From Dioscorea cayenensis subsp. rotundata (lineage: Eukaryota > Streptophyta > Magnoliopsida > Dioscoreales > Dioscoreaceae): DNA of 64,000 nt. The first letter of the stretch is position 1; every line of letters begins with the position of its first letter. Shown here one piece after another: positions 1 to 64,000 of the stretch. Where the stretch lies: contig NC_052489.1 in the NCBI RefSeq assembly GCF_009730915.1, forward strand, positions 28,513,916 through 28,577,915, in the 5' to 3' direction. Both the position numbers and the translations under genes were made by a program. The notes under the pieces were generated by a model. That model was given only the letters and a program-made list of their open reading frames with translations. It searched no databases and had not been told where the DNA came from.

Positions 1-902
1 TAAAATTACACCTAGGGAACATGCAAAAATTCCCATTCAACTTTAAAAAGGAAGCGAACTTGCAAATGTGAAAGTAAAAAATCACAATAGTACTATATTA
101 TTTGAGGCGATCTTGACTCAACAACTAGGTTCAAATGATAAGTACCATGTGTGCCCATATAAGATGGCACAAGATGATTTTCAAAACCTTGATCTCAATC
201 CTAGATACCAAGAAATAAAGAAACAATTTCTTTAAAGTACAAATTCAATCTCAAAGGGTTAAAAGCGAAGATAGATTTAGAGCCACGAGAAAGGCTGCCT
301 TTATTAACAACCAACAACCTCAAGCAATAGATCATGCAAGGAATTCTAGTGATGCAGAAGAGTAACTGTTGTGGTTTCTTCTCAGCTTCCACTTCATTTC
401 TATCAGTTAAGAGTAAATTACATGCATTAAAGTTTATAAGGAGTAACTACAGAGCATATTTTACAAAAGATATTTTGAATCTTGTGAAGGAAAACAGGTG
501 AGTATTAGATGATTATCTGATAATTCCTGTCAAAGCTAATCAACATAATAGTGAGAACTGAGTGCCATGAAATAGGTGCAACATGACATTTGCGTGCCAA
601 AAATCAGTATCTGAAGCACAATAAAAGAACAACGAAAACAACTTAAAAATAATATACTCTTCTTTTTGTAAGTTTGTTCCCATCAGGTGTACTCTTCTGA
701 CTTATTTGTATGATTATAAACAACAAAATGGTTGCAAATCCAACTCTAACATGCATCTCCATTCAACAATGACCGGAGGAATCCAACCATGGATAACAGC
801 TAGTTTTCATGGATAGTGTTCAAAACAACAAAAAGAACTTCTGACTCAACAAATTTATGTTTGGGCATCAAATTCAGAATATTAGATCCATATCAATCAC
901 AC
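1..902. other. Intron or non-coding DNA left of the WD40/TPR gene exon
   Basis: No convincing exon was found. The neighbouring gene on the minus strand has a splice donor at 902, so this stretch is most likely its intron, with the remaining C-terminal WD40 exons beyond the window. Short open frames here show no family motif. Confidence 0.4.
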
Positions 903-3472
903 CTAGTTGACCAAGAAAGCTTGCTTGTTTAATGTCCGTCCCCATATTGCAGTGGCCAATATATCTTTGCTTCATATCGATTGCAACTTCTGACTGCAAA
1001 TTACAAAGAATACTTGAGTAAAACAAGAAAGTCTTATCATGCAACCAAATACCTAGACAAAGTAAGCAAAAAAGATAACAAAAAATTGCGAAAAGGTGAA
1101 AGCAGCTGTGCATACAGTCTCGATAGTGCAACATACTTTTTCCCATGAAACCTAGTTCCTGATAATTCTATAGCTACACAACTGAATACAAGTACAAGAC
1201 TACAGTGTGATAAAAAAGAATATAATATTTCAATATTTAAATAATTAACAAAATTAGCTAACAGATGGGCACATGCATATTTCCAATCATTAGTTAAGAA
1301 ACACCTATGGTACTTTGACTGATAGATACTTAATTAACAACATAACTGTAAAGGAGTTCAATTAAAGATCACAAACTAAGAACCAGGCATTTCCACTAAA
1401 GAACAGATTTTTTCCATGCTATTGATGTTGGAGGTAGTTATGTAGATGAAATACCACTTTATCACCCAAACACCAATTGGCTACCTAAGCAGGAATAAAT
1501 GTTTTCCTGTTGTTGGTTGCTTTCCAAACTTTCAAGATATATCACCACGATAAATTCAAGTTTTCATTTAAAGCTGAAAAAGAACCTGATAATCATATTC
1601 ATTTTGAGAGGACGATGAAGGACCATTTGTGCTGCAGGTTTCTCTGGTCCAATTATCTGCTCGATGAAATCTCAAATTCAAACTTCCATGAAGCATATTT
1701 GACTCATTTTCATGGTCCTCATCACCCAGTATAGAAGTTTCAAAGTCTAATTCCATTTCATCGTCAAAATCTGAATCCTCTCTTTCATATCGTAGCGCTT
1801 CTTGAGATGCATCAGAGATCAACTCTGACCGCAAAAGTACTTCACTCAATGACCTCATCCTTCCATTTCTAAATTCTGTCATATCTGTTCCCTCATTGTC
1901 TTTTCTATCTTTTTCCAATTCAGCTGCATGAATGAAAGATATCTTACATGATCCTGAGTATGAGAGCGAATACCAAACTGATAAAATAGAATAAACATGT
2001 ATGTAATCATGAAATTAAAAGCCAAGCAAGCAATGATTTGGAGTAAGCGATTTACCATAAATTCTTGGCCAAATATTAATAACTTCAAACATTTACTTTG
2101 CCTCAGGTTAGAACAAGGTAATACTTGATTATGACTCAGCTGGTCCTAGTTGAGAAATCCATGTTAAAATACAATCAAGAAAGTTATTAGCAGTCAATAT
2201 GTGGACTACCCCAAACTATCATACCTAAAAAGAAATAATTACTTCGTCATGTGAAGAGAAATCACACATTACGATAACTTATTAATAGAAATCAAACAAG
2301 AAATTTGATAGCAACTCCAAGTTCACTAGTTTTACTTAGCTGATCTAAGTTGGCAGGCAAAAAATTCTAGAAAAAGAATAAGCTGAAGATAACAAATAAG
2401 CTAAAAGAACTTGTTTGCAAGCTATCTGAATATTATTTACATGCAACCTGGAGATCAATGGCTCCGGCAAAAAATGTCAAACTCTGAAGGACATGATCAG
2501 GTGCCGAAACAACAAACACTATTAAATTACTAATTACTACACATTAAAGCATGCATTCTATAATTTAAACAGACCAAACATCATGCACACCTCATGTTAA
2601 AACCCCTGGACTCCTGGAAACTGGAGCCATAAAACACATTAGTGACTGATCATAGTTATATAGCCACTGGCTTTGGATATCAACTCTTCAACAAAGTAGG
2701 TTGTGTAGTCCGAAACAAATAATGTGGTGAAATGCAGCAACTGGCAACCTCTAAGAGACTAAGATTATGCACAAACTTAGTTGTGTGTGCAGTATAATAT
2801 ACCCGCTCCTTTGTGTTGAAGAACATTTGCATGCTTGCACAATTTAACCTACAACCATCAGTAATTACTTAAATCTACTTTCAGATTCAAATCAGTGAAA
2901 ATATAATATTAATTTCCACTAGCATAATTGTGGATTGCAACATATAAATTAATATTAGTTAATATTTGTGATTGTGATTCAAAACAAAAGATCTTAAATG
3001 CTCTGTGAACAGCCCACAGCTTCAGGACGAATGAATCTGCATGACATTTGGCCCTCCTAAAGTCAAAAGTTACTTTATGTTTGCCTAACATAAAACAGAC
3101 CAAATGCATTTCTTGAGTACCCGCAGCAAGATTACCTCTTATTTTCTGTATTCTCTCCCTCGCCTCTGAGTTGGATGGATCTATGTGATTTGCAGCCATT
3201 GCATAGTCTAAAGCTTCTTTATGTTTGCCTAGCTGCAATATTCCAAATAAATCAAAATCATGAACAAAAACTGGTGACAAACAAAAGAAAAATCTTCTAA
3301 TGGGGTGCACAGCTTCATCAAATAGCTCAAAAGTCAAATTGTCAATGTGCAAGATACCTGTACAAGTGCTTCTGACATGTAAAGGGAGATCTCAAAAAGA
3401 GGACGCATTGCTACAAGTGGGCTACAGCAATCCCTCCTTGGCCATGTAAAGTCATCGCCTTTTCCACTACCT
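903..3472 (-). CDS. ASG2: WD40/TPR protein resembling ASG2/WDTC1 (partial, both ends missing)
   Basis: Five phase-consistent minus-strand exons can be read: 3358..3472, 3121..3232, 2441..2518, 1586..1923 and 903..993. In order they encode a segment ending in a TPR helix pair (LYMSEALVQ / LGKHKEALDYAMAANHIDPS), a short exon ending in FFAGAIDLQ, an acidic linker (MRSLSEVLLRSE, DSDFDDEMELDFET), and a block starting MKQRYIGHCNMGTDIKQASF. That last block matches what I recall of the plant ASG2/WDTC1 family, in which WD40 repeats flank a central TPR region and the protein serves as a substrate receptor for CUL4-DDB1 ubiquitin ligases. Every exon joins in the correct phase with GT-AG borders. The N-terminal WD40 repeats must lie in or beyond the 1000-N gap and the last WD40 exons lie left of the window. 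The assignment is from memory of the family; the exon structure is directly visible. Confidence 0.6.
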
Positions 3473-3484
3473 CTGAAATTAATA

Positions 3485-4484
3485 NNNNNNNNNNNNNNNN
3501 NNNNNNNNNNNNNNNNNNNNNNNNNNNNNNNNNNNNNNNNNNNNNNNNNNNNNNNNNNNNNNNNNNNNNNNNNNNNNNNNNNNNNNNNNNNNNNNNNNNN
3601 NNNNNNNNNNNNNNNNNNNNNNNNNNNNNNNNNNNNNNNNNNNNNNNNNNNNNNNNNNNNNNNNNNNNNNNNNNNNNNNNNNNNNNNNNNNNNNNNNNNN
3701 NNNNNNNNNNNNNNNNNNNNNNNNNNNNNNNNNNNNNNNNNNNNNNNNNNNNNNNNNNNNNNNNNNNNNNNNNNNNNNNNNNNNNNNNNNNNNNNNNNNN
3801 NNNNNNNNNNNNNNNNNNNNNNNNNNNNNNNNNNNNNNNNNNNNNNNNNNNNNNNNNNNNNNNNNNNNNNNNNNNNNNNNNNNNNNNNNNNNNNNNNNNN
3901 NNNNNNNNNNNNNNNNNNNNNNNNNNNNNNNNNNNNNNNNNNNNNNNNNNNNNNNNNNNNNNNNNNNNNNNNNNNNNNNNNNNNNNNNNNNNNNNNNNNN
4001 NNNNNNNNNNNNNNNNNNNNNNNNNNNNNNNNNNNNNNNNNNNNNNNNNNNNNNNNNNNNNNNNNNNNNNNNNNNNNNNNNNNNNNNNNNNNNNNNNNNN
4101 NNNNNNNNNNNNNNNNNNNNNNNNNNNNNNNNNNNNNNNNNNNNNNNNNNNNNNNNNNNNNNNNNNNNNNNNNNNNNNNNNNNNNNNNNNNNNNNNNNNN
4201 NNNNNNNNNNNNNNNNNNNNNNNNNNNNNNNNNNNNNNNNNNNNNNNNNNNNNNNNNNNNNNNNNNNNNNNNNNNNNNNNNNNNNNNNNNNNNNNNNNNN
4301 NNNNNNNNNNNNNNNNNNNNNNNNNNNNNNNNNNNNNNNNNNNNNNNNNNNNNNNNNNNNNNNNNNNNNNNNNNNNNNNNNNNNNNNNNNNNNNNNNNNN
4401 NNNNNNNNNNNNNNNNNNNNNNNNNNNNNNNNNNNNNNNNNNNNNNNNNNNNNNNNNNNNNNNNNNNNNNNNNNNNNNNNNNNN
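3485..4484. other. Assembly gap of exactly 1000 N
   Basis: A run of exactly 1000 unknown bases. The round length suggests a placeholder of unknown true size. It begins 12 bases upstream of the first readable exon of the WD40/TPR gene, so it probably hides that gene's 5' exons and promoter. Confidence 0.98.
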
Positions 4485-6174
4485 TTTAAAATAATATGTC
4501 AATCAAAAGGTTTGCAACTGCAAACCATTGTCACATGCGCAGGTGATATGTCCTTTTTGGATTATTGAAAAGAAAACCATGTGAGCTTTTTTACCTGTGT
4601 TTTTTTTCCCACTGTTTGGACCATCATGAAAACAAAGGGTTTTTGTGAAAAAGAAGCAAACAAGAAGACATTAAAATACCCAAAGCATTTATTCTAAAAT
4701 CTCTGATCTTCAGCCATTACTTTTGTCACACATCTGAAATGATTCGTTATCACAAAGTTCAGCTGGATGCAGTTATTTAATGACACCTAAAAAAAACATA
4801 TTATTGAAATTCTTATTTTAGAAAAATAAAATTCAAGCATTAAACTTGGGTTAAATTTGATTTGATGTTTTGTGCTTTTAATCTGTTTTGAAGTTTAACT
4901 TTTATCATTCCTCTAATTGTGACTTAATTAATTTAAAAAATGCATATTTTTTATTATTTATATTATATACCAAACCCTCTTTCATATGTTATCTGATATT
5001 TTTAAATTACTTTAAAAAATAAAAAAATTAAAAACATATTGTAAAAGCCATTTGGATCAAGTGATTATCAATACTATTTTAGAATTTTTTAACTAAGAGA
5101 GAAAAATAATGGCAACCAGTTCAAATCTAGTATAAAATCTCTTATCTTGTATGTTCAGTTCTCTCATGTGTTCACTTCTAGTGACCGATTTATATTGTGT
5201 TTCTGTTTTCTGTAGTTGTTTTTATTTGTATTCTGGATTTTAATAACGAATAAAATCAAATAACTAATTTCCCATTTTGCAATGAAATCATGGTTCATCT
5301 AATTTTTTTTTTAAAAAAACAAAAATAAAGCCTCTTTGAATGCAAACATTTATCACCTTTCTAAAAAATAAAAGCACATGCAATAATAATTCACATATGA
5401 AGAAAGATGCAACTTGTTTCATCACATTGTTAAGTTGTAATGATTCACACAAATAAAAAATAAAAAAATAAAAAAAAATAAAAATGAAGGTGCTTAGAAA
5501 GTCATATATACGGTGGGTCATGATAATTTCCCTTTTATCATTATTTAACCATTTAGAACTAAATATTAAAAAAATATCTAAAAATAGTTAAACATTTCAT
5601 AATCTATGAATTATTAGGTTTCAAGGAATTATAGAATCCACGTACGTACCCTCCATCACAATCACAAACTACGTTTTTTACTAGTTTTTGCTATCATTTC
5701 AATTTTCCCCTTTTTTATCACAATAAATATAAGCAAAATCACAGTTATTATTTAGGAGATATGAGTATTAAAAATTTATGTATATATCTATATATGGTCA
5801 TCATTTTCATTCCTATTTACCTAATTAATCATTTGATAAAAATAAAAATAAAATAAAAAATAAAAACTCCATCACGTAACTTCATAATCAACTCATAATC
5901 TCCATTTGAAAAAATAATCAATCTAATATAATTACCAAGAGATAATATCAAATATGAAAGGTACACCACTTAATATTTACTATATCAATTATTACAATTT
6001 TCTTTTCAAGTTTAAAGTGCATAGAGACAAAATGAAATTATAGATGCAGAAGCAAACACAAAAACAAACAAATGCACACTCTCTTGAAGAAGACTTGATA
6101 GACATCTTCTTGGCCATAAAAAGGAACAAGAGAGCAAGAAAGAAAGAAGAAGAAGAAGAAATTAAGAGAAGAAG
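4485..6174. other. AT-rich spacer and upstream region of the first MATE gene
   Basis: No gene was recognised. The sequence is dominated by A/T runs. The last part (about 6050-6174) contains a purine-rich AGAAGA-repeat leader just before the MATE start codon and is probably its 5' UTR. No distinct TATA box could be chosen with confidence among the many A/T runs. Confidence 0.5.
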
Positions 6175-8584
6175 ATGGAGGCACCACTCTTGAATAAGAA
6201 ATCAAGATCAGAAGGTGGAGAAGGAGATGAGTTAGGATTGAGTAGAAGAGTTTGGGATGAGTCTAAGAAGTTATGGAGGATCGTCGGACCGGCGATCTTC
6301 AGCCGTGTTGTGACTTATAGCATGAACGTCATTACTCAAGCCTTTGCCGGCCACCTTGGTGATCTTGAACTTGCTTCAATCTCCATTGCTAACACTGTTG
6401 TAGTTGGCTTCAACTTTGGTCTCATGGTACTTAATTTTCTCTTCTTATTTTCTTATTTTTATTCTTCGTACATGTATTTTTCTATTCATTTATTTTGGGT
6501 GTTCTTATAACTTTTGAGTACGTTCTTCATATAAATGTCATGAGTGTTTTTGTGCTTCTTTTCTTCTTCATGAGTTTTGAGATCTTTCTCATCTTTTTGA
6601 TGCTTTTTTTTTTTTGTTGTTGATCTTTTGATGCTCTTTCATTAATATTTTGTTTTTTTATACTTAGAAATTAATTATTAATAAAAAAAATGAGGGGGAA
6701 AAAAAGGTGAGTACAAAATTAACAAAGGAAAGACGGTCAATTCCAGCCATCCAAACTTGTCTTTCATATTGATGACCTTTTGTGAAATGTCCTTCATATG
6801 TATCCTACTCACCATCCTCACTCACCATATCTCATAAGTCATATCCTCACTTACCATCCTCACTTACCATATATCTCACTTGCCAAGAGAAAGAGTTTGG
6901 TGTGGGCTCACTTTCACCCAAAAAAATCTACACAAAAATCTTCATAAAACTTTGGAAAGCATATTCATGATATTATCATTTTTAATTATAATATTGTTTT
7001 AATAATATGTGACTTTATTAATTATTATTATTTTTAACATGTTAATTCAATCATGGTAGTTGGGCATGGCGAGTGCACTAGAGACATTGTGTGGACAAGC
7101 ATTTGGAGCGAAGAAGTACCACATGTTAGGCGTGTATATGCAACGCTCATTCATAGTTCTCTTCTTATGTGCCGTTGCTCTTCTCCCTATCTACTTCTTT
7201 GCTACTCCCATCCTTGAACTCACCGGCCAACCGCCCGAATTGGCGGCCATGGCCGGAAAAGTTACTCTTTGGTTAATCCCCCTCCATTTCTCATTCGCCT
7301 TCCTTTTTCCAATCCAAAGATTCCTACAATGTCAATTGAAAAACTCCATCAATGCTTATGTTTCATTTCTTGCACTCATTGTTCACATATTTGTTAGTTG
7401 GCTTTTCGTTTCGAAGTTGAAATTCGGTCTCATCGGCACTGCTGCCACTCTAAATTTCTCTTGGTGGGTCGCTGCTTTATGCCTCTATGCTTATGTGACT
7501 CTCGGCGGATGTCCTCTTACTTGGAAAGGCTTCTCTTTCGAAGCTTTTTCCGGTCTATTGGAATTTCTCCGGCTCTCTGCTGCTTCTGGTGTAATGCTAT
7601 GGTACTCTGTAATCAAAAACTCTAATTCAATTATTTAACATTAAATTTCTACTTAACTTTTTTTTCTTTCCATTAATAATATATATATATATAATTCCTT
7701 TCCGTGGATCATGAACAGCTTGGAGAATTGGTATTATAGGATACTAGTTTTAATGGCTGGAAAGTTGAAGGATGCTACCATTGCTGTGGATGCTTTGTCT
7801 GTTTGGTAACCTGCTGCTTAATTCTTGTTTGCAAGTGTTAATTTGTATATTTTCACATTCTTATTTATTTATTTGTTCATTAATTTGTTCTGTATATGTA
7901 CAGCATGGGCATCAATGGGTGGCACTTGATGATTCCTCTTGCTTTCTTTGCTGGCTCTGGGTATGTCCTTATACTTATTATTAATCTTGCATCAAAGTTA
8001 ACAAAAATTTAAATTTATGTATAAATTTTTTTGATGATGATGATGATGATGAAGAGTGAGAGTGGCAAATGAGCTTGGAGCAGGGAATGGAAAGGGAGCA
8101 AGATTTGCAACAATTGTTGCAGTAATGAGCTCAGCAGTGATTGGTCTTGTCTTCTTTGTTGTTGTAATGATTTTGCATGATAAGTTGGCATACATTTTCA
8201 CCAATAGTTCCCAAGTCATTCATGCTGTTGATAAGCTTGCTGCTCTCTTAGCCTTCTCCATTCTCCTCAACAGTGTCCAACCTGTTCTCTCTGGTAATTA
8301 TATATCAACCAAATTAATGTTAATCCTTTACTACTTTTTACAATCTATATTTATTATCATTATTATTAATAAAATTGCAGGAGTGGCTGTTGGTTCAGGA
8401 TGGCAAGCAATAGTAGCATATGTTAACATTGGAACTTATTATTTGATTGGAATTCCTCTTGGGATTTTCTTGGGATGGTACTTCAAATTGGGAGTGATGG
8501 TATATATATCTTCTATTAATTTTCCATTCTTGATTTTTGATAATTTCTTTTTTTTTTCTTTTTCCAATATTACCAAATAATTTT

Positions 8585-8619
<35 letters not shown>

Positions 8620-8924
8620 AATTTGGAGTGGAATGATAAGTGGAACAGCCATTCAAACTGTTATTTTGACATACTTGACCATTAGATGTGATTGGGATAA
8701 AGAGGTCAGTTCTATATTTCTTTTAATATAATGATTAGTTATTCATGATTTTTGATTGATTAGAAACTCAATAAAATTTAAATTTATAATCTTCTGCTAT
8801 AATTTACTTATTATTATTATTATTATTTGTTTTCTTAATATAAAAATTCTCATTCATGCATGGCTTAAATTTGCAGGCTTTGAACGCTAGCACAAGATTG
8901 GAGAAATTTGGCAATGTGAAATAA
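6175..8924 (+). CDS. MATE (DETOXIFICATION-type) efflux transporter, 8 exons
   Basis: The exons are 6175..6426, 7060..7601, 7719..7805, 7904..7960, 8055..8293, 8381..8499, 8618..8704 and 8877..8924. All have GT-AG borders and matching phases and give a protein of about 476 residues, the normal DTX length. The protein opens with a short acidic N-terminus (MEAPLLNKK) followed by the conserved [15 protein letters not shown] block and QAFAGHLG. Further family blocks are [19 protein letters not shown] in exon 2, [13 protein letters not shown] in exon 3, [12 protein letters not shown] across exons 3-4 and [10 protein letters not shown] in exon 5. About twelve hydrophobic segments are expected. MATE proteins export organic cations, flavonoids or other metabolites at the plasma membrane or tonoplast in exchange for protons; the substrate cannot be read from sequence. 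The blocks look closest to the DTX27-29 group, by memory only. The reading frame is undamaged, unlike several neighbours. Confidence 0.9.
8588..8616. repeat. (TA)n microsatellite in MATE intron 7
   Basis: An uninterrupted TA run immediately upstream of the exon 8618 acceptor site; it supplies the AG of the acceptor context. Confidence 0.9.
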
Positions 8925-9465
8925 TCTCAGAAAAAGGGGATTTATTATGTAGCTGGTTATGATTTCGATGAATTATGTTTGATTTTAATTAAATCCTATG
9001 TTAACTTTGAATTACTTTAATTTTATAACTATTGCTGCCCTTTTCTTTTAATCATTGTGCTTATCCATTTTTTTTAAATTATTACTGTTGAAAAAAATTA
9101 TTGCAGATTTAAATTGGATGATGCCCTCTCTTGTTTTAAGAACACCATGCTTGATTTAATTGGATTTTATGTTATTAATGCCTTAAATCAAGGTTTGAGT
9201 TGAAAGTTTTTTTTTTTTGGTATTATTTTGTTATTTGAATATTAGGTTTTAAAGTTTTTTTTTAAATATTGTTCTCATTAGTTTATTGTGAAAATTATTT
9301 TGATTTCTATATCAGGAGTATGAAAGTTATTTTTAATTAATTTTTTCTCGTAAGTTTGATTTATTTAATTAAACAGTTTGAAGTCACATTTCACACCAAA
9401 TCCAAACACTCTTCAAAATTACATTTTTAAAGAAAAAAATTATTCAAAAAATTTGAAATTTGCAA

Positions 9466-9505
<40 letters not shown>

Positions 9506-10120
9506 AATTCTTTTAATATTTTTCATACATATAAAGTTTTATAGATATGGTCAATAAAAAATAAAATAAAATCTAAGTGTCACTTTTATTTTCTACCCTT
9601 TTATTTCATTATTCCCAGTGATTTGCTCCATTTTAGTCCTACAAAATAAAAATAAATAAATAATTTAAATTAGGTATTAAAAAAAAATTTAAAAAAAAAT
9701 AGATGAATAGGGTCTAGAGAGGATCACCCACCTGCCGCCATTTACGTAAAAAGGCCCAAGTCCAGGACGTTACCACAACCCAACCCACTTTCTTCCTTCC
9801 AAACCCCACAACTAACTCTATTATTCCCTCCTTGTCCTTTGCTGACGTGGCATCCAACTCAACACCTGTCGACTGTTCCTTGTCATCACCTCCCGGTGAG
9901 CCGAACCAACCGCTCACCACTCATCACCACCTTCCTCCATAACCCTCCTTTTCCTTCAAATCAATGGGCTGAAAATGAGTTGTTAAAGTAATTAATTTTT
10001 TTAATATATATATATATATATATATCACAGGATATTTTGGCCATGAAAATCCAAAAACTCTTTTTTCCCTCAAATAATACAAGAACCTGACAAAATATCT
10101 TATTATTTTTTTTATTTTTC
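8925..10120. other. MATE 3' region and AT-rich spacer
   Basis: No gene seen. It contains the probable 3' UTR of the MATE gene, several poly-T tracts, a (TA)n run at about 9468-9501 and another near 10003-10024. A less AT-rich island at about 9715-9960 may belong to the upstream region of the lipin gene. Confidence 0.5.
9843..9852 (+). promoter_or_regulatory. ACGT-core (ABRE/bZIP-like) motif upstream of the lipin gene
   Basis: The sequence TGACGTGGCA contains ACGTGGC, the core of abscisic-acid response elements bound by plant bZIP factors. It lies about 1.5 kb before the PAH start codon in the only GC-richer island of this spacer. A single short motif is weak evidence and may be chance. Confidence 0.3.
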
Positions 10121-11346
10121 CATCAAATACTATGATTCTTTATATTAATCAATATATCAAATAATGGGTGAGGAGTGCAAGGAAGATACATACCATATAT
10201 ATATATATATATATATATTTTTTTCTTCTTATTAGAGAAAAAAATCCAAGTGGCGCGAATGTAATGGCGAAGAAGCGAAGGGGGAAGGGGAGGTGAGAAT
10301 AAGGCGGAGGTTGTGACCACCTCCGGTTCATTCTCATAATAGTTCGTCGTAGGTCCGCACGCCAACGTCGAAAGAGATCCCTCCGGCATCATTCCATCCA
10401 TGGCATTTCCATTGGAATATGCTGTGATTCTTCCTTTTTCTTTCGATTCCTCTTAATTTCTGAGATTTTGAGTCGAATTCCCGACAAAAGCTGATCGCTT
10501 GCTTGATAATTTGCTTAAAAAAAAAGAGGTTCATTGGGCTTATTGGATTTGGAGTTCTGTGGAAATCGCATCTGTGGATTGGTTCTGGATGCTCTTCTAG
10601 ATCGCCGTCCACTGGTGTTCTCGTTGGTTGCTTGCGATTTCAGATTGATCATTGGGTGAGGACGAGTCTTTTTGTGTTTCTGGATTCGTTATGGCTTGTG
10701 GGCTCTGATTCCGGGGTCCTTTTCGTCGGTTGGCTTTTTTTTTATGCGCTTTTGATGCTTTTATGGATTTGGTGAGGGTTTCTTTAATATTTCCTTAGAT
10801 TTCTAAGTTTCTATTTGGAAATTTTTCGTTTTTTTTATTAAAAGGATTTTAAGGTCTGATTTTTGACGGATTCAAGGGTTTAGAGGATGGAGGCGGCCGT
10901 TTGATGTGTTTATGGCTTATTTTTTGGGTTGATTTTTGGGTATTGATTATATTTTTATTTTATTTTATTTATTTTTCGTCTTCCGCTTAAAAAAAGGTTG
11001 CGCTTTGGTGGTGCCACGATCTGATTTCAAGCAGATAAGTTATTATTTGAGAATTTGAGACTATGGGAGAAGATTGAATCTTTGATAAGAGATTATTGGT
11101 TTGATGTTGATAGGATTGCTTGCAATCAGCTGGATGTGTTGATTATTCTTTCTTCGTTTTTGTTTTCATTTTTAATTCATCCTTCTTAGTTCACCAGGAG
11201 AACTTTTACTTGCTGGAGATCCTGCAAGCCCTCTGCTTGAATAGTTTGTTGGAATTCTTTCTCTTTTTGTGATTTTCTTTTGCTTGTTCTTGAATTTGGT
11301 GGAGATTTATGATTGGTAGTGTTAGAAAGATTGGATATTGGGGAGG
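10121..11346 (+). promoter_or_regulatory. Probable promoter and 5' leader of the lipin (PAH) gene
   Basis: This begins with a (TA)n run at 10194-10217, changes to GC-richer sequence at about 10250-10400 and continues as T-rich, non-conserved DNA up to the start codon at 11347. The composition fits a transcription start near 10250 and a long 5' UTR, perhaps with an intron. The short open frames here carry no recognisable domain. Confidence 0.35.
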
Positions 11347-14300
11347 ATGTATGCTGTGGAGAGGCTTGGCAGCCTCATTACCAGTGTCTCGGGTCCTTTC
11401 CATCCCTTTGGAGGGGCTGTAGACATTATTATTGTCCAGCAGCCGGATGGGAGCTTCAAATCATCTCCTTGGTATGTCAGGTTTGGGAAATTCCAAGGCG
11501 TCCTGAAGACTAAGGAGAAGGTTGTGAGCATCTCTGTCAATGGAGTCAAAGCTGGGTTTCATATGTACTTGGATCATAAAGGAGAGGCTTACTTCCTCAA
11601 GAACCCCGAGAATGAGAAGGATGAATTTAGTATATCTTCAACATCATCTGGAGATGAGACAGATGAGAAAACTAAGAATGGGAAGTTGAGGAAGATTCAT
11701 AGCCTTGGTTTTGATGGTAGCCATAAAGAGCATGGTGCTCAGGTGGATACTCGGAATGACAAAAATTTGACTAGGACAACTTCAAAGCGTGGTAGAATAT
11801 TCGGCCTCATGTTTGGTAGAAGGCCGAAGGAGGATGACAAGGGTATCAATTTGCAGAAAGTAAGCTCTATTGAGCGTGCTGAGATTGCAGCAGATCTCTT
11901 GGAAGTGAAATGGTCAACCAATCTCCCAACAAAGGATAGGTGGGTGGACAATTTCACAGAGAAAAATTGTGGGGATGCAGTTGATAATGAGAAATGTAGT
12001 CCCAGAGCACATTCTTCAGAAGATGACCTTAGACAGGTTGAAATAAGAAATTCCAATGGTGAGGGTGTTGGTAAGAATTTTGAAAATAATGAAGAAGTAC
12101 CAGAAGTTTATGTTTCTGAGGATGGTGGTGCTTCTGATGAAAACAAGGAGGGTGTTGTTCAGTTGATATTTAAAGAGTCTTTTATTGATGCTCAAAGTAG
12201 TGTTGTTCTTGATTCTTCAGTTGAGTCAATTGGTTCTTATAGTGACGGGTTCAGCCATGATCCAGTGACCTATGTGGAAACCCAGGAAACCACTGAGGAG
12301 ATAACAGCCGGCAGTCGTTGTTCAATAGCATGTGAGGAGTTTGTAAATGGTGCAGATCAAGTTAGTGAGGTAATTTCTCACGAGGTGACAATAGTAACTG
12401 ATACAGCCAGCGGTGATTCAGCAGTTGAAAGTGAAGAAATAGAGCCAACTTCCCTAATCTATCATGAGACATCACAAAGCATGACGATGAGGTATGATGT
12501 TTCAACTGACTCCCCTTCTTAGTATTGTGGGAGCTTTCTTCTGATAGCAGTGAACTATCTGTCCTTCATGCTGCCCCTCATGAAGAATGTATATGTGAAA
12601 CAAATGAGCTGATTTCTGAAATAATACAACCAGAATCAGGTGCATCTATTCATTTAGAGGATTTGAAGAATCACCATCAGCATAATGCAGATGTATGCAA
12701 ATTTGAGGACTCTTTAAAGAGACATGAAGAAGGAGAAGAGGGAATTCCCTTGCAAGAGGAGATCTCTGGTCTTTTAGATGAGGTTAATATCAATCAAGAC
12801 CATGATCCCAGTTGCACTTCAGAAGATGCCCTAGATAGTTCTGTTCCTCTATCTGAGAACCTGGAGGAAGATCAATTTTCATTCAGTGATGCTGACAGTT
12901 TTGTTGCCAAAGAAACCAACGGTGGGCAGCTGACTGATGGCATATCAGTGGAGAGAGAAGATCACTCAGTGATCAATCCGGGAGGTGTGTTAAGGTTTGA
13001 AGATTTGAAACTCAACAGAAAATTCAGAGCAATTATCTAATGTGTCAAGGACTCAGACTAGTCCAATAAATATTCCTAGAAATAAAACAAATTTGAAAGA
13101 AATCGAACTGTTAACGAGATCTTTACCTAATATTCGTTCCCACATCCATGATCTTGAGAAATTTAGCAGTCTTCACTCATTAAGTTGTTCTGTTGAAACG
13201 AATTCTGAAGAGTACAATATGGATGTTCTAAAGAAGGAATATATTAGCTCTTCAAAACTGGAGGCAGCTTCAGTAAGTGACCAAGCTCAAGACCAATCTA
13301 CACCTGGTGTTGCTACAGATGCTGGTTATCAAAACAAAGAAGAGAATAGCACCATTCCAATCAGTCCTGATGTTGGTTAGTTATCTATCTCTTTCAAATG
13401 CTAATTGAACTAAAGTTAGATTTCTACAATTTGAAATGCTGCTAAAATTTTTCTGCTGTGTCCTTATATCTTAAAACACGCTAGAAAAGATTGCAAATCT
13501 GTTTGTTGTTTAGATTTGAATTTTGAATTATTTGGTGGATACTCTATGTAATATTCTTTCAATTTTTTTTGTCATGTATTGTTTGCAGAGGTTTCTCTTT
13601 GCAAACACTTGCTTTATGAAGGGATGGGCACTGACGCCGCAAGTGAAGCTTTCAGCTCAATGAAGGTGAATGTGGAACAAATTTCTGCTTTGGGCCCATC
13701 ACTTGTGAAGAATGATAAGCTAGTTGTCAGAATTCAAGGACATTATTTCCCGTGGGATGCAGCTGCACCAATCATATTGGGAATGGCTTCTTTTGGCAAG
13801 GACCATGTATTTGAACATCAAGGCATGATAGCTGTGGACCGAACTGAGAAAAATCTTAAAGCTGACACTATGAATGGAAGTTGGCGTCTCTGGCCCTTCA
13901 GTTTCAAAAGGTCAAAATCAATTAGTGCAGTCCAGTCAACTCCAGAAAGTACCATTCTGATGGATTCAAAAGGCACTGGGAGCTGCAGAAATTTAAGTGG
14001 AGGTAAGATCATGCGAAAGCCCAAGGTTATGAAGGAACGGTCTCTTACTCCATCATCTGAAGAGATAGCTTCCTTGAACCTTAAAGAAGGTCAGAATGTG
14101 GTTACCTTTGGTTTCTCAACAGCAATGCTTGGTCAGCAGCAGGTTATTTTTCCTTATTTTTTCCATCTTATTTATATCTTTGTTTGCTCTCCCCAGCATG
14201 TCTTCATTCACATTTCACTTATTGTACAGGTGGATGCAAGAATATATCTGTGGAAATGGAACACCCGCATAGTTGTGTCTGATGTCGATGGCACAATTAC

Positions 14301-17300
14301 CAAGTATGTTCTGTATAATATTTTGTCATGGATGCTTTTAGTTTTCTATAATATTCACAAAGACTACAACGTCTTTGAACCTGATACCAGTTTTTAGTCA
14401 CTCTTACATGGAATGGATCAGTACTTTACCTTCTTATCTTTTGAGGTTAGCAAATGTATATGGACATGGTAGGATTGGTGCTTGATCAGGTGTTTCTTCC
14501 ATGATCAACTTCCTTCTAAGGTTTGAAGAAGCTAATGAAAAGGGTCTTGTGAGTGAGAATTAAAATGACATTTTCCTGTTTCTTCGCAACATGAAACCAT
14601 TGTAATACATAACTGTTTGTATTGACCGTGCGTCACATCCCTTTCTTTTTTGGCCTAACAACAACAGTCAAGATCCTATTTGAAGATTCTCTCTTTCCAT
14701 CTCGTTAGAATAAGCTCTCATTACTGGTTTTGTTTCCCTAAAAGTTATAATTTTTTTCATGTCTGTAATGCAGATCAGATGTTCTTGGGCAGTTCATGCC
14801 TCTAGTTGGAGTAGACTGGTCTCAGACTGGTGTTGCGCACCTATTTTCAGCTATCAAGGTTTGTAGTAGATTCAGAAGCTATTTTCTACATGAAGTAGAG
14901 GAAATGTCTAATGCTATCTTCCACTGTGCAGGAAAATGGATATCAATTGCTCTTTCTTAGTGCACGTGCTATTTCTCAAGCTTATCTAACAAGACAGTTC
15001 CTTTTCAACTTAAAACAGGTGATACATGCAGAAGTGATATTCAGATTTGGCTTTAACATCCTAACATATCCTTTTTCACGTGTTTAGAGGAATTCAAGAT
15101 GATGAAGTTTTATGGTAATGCTGACTAATGTCTTAGCTTACTCTGTTTTTGGCTCCGCAGGAGGGAATTGCACTTCCTGATGGTCCGGTTGTCATATCTC
15201 CAGATGGTCTATTTCCTTCACTTTACAGAGAAGGTTGTTGGTTTGAATATCTTTTGTGCTATATGATTGCTAGAAAGTCCATTTCAGATTTCTTATAATC
15301 AGTGTTTCTTTAATCTTATATGAACTTCTTGCTGGTTTTATTTCATGATACTAAGTCTAACTTGATAATTAATAAATTCTTGTGTTTGTTCTGGCTTATC
15401 TACTAAAGCATATATCAACCATTTCTGTCAGTCATTATTAAGATCTTGCTCCTGCTGGTTTATTGCAATGCTTTAAGAATTTTTATATTGGTTTATCAGT
15501 GATATCATTTCTGAATTTTAAATCATGTTGTTGCCAGATGGTTAAAAGGGCATATCTCTGATTCTGAGATGCAGTTTGTTCCTTTGAGATGAAAATTGTT
15601 CCACAGGTTCATATGTGCCAATGTATTGTCTGTTGGTCGCAAATGACAGATAAAAAGAATTAACTTTGATGCATACTTACTTGAAATTAACCGTAAGAAA
15701 ATTTATATTTGAGCTGAATTGGCTGTGAAAATAACTCATCTCTAACAAGATGATTTATGATAATAAGTTCAAAATCAGCAATAAATGAGAGGACCTATTG
15801 AATATTTGAATGCTATGTTACCAACAAAAGCGACTCGCTGTAGCTGTCATTTAAACAGTTGAGAATCGACTTTACATACTTGTCGGTTCCAAATTTGCGT
15901 TGTATCTGAAATTATGGGAGACAATTCCTGTTGAGTTAAATCCAACTTTTAAGCATGTAAATTTGTGTTCACTAAATTCTTTTGTCTTAGTTTTTGGAAA
16001 TCTTTATTAGTCATTTAATATATTACTTCTGCATAAGGTTACTTTTCATGTTAGACTCTAAAGATTTCCATTATGCTTTTATACGTTTTACTCATTTTTT
16101 AATTGCATTGCTCTTGCCACCTGAAGTTAATGTCAAGTTTCTGTTTTGTAGTTATCAGAAGAGCTCCTCATGAATTCAAAATCCAATGCTTAGAGGTTAG
16201 TCTTATACCATGATATTTGTGACTATCCCTGAGACAATAGTTTATTACAATCCAATTTTGTGCCATTGCAAGCAACTTCCTGATGCTATATATGCTGAAA
16301 TACTTACTACATCGTGCTTGAAAAACAGATGTTCTAAGTTCCTTGATTCGTCTGGTTTGGTTGTTTGTTCTACCATCTTGTGATATAAAGAATATGGTAG
16401 ATTCTTTCATAATATACATCCCTATGTTGTTTGCAGTAAATGCATGTAAACATACTCACCTTCCTTCTCTTAGTCATACTGTTTGTTAGATGCTTTGTTT
16501 TAGCCTTTATCAATGATAGATAACTTTCCACCTTTTAAGGTAGCTTTCTGTCTCTGATATTGGCATTTCTTTTTTTTCTGTCATCAGACCACCTCTACAC
16601 AGTTGGTCCTTTTATACAAAAGGCTGCAATAACCATTGGAAAGGAATCCTTGAATGTGTCTCTTTTATGTTGTTTTGACTGTATATCTGTCTTACCTATT
16701 AGTGTCAAGGTAAAAAAATTTTAAGATAATTTTTTTCATTCATCGTAATATAATTAATTGCAGACTCTTTTCCTTGTTTTTCACATTTCCAGGATATAAA
16801 AGCAGTGTTTCCTTCTGATTGCAACCCATTCTATGCCGGTTTTGGCAATAGAGACACTGATGAAATCAGCTACCTTAAGGTTGGCGTACCTAAGGGCAAG
16901 ATCTTCATTATTAACCCAAAGGTAACCCTGACCTTTAGTTGCGACAGAACTATGAAATCTTCAACCTTCTCAGTCCTCATTTCTTATTATTTTTCATGAT
17001 TCCACAGGGAGAGGTTGCAGTGAATCGTCATGTTGATACCAGATCATATACATCACTTCATTCATTAGTCAATGGCATGTTTCCAGCCATGTCCTCTGGC
17101 GAGCGGGTGAAGCCTTATATCTTCTTTGTGAATTGACTTCTTTTCCGCTCACTATTATTGACAGAGAGGAAGTCATGCTGTACTCGATATCAGATAATTG
17201 TTTATTTCTTGTATTAACTTGCTAACCTCTTCTTTTACGTTGCTCCATATTATAGGAGGACTATAATTCGTGGAACTTTTGGAGGCTGCCTTTACCTGAC

Positions 17301-17312
17301 ATCAATACATAA
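11347..17312 (+). CDS. PAH: Phosphatidate phosphatase, lipin/PAH family (two compensating frameshifts in exon 1)
   Basis: The exons are 11347..13375, 13589..14142, 14230..14303, 14774..14858, 14932..15018, 15161..15233, 16152..16195, 16793..16921, 17008..17106 and 17256..17312, about 1076 residues in all. The ATG at 11347 starts [11 protein letters not shown], followed by the N-LIP block ([39 protein letters not shown]). A long acidic, low-conservation middle follows. The C-LIP/HAD domain begins at [12 protein letters not shown], carries the catalytic DVDGT at about 14281-14295 and ends [15 protein letters not shown]. Lipins dephosphorylate phosphatidic acid to diacylglycerol at the ER, feeding triacylglycerol synthesis and restraining phospholipid synthesis. 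The middle of exon 1 is broken as written: the frame shifts between about 12507 and 12520 (stop at 12520) and shifts back between about 13009 and 13037. The two changes cancel, and all other exons join in phase, so the locus is probably functional in the plant. Confidence 0.92.
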
Positions 17313-18977
17313 ACCAAAAATATGTATACTCTTCGACTCATTAAGAGCAACTTTCTTCATGTGGAACCCTGAACCAGCATCTTTACATGCATGACATTGT
17401 CTGCCAGGTAAAAATTCTTTTCTTGGTCCTATTCTTGAGGTGTTGCTATTATCTTTTGATTAATAATTAAATGGGTTAAGGTATCAAAATAATGCATAAA
17501 GTTTGGGTGCAACAGAAAATTTCATGTTTAACTGGTCAAGGCTCCCAGGGCGGAATGTCACTAGCACTTTTTGAAGACTATAGATCTAGTTCTGTATGAC
17601 TAATCAAGTTGTTATTAAAAGTTAAGACTTCTTTTTTTTTTTTTATCTTAAAACAGATAGCGTAAGAAGGAAAAGCAGCAACAACGATATTGTAGAAACT
17701 AAACTTGCCATTGTTCTACCTTATCATGAACTGCTTTCCATGTTTTTCATGTTGTCATTGTTAGTTTGTTCAATTTCTGTCCCACTTTGGAATATGACAG
17801 TGCTCCTTACTGTGGTACTAAATGTTGGAGAACCACATACAACCTCATATCGAGTTCAAGATGAACATACTTATCTCCAAAAAAAAAAATTATGGGAAAA
17901 ATTGATAATTGGTTAATTATCTGATAGTTATACTCTTCAATATCTAATCCATGGGTTTAGGTATTTTTACTTCAGTTCTGCTTTTTGCCATAAATTCTGT
18001 AACGGATTTCGTTCTTGCATTTACTCTTGATCATTGATTAAACTATATTTACTTCTGTGACTAGTGTTTATACTTTTTAAACTCTCTTGAGCTAATTCAG
18101 TCTTAATACTGACTATTCAAAGAAATTTAATCTGTTATTCCGTTTGATTTTTAAAATGGCTAAGCATGATGTGTAAGATCCCTATGTTAAATGATGGACA
18201 ATTACATGTGAATATTGCAGCACTTTTGGCATCTTAATGGTATATGATCTGGAGCTCTCTTTTTACAGCCCAATGAAGAGTTGGATAGTGCAGACACATG
18301 ATTGGTCGTGGCTCGGCATTGTATATAAAACACACATGATGAACCAAGAGACCTGATGTTTATCATCCAGAAATTGTATAGCAATGTATTGATTATATCT
18401 TACAATCAGTATGTTAATCCTTTCAAACATTTGTTTTAAAAACAACAGAACAATAGCAGATATTCGTATTCTTTGTGATTCATGTATAAATCTATTCTTC
18501 CATTTCATGAAATCCATGAGCTGAAATGTATGTATGTAGTACTTGAGGGAATGAGGGAAGCTGTAAATTGAGACATTTTTGTTTCTTCCAGGAAGTTTAC
18601 CAAAACAATTGAAAATTAATTTATTTATTTCTGTTAGTTTCCTTTGTTTTACTGGATACACTGTTGTTTCTTTTGATCAGAATGTGTTTCATCCAAAGCA
18701 ATGCAAATTTATCAAATGAATTGCAAGGAGTATAACATATAATAATATAATCTCACCTAAAACACATGACAACTCATTGTTTCATATCAAAAGGCTCTCT
18801 GCAACTCTGTTTCTCATTCTTGATTGATGATCTCCATAAACTCCTCTTAGCTTTTCCTTGGATTTTCTCAACCAGTCTTATTGATCTCCAGAATAAGTTC
18901 TGTTGAATAGCAATAATCAAGAGACCTCGACGCAACCGAAATGCTTGTTACTGACAATTTAAATTTGAGCATTGGCC
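17313..18977. other. Spacer between the convergent lipin and LRR genes
   Basis: It holds the probable 3' UTRs of the plus-strand lipin gene and the minus-strand malectin/LRR gene. No additional gene or structured element was recognised; the open frames are short and lack family motifs. Confidence 0.5.
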
Positions 18978-20995
18978 TTACTGAATCTCGATTCCACTTC
19001 GTTTTTTCAAACTGTCTGGAAGTCCACCTTCAAATTTGTTATTCTGGAGGTATCTGTCAAAAAAGAGTTGTTTACAAGGTGAGAATTAATCATAGTTTAA
19101 AGGGCAATTAAGAAGAGGTTTAATGAGAAAAACTTACAACTCTTGAAGGTTTTCAAGCTCTCCCAGTGATGAAGGGATATGACCACTCAATTCATTGTTT
19201 TCCAAATGCCTTGCATTGTCATCACAAGAACATAAGATATCAATAAAACATTAGAATTAATGAATTAATGAATGAATGAAAAATCAGTGTCAGTGCCTGT
19301 ATAAACTTACAGTGAAACCAAATGATGCAGAGAGCTCAAGTTTGGAATTTGTCCAGAGAGTTTGTTCCCTCCAAGCCAACTGCATCAACAATACATTGTT
19401 CTATATGAGATACAAAACCCCAGAACTATCATTAAGCTATATATATATATCAACTGTCTTACATGTCTTTCACTGCAGTTAAGTTGGCAATACCATCAGA
19501 TATTGTCCCCGAGATGCCGAAATTCGTTAGATTCCTAAAACAAACAACCATTTTTATTCATCTTCTCCAACTGACTAACTAAATATATATAAGAACACAT
19601 CCTTAGAACTCACACTTTCAATACTCGACCGAGAAGTCCTTGAGTACATGTCACACCTGTCCATGAGTTCTCCGGTGGAAAGCATGGATCACCACTCCAA
19701 TCTGAAGGAGGATTGTTCAAGCTTCTAGCCAAATGTTCCATCGCAATCGCTATAAATGATCGAAAAAAAAATAATTTTAATCAGAAATCTATGTTAACTT
19801 AATGTAGTTCAATTCAAAGTACTTCAAGAATTTACCATCTCTAGTTAGAGTTCTTCCACCAAGTGGCACAATCTGAAGGATTTCTCCGGCATTGATCAAT
19901 GGACCAACCGGTGAATTTGAGTTAGGATTCAGAGTTATCTCAATCTGACCAGACAATGGCCATTGCTTACCATAAGCCATCACACCCGACGACGAAGCAT
20001 TCAAGCCTTTGTAGAAGTTATCGCCGTTAATTGAGACATCGAAAACTCTCCAACTATATGGACTTGGATTTCGATTATCTTGGAAGTAAAGAGCTACATA
20101 ATAACTAGTTTCAGGGAGAGACATTGTTGGCCATTTGACAGTTAACTGCTTTCCTCTGCTTGTAGTCACTGCTCTCTGCATTGCTGCAACAGGTGGAATG
20201 TTCCAAAAATCAGATGGATGAAATATTCGATTGGCATTCGACAACCGGGTTTTCATCGACAAAAGACTCCCAATATCGGTTATACGGATCATCTGGATAG
20301 CTAGTAACCAATTCCAAAACATTGATCATCACCATGTTAGTCAATCAAATTAATCTGTTTAATAATAAAGATATATAATGAAACTTTCATTATATAACAA
20401 ACAATTTGAGTACCTAAGTATAGGGCCATCATGATCCGAAACTATGGCGAGCAACTGTGCTAAGCATGTACTTGAAAAATCTGTGGAATTATACATCGAG
20501 TCTTCTAATTGCACCAACTCTAGAGCAGAAATAAATGGACTTGAAACTGTATGTGCATTCCTCGCTAAACAAACACTCAATTCCTTCCCCTTGGAAGCAA
20601 CAATGATCTCAAAATAAGAAGTCATGCCATCGGCAAAGTTCGCCGATGTGTCGACAGAGCTCCACTTTGTTCCATCAATAATCTGATCAAATACCGGAGG
20701 TGCATTTTTACTGTCAAAGTTACCATAGTAGTATGTTGTCCTGACCAAATACTTTGCTCCTTTGGTCACAGGAATCACATAGCAGAACTTGCGAGCCGAT
20801 GTATCGGCAAAATATCGAAGAGATGATAATATAGGCATTACATTATGATCCTCAACCTTGGATATGTTCCCTTCTTGTATAAATCCTTCATCTGGTATCC
20901 ATTTGATACCATTTACAGTCTCCTCTTTAGTTGCACCACAACTGATGAAGTAACCTGGGTAAAATGTAGTTGATATAAACATGAAATTAAGCATG

Positions 20996-21027
<32 letters not shown>

Positions 21028-21244
21028 ACAAACATGTACGTCATGAACAATACTGTTTACTTTGCCTAATCAAGGATGTTGAATTTAAAAATATTTCAAT
21101 TTAAAAGTGAAGTTTCATTATATATACAACATTGTTTCATGTTATGAAAGATTGGGGGTTACCTCTAGGAGGGATGGCAGCATCAAGGCATGAAGGTATT
21201 ATGGTGAGAATGCAAAGGAGGAGAAGGATGGAAGAAGACATCAT
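18978..21244 (-). CDS. Secreted malectin-like plus LRR protein without kinase (one 1-bp frameshift)
   Basis: The minus-strand exons are 21163..21244, 20414..20954, 19836..20300, 19614..19749, 19463..19534, 19311..19379, 19138..19209 and 18978..19053. Corrected for one extra base, the protein is about 503 residues. It starts with a hydrophobic signal peptide ([16 protein letters not shown]). The malectin-like carbohydrate-binding domain includes [39 protein letters not shown] and [14 protein letters not shown]. After GRTLTRD comes WSGDPC and about three leucine-rich repeats, ending in [12 protein letters not shown]. There is no transmembrane segment or kinase after the LRRs, so it resembles the kinase-less malectin/LRR proteins rather than a receptor kinase; a role in the apoplast or cell wall is an inference. 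The frame breaks near 20215 (TCATCC where TCATC fits), giving a stop before the FWNIPP block. All splice phases are otherwise consistent. Confidence 0.85.
20999..21027. repeat. (TA)n microsatellite in intron 1 of the malectin/LRR gene
   Basis: A pure TA run inside the first intron, between the signal-peptide exon and the malectin exon. Confidence 0.9.
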
Positions 21245-23203
21245 GGAAAGGGGTTCACCCATGCAGGAGGGGAAGGAACCCCATGCAATGCTAATGTGCT
21301 TCTCTCTTAGTTTTTTTTTTTTTTAATTTTAATTTTTTTGTGTTTATTTTTGTTTATTTCTTTTGCTGGATGATTAGAAGGACAAGTGGCAAACAGAGGA
21401 AGGATGTAGGAAGACTTGCTTTAAATAGTAACTTTATAGACAGTGGTGATTGGGGTATTGACACGTGGGTTCTGTTTGAGAAATGGTGGGATCTATGTTA
21501 AGCCTTTTGTTGACCTGGTCAATGCAAGTGTTTTATGGATTTTTTTTTTTATTGGGAGAAAAATAAAGTACCAACTATACTATTGCAGATGTGATACTGA
21601 TTTTATTATACATGAATTATTTTTATTATATATATATATGATATTATTGTGAGGGGAGCATGCTAGAACCTAGATAAGAAATAGGTTGGAAGGCCGTGTT
21701 AATGTGTACATATATGCAAAGAGAGGGACATGTCGGAAAATAGTTGTTTGTTTTGAGGCTGAGGACATGATTGTCTTTTTCTACTTTATCTTGAGGGAAA
21801 CAAGATTGATTGTACGCATGCATGCATGCACTGGGCCTGCCAATTCACTTTGTCACATGCATGGAACAACAGAGAGGATTTTCAGTTGACATGTCTCTGT
21901 TCTATTATTAATATTATTGCACATCAAGTTTTCAAAGATGAATTGCCTTGGAGAGAGAAAAAAAGACATGGATAATGACAAGCATATAAATAATTTATCA
22001 TGTTATACATGATATATTTAAATAAGGATGGTCAAAATGAGTTGAGAAAAATAGGCGAGCATAATTGCCCTTAATTAGCTTTTGCAGAGAGGGTGAAGAA
22101 AGGCTAACAAGTAGAGAGGATGGAAGATGGGAGACATGAATGAAAAGCTAACCAACTAGAATATATATATATATATATATTATATTGTAATATAAATAGA
22201 AAGAAAACATTTCCTTCAAAAAAAGTTGGTCATCTTATTTCATCATGCAAGCTGTTTAACTTTAACATCCTGATGAGAAAGTGGGGGACCCTTGTTAAGA
22301 CTACACTATACTGTTGCATGACCTAAAATATATACAATATTATATTAATTTATATATGTATCATGTATGGGTTATGCGGTGGTCTTGATGTTGAAGTTGA
22401 AGTTGAAACCCTAGTGCATGCATGGCTTTTGGAAATGGTCACAGGTGACTGTCATGGAGGTTGATATGGTTTTGGCTATTTGCTATCCTTTTACATTATA
22501 CATCACTTCAGCTAAATAGTTTGCTTCTGTTGGTCTTCATGCTTTGCCTTAGATATGTCATACATATATAAATAAATCAATGTGTTTGTGTACAAATATT
22601 CTGTGTCACATTGGAAATTAAGTTTTTCAATTCGATCGGTGCAACTATATTAGTACTTGTTTAAATTAAATGATGTTTATTTGATGCACTTGTTTGGACA
22701 TTATGTTTTATGTTCTTTGTAACTAAGGAGCAATCATTGATGTAAGCTTTAAAAACTATTATACTCATTCAAAGTCATTTTGAGACGGTGAAGTAGTACT
22801 TCTTTATTAAAAATAGTATATATTCTCAAGAACAAATTAACTTTATCTATTTGTTTACTTTTATTTTCTTCTACAATTTACGATCACTTTTTGGGAGTCA
22901 TCATTGGTAAGATTGAATAAGCTTGAACGTTTGGTAAATCTATATTCTTTTTATCCTTTTTCTCAATAAAAATAAAAATAAAAATAAATATAAATATAGC
23001 TGTATCCTTTGTAATATGTCTTACTTTTTAATGACCTAGTTGCCTATAATGTTTGCTCGTGTCCCCTTATATTGTAAGTTACCAAGAGGAAAATGGTAAA
23101 TATTGCTTGGTTGGAAGCAAATGTGCACTATAGTTATATATATCATGTCAAAACCCCATCCGAAATGAAATAAACTATATATATATGAGATACATCATTC
23201 AGT
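21245..23203. other. AT-rich intergenic region, upstream of the malectin/LRR gene
   Basis: No gene recognised. The first few hundred bases are the likely promoter and leader of the minus-strand malectin/LRR gene. TA runs occur near 21630 and 22160, and a short ATGC repeat occurs near 21817. Confidence 0.5.
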
Positions 23204-23232
23204 GACGTCCCAGATTTCAAATCAGGGACGTC
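23204..23232. repeat. 29-nt near-perfect palindrome with GACGTCCC ends
   Basis: Arms GACGTCCC and GGGACGTC enclose GATTT-C-AAATC, so almost the whole 29 nt is self-complementary around 23218. The same GGGACGTCCC and TTCAAATC words recur in the larger hairpin 140 bp downstream, so the two are related. Confidence 0.8.
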
Positions 23233-23341
23233 ATAGTGCATCAAAAAAAATCGACCCATTTTCATCATTACGATGAGAAAGCGTTTCAGTGTTGTCGATG
23301 TCGTTCACGATTAAAGTGCGATGTTTATATAATCAATCAAC

Positions 23342-23495
23342 CATATGATGATCCAAAGTCTAGATTTATCTCTTTGATTTGAAATCAGGGGACGTCCCTG
23401 ATGATATTTTTCCATATAGAACCCATATCGAGGGACGTCCCTGAGTTTCAAATCTAGTGATCTCTAGTAATTTGGATCGATATCATCATATCATA
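23342..23495. repeat. About 150-bp imperfect inverted repeat (foldback; possible MITE or small-RNA hairpin)
   Basis: The left arm (about 23342-23403) and right arm (about 23427-23495) pair over roughly 60-65 positions with small bulges. Matching blocks in order are ATATGATGAT, ATCCAAA, CTAGA, GATTTGAAA, CAGGG and ACGTCCCT. The loop is about 23 nt. The size and pairing resemble either a decayed miniature inverted-repeat element or a young plant miRNA/siRNA precursor. No target duplication was evident, and I do not recognise the arm sequence as a known miRNA. Confidence 0.65.
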
Positions 23496-23984
23496 TATAT
23501 ACTCATAGTACTCCATATGAAAGAACCCATTATAGACTGCTCCATTGTGAAAGAACATGTCAGTGTTTAAGTGGGCACAAGGCAACGGAGAAACACAAGT
23601 AACAAAAGTGTTAGGTTGTAAACCCTAAAACTTGGGGACCATCATAAGAAACCCTAAACCTAATTGATCATCCTACTACTAGTACTACTCCCTCTTGTTG
23701 TGACTCATTCCCTTGCCAGCTTTCATTTTTGGCCCATTATCCCCTTCTTGTTCCTTTGCTCCCCCATCCCTCCATATCCTTTATCCTACTCCACCCCCTC
23801 CTTCCTCCCTCTCCCCTGTTCCTAAATTCACAACACATTCTTTCTATATATATATATATATATCTAAAGTGAATGAGCTTGTGCTAATGTCGGGAATGAA
23901 GAGTCTTCATGCTTTTGATATTTATATATAGAGAAAAAGAGTTATTTTTTATAAAAAAAAGCTTTATATATTCTCCTTCTTCTG

Positions 23985-24015
<31 letters not shown>

Positions 24016-24179
24016 GCTAGTAATACTAGCTTGTGTGGGCTCACACCACCACCTTTCTCTCTCAATCACTAGTACTACATATATATCTATATATATATAT
24101 CTCTTCCTCACCACTCATAACAAAGAAACAAGCTAAGGGACAAAAGCCCAAGCCCAAGCCTCAGCCTCATATATATATA

Positions 24180-24210
<31 letters not shown>

Positions 24211-24322
24211 GAAGGAAGGGGAACATCCGAACATCATGAACAACATATATACTCAAGAGTCAAGCAATGCACCACTAGCTTGATATATTTCTAGTCAATT
24301 ATAGCTAGTGATATCATCATAT
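23496..24322 (+). promoter_or_regulatory. Upstream region of the single-exon MATE gene, rich in TA repeats
   Basis: This is non-coding sequence with pyrimidine-rich stretches and several (TA)n runs (about 23844-23863, 23990-24015, 24184-24210). It leads directly into the MATE start codon and is presumed to be promoter and 5' UTR. No specific element could be assigned. Confidence 0.4.
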
Positions 24323-25881
24323 ATGGCATCAATGGTGATTAATGAATTGAAACAACTTTCCACCATAGCTTTCCCCATGATCCTCACTAACCTCCTCCTC
24401 TACGGCCGCTCCGCCATCTCCATGCTCTTCATGGGCCAACTCAGGCAAGCTAGCCCTTGCCGGCGGCTCCCTCTCTATCGGCTTCGCCAACATCACCGGC
24501 TTCTCCATCCTCTCCGGCCTCTCTTCCGGTCTAGAACCCATTTCCTCTCAAGCTTACGGTGCTCGCCGCTGGCATCTTCTTGGCCTTGCTTTCCAACGCA
24601 CCGTCTCCATCCTCACCGCTGCCACTCTCACCATCTCTCTCCTTTGGTTCCATTCCGGCTACATCCTCCGTCTCTGCGGCCAAGACCCGGCCATCGCTGC
24701 AGTCTCCTCCTCCTACTTACTCTTCTCCATCCCCGTCCTCTTTCTCCAATCCTTCATCACTCCTATGAAGATCTATCTCCGTACTCAGAACATCACCGCA
24801 CCACTCACCATCGCCGCCGCCCTCGCCCTCGCCCTCCACGCACCCATAAACTTCATCCTCGTTCACCATCTCCGTCTCGGCGTGCGCGGTGTGGCTCTCG
24901 CCACTTTCTTCTCCGACGCCAACTTCCTCATCTTCATCATCATCTACCTCGCCATCACTGGTTTACACCGGAAGACATGGCCAGGTTGGTCTCTCTCCCA
25001 ATCCTTTACCGAATGGCGTCCCATCCTCAAACTCGCCGTCCCGAGTTGCATCTCCGTCTGTTTAGAATGGTGGTGGTACGAGCTCATGATAGTCTTCTCC
25101 GGCCTTCTCTCCAACGCACCGGACGCGGTGGCCGCCATGGGAATTCTCATCCAAACAACATCTCTGGTTTACATCTTCCCATCTGCTCTCAGTCTCGCTG
25201 TCTCAACACGAGTAGGCAACGAGCTCGGCGCCGGTCGGCCAGACAGGGCGAGAGCCGCAACAAAGGGTGGCGTTGTTACTCGCCGTGGCAACCGGCGCCG
25301 CAGCAGCTGGTTTCACTGTGTCAGCAAGGCATACTTGGGGACGAGCATTCACCGGAGATAATGCAGTTGTAGCACTGACAGCGGCAGCGTTGCCAGTGCT
25401 GGGACTGTGTGAGCTTGGCAACTGTCCTCAGACCACCGGTTGTGGTGCCCTGCGTGGCAGTGCACGGCCGGTATTAGGAGCTAACATAAACCTTGGAGCA
25501 TTCTACGGCGTGGGGATGCCGGTGGCGATGGTGCTGGGGTTTGTGATGGACATGGGGCTCGTAGGAATGTGGATGGGACTGGTGGCTGCACAAGGGACGT
25601 GCGCTTTCCTCATGTCTTATGTGTTAATGAGAACTGATTGGTGTTTGGAAGCAAAGAGAGCAAGAGAACTCATCTCCTCAGAGAATTGTGCTTGTGTTAT
25701 TGGAGAAGATGATGATGATAATGATGATGATGATGATGATGATGATGACAGTTGTAGTAGTATTAGTAGTAGTGGGAGTAGTGGTAGTAGTAGGACAAGT
25801 AGTTCATCAGTACTTACAGATAAAGGAAGGGAAGCAAGAGAGGAGACAGAGGCACTGATTTCAGTGAAGATTTTGGAGTAG
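24323..25881 (+). CDS. Single-exon MATE/DTX transporter with two 1-bp frameshifts
   Basis: The ATG at 24323 starts MASMVINELKQLSTIAFPMI and the stop is at 25879-25881. The reading uses three frames in turn: 24323 to about 24442, about 24444 to 25263, and about 25267 to the end. Dropping one base at each junction (CTCAGG near 24443, AAAGGG near 25265) gives 518 codons without a stop and restores MGQLGKLALAGG and ARAATKVALLLAV, both expected in MATE proteins. Family blocks include SSQAYGARRWHLLG, ITPMKIYLRTQNIT, CLEWWWYELM and STRVGNELGAGRP. The absence of introns and the high GC content resemble the DTX47-51 group, some members of which act in late-endosomal or Golgi-linked transport; this placement is an inference. 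The C-terminus is unusual: an Asp-rich then Ser-rich low-complexity tail encoded by GAT and AGT repeats (about 25705-25815). Confidence 0.85.
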
Positions 25882-26569
25882 GGAAGAAAGAAGGTAGGGG
25901 AGGTACTTCATGATGTGATATAATTTTTTTTGGGTTTTTATGGTTTTGGTTTGTCTGCTTCTCTTGCTTTTTAAGATGGGGTTCGATCTACTTGTGTGCA
26001 TGGAATGGAGTGGTGGTGTGTTACTGTCAAGGGATCCCCAGCTGCCTGCTGTATTTGGTTTTCATGCTTTGCTTCTTTTATTTGCTTGTTTTTATGCAGT
26101 GCAAGCCAACTTCAATTCATTTTCTGTAAATTCATATGGTTCATGGGCTTTATTTATTATTATTATTATTTTTTTTTTGTTTGACGCGTGTGTTTCTTTT
26201 GTGTTCATTTGACTTCTATGCAAATGATATATTTATATATATTGTATAAGCCCTCACAGGGGACACTTAACTCTCTAGGGATGTGCTCATAATTATTGTG
26301 CAACCCTTTGTGTTTTCTGTATTTTATTCCACACCTTGAGGATTTTTTTATCAGCTTTTTTCTATTGTACTCGGGTATCTATATGTTTAGTTATTTGTTT
26401 GTAGATTGTTTTTTTTTATTTAATCAATGTAGTTTATCCCTTTTATAAAAATATAAAAAAATTATAAAACATTAAAAATATGGACATGTCTATAAACATA
26501 ATTTTTTTTTGCCTGTTAACGAATTTTGTTTCTTTAATTTATTGTATGTTTGAACTTTAATTTTATTAT
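25882..26569. other. 3' region of the MATE gene and spacer
   Basis: Probable 3' UTR followed by T-rich non-coding DNA up to the poly-T that marks the end of the LINE insertion. Nothing else was recognised. Confidence 0.5.
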
Positions 26570-26915
26570 TATTATTTTTTTTTATAAAGTGGATAAACCA
26601 CAATTTATTAAAATCAAAAGAGTAGTACAGAACTGGAAAAACAAACCAAAAAGACTACAAGCAAGTAGTGCAACGGCAAAAAATGCCGAACAAAGTCCAA
26701 GCAACACAAGCAAAAACAAAGTCCACTAGAAGTGGAAGGAACCAAAAGAAGGAACAACTCCAAAGGGAAAAGAACACCCCGGAAGCAACCCAAGAACATT
26801 AGGGGTCAGCGATCTCTTCCCTCCTGGACTCAAGAAACTCCGGACTCCTCTTGATCGTATGAGAAGACTCTTCCGACCTTTTGCCTTTTTACGCTCGGGA
26901 GCTGCGAAACCCAAT

Positions 26916-27520
26916 TTAAAAAAACATATGAGAAACTTTAATGATCACAGATAAACAATTAATAAAACAATCATAAAAAATTCTCCTATTACGCTCGAGC
27001 AAAATATTCCAAATTAAGGCCCTAGATAAGGTATCCCAGGTTATCTTGTTGTCCCCACTGAGCTTGCTCCGCCATCGACCCAACAAGTCAATTAGGGATG
27101 ACGGGAGGTCGATTAGAGCAAAAATCTGCCTAAAGTGTTCCCAAATTTGAACTGCAAAAGGGCAGTGAATAAAAAGATGCTCCGTAGTTTCAATGTCTGT
27201 AAAGCAGAGCATGCAAGTAGCAGTAGGGAGTTTATTACATTTTCGCTTTGCCAGATTATCGAGGGTAAGAATTTTGTTATCCCAAGCTAGCCAAGTAAAT
27301 GCCTGCACCTTTCTCGGGCAAAACCCCTTCCAAATGATTTTGGACATATTACTTCTTACGCCTCCATCAATCAAAAAAAGATAGAAGGACTTGACCGAGA
27401 AAGTACCATTCGTAGTACGATTCCAACTTTTACGGTCCTTAGAATCACCAACGAGATTGATTAAAAGATTATCAATGTAAGGATCGATCTCCCTCAACAA
27501 ATTCATGAGGGTAGGTGCTA
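26916..27520 (-). pseudogene. LINE ORF2 C-terminus, reverse-transcriptase zinc-binding domain
   Basis: An open minus-strand frame of about 200 residues with the FSVKSFYLFL entry block, CPRKVQAFTWLAW, a CMLC...HLFIHC zinc-binding pattern and a stop at 26916. It lacks the upstream RT in its own orientation because that part is inverted, so it cannot make a functional ORF2 protein. Confidence 0.8.
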
Positions 27521-29100
27521 AGGCCCTGGGCCAGACGGTTTTCCTATTTTCTTTTTCCAAAAGTTCTGGCCTATAATTAAAAATGACTTAACTGCTCTCT
27601 GTCAAGATTTTTTTAATGGCTCTGCTAATCTGGAACGTATCAATTGGGCGAACATTGTTCTGATCCCTAAGGTCAAGTCCCCAGAATTTGCAACTGACTT
27701 TCGCCCTATTAGCCTCATCAACTCTTCTCTCAAAATCATCTCGAAAATTTTGGCCACCAGACTTAGCAAAGTAATTGATTCTCTTATTGAGTCAACACAA
27801 TCCGCCTTCATTGCAGGTAGATGCATTTTGGATAATATTGTAGCAGCTGGGGAGACTTTTTTTAGCCTTCAAAAAAGGAAGCTACCTTGCAATATTCTTA
27901 AAGTGGACTTTGCTAAAGCTTTCGATATGGTGGATTGGGACTTCCTTTTGGATCTTCTCAAAGCCAGGGGTTTTGGAGTTCGGTGGATTGGTTGGATTCA
28001 AAGCTTGTTATTTTCCTCCAAAGCCTTTATTCTGGTTAATGGCTCCGAGAATGGCTATGTTAGATACCAAAGAGGTCTTAGGCAAGGGGATCCCCTCTCA
28101 CCTCTATTGTTTTGTTCTGGTAGTCGATGTCCTAAGTACAATGTTCTCCAATGCCCTCTCATCGGGTATACTTTATGGAGTTCCCCTTGGCGACTTGGGT
28201 AAAATTTGTCACCTTCAATATGCTGATGATTTAATTATCTTAACTGCTGGAGGGGTGGAAGACCTGCGAATCATAAAACTCATTCTCTATTTGTTTGAAG
28301 GAATGTCTGGGCTTGCTATTAATTTCCACAAAACTTGCCTTTTTTCAACTCAAATTGGACTTCTTCCGGACCAGTCACTCTCGAGCACCTTAAACTGTTC
28401 TGCAAGATTACTTCCTCTGACCTACCTGGGTATCCCTATCTCAGGCAGGCGCCCCAATCACCAGGACTGGGAATGCCTTATCTCTAGGATTCGTTCAAGA
28501 TTGTTTTCTTGGAACTCTAGGATGCTGTCCCTCGGAGGTAGACTTACTCTATTGAACACTGTTCTCACCTCCATTCCCACTTATTGGATGTCCATTTACA
28601 AACTTCCCGCTTGGGTAGTTAAAGCTATTGATCGTATTCGCCGTGACTTCTTGTGGAAGGGACCTGATATTGACAAAGCCGGTTGTAGACTGGTCAATTG
28701 GAAACGTATTTGTAGACCTCGCGAATTTGGAGGTTGGGGTGTGCTAAACATCGTGGAATTTAATCTAGCCTTACTGGGTAAGTGGTGGTGGAAGATTATT
28801 ACTGATTCAAATTGGTGTGTTGCGAGTGTGACTAAATTCACATACTTCTACCAGCATCACCAACACTGGAACCTCTTCAATATTCAGTCTAAACCTAAAT
28901 CTTACTTTTGGGGAGGTATCTTAAACTGCCTACCAGCCTTTAGGAAATGTTTGACTCACATTATTCATGATGGTAAGTCCACTCTCTTCTGGCTAGATAG
29001 CTGGTTGGGAGGACGAGCCCCAATTGATTTGTGGCCAGATGTTTTTGCTGTATCTGCAACTCCTGAGGGGACTGTGAATGCAATCAATAATAAGATTTAA
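27520..29100 (+). pseudogene. LINE reverse transcriptase fragment
   Basis: The plus-strand frame contains the RT blocks PGPDGFP, DFRPISLINS, FAKAFDMVDW, LRQGDPLSPLLF and QYADDLIIL (catalytic YADD near 28217), then LTYLGIPISGRRP and WKRICRPREFGGWGVL. The frame shifts once near 28115, between SPLLF and VLVVDVL, where one extra T sits in a TTTT context. The APE endonuclease part is missing. The element is not autonomous. Confidence 0.85.
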
Positions 29101-29385
29101 ATAGTTAAGTTTAGCTAAAATTCTTAATAATATATCTTAGTTAAATCTAAATTTTTTTCATTGTCTTTATTTTTATTTATTTATTTTACTTTTCTCTTCT
29201 TGTTTTTATTCTTGTTTTTATTATTTTTTTGAAAAAAGTTGTAATATGTCTTTCTTTTTTTTAATATCATACGATATATTGGTGGTGAATTGACTCATAA
29301 GAGAATTAACAATAACTTTCATTTGATATTTCCATAGTCTAAAAAGTTTAAAAATAGAAAGCTTGGGCCTAGGTAAAAGTTTTTT

Positions 29386-29600
29386 AAAAGGTGGATAAAC
29401 CACATGCATTAGAAAGGAAAAAAAACAGAAACACCCCCAGGCAACCCAAACGTACAGACAAAACCACAAAAAACGAAAAAACAGTCTACTAGAGGTGGAT
29501 ACAAAATAGGTAGCCATAAACAAATGGCCAAACACACCCCTGGCCAAACAGCTGACCAGGAACAACAAAAAAACTCACTACCCCCTAGGTAAAAGTAAAA
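29386..29600 (-). mobile_element. Second LINE 3'-end fragment
   Basis: It shares GTGGATAAACCAC and the following A-rich, ACACCCC-containing layout with the 3' UTR of the LINE at 26.6 kb, in the same minus orientation. It is only about 200 bp long, consistent with a heavily 5'-truncated insertion. No coding part remains. Confidence 0.5.
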
Positions 29601-31488
29601 AAACAAAAAAACCTCTGTTTTATATATATGTTTGAATTATAAATCTTTCAATCTTAACTCTTACCAATAATTAAATATCAATAGTTAAATTTGGTTAAAA
29701 AAAGTCCAATACTCTTAATAAGCATGCATGTAGATGTCTTTGATACTTTCAGGGAGCCATTAACTAAGTGTTTTGAAAAAGTACAATATTTTGACTTGTT
29801 TATAAATGTTATTATATAAATACTCTTTTGTCCTTTTATCTTATATATATATATATATATATAAATAGAAGTAGTTTATATATATATATAATCACTTATA
29901 TTTTTCTTAATTTAAAAATTAAAAAGTTTCAAATGTAAAAATTTATTTTTTGAGCTATATTAAATCCATATCATTTAAAAAAAGTTGAACAAGATAACAA
30001 TCAAAATAAACTATTTTAAAACAAATTAATATAGCAGAACAAAAAATTTGGATTAGGGCTTGATGAGAAGATAATAAATAACAAGCTCTTAAGTGTTGAT
30101 AAAAAATTTCCTTAATCAAGGATTTTGTTTTTATTTTCTTTTCAATTCTCTTCTCTACTTTGATAGGCCAAGTGACTTTTTTTCTTTTGCACAAATGCTT
30201 CTGGCTTTGTCAGAGACATTGTATTAGAAAGAGTCCTAATAATTAATTAGGATTGTTAAATTAATTTAAAAAAACTCCTTAAATTTGGTATAAGTGAATC
30301 AGATGAATCAAACAAATGAATCTTGTTCAGAATTTTGAGATGCATGGGTAGCCCAAATTAAATATTGATTTAGAAGTTTAAATTGAAGAACCAATAGTTT
30401 ATTTTTTATTTTTTAAGAGAAGTTAGAGGGATTATCCAAAGATGAGGAATAGTGTGGCAAGTTCAAACCCATGCATATTGGGGAACCGAGGAACTATTAC
30501 TTTTGCTTTTGCTTTCAACAACACTTGAACTATGAGATTTTTTAAATGTTTCTCACCTTTTTTTCACAATGAGACTTTAGCACTAAATTATGAATCTTTA
30601 GTGAAGGACCAATAGTTTGACTAATATATATTTTATCATACAAGACAAGTGTTTGGTTGGGATTTTCCTTATGAACTTTAAATTTTTAATATTTAATAAT
30701 TCATATATATAATTTTTTTTGGTGCTTTTTTTTTAATCTTTTTACCCTTTTATATTTTTTTTAATAAAATTTATAATTTATCCATTCTCATAAAAAAAAT
30801 ATATATATATTACATAATTATTAGTTGTTATAGCATTTTACGTATTTCGCAAAGAGATCATTATCCATTTGATGATTATAGAATCAAATTGCTAAATATG
30901 GAGAATTAAGTACATAATTGTTAGTTGTTATAGCATTTGCGGGCGATATATTGAATAATCAACCTAGGATAATATATTCAGTTTCTTTTAAATATCAATA
31001 ATTATATATATAACGCGATCATTTTTATGTAAAAGAGTTAACCCCACACTTACCATTTTTCTTTTATATAAGTGGTTATATATAAAATATTTTTAAATTA
31101 TAATGTTAGAGAGCAACACTTGTAAATTATTTGTGTATTAAAGAAAAAACGCTTGACAAGTAACATCCTGTATTTACCCTGGTTTTCCTGCTTTGTGTTT
31201 CTATTTTGATTTTTCTTTTTTGTAATCACATGTTTTGTGTCCTTATTAGCGGTTTATCTATTCTTACAAAAAAATAAAAAAACACCTCACAAATGAAACA
31301 ACTAAGAAAAATAAAAACTCAAATAAAAAATTAAGGGAAAAAAAACTGAAGAACGGACTAAAGAAGAGAGGGGTTCACTGGTCTAATTGCTTTGAAAATA
31401 ATTATTCAGTTATTTGGATATGGCACGAAAACAAGGATGCTGTCCAATCGGATTGAGACGGGTGAGACAAAATTTGATGCCGGTTCAC
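29601..31488. other. AT-rich spacer
   Basis: No gene recognised. It contains (TA)n runs at about 29844-29862 and 29880-29890 and many A/T homopolymers. A short stretch (GTACATAATTGTTAGTTGTTATAGCATTT) occurs in two similar copies near 30810 and 30912. Confidence 0.45.
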
Positions 31489-31530
31489 TTAATTTGTACA
31501 AGCTCCTTCAAAGTGATCCATTAGACGTTC

Positions 31531-31774
31531 CTACTTAACCAATTCCAAGGCCTGCCAACACAGGGTGAAAACATGAATTGCCAGAAAACAAATACACACA
31601 TGCCTGAGCAATACAAACAGATACATTTTGTCAATATGAGGAGCATTTAAACCCAGTTTAATATTTTCATCAATCCAGCTTCATGTACATACCTCCATAA
31701 AATCATCCATCTCAACAATAACTGCATCTTCATCGACACTCAAAGAATCATCATTCCCTCGACAAGCCCCCTAG

Positions 31775-31805
<31 letters not shown>

Positions 31806-34198
31806 GCTTGTTGTAAAAAATAAAAATACAGAATAGAGGAATATGAAGCATGAATGTAATAGAGATGCATGATCAACTGGTGCAGCAAATGTGAGGGTTT
31901 CACAATCTTACAATGTTCTAAAAAGGGCACATAAGATGGTATGCTAAAATATTAATTATTTTATCGAATTAAAAAAACTACCACCTGGCGCATTGCTGCA
32001 AAATCCCAAGCAGTTTCACATAATCCACTCACGCACCAACCAGTGAAATATGGTGGGCATTGCTCAGCCACAGAAAGCAGAGACACGCTTTCATGCAGGT
32101 TAATTCCGCGTGTGACTACTCTGAGAACGCTGTGAGCAATAGAAAATTCCAACATAAATAACACCACTTAAATTGCTCAAGAAGTATTTAAATAGAGATT
32201 CACAAAGATCCATCTGAGGCAAGAGTTACAAACAAAGGACAATTAGGTACTCGAGGAAAGAATTGTTATTAGTTGGCATCACAAGTGAAGCATGCTATGT
32301 CACTTTGCCAGAGTTCATAATATACAAATTACAAACAGAAAGGAGTCAAATGAAATATGAACTGACCTTTCACGGAAAGATGCATCTGGATTTACACCAA
32401 CATATATCAGTTTGTCGAAACGGCCGGGACACAGAAATGCAGGGTCAATGAAATCTGGCATGTTGCTTGCTCCAATAATAAATATATCCTGGAAAAATGC
32501 CAACCGAAAAGAAAAAGTGATCAGACATTAAAATCCATAAATACACAATTGTAACAGGAAGTCAAATTACGCAGGGAACCTCAGTGGAGACATGTAAGGC
32601 ATCAATCTCTGCAAGCACCTGAAAGAAATACACAAGAGACGATAAGGAACACATACAAAACACAATATGATGTCTAACATTATATAATATATTACAGCAA
32701 ATAGGAAAAGCAACCAACCAAAAAGGGAGGAACAGTTACCTGAGTGAACACTTTATTCATCTCACAAGCCAGACCATCAGAATCTCCAGAGGCATTCCTA
32801 TCACTACGACGACGAGCAAGAAAATCAAGATAATCAAAGAAAATAACACAGGGGCGCAATGACCTAGCCTGCAGGAAGTGAAACAGATGTTAGCATATAA
32901 CTGAAACAAAAGGAAGACTATCAAATAGTTAAAATCAACACAGGAAGTATTACAGAAATTTATACCTTCTGAAAAATGGCACGGACATTTTTTTCTGATT
33001 CTCCAGAGACCCTATCAATCAATTCTGACCAGTTCACAGTAAGCAAATTCAATGAACACTCACCAGCTACAGCATTTGCCAACAATGTCTGCAAATCTCA
33101 TAGAGAGATAATGAGCAAAGAGAAAAAGAAGCAGCAGCAGCAGCAGCAGCAGCAGCTGCCTAAAAATTTTGTGCATGACACTGACCTTCCCTGTTCCAGG
33201 AGGACCATAGAGAAGAACACCTGAGCGTTTCTGCAACCCAGTTGAAAACTGATCCTTGTGGAGGAGAGGCAACTGCAGTAACAGTTTGAATAATATAAAC
33301 ATAATACAGGAAGATAAGGAAGATAAACACAGAAGTCCAACCTCTTTTCTTTCTTTCTTTTGTTATTATTATTATTATTATTATTATTTTACAACGTAAA
33401 CAAACTACCACAAATACACAATACCACAACATACACGTACATTGGAAGGAAATCAAATCATGTGTCTTTTCCAAGATGCTATTGCTACCATGATAAATCT
33501 AACCTTCTGTTATGGCTAAATAATTGCAATGATTAATTGCTCAAATAAATAATCGATGCCCAAAATATAATAATAAATAAAATAAAATAAAATAATCTAT
33601 AAGCGAGTTCTGATTTATTATTTGAGAGCATGCACAAAGAACTTAGCATAATACAGATTGTGCCTCACAAGCTGACTGGTCTTGCTAATGAAATTGCTGA
33701 CCTACAAGTCCTTGTGATTTAAAAATGAATTGATATTCAGAAAAAGAAAAAGAAAAACTTCATGAAATAAATAAAAATAATGGTCTTACTTGGATTGCCT
33801 CTAAAAGTGCTTTCTTGACATCCTCAAGTCCACCAACATCTTCCCATTTTACATCAGGCACCTAATTAAAGAACCATATATAGCATTACAGTAAGTTAAT
33901 ATCACATCTTTAAAAGAACACTAAATATGCATGAAAAAAAATCATCAACAAAATAAATTATCACGATTTCACCCAACCAAACAAAATTCAAGAAAATATG
34001 AGGAAGCCAACCGATTACCAGAGACTCAGATGTTACTGTCAATTTCATCAGCTTGGAAACAGTATTGCCGACCAAGAAGGAATCCGAGACATCATCAGCT
34101 TTTACAGGCTCTTCTAAGTCGTAATCCGCCGATGCCCTAACCCCAGACCCTTCAGGTAATACCCCGGATTTGGCGGCGTTGGGGAGGGAATCGATCAT
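31531..34198 (-). CDS. Miniature PEX6-like AAA protein lacking the first AAA domain; probably non-functional
   Basis: The minus-strand exons are 34019..34198, 33790..33861, 33186..33272, 32966..33088, 32740..32868, 32580..32618, 32367..32488, 31985..32129, 31693..31770 and 31531..31551. All are in phase and encode about 331 residues. Exon 1 ([12 protein letters not shown] ... [11 protein letters not shown]) resembles the PEX6 N-terminal start. It splices straight to [20 protein letters not shown], the entry of the second AAA domain, so roughly 600 residues (N domains and D1) are missing. Walker A is intact (GPPGTGK). Walker B reads [10 protein letters not shown], replacing the catalytic Glu by Tyr. 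The second region of homology reads [18 protein letters not shown], where Arg is expected at Met and Cys. The frame ends at a TAG where PEX6 has Tyr; family-like residues continue to a TAA at 31489. PEX6 with PEX1 recycles PEX5 at peroxisomes; this product should not hydrolyse ATP normally. Confidence 0.75.
33132..33155. repeat. (CAG)8 trinucleotide repeat in a PEX6-like intron
   Basis: Eight CAG units (CTG on the transcribed strand) inside a 97-bp intron (33089-33185). The repeat lies between the Walker A exon and the following exon and occupies about a quarter of the intron. Confidence 0.9.
33361..33389. repeat. (ATT)n microsatellite in a PEX6-like intron
   Basis: An uninterrupted trinucleotide run within the intron between the exons at 33186-33272 and 33790-33861. 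Confidence 0.85.
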
Positions 34199-34272
34199 GA
34201 TGCAGTTGGAGTAGAGGTGCTGGTTCCGCCAAGTTAAGATGGAAAAAAACCAACCCTCCACCTTAACCCTTA

Positions 34273-34298
34273 CCCCAACCCCAACCCCAACCCCAACC
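34273..34298 (-). repeat. G-rich (GGGGTT)n-like tract in the 5' leader of the PEX6-like gene
   Basis: The plus strand reads repeated CCCCAA; the minus (transcribed-sense) strand therefore carries at least four G4 runs separated by TT, 75-100 nt upstream of the start codon. The pattern can form a G-quadruplex in DNA or RNA and looks like a short telomere-type repeat. Confidence 0.8.
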
Positions 34299-34363
34299 GA
34301 GGGCGAACAGAAAGCTACCCAAAGGCAAAAACCTGCTCTATTTATAGCGCTGAAATTAATCAT

Positions 34364-35159
34364 ATATATTTATATATATATATATTATATCCAATAAATT
34401 AAATTTTAAAATAAACACCAGAGAAATTTATTGTAAATATTAAATAAACTCCAAATCTCACGGATTTAAAATTGTTCTCGTAATATGAGTCAAATTATAA
34501 AAAAAAAATGCCTATTAATAAATTAGTATGAAATTTTTGCTAATTATGTTTTTTTTAAGTACTATCCGAGTTATATATGTGCGATACACTGAAGAGAGAG
34601 GTTACACCACAAGATTTTTATAATATTATTCCCATTTATGATTTTAGTAATAGTAATTAATTTCTAACTATTTTTTATAATTTAATATCTCCCAAAAATC
34701 TCACAATTTAAACCTTGAACATGTACATCATATCTTGTTAATGTTAATTTAATTGATAAAATCAACTTTTTTTTTTTAATCTGTGCTTTAAAAAAGTCAT
34801 TTAAAATTAACAATTTTAAAATTTAAATCAACTAAATGTTATAAAAACTGAAAAAACTTAAAGCATATCTAATTGTTATAGTATCATGGCCTCATCAATC
34901 CATTAATTTTTACCCATTAAACTACTCCTATAGTAATAGAATAATAATATTTGTACATAATAGATTTACAAAAAAAACTTTCCCAAATGACATGGATGCC
35001 AATCCATATCAACATCTATGTTGTTTAAAAAAAAATTTAGTTTTTTATTATCTAAATCCTAAATCTAAACATTTGATTGTATAAACTAAAAACTTCCTCC
35101 TTAAACCCCTAAATCTTAAATTGTGAATCGCAAATGCTTTACAATGGTTTGCAATTTAC
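34364..35159. other. AT-rich spacer
   Basis: Nothing recognised apart from A/T homopolymers and a short TA run near 34370. Confidence 0.45.
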
Positions 35160-38100
35160 TGTTTAGGCTCTACTTGGATGAGGTGGAGAAGAGTTTCATA
35201 AAGGAAAATATAGTAGGAAAGGATAAAAAAACATAATATGCTCCTAAAGATTTGCTCCTAATTTAGGTAAAAGGACAGAAAGATCCAATCAATTTTGTCC
35301 AGCCTTTCCACAACATGTCTCCTATGTGTAAAATATTCTTTTGTGCCCTTGCAGATCACATTAGGTTTCCCGAGAGCAAATGGATAAAGAGAGTACTATA
35401 GCACTTATTGTAGTATAAGTGACCTTTTCCCTTTGTCTCTGACGCCTTTTTTGAGTGTTTTCTATAATGTTTAGTTAAGTTGGGGAGTTCATGGGTAAAA
35501 AGTAGTCTTTTCAAGGTTTTTCGGTCTTAAAAAATAAGCACACATATGCTTAGGATGTGTTTATGCCCATGCTTTTTATTAGAGAGTGTTTGGCTTAATT
35601 TTGAAGTGAAATTGGCCAACCTATAATAAGCACGCCTTGAAGTACGCCCATGCTTCAGAGAGCACGACCCTGCTCGGAGGCCATTGCTTGTGCTGAGTGT
35701 TTTTTTGGAATTCTAGAGATTTGCACAAGGTGAAGCACGCTCATGCTTTCTTGGCGAAGTCCAGATGTGCTCTTTATTGTAGCACTGTTACTGTAGTGGT
35801 GTTGTTGTAGCTGTGCACGGGGTAAAGCACGCCCGTGCTTTGGTTTTTCAGCCTCAATTTTAAGGCTCTCTGAGTCATCGTAAACCCTGACCCTTTTACT
35901 CTTTTCTTCTCCTTTCTTCCTCCTCTCCCTTATGCTTCCTTTGGAGCAAGAAGCAAGGATGCTAACCCTTATTCTTGCAAAATTAGAGCTTTGGATTCAC
36001 TCTTCTCCTTAGATTTCTTGAGATAAGAGCTCTTCTTCCTTCCCTCCCATGTGTTCTTGGAAAATTTGATTTAGGGGTTTCTTTGTTAGTCTAATTCTTG
36101 TGTTTCTTGTCGAGAATTGTTTGGAGAGTTTGCATTGCTTGAAATTCATTGTTCTAATCCTTTGAATGGTTGAGTTCTTCATCCTTGGCTTGTTAGGGTT
36201 CTTTGTTACTGTAGCGTTACTGTAACACCAGTTAAACTTTGCTGTTTCTTTGAATTCTTTGGTTTGGAGTGAAGTTGAAATCCTTAGAAATTGCTTGAGA
36301 ACCTTGGTAGCTAGTTTTGAGCCAACCTTAGAGTTGATTTAGGGTTGTTCGTCAATTAGTGAAACCTAGGGTTTCATTGGTTGTGGTTGACTTATTTGAA
36401 TTCTTGTTGTTTACGTTGGTTATTTGGCTAGATAGTGAGATCTTAGCTTGAGGAAATGAATCTGCGGAAGATTAGCGCGCTGGAAGTCTAAATGGCCTAA
36501 GGGCAAGTGGGTTTATGTTGATGCACATTTTAGTAGAATTTGATTTAAATGGCATCTTTGTTTGATTGATGATCATGTCATGGTTTTATCGTATTTAATT
36601 CGATGTGTTGATTGATTTGGATGGAACTTTCCAGCTTTGATTTTTATTTGGAAAACTCTTGATTGGTTGATCAAATGTATTATGCCATTATTGTTTTATG
36701 CCTTGGGAAATTAAAATGATCTTTGTGAGCATATTTACTTATTTTTGAGCTTTTACCATTGAGACTTGTGGAATTAATTTTCATCCCAAGTTTGGGGATG
36801 GTATCTAGGATCTGGACTACATGTTTGTTATACATATATTGCATTATTAAGCTTCCACATGTATTAATTGTGATCGGGCGGAGCCCTGCCCTATTATAGT
36901 AGGCGGTCTTCACTACCAACCTGTTGAGGTGGCCTGAAAACCTAAGTTTATTGTCCAATTTAGGTTGCGTAGAATCCTAAATGGATGCACATCGAGAATC
37001 ACTAGTCACCACACGGGTTCTCTATGGGCCAACGTCTAAAGTTATGAACACTTTGACGACTCTTGACTAAGTCACTATAGAGGTTAAGTTAGAGAGTGTT
37101 TTTAGGCCATTGCTCATTTCTTTGAGTTGAATTTTTCTTACTTGAGAAAACTTTCATTTCATGCAATCATCCTTTTTAGCTCTTGTTTATATTTTGAATC
37201 ATTGTTTCAATAATGAGTTTACCTTATCATGATTATTAAAATTTGATTTATATAAGTCCGTGGATTCTACATTGTTATAACTCTTACTTGATCAAAAATG
37301 GGTCTTTTATGAAGTTTATTGATTTGATTCTTGTATCTTGTGTTTATCCATACTTTTGCAAAATGTTAGAATCCAGGTTTTAGTGCGAGATGTTGTTTAA
37401 GAAAATTCTTTGGTTTATTTGGTTATTTTGTTAGAACTATGTTAACCCATTCACTGAGTGACTTAGGTTATCCACCCCCCTTCCTCATTTCCATGCTCTA
37501 ACAGGCAGTAGAATGGTTGTGCAGCGGAGTGTTAGGCATTATTCTCCTTATCTTGTTATTTCTTGTATTATGTATGTTTCTTATTGAACATGTAGCATTT
37601 TATAAGAACATGGATCCACTAATGTATTTGCCACTCAATGTATAGGTTTTGTATGTTGTTTATTTTTGTTGAAACCTTGTGATATTTATGCTCAGCATCC
37701 TTTTTGAATTCCATTATTAGGTTTTGATATTGTTGTTTCCTCTGCATGTTAGATGGACCTTTGGTCTTGTATATCTTCCTATGTAAGTGTTTTTTGGTTC
37801 AGTGTTGTTGATTCCAGGGTTGGTGTTAGCCTAATGGTGACTCAAGGGTAGAGTGGTAGAATATCCCTCTTCGAGTTGTCGTGGCGGTTGTCGGGTCCCG
37901 GGCCCACGGGTCTTGCACTATAGCAGATACTACAGCAAATTATTGTAGCAGGTTGCAAGAAACCCTCAAGTTTCTGGAAAAGTCATGCGGCTAGAATACG
38001 GCCCGTATGGAACCCGTATGGATACTATAGCATTCCAAAATACTTAATTAACTCTTCATCCTCTCTTTAATCTATAGTGCATTCTTGGAGAGTTTTGAGA

Positions 38101-38760
38101 GGGAAAAAAAAAGGAGAAGAGGGTTGCGGGCTAGATCTTCAAGATCCATCAAAGGAAAAGGCTTGGAGGCATTCTAGAGTTTTGGATCTGAGCTTGAGAG
38201 CTCTAAGAAGAAGAAGAGAAGGTACATTTGTGCTCTTTCTTCTTCATTCTTGTAAACCTAAACTAGGGCTTGCAAGATGGTGGGAAGTTAGCCAGGGCAA
38301 GTTGATTTTCTTCTTGTTGTGTGTTTTTCATTGCTCAAGAGAGGCATGTTATTGCTTGTATGCATCAATTTGCCAGATTAAGCTAGTTTGTAGCTTAAGG
38401 GAGAAGAAGAACATTGTAGCTACTTCTCATACAACTTGAATAATCTAGGTCTTTATGGTTTCTCTTTGTAGTCAAGAGTTTTCCCCCAAGGATTCTTCAT
38501 CCTGAAAATTTGTACATTGGTGTTTGAATGAAATTGTGGTGATTTGATTGTCACTGATCCTTGAGAGGTGAATAGTGTTGATTGCCAAGATTTGTCCGTT
38601 GTGTGTTTGAGACCCCGTGCTTCCCAACATGGATATCAACGCACCCAGAAGAGACCTACCAAGCGCCAACAGAAACTACATCAAGCACATCAATGGTTGT
38701 AGATCTAGGAGAACTTAACAGAACTGGTAGTTAGTTCATCTGCTTCAAAACTCATTTTAT
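35160..38760. repeat. Non-coding repeat-like DNA, possibly LTR-retrotransposon derived
   Basis: Long non-coding sequence of higher complexity than the flanking AT-rich DNA. It has several ACTGTAGC-type words (for example near 35780, 36205 and 37925), repeated AAGCACGCCC(A/G)TGCTT phrases (about 35625-35840) and leader-like CT-rich stretches. Similar words open the LTR-like element at 60933. No protease, RT or integrase domain was found here. I infer LTR or UTR parts of a Ty3-type element; without a matching second LTR this is tentative. Confidence 0.3.
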
Positions 38761-39225
38761 ACATCAATCATGGTCGCAAATAGATAGCGCCTTTCATCTT
38801 CTTTATTGCATAATGGCAAAATTTTGGTGTTAATTAAACATTGAAATTACTTAGTTGCTGGTTTTCTCTTATTGAGAACATCGGGGACTATACCATAGAA
38901 AAATAGGTGCTATGCTCTCCCTGCATAAAAAGATAAATTAATCTTCTTTTGACTATCAAAGATCATTTCTGTAAAGACTAGGATCCTTCTTAGTTGAATC
39001 TTTGGTTGTTTATTCCAGCCAAATTGAAAGCCATTCAAAGATTACATCCTTATGAGGCTACTACCATTGAAATTGCTTTGTTCGAGTTTTTCTAATTGCA
39101 AAAATGTAATGATTGGGTTATCATTCTTCAACCGCATTGCTAATTTGTTATGTTTCCTAAGTATAATTAATTTTGTGAATTCCTTAAATAATTCATTTAC
39201 ATTCTCTACAATAAGATAATTAGCT
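38761..39225. other. Spacer upstream of chimera copy A
   Basis: No coding motif recognised. It may contain intron sequence of the captured UBP14-like fragment. Confidence 0.35.
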
Positions 39226-40017
39226 ATGATTATATTAATTCAACATCTTTGTTATATAGCATACAACCTATTGGCTATTGTTAGCCATATAGGTACCTGC
39301 ACTCATTGTGGGCATTATGTCGCTCATGTGTTGAAAGATGGAAGATGGGTGATCTTTAATAACAAAAAAGTGGCAATATCAGTTAATATTTCTAAAGACT
39401 CGAGGTACCTTTACTTCCTGAAATGTGAACCAGCTTGGTTTCCTGATGTTGGTGGTCTCTGGAGAACTCGGAAGTATATTAGAAAGGTATTCTATTAATC
39501 TCTATTCAAAGTCTCATTTCATAAAGATATTATGTTAATGTTGAGATTTCATATAACCAAATTGTTTTTTGATATTTGCTTGTGTGGTAGATAATTAGTG
39601 CATAAGCTGCCTATGAGATCAGGTTTCCAAAGACTAAATATCCTCTTGTGTGGACCTCCAGGTTGTGGGATGACCTTCAAAGCTCATGTTGCCGTTGCTG
39701 CTGCTTCTATGCCGTTTATCTATGTCGGAGGAGCGGAGTTTGTAAAAGAGTGTAATCATGCCCTTGTGAAAGTCGTAAGAAGATTCCTTCTATCTATATT
39801 GATACATATCCTTATCTTAGATTATAGGCAAGTTGAATGTGTTTTTAAATTCATTGACTGTTATCTTTTCATTTCAGGTCCATGTTTTATTTTCCAAGGC
39901 AATTGGCTTAGCACCTTCCATTCTTTTTTTTTTTATGATCTTGATTCTTTTGCCATTCAGGGGGATCTGCCCCAGTTACTAACGACCTTTTTAAACCATT
40001 TGGCTATTGTATATTGA
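39226..40017 (+). pseudogene. Chimeric fragment A: UBP14-like C-terminus joined to an AAA-ATPase segment
   Basis: The open frame at about 39226-39498 encodes AIVSHIGTCTHCGHYVAHVL followed by DGRWVIFNNKKVA. This is the His-box end of a UCH-type ubiquitin protease, most like UBP14 by memory. It runs on into PDVGGLWRTRKYIRKV, the usual entry of an AAA domain. After a probable intron, 39598-39780 encodes HKLPMRSG, ILLCGPPGCGMTF (Walker A with Met for the catalytic Lys) and FIYVGGAEF. The best overall match is PEX1 domain 2, but a CDC48-, NVL- or FtsH-type origin is not excluded. The catalytic Cys region of the protease is absent and Walker A is damaged, so this is a captured or fused gene fragment, not a working enzyme. 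Confidence 0.6.
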
Positions 40018-40169
40018 ATTTAGTGGCAATTTTTGTTCTTTGCTATCATATGATTTGACTGCATTAGAGATAAATTGGATTGGCAAAGATTAAATTAGAT
40101 AAGGAAAAATACTTGTTGTTAACTTTTATATTTCTTGGTTGATTATGTCTTTATTTGCAATTAGGTAGC

Positions 40170-42200
40170 AACATCAAACAATGTTAGCAGGAGTCCAACA
40201 AACCTTGGACAAGGAGGATGATTTCCTAATGGTCGTGGCAGTCCCGCACAAGGCAGTAATGACCCATGACTACATTTCTCGTGATGTGGTGTTTGATGAG
40301 CAAGTGTTTCCTTTTCAAAAGTCCTCTCAAAATGTCCCACACTCTGTTCCCAATCATTCGCACTCCACTGTCCTTCTTCCTCTAGTTACCTCTAAACTTC
40401 CTCATATCGATAAAGATTCAGCAACAACATCTATTCCTCCTAGCCTAGCAAGGGATGAAATTCAGTTAAGTAATTACAATACTAACCCTATGACCAACAA
40501 TGTTCCTTTGTATTCTGAGTCTACAGATGCTCAAGACGGAGCCACTAGTCAACAACATGTTGTTGATCATCAACCAATGAAAACAAGACTACAAAACACA
40601 TTCGAAAGTCAAGGAAGTTCAATGATGCCACTATTCAATATCCGACAAATAGGAGAGCATTCTCAACAGTAGCTGAACCAACTACTCATATTTAAGCTAT
40701 GCAAAATCCTCAATGGAAAAGTGCAATGGATGCAAAGTTTGAAGGACTGCTCAGAAATAGAACCTGGTAGTTGGTACCACCAAGGAGAGGCATGAATATT
40801 ATTGCTTGCAAATGGGTCTTCAAACTCAAAAGGAAAGCATATGGTACTATTGATAGGTACAAAGCACTCCTTGTTGCAAAAGGATTCAAGCAAAGGTATG
40901 AAATTGATTATCTAGACACTTAGTCCTGTAGTTAAGCCTACAACTATCTAGATTATTTTGTCTATTAAAATCTCCAAAGGATGGATACTGAGGCAGATTG
41001 ATATACAAAATGCATTTTTTCATTGTGTGTTGCAAGAAGAAGTCTACATGAGGCAGCCTCTGGGGTATAAGAATGTTAATTTTCCTTCTAATTATGTTTG
41101 CCGTTTGGAAAAGGCCTTGTATGGATTAAAACATGCACCTAAATCATGGCATTCTAGGCTAACCTGTAATATCCAGGAACTCGTGTTCACAATATCCAAG
41201 TCTGACACATATTTGTTCATTTTTAACCAAAATGGAATCACAATATTCATGCTTGTTTATTTTGATGACATAATTATTGTGAGTTCCTCTGCTAGTGCAT
41301 CAGACAAATTGATCTAACAATTGACAAAGATCTTGGACCATTGGAGTATTTTCTAGGCATTGAAGTCAAGTCCACCAAAAATGGTGTTTTGTTGTCGCAA
41401 GGAAAATATATTGTAGACCTCTTAGGAAGAACAAATATGAAGCAATGCAAAGAAATATCTACACCTATGGCAATTGGAGAAAAATTGACCAAGACTGAAG
41501 GAGTACAACTATCGGATACTAACACTTTTCAATACAGGAGAACAGTAGGATCATTGCAATACCTTACCATCCCACGCCCAGATATTTCATTTGCAATGAG
41601 TAAAGTATGCCAATTTTTACAACATCCTACTGATCTCCATTGGGCAGGAATGAAAATAATTCTACGCTACATCAAGGGTATTGATACTAGAGGCTATAGC
41701 TTCAGAAGTCTTCTTCAACAACTCTCAATGATTTCTCAGATGCAGATTGGGCTAGATGTCTAGATGATCGGTGCTCTACATGAGAGTTTGCAATCTTTCT
41801 AGGCTCAAATCTTGTGTCATGGAATTCAAGAAAACAACCTATAGTATCTCATTCAAGCACGGAATTAGAGTACAAAGCAATTGCAAATGCTAAGCAAAGG
41901 TGATATGGATACAATCTTTATTGCGTGAACTTGGTGTTTTTCAGAACAATGCGCCCAAGCTGCAATACGACAATCTTGGAGTAGCCTATTTGACTATCAA
42001 TCCAATCTTCCATGCTAGAACGAAACATATTGAAGTTGATTTTCACTTCGTTTGAGAGCAAGTTGTGCGAAAGGCGATAGAGGTTCATTTTAGTTCCTCA
42101 AAGGATCAACTCGCAGACATGTTTACTAAGGCTCTTCCCAAACCAACATTTCATTCATTTTGCGACAATCTCAATTTAAAGACCCTTCAGTTGTGATTGA
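40170..42200 (+). mobile_element. Degenerate Ty1/copia fragment (integrase end, RT, RNase H)
   Basis: YISRDVVFDEQVFPF marks the integrase-RT linker. RVT_2 motifs follow with several stops (CKWVFKLKR, ALLVAKGFKQRYEIDY, RQIDIQNAFFHCVL, LEKALYGLKHAPKSWH, and YFDDIIIVSS in place of YVDD). Then come LGIEVKSTKNGVLLSQGKYI and the RNase H region ([27 protein letters not shown]) to about 42200. Gag, protease and most of the integrase are missing and no LTR pair is visible. It separates the two halves of chimera A and was probably inserted into it. Confidence 0.85.
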
Positions 42201-42288
42201 GGGTGACTATTAGAAGTATGAGTATGCATCTTCCTTTTAGTTTTTGACCCTTTCATTGTATTCTATTAGAGTGAGTGGCTAGCGTTCA

Positions 42289-42930
42289 GTGTTGTTTCAC
42301 ATAGTGCCACTATTTTCGCTTTGTTTGTTACTGCACATTGTACCACTCCTTGGAATTGAGTTATTTAATGAATTGAGATCCAAGAGATCAATATTACGGC
42401 AAAACAAGCTTCACTTAGTTTTTTTCATAGAGAATTCTTCCAACCGACCAGATCTACTTGATCCACACCTGTCATATGATCACTATTTTCTGAATACTCT
42501 TTTTGTGGATTTTCTAGGTTTGAAAGCAAGATTGGATATTCTAAAAATTCTTTCACGTAAGATAATCATCCTTAAATTTGTATTTTATTTTATGATTTTT
42601 TTTCCATTTTTTTACTTGACGTATCAATTATTGTTGTAAATGGAACAACTACGGTTGGTTGACATTGCTTTCAAGTAGTGGCATTAATGACTGAGGGATT
42701 TAGTGGTAGAGATCTTGAAAGTCTTCTGTCAAATGCAGGGCTTGCTTCTACTACCATCGACTAAGTTTTGAGGGTAAGGCCCTTAGCCTCAAATGCGAGG
42801 CTACTAGTTGTTGAGGACAGAATTTTGAAGGACATTGCTTCAAAGGGGCCCTCGGTGCCAAAAGTTTAGACGGATAAGCTTTGATCAAAGTATGAGGAAT
42901 TTATGCAAGCTAGATCTTAGGTTTAACCAA
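42289..42930 (+). pseudogene. Chimeric fragment A, downstream half: AAA second-region and C-terminus
   Basis: The reading includes RPDLLDPHL (second region of homology), LKARLDILKILSRK, then after a probable intron GFSGRD-like and LESLLSNAG. It ends with ILKDIASKGPSVPK and YEEFMQARS, a plausible AAA C-terminus. Stops and small indels interrupt it. It is collinear with the segments at 46589-47095 and 56958-57421. PEX1 domain 2 is the best match by eye. Confidence 0.55.
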
Positions 42931-43389
42931 TGTCTTACCAACCATTAATTGCTGAGGCAATTTTGGCCAATTTTGAAGGTTTTTTTGTTTTTTCCAAACG
43001 CCATTCTTCAAGTTACTGTGTTTTCTATTCATTGTTTTAACCACAACTCCTGATCTTATTTTCTTTACAAACACCATTCTTAAAAACAAAATCTTTTATC
43101 CTACTTGCTCTCTATCATGTTTTTATTTCTTTTTATTGTTTTTAAGTATGTATTATGATTAATATCATTTACATTTTCCTTAAAACGCGTTATGAGCATG
43201 ATTTTGCTCTTAATCATTATTTATATTTCTCTATACTTTGTTTTACCCATAGTTTAGATTATATTGATTCTTATACTATATGGCTAACAACTATTTATTA
43301 AATTAATTAATTTTTATATCTATTATTTAATACATTGCTTTAATTTTCTATTAACTTCTTGTGTTTAGAGAAAAATCTTGACATCATGG

Positions 43390-43390
<1 letters not shown>

Positions 43391-43434
<44 letters not shown>
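43391..43434. repeat. (TA)n microsatellite at one end of a SINE-like insertion
   Basis: About 22 TA units, the longest such run in the window, abutting the insertion that begins TTGAGAAAGG. It may represent the simple-repeat tail of that insertion. Confidence 0.9.
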
Positions 43435-43436
<2 letters not shown>

Positions 43437-43571
43437 AGAAAGGCGACAAGCACCAGAACCCTAGGGACGTGCATGTGTGGGGAGCAAGGCTTAACGCCAA
43501 CCCACATGCCCTTACCTTGTGTAGGACATAAGGTTCGATCTCGGGTCCTCCCCGAAACGAACATCCTAGGC
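43398..43571 (-). mobile_element. SINE-like insertion with 9-bp flanking repeat
   Basis: The related sequences at 47.77 kb and 58.11 kb run straight through this position, whereas here about 170 bp is inserted. The repeat GGCAAATAT stands on both sides (about 43387-43395 and 43572-43580). Read on the minus strand, the insert ends with TGCACGTCCCTAGGG, a word shared with the 3' half of the SINE at 53.4 kb, followed by a (TA)n tail. A B-box-like GGTTCGATCTC lies on the plus strand, so orientation and class are uncertain. Confidence 0.45.
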
Positions 43572-44447
43572 AAATATTTTATAGAGAAATATTTTTTTAT
43601 TTTTTTAATTATAAATAAAGAGCTTTTACAATTTCTATATTGTTAATTTTTTTTCTTTGTTGAGGTTTGCCCACAAATTTTAAATATATCCAATTTTATC
43701 ATAAATAATGAAGAATTTTAGTAGAATATAAAAAATTTTAGATGACAACTAAAAAGCCAATGAGGTAAATAAGATTTTTACAAATATTTTTTTTAAATTA
43801 TATATATATATATATATTTAAATAGCATATATTTTAGAAAATTAAGTTGCTGAATAATAAATTTTACAAAAAAAAAAATAATTTGTTACTATATAACCAA
43901 TTTATTAAATGTCAAAAGGTTGAACTATAAAATTTTATAATTTTTTTTAAATTGTAATATTTTTTTAGCCTATATATACTAATTTGTAAAAAGCCAACTC
44001 ATCAAACTATAGAGTCTTACAAAAAAAAAGAAATTATATAAATCAGTTTGTAAAATATTAAAGAGCTAAACAATAAAATCTCACAAAGATTTTTACTAAA
44101 AATATTAGTTTTTATATTATATGCATTAATTTGAAATAAATTATATATATATAATTAATTAAAAAACAAAAAACAGGGGGGCTTGACCCCCATTGGTCCA
44201 CTCCTAGCTAGCCCCTACTTATAAGGTATAACCTCCCCATACCTTGTCTGGTAACTCCGCAGAAGGAAATGGGACAAAGATGTAATTAGGTTAAATTATG
44301 ATATTGCCTGAGACAGACAAATAAAATAAAATATTATAAGCTCTAAAAAAATACATTTATGGTGGTCACCCAAATTAATTCCGGCAGTGCCTAAACTAAT
44401 TTTGGTAGTAGGTCCTCAATGTGTGTCGCTAGAGATGGGCATGAACA

Positions 44448-44481
44448 AGGACTGACAAGGGACTGACGGAAAACTGACAGA
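44448..44481 (+). repeat. GGACTGACAAGGGACTGAC array, left side of chimera B
   Basis: Two to three imperfect copies of a GGGACTGACA word. The inverted version stands at 45641-45677, so the two arrays bracket about 1.2 kb containing the AAA/UBP14 fragment, as subterminal repeats of a DNA transposon would. Confidence 0.6.
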
Positions 44482-44524
44482 TTTTGGTGTGGGTGAGATC
44501 GCTCTGTTGAACTAGTCTACGGAG

Positions 44525-45440
44525 AATTCTTCCAATTGACCAGATTTACTTAGATCCGCACATCGTTGTTTTCTAAATACTATTGTTCTAGATTTTCTTG
44601 ATTTGGAAGCAAGACTATATATTCTAAAGATTCTTTCACGGTAGGTAATCATCCATTTTATTTTGTGATTTTTTCCATTCTTTTACTTGATGTAGTAATC
44701 ATTGTTGTGAATTAAATAACTTGGACTTCGATTGGCAGGCATTGATTTTAAGGCAGTGGCGTTAATGACTGAGAGATTTAGTGGCAGAGACTTTGAAAAT
44801 CTTCTATCAAATGCACAAAGCGGTAGTTACTTTGAGAGATGGAAGATTGGTGATCTTCAATATAACAAAGTTGTAGTATTAGTGAATTTGCAATGCACAA
44901 AGCGGTAGTTACTTTGAGAGATGGAAGATTGGTGATCTTCAATATAACAAAGTGGCAGTATTAGTGAATTTGCAAGGAGACTCGGGCTACTTTTACTTTT
45001 TTAAATGTGAACCAGCTTGGTTACCTGATGTTGGTGGTCTATGGACCATTCAGAAATCTATTAGAAAGGTATTATATTAATCTCTAGTTTTAATTCAAAG
45101 TCTCATTTCATAAAGATATTGTGTTAATATCTAGATTTGATATAACCAAGTTGCTTTTTTTTTTCTTTTATATATGTGCTTGTGTTGTAGATAATTAGTT
45201 TGCATAAGCTGCCTAAGAGATCAGTTGTCCTAAAACTAATAATCCTCTTGTTTGAACCTCGTTGTGGGAAGACCTTTATAGTGCATGCTGCCACCATCGC
45301 TGCTTCTATGTCGTATTAACATGCCCCTGCAGAAGCCATAAGATTCCTTCTATCTATATTGATGCATATCCTTATCTTAAATTATAGGCAAATTGAATGG
45401 GTTTTTAAATTCATTGACTATTATCTTTTCATTTCAGGTC
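44525..45440 (+). pseudogene. Chimeric fragment B: AAA second-region, UBP14-like piece and AAA entry/Walker A
   Basis: The order is rearranged compared with copy A: first LEARLYILKILSR-like and FSGRDFENLLSNAQ (end of the AAA domain), then ERWKIGDLQYNKV (frameshifted relic of the UBP14 end seen in copy A), then PAWLPDVGGLWTIQKSIRKV and a ruined Walker A (FEPRCGKTF). An 82-bp tandem duplication (44811-44892 and 44893-44974) and several frame breaks disrupt it. It cannot encode a functional ATPase. Confidence 0.6.
44811..44974 (+). repeat. 82-bp direct tandem duplication inside chimera B
   Basis: The unit beginning ATGCACAAAGCGGTAG occurs twice head to tail with two mismatches. The corresponding site in unit 2 (near 55259) has it once, so it arose after the segmental duplication or was lost there. 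Confidence 0.85.
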
Positions 45441-45640
45441 CATGCTTTATTTTACAAGGTAAAATTTTTGTTCTTTGCTATCATATTATTTGGTTGCATG
45501 AGAGTTAAATTGGATTAGCAAAGATTAAATTAGATAAAAAAATAGACTCATTGTTAACTTTTATATTTCTTGGTTTATTATGTCTTTTTTGCAGTTAGCA
45601 ATAAAGCTTTACTATTAAAAAACAAGGGATCCCACATCTC

Positions 45641-45677
45641 GTCGGAATCTGTCAGTCCCTTGTTAGTCCTCTGTCGG
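45641..45677 (-). repeat. GGACTGACA array, right side of chimera B (inverted)
   Basis: It reads CTGTCAGTCCCTTGTTAGTCC on the plus strand, the reverse complement of the array at 44448-44481. Together they form terminal or subterminal inverted repeats. Confidence 0.6.
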
Positions 45678-46146
45678 TAAAATGTGTTTAGTTGTCACCC
45701 ACCCTAATGATTTTTGAGAATTATCTCATATGTGGAAATTTGTGGATCAATGGTAACAAACTTGCGAACATATAATGGATCAATGAAAAAAATAATTTTT
45801 TTGCCAATGTTAAGTAAAAGAACGAAAAATCACAAAAATAAAATGAAAATTTGAGTATGATAATAAAACCTTATATGACAGCACCCTTGAAATATATAAT
45901 CTAGCTTCCCAATTAGGAAAATCAACAACAACATAAAAACAAGTAGATCTGGTATGCTAGAATATTATGCATGATAAAGATAGTTAAATTCATAACTTTA
46001 CATAAAATTAAAAAATTAATCTAACATATTTGTTTAATTCAAATAGTAATCAAAACTAACACTTTACTAAAATACTAATAGAAAAATAGCATAGACCAGA
46101 ACCCTATCCGACCCATCAAAATAGTCAAGCACCATTATTAACTGCA

Positions 46147-46196
46147 GGGGACTGACAGGGGACTGATATGGGATTGACGGGGGACTGACAAATTCC
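46147..46196 (+). repeat. Third GGGGACTGACA array in unit 1
   Basis: Three or four imperfect copies of GGGGACTGA(C/T) in the same orientation as the left array. It precedes the second AAA fragment by about 400 bp. Confidence 0.6.
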
Positions 46197-46588
46197 GGTT
46201 AAAGGTGAATTGCTCCGTTGAGATCATCAAAGAAGTGGAGGGAGGGTTATGAGAGATGAAACTCGACAATGATCGGGAGGGAGATTGGGATGATATCTAG
46301 GGTGGAAATTTAAATGATGAATTAGGGTATACTATTTTTTGGATCACAGTTCTTAGTTGGATCCGAAGAATTCTTTACAAATTTTTTTTAACATTTTTTA
46401 ATATTTTATATTGATTAAAGTATTCTAAAATGGCAAGTCATAAGATCATAGCATGTTAATATTAAAAAAAATCTAGACGGTTATAAACGGCAAACATGAC
46501 TACCGTTTTCCTTATTGATGGGCATATTTTTAAGAATAAATGGATTTGAAAGGCATAAAAAAAAGTAGATGTACTACAAAGTTACATT

Positions 46589-47095
46589 TTGAAAAATAAA
46601 GGGACTGTATGGAGAATTTTTCCAACCTACCTGATCTACCTGCACCTGTCACATCATTGTTGTTTTCTAAATGCTCTTTTCCTGGATTTTCTTGATTTAG
46701 AAGCTAGATTGGATATTCTAAAGATTCTTTCACAGAAGGTAACCACTTTTATATTTCTATTTTATTTTGTGATTTTTTGCATTCTTTTACTTGAAGTATC
46801 AATCATTGATGTAAATGGAACAGCTTCGGTTGGCTGGCATTGATTTTCAGGCAGTGGCATCAAGGGATTTGGTGGCAGAGACCTTGAAAGTCTTCTATCA
46901 AATGCACGGCTTGCTTCTATTACCATCGGCGAGTTTTGAGGGCAAGGCCCTCAACCTCAAATGCTGAGGCTTCTGGTTGTTGATGACAGAATTTTGAGGG
47001 ACATTGCTTTAGAGGGGCTCTCAGTGCCAAAAGTTGAAAGGGATATGCTTAGATCGAAGTATGAGGAATTTATGCAAGCTAGATTTCAGGTTTAG
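46589..47095 (+). pseudogene. AAA fragment, second-region plus C-terminus (unit 1)
   Basis: Reads LEARLDILKILSQK, then after a probable intron GRDLESLLSNARLAS-like with a frame break, DRILRDIALEGLSVPKVER and YEEFMQARFQV before a stop. It is collinear with the downstream half of chimera A and with 56958-57421. It lacks the Walker A half, which lies rearranged upstream in chimera B. Confidence 0.5.
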
Positions 47096-47099
47096 CCGG

Positions 47100-48130
47100 T
47101 GTCCAGCCAACCATTAATTGTTGAGGCAGTTCTGGCCAATTTTGATGGTCTTATGTGTTTTCTTTCCAAACGTCATTCTTAAAGTCACTATGTTTTCCAT
47201 TCATTGTTTTTAAGTATAATTCCTTAAACAGTCCCCTCTACTTTTCCAACTTTACTTTGAACTATAACCTTTTAGCTCATTTACAATTTTAATTTAACTA
47301 TGTTAGTCCCTCTAAACCCTAAACCATCAAAAGGACTGGCTGACATGGGACTAAAAGGTTATAATTTAAAACGTGAGACTGAAAAAGTAAGTTTAAAAAA
47401 TGTTAGAGAATTATACTTTATTTTTAACGAAAACTCTGGTATTGATTTCTTTCCAAACACCATTCTTAAAAACAAAATATTTTATCCTACTTGCTCTCTA
47501 TCAAGTTTTTATTTTTTTTAGTGTTTTTGGGTATGTATTATGATTAATATCGTTTACATTTTCCTTAAATACATTATGAGCTTGATTTTGCTCTTAATCA
47601 TTATTTATATATCTCAATACTTTTGTTTTACTGGTAGTTTAGATTATATTGATTCTCATACTATATGGCTAACAACTATTTATTAAATTAATTATTTTTT
47701 ATTTCCATTATTTAATACGTTGCTTTAATTTTCTATTAAATTCATGTGTATAGAGAAAAATATTGGCATCATGGCAAGTATTTTATGGAGAAATATCTTT
47801 AATTTTTTTTAATTATAAATAAAGAGCTTTTGCAATTTCTATATTGTTACATTTTTTTCTTCATTGAGATTTGCTCACAAATTTTAAATATATCCAATTT
47901 TATCATAAATAATTAAGAATTTTAGTAGAATATAAAATGATAAACAAATATCTTAAATAGGTCTTTAAAAAAATAAAATTTAAGTAAAAATTAATTTTTG
48001 TTAAATAAATTAGAGGTTATATTCCTAAAATTCTGCTTTAGGCCTATACTTAATTAGCCAGAGCTGCACCAGGGACAAAATTGTTTTATATTTCCCTGAT
48101 GCACTCCATCAGGAGAAGAGAATAACCGAA
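47100..48130. other. AT-rich DNA between the AAA fragment and the PPR gene (unit 1)
   Basis: No gene recognised. The stretch is repeated in unit 2 (about 57425-58490), and its left part is also related to 42930-43735. It presumably holds the 3' UTR of the minus-strand PPR gene at its right end. Confidence 0.45.
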
Positions 48131-51104
48131 TTAATTGTCAACAATAAGAGCAACTCCCGGTTCTTTCTTCAATCCCTTCATTTCCATATCATATCTCACT
48201 GTTTTTGAATCATTCCACCTTCCATCCACTGCATAGATGTTTGAAAGCATCACATATGAATTAGAGCTACAACTCTTCAACTCAAGAAGCAATTTACCAA
48301 TTGCTTCTCCAATTTCAACATTTCCATGGCTCCTACAAGCTCCAAGTAGTGACTCTAACAAACTGGAACAGGGCTTAAACGGAAGCCTCCTAATAAGATC
48401 ATATGCCTCGTCTAAGTATCCCGTCCGGCCGAGGAGGTCTACCATACATGCATAATGCTCCATCCGTGGTTTTATCCAGTGATCCTCTATCATTGACTTG
48501 AATATAACTCTTGCTTCCTTGACCAAGCCTGAATGACTGCAAGCTGATAATATGCTAATGATAGTAACATCATCAGGTTTCAGTCCAGCTTCCTGCATCT
48601 TGGAGAAGAGATTGAGAGCGGCAAGACCATCGCCATGGATCCCGAATGCATTAATTATCACACTCCATGTGATAGTGTCTTTGTTGTGTGTAGTGTTGAA
48701 TAACTCTTTTGCAATAGCTATGCTCCCGCATTTGGCATACATATCAATTAGAGCATTGATTACAGAGATGTTTTTATCGAATCCTTTGCGGATTATGAAA
48801 CTTGTGATGCACTGAGCCAGCTCTAGACTCCCCACAACAGAACAGGCGGAAACTAAGATCAAAATGGTTACTGAATCGGGTTGCATTCCTAACGTAAGCA
48901 ATTCTTTGAAGCAAGTAACAGAGTTTGCTATGTGTCTGCTTTGGAGATAAACTGACATCTTTGTGTTCCAAGAAATAATATTTCTCTTATCCAGCTGTTC
49001 GAAAAGTAGACAGCAATAATCTAAGTTCTCGAATCTAGCATACATGCACATGGCTGATGTGAGAAGAGAAGACTCCATGATTGAAAAATTTCTAAGAGCA
49101 AATGCATGGATTGACTTGCCTTGTTGGTGAAAGATGCATATGGGCAATAAATTTAATAAGGTTACTGAGTTAGGTTTCTGACCTCCCATCTTCATCTGAT
49201 CAAACAGAACCATTACCTCCTCGAATAAGTTACAGTCACGGTATCCCGTCATCAGAGCATTCCAAGATACAACACTTTTCATCTCTAAACTGTTTGAAAA
49301 GTAGCTGACCAGCTTGCATGTTACCACAATTAGCATACATACTTATAAGTGCATTAGTAAGCTGGGTATCGGAGGAGTAACCACTTTTGATAACCAAAGC
49401 ATGAAAAGGCATCCCTGTGGTTATCTCGTCGACCTGGTTAAAGCCAGAGATGATGCTGATCAGGGTGATCAGATCAAATTTCACACCTTCTTGACCCATC
49501 TGATGAAAGAAAGCCATGGAACCTTCAGTGTCTCCTATCTTACCCAAGCCTGAAATCAAAACATTCCAAGATATTACATTTCTTGCCTTCATCTTGTGAA
49601 ACAAATTGAGAGAAGCATCGAGCCGATGACAAGCAGAGTACATAGATAATAGCCCATTAATCACATTCACATCTGAATCGAAACCATTTCTAATGATGTA
49701 AGCATGGGTGGAATCACCAGACCTCAAGTCCTGAGATATGCTACACGCAGAGATAACACTGATCATTGAGATTGCATCTGGCATAACACCTCTAGCTATC
49801 ATGTCGATGAAAATGTCCAAGCTTTTGTGCCATAGCCCATCCAGAAGGTAGCCAGAGATCATGGAGTTCCATAATAGAAGGCTCTTTTCTGACACCGAAT
49901 TGAAAAGATATCGAGCTGCATCTAGCTCCCCAAGCTTAGCATACATTGACACAAGAGCAGATACCACACCGTCATTATACGTCAGACCAAATTTAATCCC
50001 AATAGCATGCACTGACTCACCATAGCAAGCATTTGCAAGATTACAGCAAGACGGAAGAACAGACACCAATGTGACCAAATTAGGCTTCGTATCAGAACGG
50101 TGCATGAGTTGGAAAACTCCACAGGCTTCACCTGGTTCACCAACTTTAGCATATGCAGATATCATGGCATTCCAAGCAACTACGTGTTTTTCAAGCATCA
50201 TTTCAAACAACTTCCTCGCAGAATTCAAGTCACTGAAACAACCATACATTGAGATCAAAGTAGGCGTCATAACTTCATCATCCAAGACCCCACATTTGAT
50301 AGCAAAACCATGCAAAGATCTACCAGAACTTAATTCTCCTACTATCATGCAAACAGGTAACACACTTACCAAAGTGCTCGCACTCGGCATCAAACCAACA
50401 GCCAACATCTCCCGGAAAGCTTCAAATGCCTCTGGGCAATACCCATTCGTCAAATAACCGCAAACTAAAGCATTCCAAGAGACTAAGTCTCTTTGAGACA
50501 TTTGATCGAATACCTTCTCCGCATATTCCATAGAACCCGTCTTAGCATACATATCCAGAAGAGAAGTCTGAACAACCGAATGACCACCATACCCAGTTTT
50601 AAGCACAACACAATGAACTTCTTTTCCCAACCTTTGAGTACCAAGAGCTGCACAAGACTTGATCACAAAGGGAAACGTGTAATTATCCGACTGAAAATTA
50701 CATCTCCGCCACCACGCATACAAGTTAAGAACATGATCATAAAAGCCATGATCCGAGAGGCTGCGGACAGTGTAGTTCAGCAGCAACAAGGTGGGTGCAG
50801 CGGTTGTTCTATAAAGGGAAAGCACAAGCTCTGGGAGGCCAAAAGATGCATACTTTACAATGGTTTCTTTGAGAAAGAAGGTGCTTTGGATGAATCCAGT
50901 AACAATGAGAAGGGAATGGAGCTTGTTGAGAGAAGATATGGAGTTGGAGTGAGGGTGCAAGGAAGTAGTGAGGAAGTTGGTGAGGTTTTGAATGGTGGGA
51001 AGGTGGTGAGCGGAGGAGGTTGTGAAGAAAGTGTAGTTTTTTTGCAGGAGATGAAGAACAGTGGAAGGGAGGAAAGATTTGTGAAGGCCATGAAGAACGT
51101 TCAT
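48131..51104 (-). CDS. PLS-class pentatricopeptide repeat protein, E subgroup (one frameshift)
   Basis: Single-exon minus-strand gene starting at 51104 with a Ser/Thr/Leu-rich organelle-targeting-like N-terminus (MNVLHGLHKSFLPSTVLHLL). Tandem P, L and S type PPR motifs follow, for example SLLDMYAKTGSMEYAEKVFD, DLVSWNALVCGY and ALIDMYAKCGSIAIAKELF. The C-terminus is an E domain (HYACMVDLLGRTGYLDEAYD, SYVMLSNIYAVDGRWNDS) without a DYW deaminase. Such proteins bind organelle RNA one base per repeat and usually specify C-to-U editing sites, recruiting a deaminase in trans. The frame breaks at about 49286-49289 (TTTAGAG where TTTGAG fits), splitting the gene into 622-residue and about 385-residue parts. 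The same extra base occurs in the duplicate at 59.9 kb, so it is probably a true old mutation. Full length would be about 990 residues. Confidence 0.85.
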
Positions 51105-53428
51105 TTCTTTGGCGGGAGTGAATTGAAGAAGGCTTTTGCTGTATTTTTCATGGTTGCATGGAAGTTAGTTTAAAGTCACAACAATTATACCCTTTATTTT
51201 ATATAAGGTGTGTCTAAACATTATATTATGCCCATATTGGGTTTTAAAGGGTAAAGAAATTATTTTATTAAAAAGGGAGATATACGTAACAGACTTGATA
51301 AATGAATGATAAGTCATAAGTCATCGTTTAATTAAGAATAAGAGAAATATCATGTACCATCTACATTTTTAAAAGGTATTTTTTTCATTTTAGTAAATAT
51401 TTCTTTACATGAGATTTTTTAAATAATAGAAAATTTAAACATAAGAAAATTATCAAATATGATGTGTATTTTATGATAAATTAATGATGAGATTGAATTT
51501 AGTTCATAAACTAAAATAGATTAATATGAATTTTGATGCATATTTTAGGAAAAAATAAAAATAATAGTATACTAAAAAATTATAATGTTAAGAATTTTTT
51601 ATAATATTTTTTTATATATTTTATAAATTATTAATTTTTATTTTTAGTGGCCTTAAATAGTTGAGATCAGGAAAAATTATTATTATTTAATGAGTTTTTT
51701 ATTGTATTGTATGTGTTTCCAAAATACATTAAAAAAAACCCCGATATGCAATTTTCCCTCTCGAGCTGGCCTTGCATGAATTTATATGCATGCGAATCCT
51801 GTTTCTATGTTGTCATATAAGTAGATGCAAGCCCGCTCATGCATGATGCGTGCAAATAAACTATTTAACATCTTAATGTATTATTTTAAATTTTTGAAGA
51901 ATATTCCAGATTTAATATTTTATTAAATAAATATGTTTATAATAAAATGTAAATAGTTAACTATAATTGGGTCCTACATTATATTAAAACTATGAGTGTT
52001 GTTATATGTATGTTCTAAATTTACCAAATATGTTTTCTCCCAGAGCAAATTTGCACTACCAAAGCAAATCTACCATAAATAACATAGGAAGAAATAATAT
52101 CCAAAAATAAAAGTATTGTGAATTTTAATCTCAGATACATTAGTGAGTCTATAAAAAACAAATGTCATCAGGAATACTACAATTCATTCTTCTATGTACA
52201 AATTTGGGAAATAAATTAAGACAAAGTTGATAAAGAAAGATGATGAATCACAGAACAAAAGAGGAATATGTTCTGTACTTTTAACTGCATACTTTCATGA
52301 GTTTCATCACACCTTTTTCTTTTATCAATTTTCAGCTTTTATAATTAAATAGGCTTAAAGCGTAAGCATTACTAAGTAGAGAACAGCCTAACTATGTCAA
52401 ATGCCAACATTTTTGTATAGGAAGAGAACTATACTAGGCTAGCCAAACTGATCAATCTTCTATGTAGAAAGTCAAATCTTGATGCAGCCATTCAAGATAT
52501 ATATGTTTCCAACCATCTAAATAGATTGTTCACTAGCAATGCTTTCCAATTTTGTATTGGGCCAGAAATGATGAATCAAGTAGCCAGAGAGAATTGAATC
52601 CAGCTTTTCATATTTAGTTACAAAAAATCATTTGCACCAGCAAATTCTCATTTAAGAAGAAACGGTTATATCTTAAAGAAGGCTAAGTCACAAATCAAAA
52701 CAGAAAAGAAGTTATATTGAGGCCATTAATGACTAACACTCTACCAACCAGACGTACTGCAGGTGGATAGGGGAAGCATATATAGCACATAACAATATTA
52801 TGCGGCTATGTAAGCCAATTACAATGTAGCAGGAAAGAGAGTAAAATTTTAATCCCCTTGACAAACACTGAAACACTCATTTGTTAACTTTAATCCAGAC
52901 CTATCTATGGAACTAATTGACTACTAAACTTGGCATCACTAACCCTATGAATTCATTTGCAACACAAATAATAATACGAATTCATGTCCAACACTGCATA
53001 CCTATTACCCTGAATTTATGCTGTTAAAACATTTCACATTGAAATGCATTAAATAAATAAACTCCCCCGCATAAGTGGCCCAACTATAGTTTGAATGTGC
53101 AATCCTTAGCATGTCACTTAAAAAGAAATTCAAGGATGTTGGAGACATGATATTCAATTTGTCCAATGACCCACACATAACAAGCCAACCATCTAATCCT
53201 CCACTTCATTTATTTTAGTTAAAAAAATAAATTTGATATATGCACCATTAATAACTTATGTCGAATTATAATTTTTTTTTTTTACTTCATAACAAAAAAA
53301 AGTGCAAAATGATATCATAAAAAGCACAAACCGGTTTTAAAAAGCATAATTGCCACTAGTACTTCAATGACAAAACTAGTAACTCAAATGGCTTCCTGGA
53401 GGTTCCCAATAATAAAAATAAAATTAAT
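51105..53428. other. Upstream region of the PPR gene and AT-rich spacer
   Basis: The first few hundred bases are the presumed PPR promoter. No further gene was recognised. This stretch has no counterpart visible in unit 2. Confidence 0.45.
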
Positions 53429-53697
53429 AATAATAAAATACATGCTCCAACTGACTTTTTGGACTCATTTGGTGACACGGGTCGCCGATAAAGCTCTCAC
53501 CGAGTGGTGAGAGTTTAATTCTAGATTGTGGGCACATTTTTTGGAGTTGTGAATAGTGGTTGTGTATGGGTGGTTCAAAGACTCCACGTGAGTAGCCCGC
53601 ATCTTCATTTATTCCACCGAGGCTTGTGCACGTCCCTGGGCCTTTAGGGATTCTCCCCGCTCTTTTTTCCAAAAAAAAAAATAATAAAATACATGCT
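53429..53697 (+). mobile_element. SINE with poly(A) tail and 18-bp target-site duplication
   Basis: An approximately 233-bp insert (53447-53679) ends in a 10-nt A run and is flanked by perfect 18-bp direct repeats, AATAATAAAATACATGCT, at 53429-53446 and 53680-53697. The head contains a tRNA-like GAGTTTAATTCTAG (B-box-like) at about 53510. The tail half carries GTGCACGTCCCTGGG, also found in the element at 43.4 kb. The duplication and A tail make a retroposed insertion secure; the SINE family is not identified. Confidence 0.75.
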
Positions 53698-53873
53698 GCT
53701 TCCAAATCATCAGTAATAATAGTTCCAAGTTTTACGGCCAAAGGATAATTTCTCCTTGTAATGTTCAACTGCATGATTATTATCGCTCGTTCCATTCTCC
53801 TTATTTCTCCCACATAAGACTAGTCCGTCAGTTAAATTATGCCAGAGATTATCAAACTCATCACATATGCAGC

Positions 53874-54036
53874 ATTTCCATCCTTATGGGGGGTATAATG
53901 ACACCACTGTTCATCTGTTGCAAATCTAAGGTATAGGCGCTGGTTTTCTTTTTTGCGACGGTACAAGCAGCTACTTGGTCTTTGCATTCAGCACCCTCAG
54001 CAAGTAAGACGGAATCAACAGCTAATCTCATCTGCT
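53874..54036 (-). other. Unassigned exon-like open segment
   Basis: On the minus strand a pyrimidine-rich acceptor (about 54037-54045) precedes an open frame beginning MRLAVDSVLLAEGAE and continuing KDQVAACTVAKKK for about 50 codons. Residue composition is protein-like but I recognise no family, and no partner exon was found. It could be a relic exon or chance. Confidence 0.2.
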
Positions 54037-54561
54037 AAGTACAAATAGGAGTATGAATGTTGGAAAAGTTTCCCAGAAGGTACTTATAAGTAGGGGGCAT
54101 AGGCAGAAATATTTTTTAAAGAGGGCCAAAATTTTTTAAAAGGAGCTAAAAAAATTTTTAGATGACAACTAAAAAGCCAATGAGATAAATAAGATTTTTA
54201 CAAATATTTTTTTAAAAAATATATATATATATATTTTTAAATAGCATATATTTTAGAAAATTAAGTTGCCAGATAATAAATTTTACAAAAAATAATAATA
54301 ATTTGTTACTATATAACCAATTTATTAAATGTCAAAAAGTTGAACTATAAAATTTTATAATATTTTTTAAACTGTAATATTTTTAGCCTATATATACTAA
54401 TTTGTAAAAAAAAAGTCAACTCATCAAACTATAGAGTCTTACAAAAAAAGAAATTATATAAATCAGTTTGTAAAATATTAAATAGCTAAACAATAAAATC
54501 TCATAAAGATTTTCACTAAAAATATTAGTTTTTATATTATATGCATTAATTTGATATAAAT

Positions 54562-54583
54562 TATATATATATATATATATATT
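54562..54583. repeat. (TA)n microsatellite
   Basis: TA run in unit 2, longer than its counterpart near 44144 in unit 1. Confidence 0.85.
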
Positions 54584-54870
54584 ATTAAAAAAACAAAAAA
54601 CAGGGGGGCTTGACCCCCATTCGTCCACTCCTAGCTAGCCCCTGCTTATAAGGTATGACCTCCCCATACCTTGTCTGGTAACTCCGCAGAAGGAAATGGG
54701 ACAAAGATGTAATTAGGTTAAATTATGATATTGCTTGAGACAGTCAAATAAAACAAAATATTATAAACTCTAAAAAAATACATTTATGGTGGTCACCCAA
54801 ATTAATTCCGGCAGTGCCTAAACTAATTTTGGTAGTAGGTCCTCAATGTGTGTCGGTAGAGATGGGCATG

Positions 54871-54919
54871 AACAGGGACTGACAAGGGACTAACAAGGGA
54901 CTGACAGGAAATTGACAGA
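54871..54919 (+). repeat. GGGACTGACA array, left side of chimera C
   Basis: Three to four imperfect copies of GGGACT(G/A)ACA followed by GAAATTGACAG. It has one more copy than the unit 1 array at 44448, which suggests repeat-number turnover. Confidence 0.6.
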
Positions 54920-54957
54920 TTTCGGTGAGGGTGAGATCGCTCTGTTGAAGTAGTCTA

Positions 54958-55850
54958 CGGAGAATTCTTCCGGTTGACCAGATTTACTTAGATCCGCAAA
55001 CGTTGTTTTCTAAATACTGTTGTTCTAGATTTTCTTGATTTGGAAGCAAGACTATATATTCTAAAGATTCTTTCACGGTAGGTAATCATCCTTATATTTG
55101 CATTTTATTTTGTGATTTTTTCCATTCTTTTACTTGACGTAGTAATCATTGTTGTGAATTAAATAGCTTGGACTTCGATTGGCAGGCATTGATTTTAAGG
55201 CAGTGGCGTCAATGACTGAGAGATTTAGTGGTAGAGACCTTGAAAGTCTTCTATCAAATGCACAAAGCGGTAGTTACTTTGAGAGATGGAAGATTGGTGA
55301 TCTTCAATATAACAAAGTGGCAGTATTAGTGAATTTGCAAGGAGACTCGGGCTACCTTTACTTTTTTAAATGTGAATCAGCTTGGTTACCTGATGTTGGT
55401 GGTCTATGGACCATTCGGAAGTCTATTAGAAAGGTATTATATTAATCTTTAGTTTTAATTCAAAGTCTCATTTCATAAAGATATTGTGTTAATATCTAGA
55501 TTTGATATAACCAAGTTGCCTTTTTTTTTTTTTTCTTTTATATATATGCTTGTGTTGTAGATAATTAGTTTGCATAAGCTGCCTATGAGATCAGTTGTCC
55601 TAAAACTAATAATCCTTTGTGTGAACCTCGTTGTGGGAAGACCTTTATAGTGCATGCTGCCACCATCGCTGCTTCTATGTCATGTTAACATGCCCCTGCA
55701 GAAGCCGTAATATTCCTTCTATCTATATTGATGCATATCCTTATCTTAGATTATAGGCAAATTGAATGTGTTTTTAAATTCATTGACTATTATCTTTTCA
55801 TTTCAGGTCAATGCTTTATTTTCCAAGGTGAAATTTTTGTTCTTTGCTAT
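54958..55850 (+). pseudogene. Chimeric fragment C: AAA second-region, UBP14-like piece and AAA entry/Walker A
   Basis: The arrangement is as in chimera B but without the 82-bp tandem repeat. A continuous frame at 55179-55445 reads FKAVASMTERFSGRDLESLL, then ERWKIGDLQYNKVAVL (relic of the UBP14 end), then WLPDVGGLWTIRKSIRKV. The next block (about 55570-55690) contains HKLPMRS and the degraded Walker A (CGKTF). A fused short peptide could be translated, but no functional domain is complete. Confidence 0.6.
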
Positions 55851-56020
55851 CATATTATTTGGTTGCATGAGAGTTAAATTGGATTAGCAAAGATTAAATT
55901 AGATAAAGAAATAGACTCATCGTTAACTTTTATATTTCTTGGTTTATTATGTCTTTTTTGCAGTTAGCAATAAAGCTTCACTATTAAAAAAACAAGGGAT
56001 CCCACATCTCGTCGGAATCT

Positions 56021-56047
56021 GTCAGTCCCTTGTCAGTCCTCTGTCGG
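56021..56047 (-). repeat. GGACTGACA array, right side of chimera C (inverted)
   Basis: It reads CTGTCAGTCCCTTGTCAGTCC on the plus strand, inverted relative to the array at 54871-54919. The pair brackets about 1.18 kb. Confidence 0.6.
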
Positions 56048-56500
56048 TAAAATATGTTTGGTTGTCACCCACCCTAATGATTTTTGAGAATTATCTCATA
56101 TATGGAAATTTGTGGATCAATGCAAACATATAATGGATCAATGAAAAATAATTTTTTTGCCAATGTTAAGTAAAAGAACGAAAAATCACAAAAATAAAAT
56201 GAAAATTTGAGGATGATAATAAAACCTTATATGACAGCACCCTTGAAATATATAATCTTGTTTCCCAATTAGGAGAATCAACAATAAAAAAAAACAAGTA
56301 GATCTGGTATGCTGGAATATTATGCATGATAAAGATAGTTAAATTCATAACTTTACATAAAACTAAAAAATTAATCTAACATATTTGTTTAATTCAAATA
56401 GTAATCAAAACTAACACTTTATAAAATACTGATAGAAAAATAACATAGACCATCACCCTATCCGGACCCATCAAAATAGTCAAGCACCATTATTAACTGC

Positions 56501-56547
56501 AGGGACTGACAGGGGACTGATAGGGCATTGACGGGGGACTGACAAAT
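56501..56547 (+). repeat. Third GGGGACTGACA array in unit 2
   Basis: Imperfect copies of GGGGACTGA in the same orientation as the left array; counterpart of 46147-46196. Confidence 0.6.
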
Positions 56548-56957
56548 TCTTGCTCCATTGAGATCATCAAAGAAGTGGAGGGAGGGTTATGAGAGATGAA
56601 ACTCGACATTGATCGGGAGGGAGATTGGGATGATAACTAGGGTGGAAATGAAAATGATGAATTAGGGTATACTATTTTTTGGATCACAGTTCTTAGTTGG
56701 ATCCGAAAATTCTTTACAAATTTTTTGTAACATTTTTTAATATTTTATATTGATTAAAGTATTCTAAAATGGCAAGTCATAAGATCATATGCATGTTAAT
56801 ATTAAAAAAATCTAGCATGCTCGACGGTTATAAACGGCAAACATGACGACCGTTTTCCTTATAGATTGATGGGCATATTTTTAAGAATAAATGGATTTGA
56901 AAGGCATAAAAAAAAGTAGATGTACTAGAAAGTTACATTTTGAAAAATAAAGGGACT

Positions 56958-57421
56958 GTATGGAGAATTTTTCCAACCTACCTGATCTGCACCAGTCACA
57001 TCATTGTTGTTTTCTAAATGCTCTTTTCCTGGATTTTCTTGATTTGGAAGCAAGACTGGATATTCTAAAGATTCTGAAGGTAATCACTTTTATATTTCTA
57101 TTTTATTTTGTGATTTTTTGCATTCTTTTACTTGAAGTATCAATCATTGTTGTAAATGGAACAGCTTCGGTTGGCTGGTATTGATTTTCAGGCAGTGGCA
57201 TCAATGGATGAGGGATTTGGTGGCAGAGACCTTGAAAGTCTTCTATCAAATGCACGGCTTGCTTCTACCACCATCGGCGAAGTTTTGAGGGCAAGGCCCT
57301 CAACCTCAAATGCCTTATTGATGACAGAATTTTGAGGGATATTGCTTTAAAGGGCCTTTTAGTGCCAAAAGTTGAAAGGGATGAAGTACGAGGAATTTAT
57401 GCAAGCTAGATTTCAGGTTTA
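56958..57421 (+). pseudogene. AAA fragment, second-region plus C-terminus (unit 2)
   Basis: Reads LEARLDILKIL, then FQAVASMDEGFGGRDLESLL with NARLASTTIGEVLRARPST, then DRILRDIAL-like and YEEFMQARFQV. Compared with unit 1 it keeps the GFGGRD block in frame for longer but has lost short pieces near 57070 and 57315. Confidence 0.5.
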
Positions 57422-57424
57422 GCC

Positions 57425-58490
57425 GGTGTCCAGCCAACCCAACCATTAATTGTTGAGGCAGTTCTGGCCAATTTTGATGGTCTTATGTGTTTTCTTTCCA
57501 AATGTCATTCTTAAAGTCACTATGTTTTCCATTCATTATTTTTAGGTATAATTCCTTAAACAGTCCCTCTATTTTTCCAAACTTACCTTTTAGTCACTTT
57601 ACTTTGAACTATAACCTTTTAGCTCATTCACAATTTTAATTTAACCATATTAGTCCCTCTAAACCCTAAACCATCAAAAGGAATGACTGACATGGGACTA
57701 AAAGGTTATAAGTTAAAACGAGAGACTGAAAAGTAAGTTTAAAAAATTTTAGAGAATTATACTTTGTTTTTAACGAAAACTCTGGTATTGATTTCTTTCC
57801 AAACATTATTCTTAAAAACAAAATATTTTATCCTACTTGCTCTCTATCATGTTTTTATTTCTTTTTAGTGTTTTTGGGTATGTATTATGATTAATATCGT
57901 TTACATTTTCCTTAAATACATTATGAGTGTGATTTTGCTCTTAATCATTATTTATATATCTCAATACTTTTGTTTTACCGGTAGTTTAGATTATATTGAT
58001 TCTCATACTATATGGCTAACAACTATTTATTAAATTAATTAATTTTTATTCCCATTATTTAATACGTTGATTTAATTTTCTATTAAATTCATGTGTATAG
58101 AAAAAAATCTTGGCATCATGGCAAATATTTTATGGAGAAATATCTTCAATTTTTTTAATTATAAATATAGAGCTTTTGCAATTTCTATATTGTTACATTT
58201 TTTTCTTTATTGAGATTTGCTCACAAATTTTAAATATATCCAATTTTATCATAAATAATTAAGAATTTTAGTAGAATATAAAATGATAAACAAGTATCTT
58301 AAATAGGTCTTTAAAAAAATAAAATTTAAGTAAAAATTAATTTTTGTTAAATAAATTAGAGGTTATATTCCTAAAATTCTGCTTTAGGCCTATACTTAAT
58401 TAGCCAGAGTTGCACTAGGGACAAAATTATTTTATATTTCCCTGATGAACTCCATCAGGAGAAGAGAATAACCGAATTAATTGTCAACAA
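57425..58490. other. AT-rich DNA between the AAA fragment and the PPR pseudogene (unit 2)
   Basis: Counterpart of 47100-48120 in unit 1 with scattered substitutions and small indels. No gene recognised. Confidence 0.45.
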
Positions 58491-58493
58491 TAA

Positions 58494-58754
58494 GGGCTTG
58501 TTTGGATTAGCTTATAAAAAAAGTGCTTTTTTTGCCTTTTGTAGAAGCACTTTTGGGAAAAGTACTTTTGAGTAAGTTAAGTGCTTATAAAAAAAGCTGG
58601 TCTTTTGTAGCTTATAAAAAAAGCTGTTTTTGGGCTTATTTTACAGCTTCAGCTTATCCAAAAAAGCTAATCCAAACACCAATAAACCATCATAAGCACT
58701 TAACTTATGAAATAAGTGCTTTTGGATCAGCTATAAGCTGATCCAAACAAGCCC
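58494..58754. mobile_element. 261-bp Tourist-like MITE with TAA target duplication
   Basis: It begins GGGCTTGTTTGGATTAGCTTA and ends with the inverted form (TAAGCTGATCCAAACAAGCCC). TAA stands at 58491-58493 and again at 58755-58757. Unit 1 carries the uninterrupted site (CAACAATAAGAGCAAC), which proves insertion and gives exact borders. A 3-bp TAA duplication is typical of PIF/Harbinger-derived MITEs. The interior is built of repeated GCTTATAAAAAAAGCT-like words and has no coding capacity. Confidence 0.9.
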
Positions 58755-58757
58755 TAA

Positions 58758-60932
58758 GAGCAACTCCCGGTTCTTTCTTCAATCCCTTCATTTCCATATC
58801 ATATCTCACTGTTTTTTGAATCATTCCACCTTCCATCCACTGCATAGATGTTTGAAAGCATCACATATGAATTAGAGCTACAACTCTTCAACTCAAGAAG
58901 CAATTTACCAATTGCTTCTCCAATTTCAACATGTCCATAGCTCCTACAAGCTCCAAGTAGTGACTCTAACAAACTGGAACAGGGCCTAAATGGAAGCCTC
59001 CTAATAAGATCATATGCCTCGTCTAAGTATCTCGTCCGGCCGAGGAGGTCTACCATACATGCATAATGCTCCATCCGTGGTTTTATCCAGTGATCCTCTA
59101 TCATTAACTTGAATATAACCCTTGTTTCCTCGACCAAGCCTGAATGACTGCAAACTGATAATATGCTAATGATAGTAACATCATCAGGTTTGAATCCAGC
59201 TTCCTGCATCTTGGAGAAGAGATCGAGAGCGGCAAGACCATCTACATGGATCCCGAATGCATTAATTATCACACTCCATGTGATAGTGTCTTTGTTGTGT
59301 GTAGTGTTGAATAACTCTTTTGCAATAGCTATGCTCCCGCATTTGGCATACATATCAATTAGAGCATTGATTACAGAGATGTTTTTATCGAATCCTTTGC
59401 GGATTATGAAACTTGTGATGCACTCGAGCCGACTCTAGACTCCCCACAACAGTAACAGTGGAAAACTAAGATCAAAATGGTTACTCGAATCGGGTTGCAT
59501 TCCTAACGTAAGCAATTCTTTGAAGCAAAGTAACGAGTTTGCTATGTGTCCGCTTTTGGAGATAAACCGACATCTTTGTGTTCCAAGAAATAATATTTCT
59601 CTTATCCAAACTGTTCGAAAAAGTAGACATCAATAATCTAAGTTCTCGAATCTAGCATACATGCACATGGTTGATGTGAGAAGAGAAGACTCCATGATTG
59701 AAAAATTTCTAAGAGCAAATGCATGGATTGACTTGCCTTGTCTACGAAAGATGCATATCGGCAATAAATTTAATAAGGTTACTTTGTTAGGGTTTCCGAC
59801 CTCCCATCTTCATCCGATCAAAGCGGAACCATTACCTCCTCGAATAAGTTACGATCACGGTATCCCGTCATCGAGCATTCCAAGATACAACACTTTTCAT
59901 CTCTAAACTGTTGAAAAAGTAGTCGACCCGACTTGCATGTTACCACAATTAGCATACATACTTATAAGTGCATTAGTAAGTCGGGTATCGGAGGAGTAAC
60001 CACTTTTGATAACCAAAGCATGAAAAAGGCATCCCCGTGGTTATCTCGTCGACCTGGTTAAAGCCGGAGATGATGCTTCGATCAGGGGTGATCGGATCAA
60101 ATTTCACACCTTCTTGACCCATCCGATGAAAAGAAAGCCATGGAACCTTCGAGTGTCATCTGTCTTACCCAAGCTCGAAATCAAAAACATTCCAGGATAT
60201 TACATTTCATGCCTTCATCTTGTGAAACAAATTGAGAGAAGCATCGAGCCGATGACAAGCAGAGTACATAGATAATAGCCCATTCATCACATTCACATCT
60301 GAATCGAAACCATTTCTAATGATGTAAGCATGGGCGGAATCACCAGACCTCAAGTCTTGAGATATGCTACACGCAGAGATAACACTGATTATAGAGATTG
60401 CATCCGGCATAACACCGCTAGCTATCATGTCGATGAAAATGTCCAAGCTTTTGTGCCATAGCCCATCCAGAAGGTAGCCAGAGATCATGGAGTTCCATAA
60501 TAGAAGGCTCTTTTCTGACACCGAATTGAAAAGATATCGAGCTGCATCTAGCTCCCCAAGCTTAGCATACATTGACACGAGCAGATACCACACTGACATT
60601 ATACGTCAGACCAAATTTAATCCCAATAACATGCACTGAATCACAATAGCAAGCATTGGCAAGATCATAGCAAGACGGAAGAACAGACACCAACGTGACT
60701 AAATTAGGCTTCGTATCAGAATGTTGCATGAGTTGGAAAACTCCACAGGCTTCACCTGATTCACCAACTTTAGCATATGCAGATATCATGGTATTCCAAG
60801 CAACTACGTGTTTTTCAAGCATCATTTCAAACAACTTCCTTGCAGAATTCAAGTCACTGAAACAACCATACATTGAGATCAAAGTAGGCGTCATAACTTC
60901 ATCATCCAAGACCCCACATTTGATTGCAAAAC
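58758..60932 (-). pseudogene. Duplicate PPR gene, disrupted and 5'-truncated
   Basis: Second copy of the PPR gene at 48131-51104. Three open pieces remain: 58799-59353 (E-domain end), 60207-60599 and 60562-60909. Between about 59415 and 60200 the frame is destroyed by many small changes concentrated at CTG/CAG sites. An ATCTCACTGTTTTTTG run near the 3' end adds a further break. The copy stops at 60932, where an LTR-like element starts, so the start codon and N-terminal repeats are absent from the window. Confidence 0.85.
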
Positions 60933-63759
60933 TGTTATAACCCAGCCCGTTACTGTAGCAATTTTATAAAGCCCAACACTGTAGCAAGGGTACTGTAATA
61001 GGCCGAAAATACTTTTCTTCCCTTCTAAAAGTTTCAGCCCCTCTCTTCCATTTCCCATTCATACTTGTTGGAAACCCTAGCCATGCCCTCCTCTTCTTGC
61101 TTTTAATGGTTAAAGATAGGTAAGTAATTCTTGTTTCCATTACTTTTCATTTTGTGTTCTTGTTGATAACCTTAGTATAAACTTAGGGTTTGTGTTCTTC
61201 TTGTTTTCCCTCTTATTTTCCCTAGATTAATGGAAGTAGAGAGGATGAGAAGAGAAGATGGCAAGGTGAGTGGGCTAACCGAATCATTCTTGATTTATTT
61301 TTGTTCTTGTAAATTATTTGCATGTTTTGGTGTTGTTTTGGCATGATGTTGATTGGAAACTTGGCATTTGTTTGCTACCATATCATACTTGTTGTTAATT
61401 GGGTCCATGACAATGTAAGGCCTTGGGAGTTATATTTATGGTGAATTATGCAATTGTAGATTAGTGTGTAAAGAAATCATATTATTGAGTTATGCTAGAG
61501 TCCATGGAATGGAATTTGGGTGATGCACATAAGGTGTTTGACAAATTACCTCCTAGTGTTGAATACAAATATTTGGGGACATAATTGTGAGAATTGTGTG
61601 ATTTAATTTTGTAATGGCTTCAATGGTATTGATGGGCTTAGTTGTTAGTTTGTATGAGCATTCCTTCATGAAGGAATAATAAATGTGGATCCCTTGTTTG
61701 TTGCTAAATATGAGTTGAAATTTTTAAATGCATTTGTTTGATCTCATGTGTGGGTGATAATATGTATATCTTGTGGAATTGGTTAGGAATCAAGAGGTAA
61801 GGAATGCGTTTTTATACATATCATGGTTTGTGTTAAAATACTAGAATGTAAGAATTATGAGAAGATGGACATTTTACATTATAGATTATAAGTATATGTA
61901 ATGTTGGCAAGGGAAATTTGTTTATGTGAGGGAGTTATGTTTATGTAATTCTTTTGCATGGGTTTGGAAGAGATTGGAAATGCTTTGATGATATGTCGGG
62001 ATGATGCGAAGGAGTTAGAGAAAGGGGGAGAGATGTATGCTCATAATAAAATGTAAGATATTGATAAAAACTTATGTGATGAGAATTAAAGCATGAATGT
62101 TCAAGAATGAAAATAATAATGTGAGTTGCTTTTGAATCTAGAGGAATGGGGTGGTATGGAGCTAGGATTGAAGATATTTTAAGGGTGAGGTGGCATGACA
62201 ATTATGGCTGGTAAAGAATTGAAAAGTTGGTGAGTTGCTTGGGTGTTATTGTATCTTGGATATTAGAGGTGACCTTGACCTAATGTTAATCAAAATTGGG
62301 GTAATTGCTTTATATAGCTTATGTTGGTTGATGTTTAAGGTTGTTTTAATATTGGAAGGGAAAACTAGGTTTATGCCTTTGAAATGATAACTTGTTTTAG
62401 ATGAGCAATTATGATAAGATACATTATTGATAAAATCGAAATGATGGGGAAAACCAAGGGTGTGGATTGGATTTATAGATTAGAAGTTTTGATTTATTAA
62501 AAGACTTGTGCAAGATGATGTATCTACAGGGAATCTTAAGGTTTAGCTTGATTTTTTTTCTCACTTCTGGGGACAAAACTTTGGGAAGGATTTGACAAGG
62601 AAAATGTTCAGTATGGTCCTGATTTTCGTTCGGCAAAATATCTTTGCAATTGTTAGTAGGATCTTGGAGTTATGTGTTGTGAAATGGAACAGGTTAGAAG
62701 TGATATTATGCCGAGACCTTAAGAGTGTAATTCCCAGGGTGTTTGGTTTTTATTTGATGATTTATTCATTTGGTAAATTTTGTGCATAATTTCTGTTTCT
62801 TCAGTTATTTTCCCTAATGTGGGATTATGAAGTTCTGTATTTCTGTTCGTGTGAGTATCTGGGAAATTCTTGAATACTCTGTATTTTGACTATGATGTTT
62901 TGTGTGACTGATTTATTATATCATTTTGCTTACTTTTATATAACCTACTCTCTTTATTTAGTTATTTGCCCCGGATTGAAAACTTGGAATTTATTAGTAT
63001 TTCTACGTTTATTTGAACTTCTGAATTTGCAATTTCTGAACTCGAACTCTGTGTTTTTGGTGTACAATTATTTATTTGTTTATTTTGTTCTTGCATTAAT
63101 TATTCGGTATTTCCTCTGTCTGTATTCTGTATCTCTGCGGTTTTAGTACATCTCCATTTCTGGCTCGCCCAGCTAGGGAGGAGTAAGTCCCTAGCCATGT
63201 GCACATGTTTTTCCGTAGTAGCGCTACCCCCGATTGCGGTCGAAGATCCGGCTACGTGCGTTGATATTACGTTTACGTGCATCCGACTTCACGATCGAAG
63301 ATCCGACCCTCGTCTCTGTTGATTTCATTATTAGTCGGGGAGATGTACATATACATTTTGCGTATTTTCGGCATTTCGAGTATCTCGTCATTACGAGCAT
63401 TCTACGTATTTCCGTTCACGCTATTATTCACGCTATTTTTGCCATTCCGTATGGAAAGTATTATGTTTGGGAATGTTTCATTAACCAATTTCGTGATCAC
63501 TGGTATTTTGAGTTTTCTCGTGTTTTTGCTCCCACTCCATCGAGTAGCCAGAGTTACTCGACCTATCTTCTTCTATCTTTTTCGGTGACTCGACTTTTTA
63601 GGTTGTGCTTAAGACCTTGTTGATCAGCCAGTGCTAGGATGGATCCATTAGGGTTGTCATTTTCTTGTAAATTTTTATAACCTGTATTTATACCTTGGAT
63701 TCTCATATCTATGAGTCTGTGTTGTATTTCTGTACCATTTTTTATTATTTTTACATTAC
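60933..63759. mobile_element. LTR-like element inserted in the PPR duplicate (runs to or beyond the window end)
   Basis: It begins TGTTATAACCCAGCCC exactly where homology with unit 1 stops, with AAAAC before it as a possible 5-bp target duplication. ACTGTAGCA words, a CT-rich leader-like stretch (about 61010-61095) and almost 3 kb without coding capacity resemble a long LTR of a Ty3-type retrotransposon. The other LTR, the coding region and the second target repeat are not in view. Two similar GATCGAAGATCCG-type phrases (about 63239-63305) sit near its right part. Confidence 0.45.
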
Positions 63760-63991
63760 GCTTGTTAGGGTTGACTCGACCCGGTCAAATCCGAGGCCTT
63801 GCACCCGGTGGGGCCCAACCACGTTGGATGCGGCCCGATCGTCGGCGAGCCGGCTTTGGGGGCTGGGCGTGGCGGATCATCACGTCCAGCCCCTGGCAGG
63901 GCCCCGGGACGGATCGGCCGCATCGATGCGGTGGGCCTCAGCCCGGGTGCAAGGCCTCGGTCTTGACTCGGTCGAGTCGACCCTAACAAGC
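63760..63991. repeat. 232-bp GC-rich inverted repeat, TGTTAGGG...CCCTAACA
   Basis: The arms GCTTGTTAGGGTTGACTCGA and TCGAGTCGACCCTAACAAGC are inverted, and pairing continues through CCGAGGCCTTGCACCCGG / CCGGGTGCAAGGCCTCGG. The GC content is far above that of the surrounding DNA. It may be a nested foldback element or a structured part of the LTR-like element. Confidence 0.75.
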
Positions 63992-64000
63992 GAGATAAAA

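Follow-up and report, generated by a model that had tools for sequence, protein, structure and literature searches.

Decayed UBP14 and PEX1 pieces, joined and locally copied, in a probable pseudogene cluster of Dioscorea cayenensis subsp. rotundata

The window analyzed here, a stretch of 64,000 nucleotides of Dioscorea cayenensis subsp. rotundata (contig NC_052489.1), holds a cluster on one chromosome that is made up of decayed pieces of two plant genes, those for a ubiquitin-cutting enzyme (UBP14) and a peroxisome protein (PEX1), joined to each other and locally copied. Its best reading, to which we assign a probability of about 0.75, is that of a pseudogene cluster whose pieces have been shuffled locally through inversion, duplication in tandem and the insertion of retrotransposons, and not that of a new fusion gene; most likely, no working protein is to be expected from it. 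The joined UBP14/AAA pieces that an earlier note had described from the letters alone are largely real.

Provenance of the UBP14 half

The His-box piece, read in that note as UBP14-like, is firmly so: it matches the UCH domain (PF00443, E 5.6e-9) and, over 53 aa, USP5 (3ihp, E 9.1e-15; next best E 2.4e-4). It also extends further than the note's author saw, to 38630-39435 with an intron. The UBP14 pieces are:

38630..39435, plus strand: 3' end, comprising a stretch of the penultimate exon, an intron and the last exon, which bears the His box; by identity to the C6 gene; copy A
44218..44305, minus strand: bit of the 5' end in copy B
44810..45017, plus strand: last-exon remnant of copy B, with an 84-base near-exact tandem repeat
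52042..54732, minus strand: 5' half of a UBP14 paralogue, decayed, its zf-UBP exon frameshifted
55279..55382, plus strand: last-exon remnant of copy C

A parent-type UBP14 gene is present on C6, where 610 of the 776 aligned bases of the 3' piece (79%), intron included, are identical to C6:14657450-14656659; the next match of the last exon outside the window has E 0.0024 (all 24 candidates scored). The 5' relic matches the same gene at 82-83% of aligned bases (with gaps counted, 74 and 82% for its two main blocks), with 53369-53675 and 54090-54642 not aligning. Because this decayed 5' half lies in the same window, the UBP14 piece of the chimera probably stems, by inversion, from the end of a pseudogene resident here. 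Against this count the missing 7.9-kb middle of UBP14, which was searched for and not found, and the inversion breakpoint, none being pinned down. The cluster likewise gave no match to the Cys-box region at the thresholds applied, and no single frame carries Cys box and His box as in a working UBP14, the 3' end and the 5' half lying on opposite strands.

These opposite strands would also suit an origin of the two pieces in separate duplications, only one of which was joined to PEX1. The distances from the C6 gene are unequal (K80 0.255 for the 3' relic vs 0.194-0.202 for the 5' relic), and hence the relics might be two duplicates. However, both match the one C6 gene in non-overlapping parts and lie just 12.6 kb apart in the window, and we consider separate duplications unlikely.

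Provenance of the PEX1 half

The AAA pieces are distributed over copies A, B and C as follows:

39425..40164, plus strand: S_A, PEX1 D2 entry, Walker A exon and broken Walker B exon, with introns
42427..43038, plus strand: E1, PEX1 D2 end and C-terminus, broken
44518..44816, plus strand: E2, orphan PEX1 end preceding copy B
45018..45598, plus strand: S_B, PEX1 entry and broken Walker A
45810..46001, minus strand: inverted PEX1 exon with flanking intron, in B
46608..47210, plus strand: E3, PEX1 D2 end and C-terminus of B
54959..55262, plus strand: E4, orphan PEX1 end preceding copy C
55383..55967, plus strand: S_C, PEX1 entry and broken Walker A
56127..56356, minus strand: inverted PEX1 exon of C
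56959..57542, plus strand: E5, PEX1 D2 end and C-terminus of C

In domain searches, the Walker ORF of copy A matches AAA (PF00004, E 1.2e-4), and 55167-55442 matches AAA_lid_3 at E 3.8e-6, slightly below the cut-off (26.8 vs 27.2 bits); among the other seven AAA pieces, 44720-44905 reaches AAA_lid_3 at 7.8e-5, below the cut-off, and six give no match. The joined reading of the copy A entry matches a VCP-like ATPase at 7.3e-19 among PDB sequences, a comparison in which PEX1 could not be distinguished from other AAA proteins. The search of the plant's own genome did distinguish it: outside the window, the AAA-end reading clearly matches only one gene, C19:27498861 (E 3.1e-7), plus its near-copy on C617 (4.0e-7); every further AAA gene is at E 0.076 or worse. 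Upstream of this match, an exon on the same strand bears PEX-1N (PF09262). Together these bear out the PEX1 source proposed earlier and place a PEX1 gene on C19, 1.05 Mb from the cluster.

By sequence, then, UBP14/USP5 deubiquitinases and PEX1 peroxins are the source of the two halves; unlike either, the chimera retains no more than a His-box end plus a remnant reaching from D2 to the C-terminus, and at the thresholds applied neither PEX-1N nor D1 turned up in the cluster. No copy has the intact Walker A of a working PEX1 or AAA ATPase. In A the motif reads GPPGCGMT, with the lysine changed to methionine, while in B and C it reads EPRCGKT, the lysine retained and the first part of the motif lost. 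Copy A further carries a 2-base deletion, a frameshift and stops, and B and C carry deletions and stops; no copy has an unbroken AAA part. The pieces being pseudogenes with parent genes located elsewhere in the genome, a single normal gene with misread exons is ruled out.

A common junction and its local copies

In copy A, as the note had it, an in-frame ORF (39220-39498) runs from the UBP14 His box directly into the AAA entry. B (ORF 44886-45080) and C (ORF 55167-55445) likewise have an open junction, and its identity across the three points to a single joining event. The order earlier given for B and C, namely AAA end, UBP14 remnant, AAA entry and second AAA end, also stands; the UBP14 5' half and the inverted PEX1 exon are additions to what the note described. 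Related pieces are indeed present in A, B and C, but these are not three equivalent copies: B and C together form a single tandem duplication (43727-51296 / 54147-60932 and further, a PPR gene included; B-C K80 0.035-0.040), and A is an older relative (A-B K80 0.10-0.13). The shared surroundings are:

43026..43733, plus strand: downstream flank common to A, B and C (not continuous)
48131..51296, minus strand: PPR gene belonging to the duplicated unit, in two frames that overlap
58755..60932, minus strand: PPR copy of C, interrupted, running on beyond the window

Introns are retained in both halves (UBP14, 396 of 500 bases identical to the C6 gene; PEX1, 73% over 126 columns), which indicates copying at the DNA level and leads us to reject a retrocopy. 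Likewise, the similar identities of UBP14 exons and intron to the C6 gene (0.798, 0.792, 0.765) argue for genomic copying. With introns retained, coding frames disrupted and parent genes elsewhere, the locus has all the marks of non-processed pseudogenes, and it resembles known clusters of these in its local copies and nearby transposable element insertions; it differs from the usual ones in that two unrelated parent genes are joined in frame near a stop codon.

We infer the following order of events. A second UBP14 gene would formerly have stood at this locus and then decayed, its 5' half being left at 52042-54732 on the minus strand. The gene's 3' end would have been inverted and, close to the stop codon, linked to a PEX1 copy that had already decayed, itself a DNA-level copy of the D2-to-C-terminus region. 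Tandem duplication of the joined unit would have given A and B, and a further duplication of the B region with its PPR neighbor would have given C, after which retrotransposon insertions and deletions may have cut the pieces further. If this model is true, inversion, tandem duplication and retrotransposon insertion can yield an in-frame chimera without capture machinery. Clusters of this sort are open to mis-annotation as fusion genes or captured-gene transposons, and have little import beyond annotation.

Retroelements and transposon capture

Two retroelements adjoin or interrupt copy A:

37900..38629, plus strand: dispersed LTR, its end adjoining the UBP14 piece; start near 37889 (by eye)
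40165..42428, plus strand: 5'-truncated copia retroelement with 3' LTR, splitting copy A (RVT_2 1e-24)

With 40 of 91 candidates scored, the LTR query has at least 44 non-self matches; of these, 26 stop at query base 730, which is window position 38629, and 13 others stop at most 10 bases after. The left border of copy A is thus the end of a dispersed LTR. For the copia element, the query's first 180 bases, 42251-42429, have matches at four C4 sites, in two pairs 4.3-4.5 kb apart.

Capture of UBP14 and PEX1 fragments by a Pack-type or other gene-carrying DNA transposon, at least in B and C, would accommodate the retained introns. The locus resembles Pack-MULE, Pack-CACTA and Helitron gene capture (reviewed in PMC13317346) in that genomic pieces from more than one host gene lie next to each other and that B and C are partly surrounded by short inverted repeats. 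In B, E2, the UBP14 remnant and S_B stand between the arms of 44451-44483/45646-45678 (33 nt, 73%; core 23 nt, 91%). Two pairs in C, 54893-54929/56008-56044 (37 nt, 76%) and 54878-54907/56019-56048 (30 nt, 87%), bracket E4, the UBP14 remnant and S_C in the same way. A further pair, 45643-45678/46162-46197 (36 nt, 75%), lies around the inverted PEX1 exon, and 46149-46610 is similar to a low-copy repeat. Helitrons have 5' TC and 3' CTRR ends with a hairpin.

These repeats are weak and leave some room for a transposon. However, for copy A, with the same junction, none of this kind is seen in the longest 25 inverted-repeat pairs (of 51). The genome-wide search for more copies found no dispersed chimera with copy A's two modules, nor dispersed copies of its S or E module, and matches of the PEX1 part of 45600-46610 are confined to the window and PEX1 itself (all counts being lower bounds). 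This lack of dispersed copies, the LTR border of A and the UBP14 half in the same window set the locus apart from such capture, and we regard capture as distinctly improbable. Thus, of the two mechanisms offered earlier, repeated ectopic recombination holds and Pack-type capture is unsupported.

Selection on the two halves

A once functional UBP14-PEX1 gene, duplicated and then dead, would fit the in-frame junction of A, B and C and the UBP14 last exon, which looks constrained (52 codons, Ka 0.14, Ks 1.19, ratio 0.12) and counts against local pseudogene shuffling; its Ks is far above the intron K80 (0.25) and the penultimate-exon Ks (0.31, ratio 0.68). The PEX1 half tells against such a gene: its ratio is 0.49 over 130 codons (Ks 0.98, Ka 0.48) and 0.64 over 99 codons in copy A alone, the pattern of a neutral copy against a constrained parent. 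Its ratio (0.49-0.64) and its Ka (0.48-0.50 vs 0.14-0.21 in the UBP14 half) suggest that it was probably already decaying at joining. Single PEX1 exons vary (0.43, 0.49, 0.93), which also counts against our preferred reading, and the last one (E4 or E5) is saturated at synonymous sites and yields no ratio. Moreover, A-B exons are less conserved than introns (63/330 vs 31/328 sites differing, p 5e-4; the B-C contrast, 13/331 vs 6/352, is not significant, p 0.10), and own-genome searches found no intact copy. We therefore deem a formerly functional gene very unlikely; it is scarcely probable either that the junction once encoded a working deubiquitinase-end/PEX1-D2 chimera duplicated before its death or that copy A still yields a short transcript.

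Related observations

In a search for a wider paralogous block between C6 and C19 (30 kb vs 144 kb, one row per place), only UBP14 is prominent; one other chain (E 2e-17) is repeat-like in appearance and the remainder are short. The scattered short tblastx rows of the block and relic comparisons were judged noise by eye. At 35315-35370, a 56-base match to UBP14 (75%, E 6e-5 to 2e-5), in the right order and orientation, may be a further UBP14 relic left of the LTR, or chance.

Architecture of the UBP14/PEX1 cluster

The UBP14/PEX1 cluster is real and curious, and it is most likely an ordinary rearranged pseudogene cluster; in the best reading, the in-frame joining of its halves is a coincidence. 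Its neighbor genes are of the PPR, lipin, MATE and malectin-like types, a set that suggests a land plant. Its three copies (A, B and C) are built of module S (the UBP14 end, the PEX1 AAA entry and Walker A) and module E (the PEX1 AAA end), both delimited by self-comparison of the window (C19:28513916-28577915):

39331-40164, module S of copy A
44914-45598, module S of copy B
55279-55967, module S of copy C
42427, 44518, 46608, 54959 and 56959, starts of module E (E1-E5)
40165-42428, copia element truncated at its 5' end and retaining the 3' LTR, inside copy A
45810-46001, inverted PEX1 exon of copy B
56127-56356, inverted PEX1 exon of copy C
52042-54732, minus strand, UBP14 5' half in pieces, matching C6:14665306-14667244
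44218-44305, second occurrence of a UBP14 5'-end bit, in copy B

Parent genes

The ORF at 39220-39498 matches UCH (E 5.6e-9) and USP5 (E 9.1e-15), and in its own genome (584 Mb in 2249 contigs searched) it finds one UBP14 gene on contig C6 (E 3.5e-24, 71% over 58 aa), the second-best non-window match being at E 0.0024. The exons of that gene carry zf-UBP, UBA and UCH domains, and its alignment covers 806 window bases spanning the penultimate exon, the intron and the last exon, with exon and intron identity alike.

Outside the window, the AAA-end reading clearly matches just one gene, C19:27498861 (E 3.1e-7) with a near-copy on contig C617 (E 4.0e-7), followed by a match at 0.076; the two contigs are 98-99% alike at this gene. 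The C19 gene has a typical second AAA domain, and an upstream same-strand exon (L029) carries PEX-1N (PF09262, E 4e-10), from whose order and strand we infer one PEX1 gene. A PEX1 intron stretch also aligns to the window (73%). The C617 copy (L032) lacks several small indels of one C19 exon (3521-3800 of the C19 stretch L028); these are therefore local assembly or polishing errors in this assembly, and frameshifts elsewhere call for care.

Joining and duplication

UBP14 and PEX1 meet near 39425, where the UBP14 reading frame ends, and the recurrence of that junction in B and C points to a single joining event. Near 44815 in B and 55262 in C, an orphan PEX1 end (E2 and E4, respectively) adjoins the UBP14 remnant, an arrangement expected either at the seam of a tandem array or after a deletion. 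In self-comparison, one tandem duplication takes in B, C and the PPR gene (43727-50308 versus 54147-60932). Its K80 is 0.035-0.040, as against 0.101 (module S introns) and 0.133 (module E with flank) between A and B; copy A is older than the B-C duplication.

The window also holds the UBP14 5' half, with 82-83% of aligned bases identical to C6 (71 to 82% with gaps counted) and its zf-UBP exon broken by frameshifts. The UBP14 3' end in copy A lies 12.6 kb away on the opposite strand; the 7.9-kb UBP14 middle was looked for and not found. Because the 5' half, the 3' end and the 5'-end bit in B share the window, the UBP14 material would most simply be a resident paralog, broken and partly inverted, making capture from C6 unnecessary.

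Evidence for and against transposon capture

The earlier note had proposed a fusion amplified and shuffled by Pack-type transposons or repeated ectopic recombination. Capture is favored by inverted repeats: in B a pair of 33 nt (73%), with a 23-nt core at 91%, surrounds E2, the UBP14 remnant and module S, in C pairs of 37 nt (76%) and 30 nt (87%) surround E4 and the equivalent pieces, and a 36-nt pair (75%) flanks the inverted PEX1 exon. Among the longest 25 of 51 pairs, none surrounds copy A, which has the same junction, so capture would have involved at most B and C, after the joining.

Genome-search match counts are lower bounds. Module S of copy A gave at least seven matches, six in the window and one the UBP14 parent; module E gave at least 11, seven in the window and four on contig C4 that cover the copia LTR part only. 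No dispersed chimera appears among the matches listed for these two queries. With 45600-46610 there were at least 11 (three window, two PEX1 and six elsewhere), all six of the last falling in 46149-46610. At its left border, 38630, copy A abuts a dispersed LTR that ends there: of the 44 listed non-self LTR matches, 26 stop at window base 38629.

Decay of the two halves

In every copy the AAA part appears to be dead. Copy A carries stops and a 2-base deletion, has methionine in place of the Walker lysine and is frameshifted in its Walker B exon; B and C have more deletions, Walker A cut down to EPRCGKT, and stops. Against its parent the PEX1 half has a Ka/Ks of 0.49 (130 codons, the last exon taken from E5 and saturated by itself), and the PEX1 part of copy A alone 0.64 (99 codons; exons 0.43, 0.49 and 0.93). 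The UBP14 last exon (Ka/Ks 0.12, 52 codons) points against a dead relic; we rest no conclusion on it because its Ks of 1.19 is out of line with the intron K80 (0.25) and the penultimate exon (0.31), and the codons are few. Since Ka is higher in the PEX1 half (0.48-0.50) than in the UBP14 half (0.14-0.21), decay of the PEX1 copy probably long predates its joining to UBP14.

Between the dead copies A and B (39331-40156 versus 44914-45590), exons diverge about twice as much as introns (63/330 versus 31/328 sites, p 5e-4), perhaps through methylated-cytosine decay in the G+C-richer exons; for B and C the counts are 13/331 versus 6/352 (p 0.10).

Other features of the window

An 84-base unit in B (44810-44975), repeated head-to-tail at 97.6% and absent from C in self-comparison, would be either very recent or an assembly error. 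A MITE-like insert (58493-58755) with 24-base terminal inverted repeats (96%; AGGGCTTGTTTGG...) lies at the end of the second PPR copy. The sequence of that PPR copy picks up again outside the window, past a 3.6-kb insert (60933-64000 plus 1-525 of the continuation L031) that has inverted repeats close to its right-hand end. A run of exactly 1000 N at 3485-4484 is an assembly gap or masked stretch, and 26916-29100 holds a reverse transcriptase relic (RVT_1, E 5e-23), probably of the non-LTR type.
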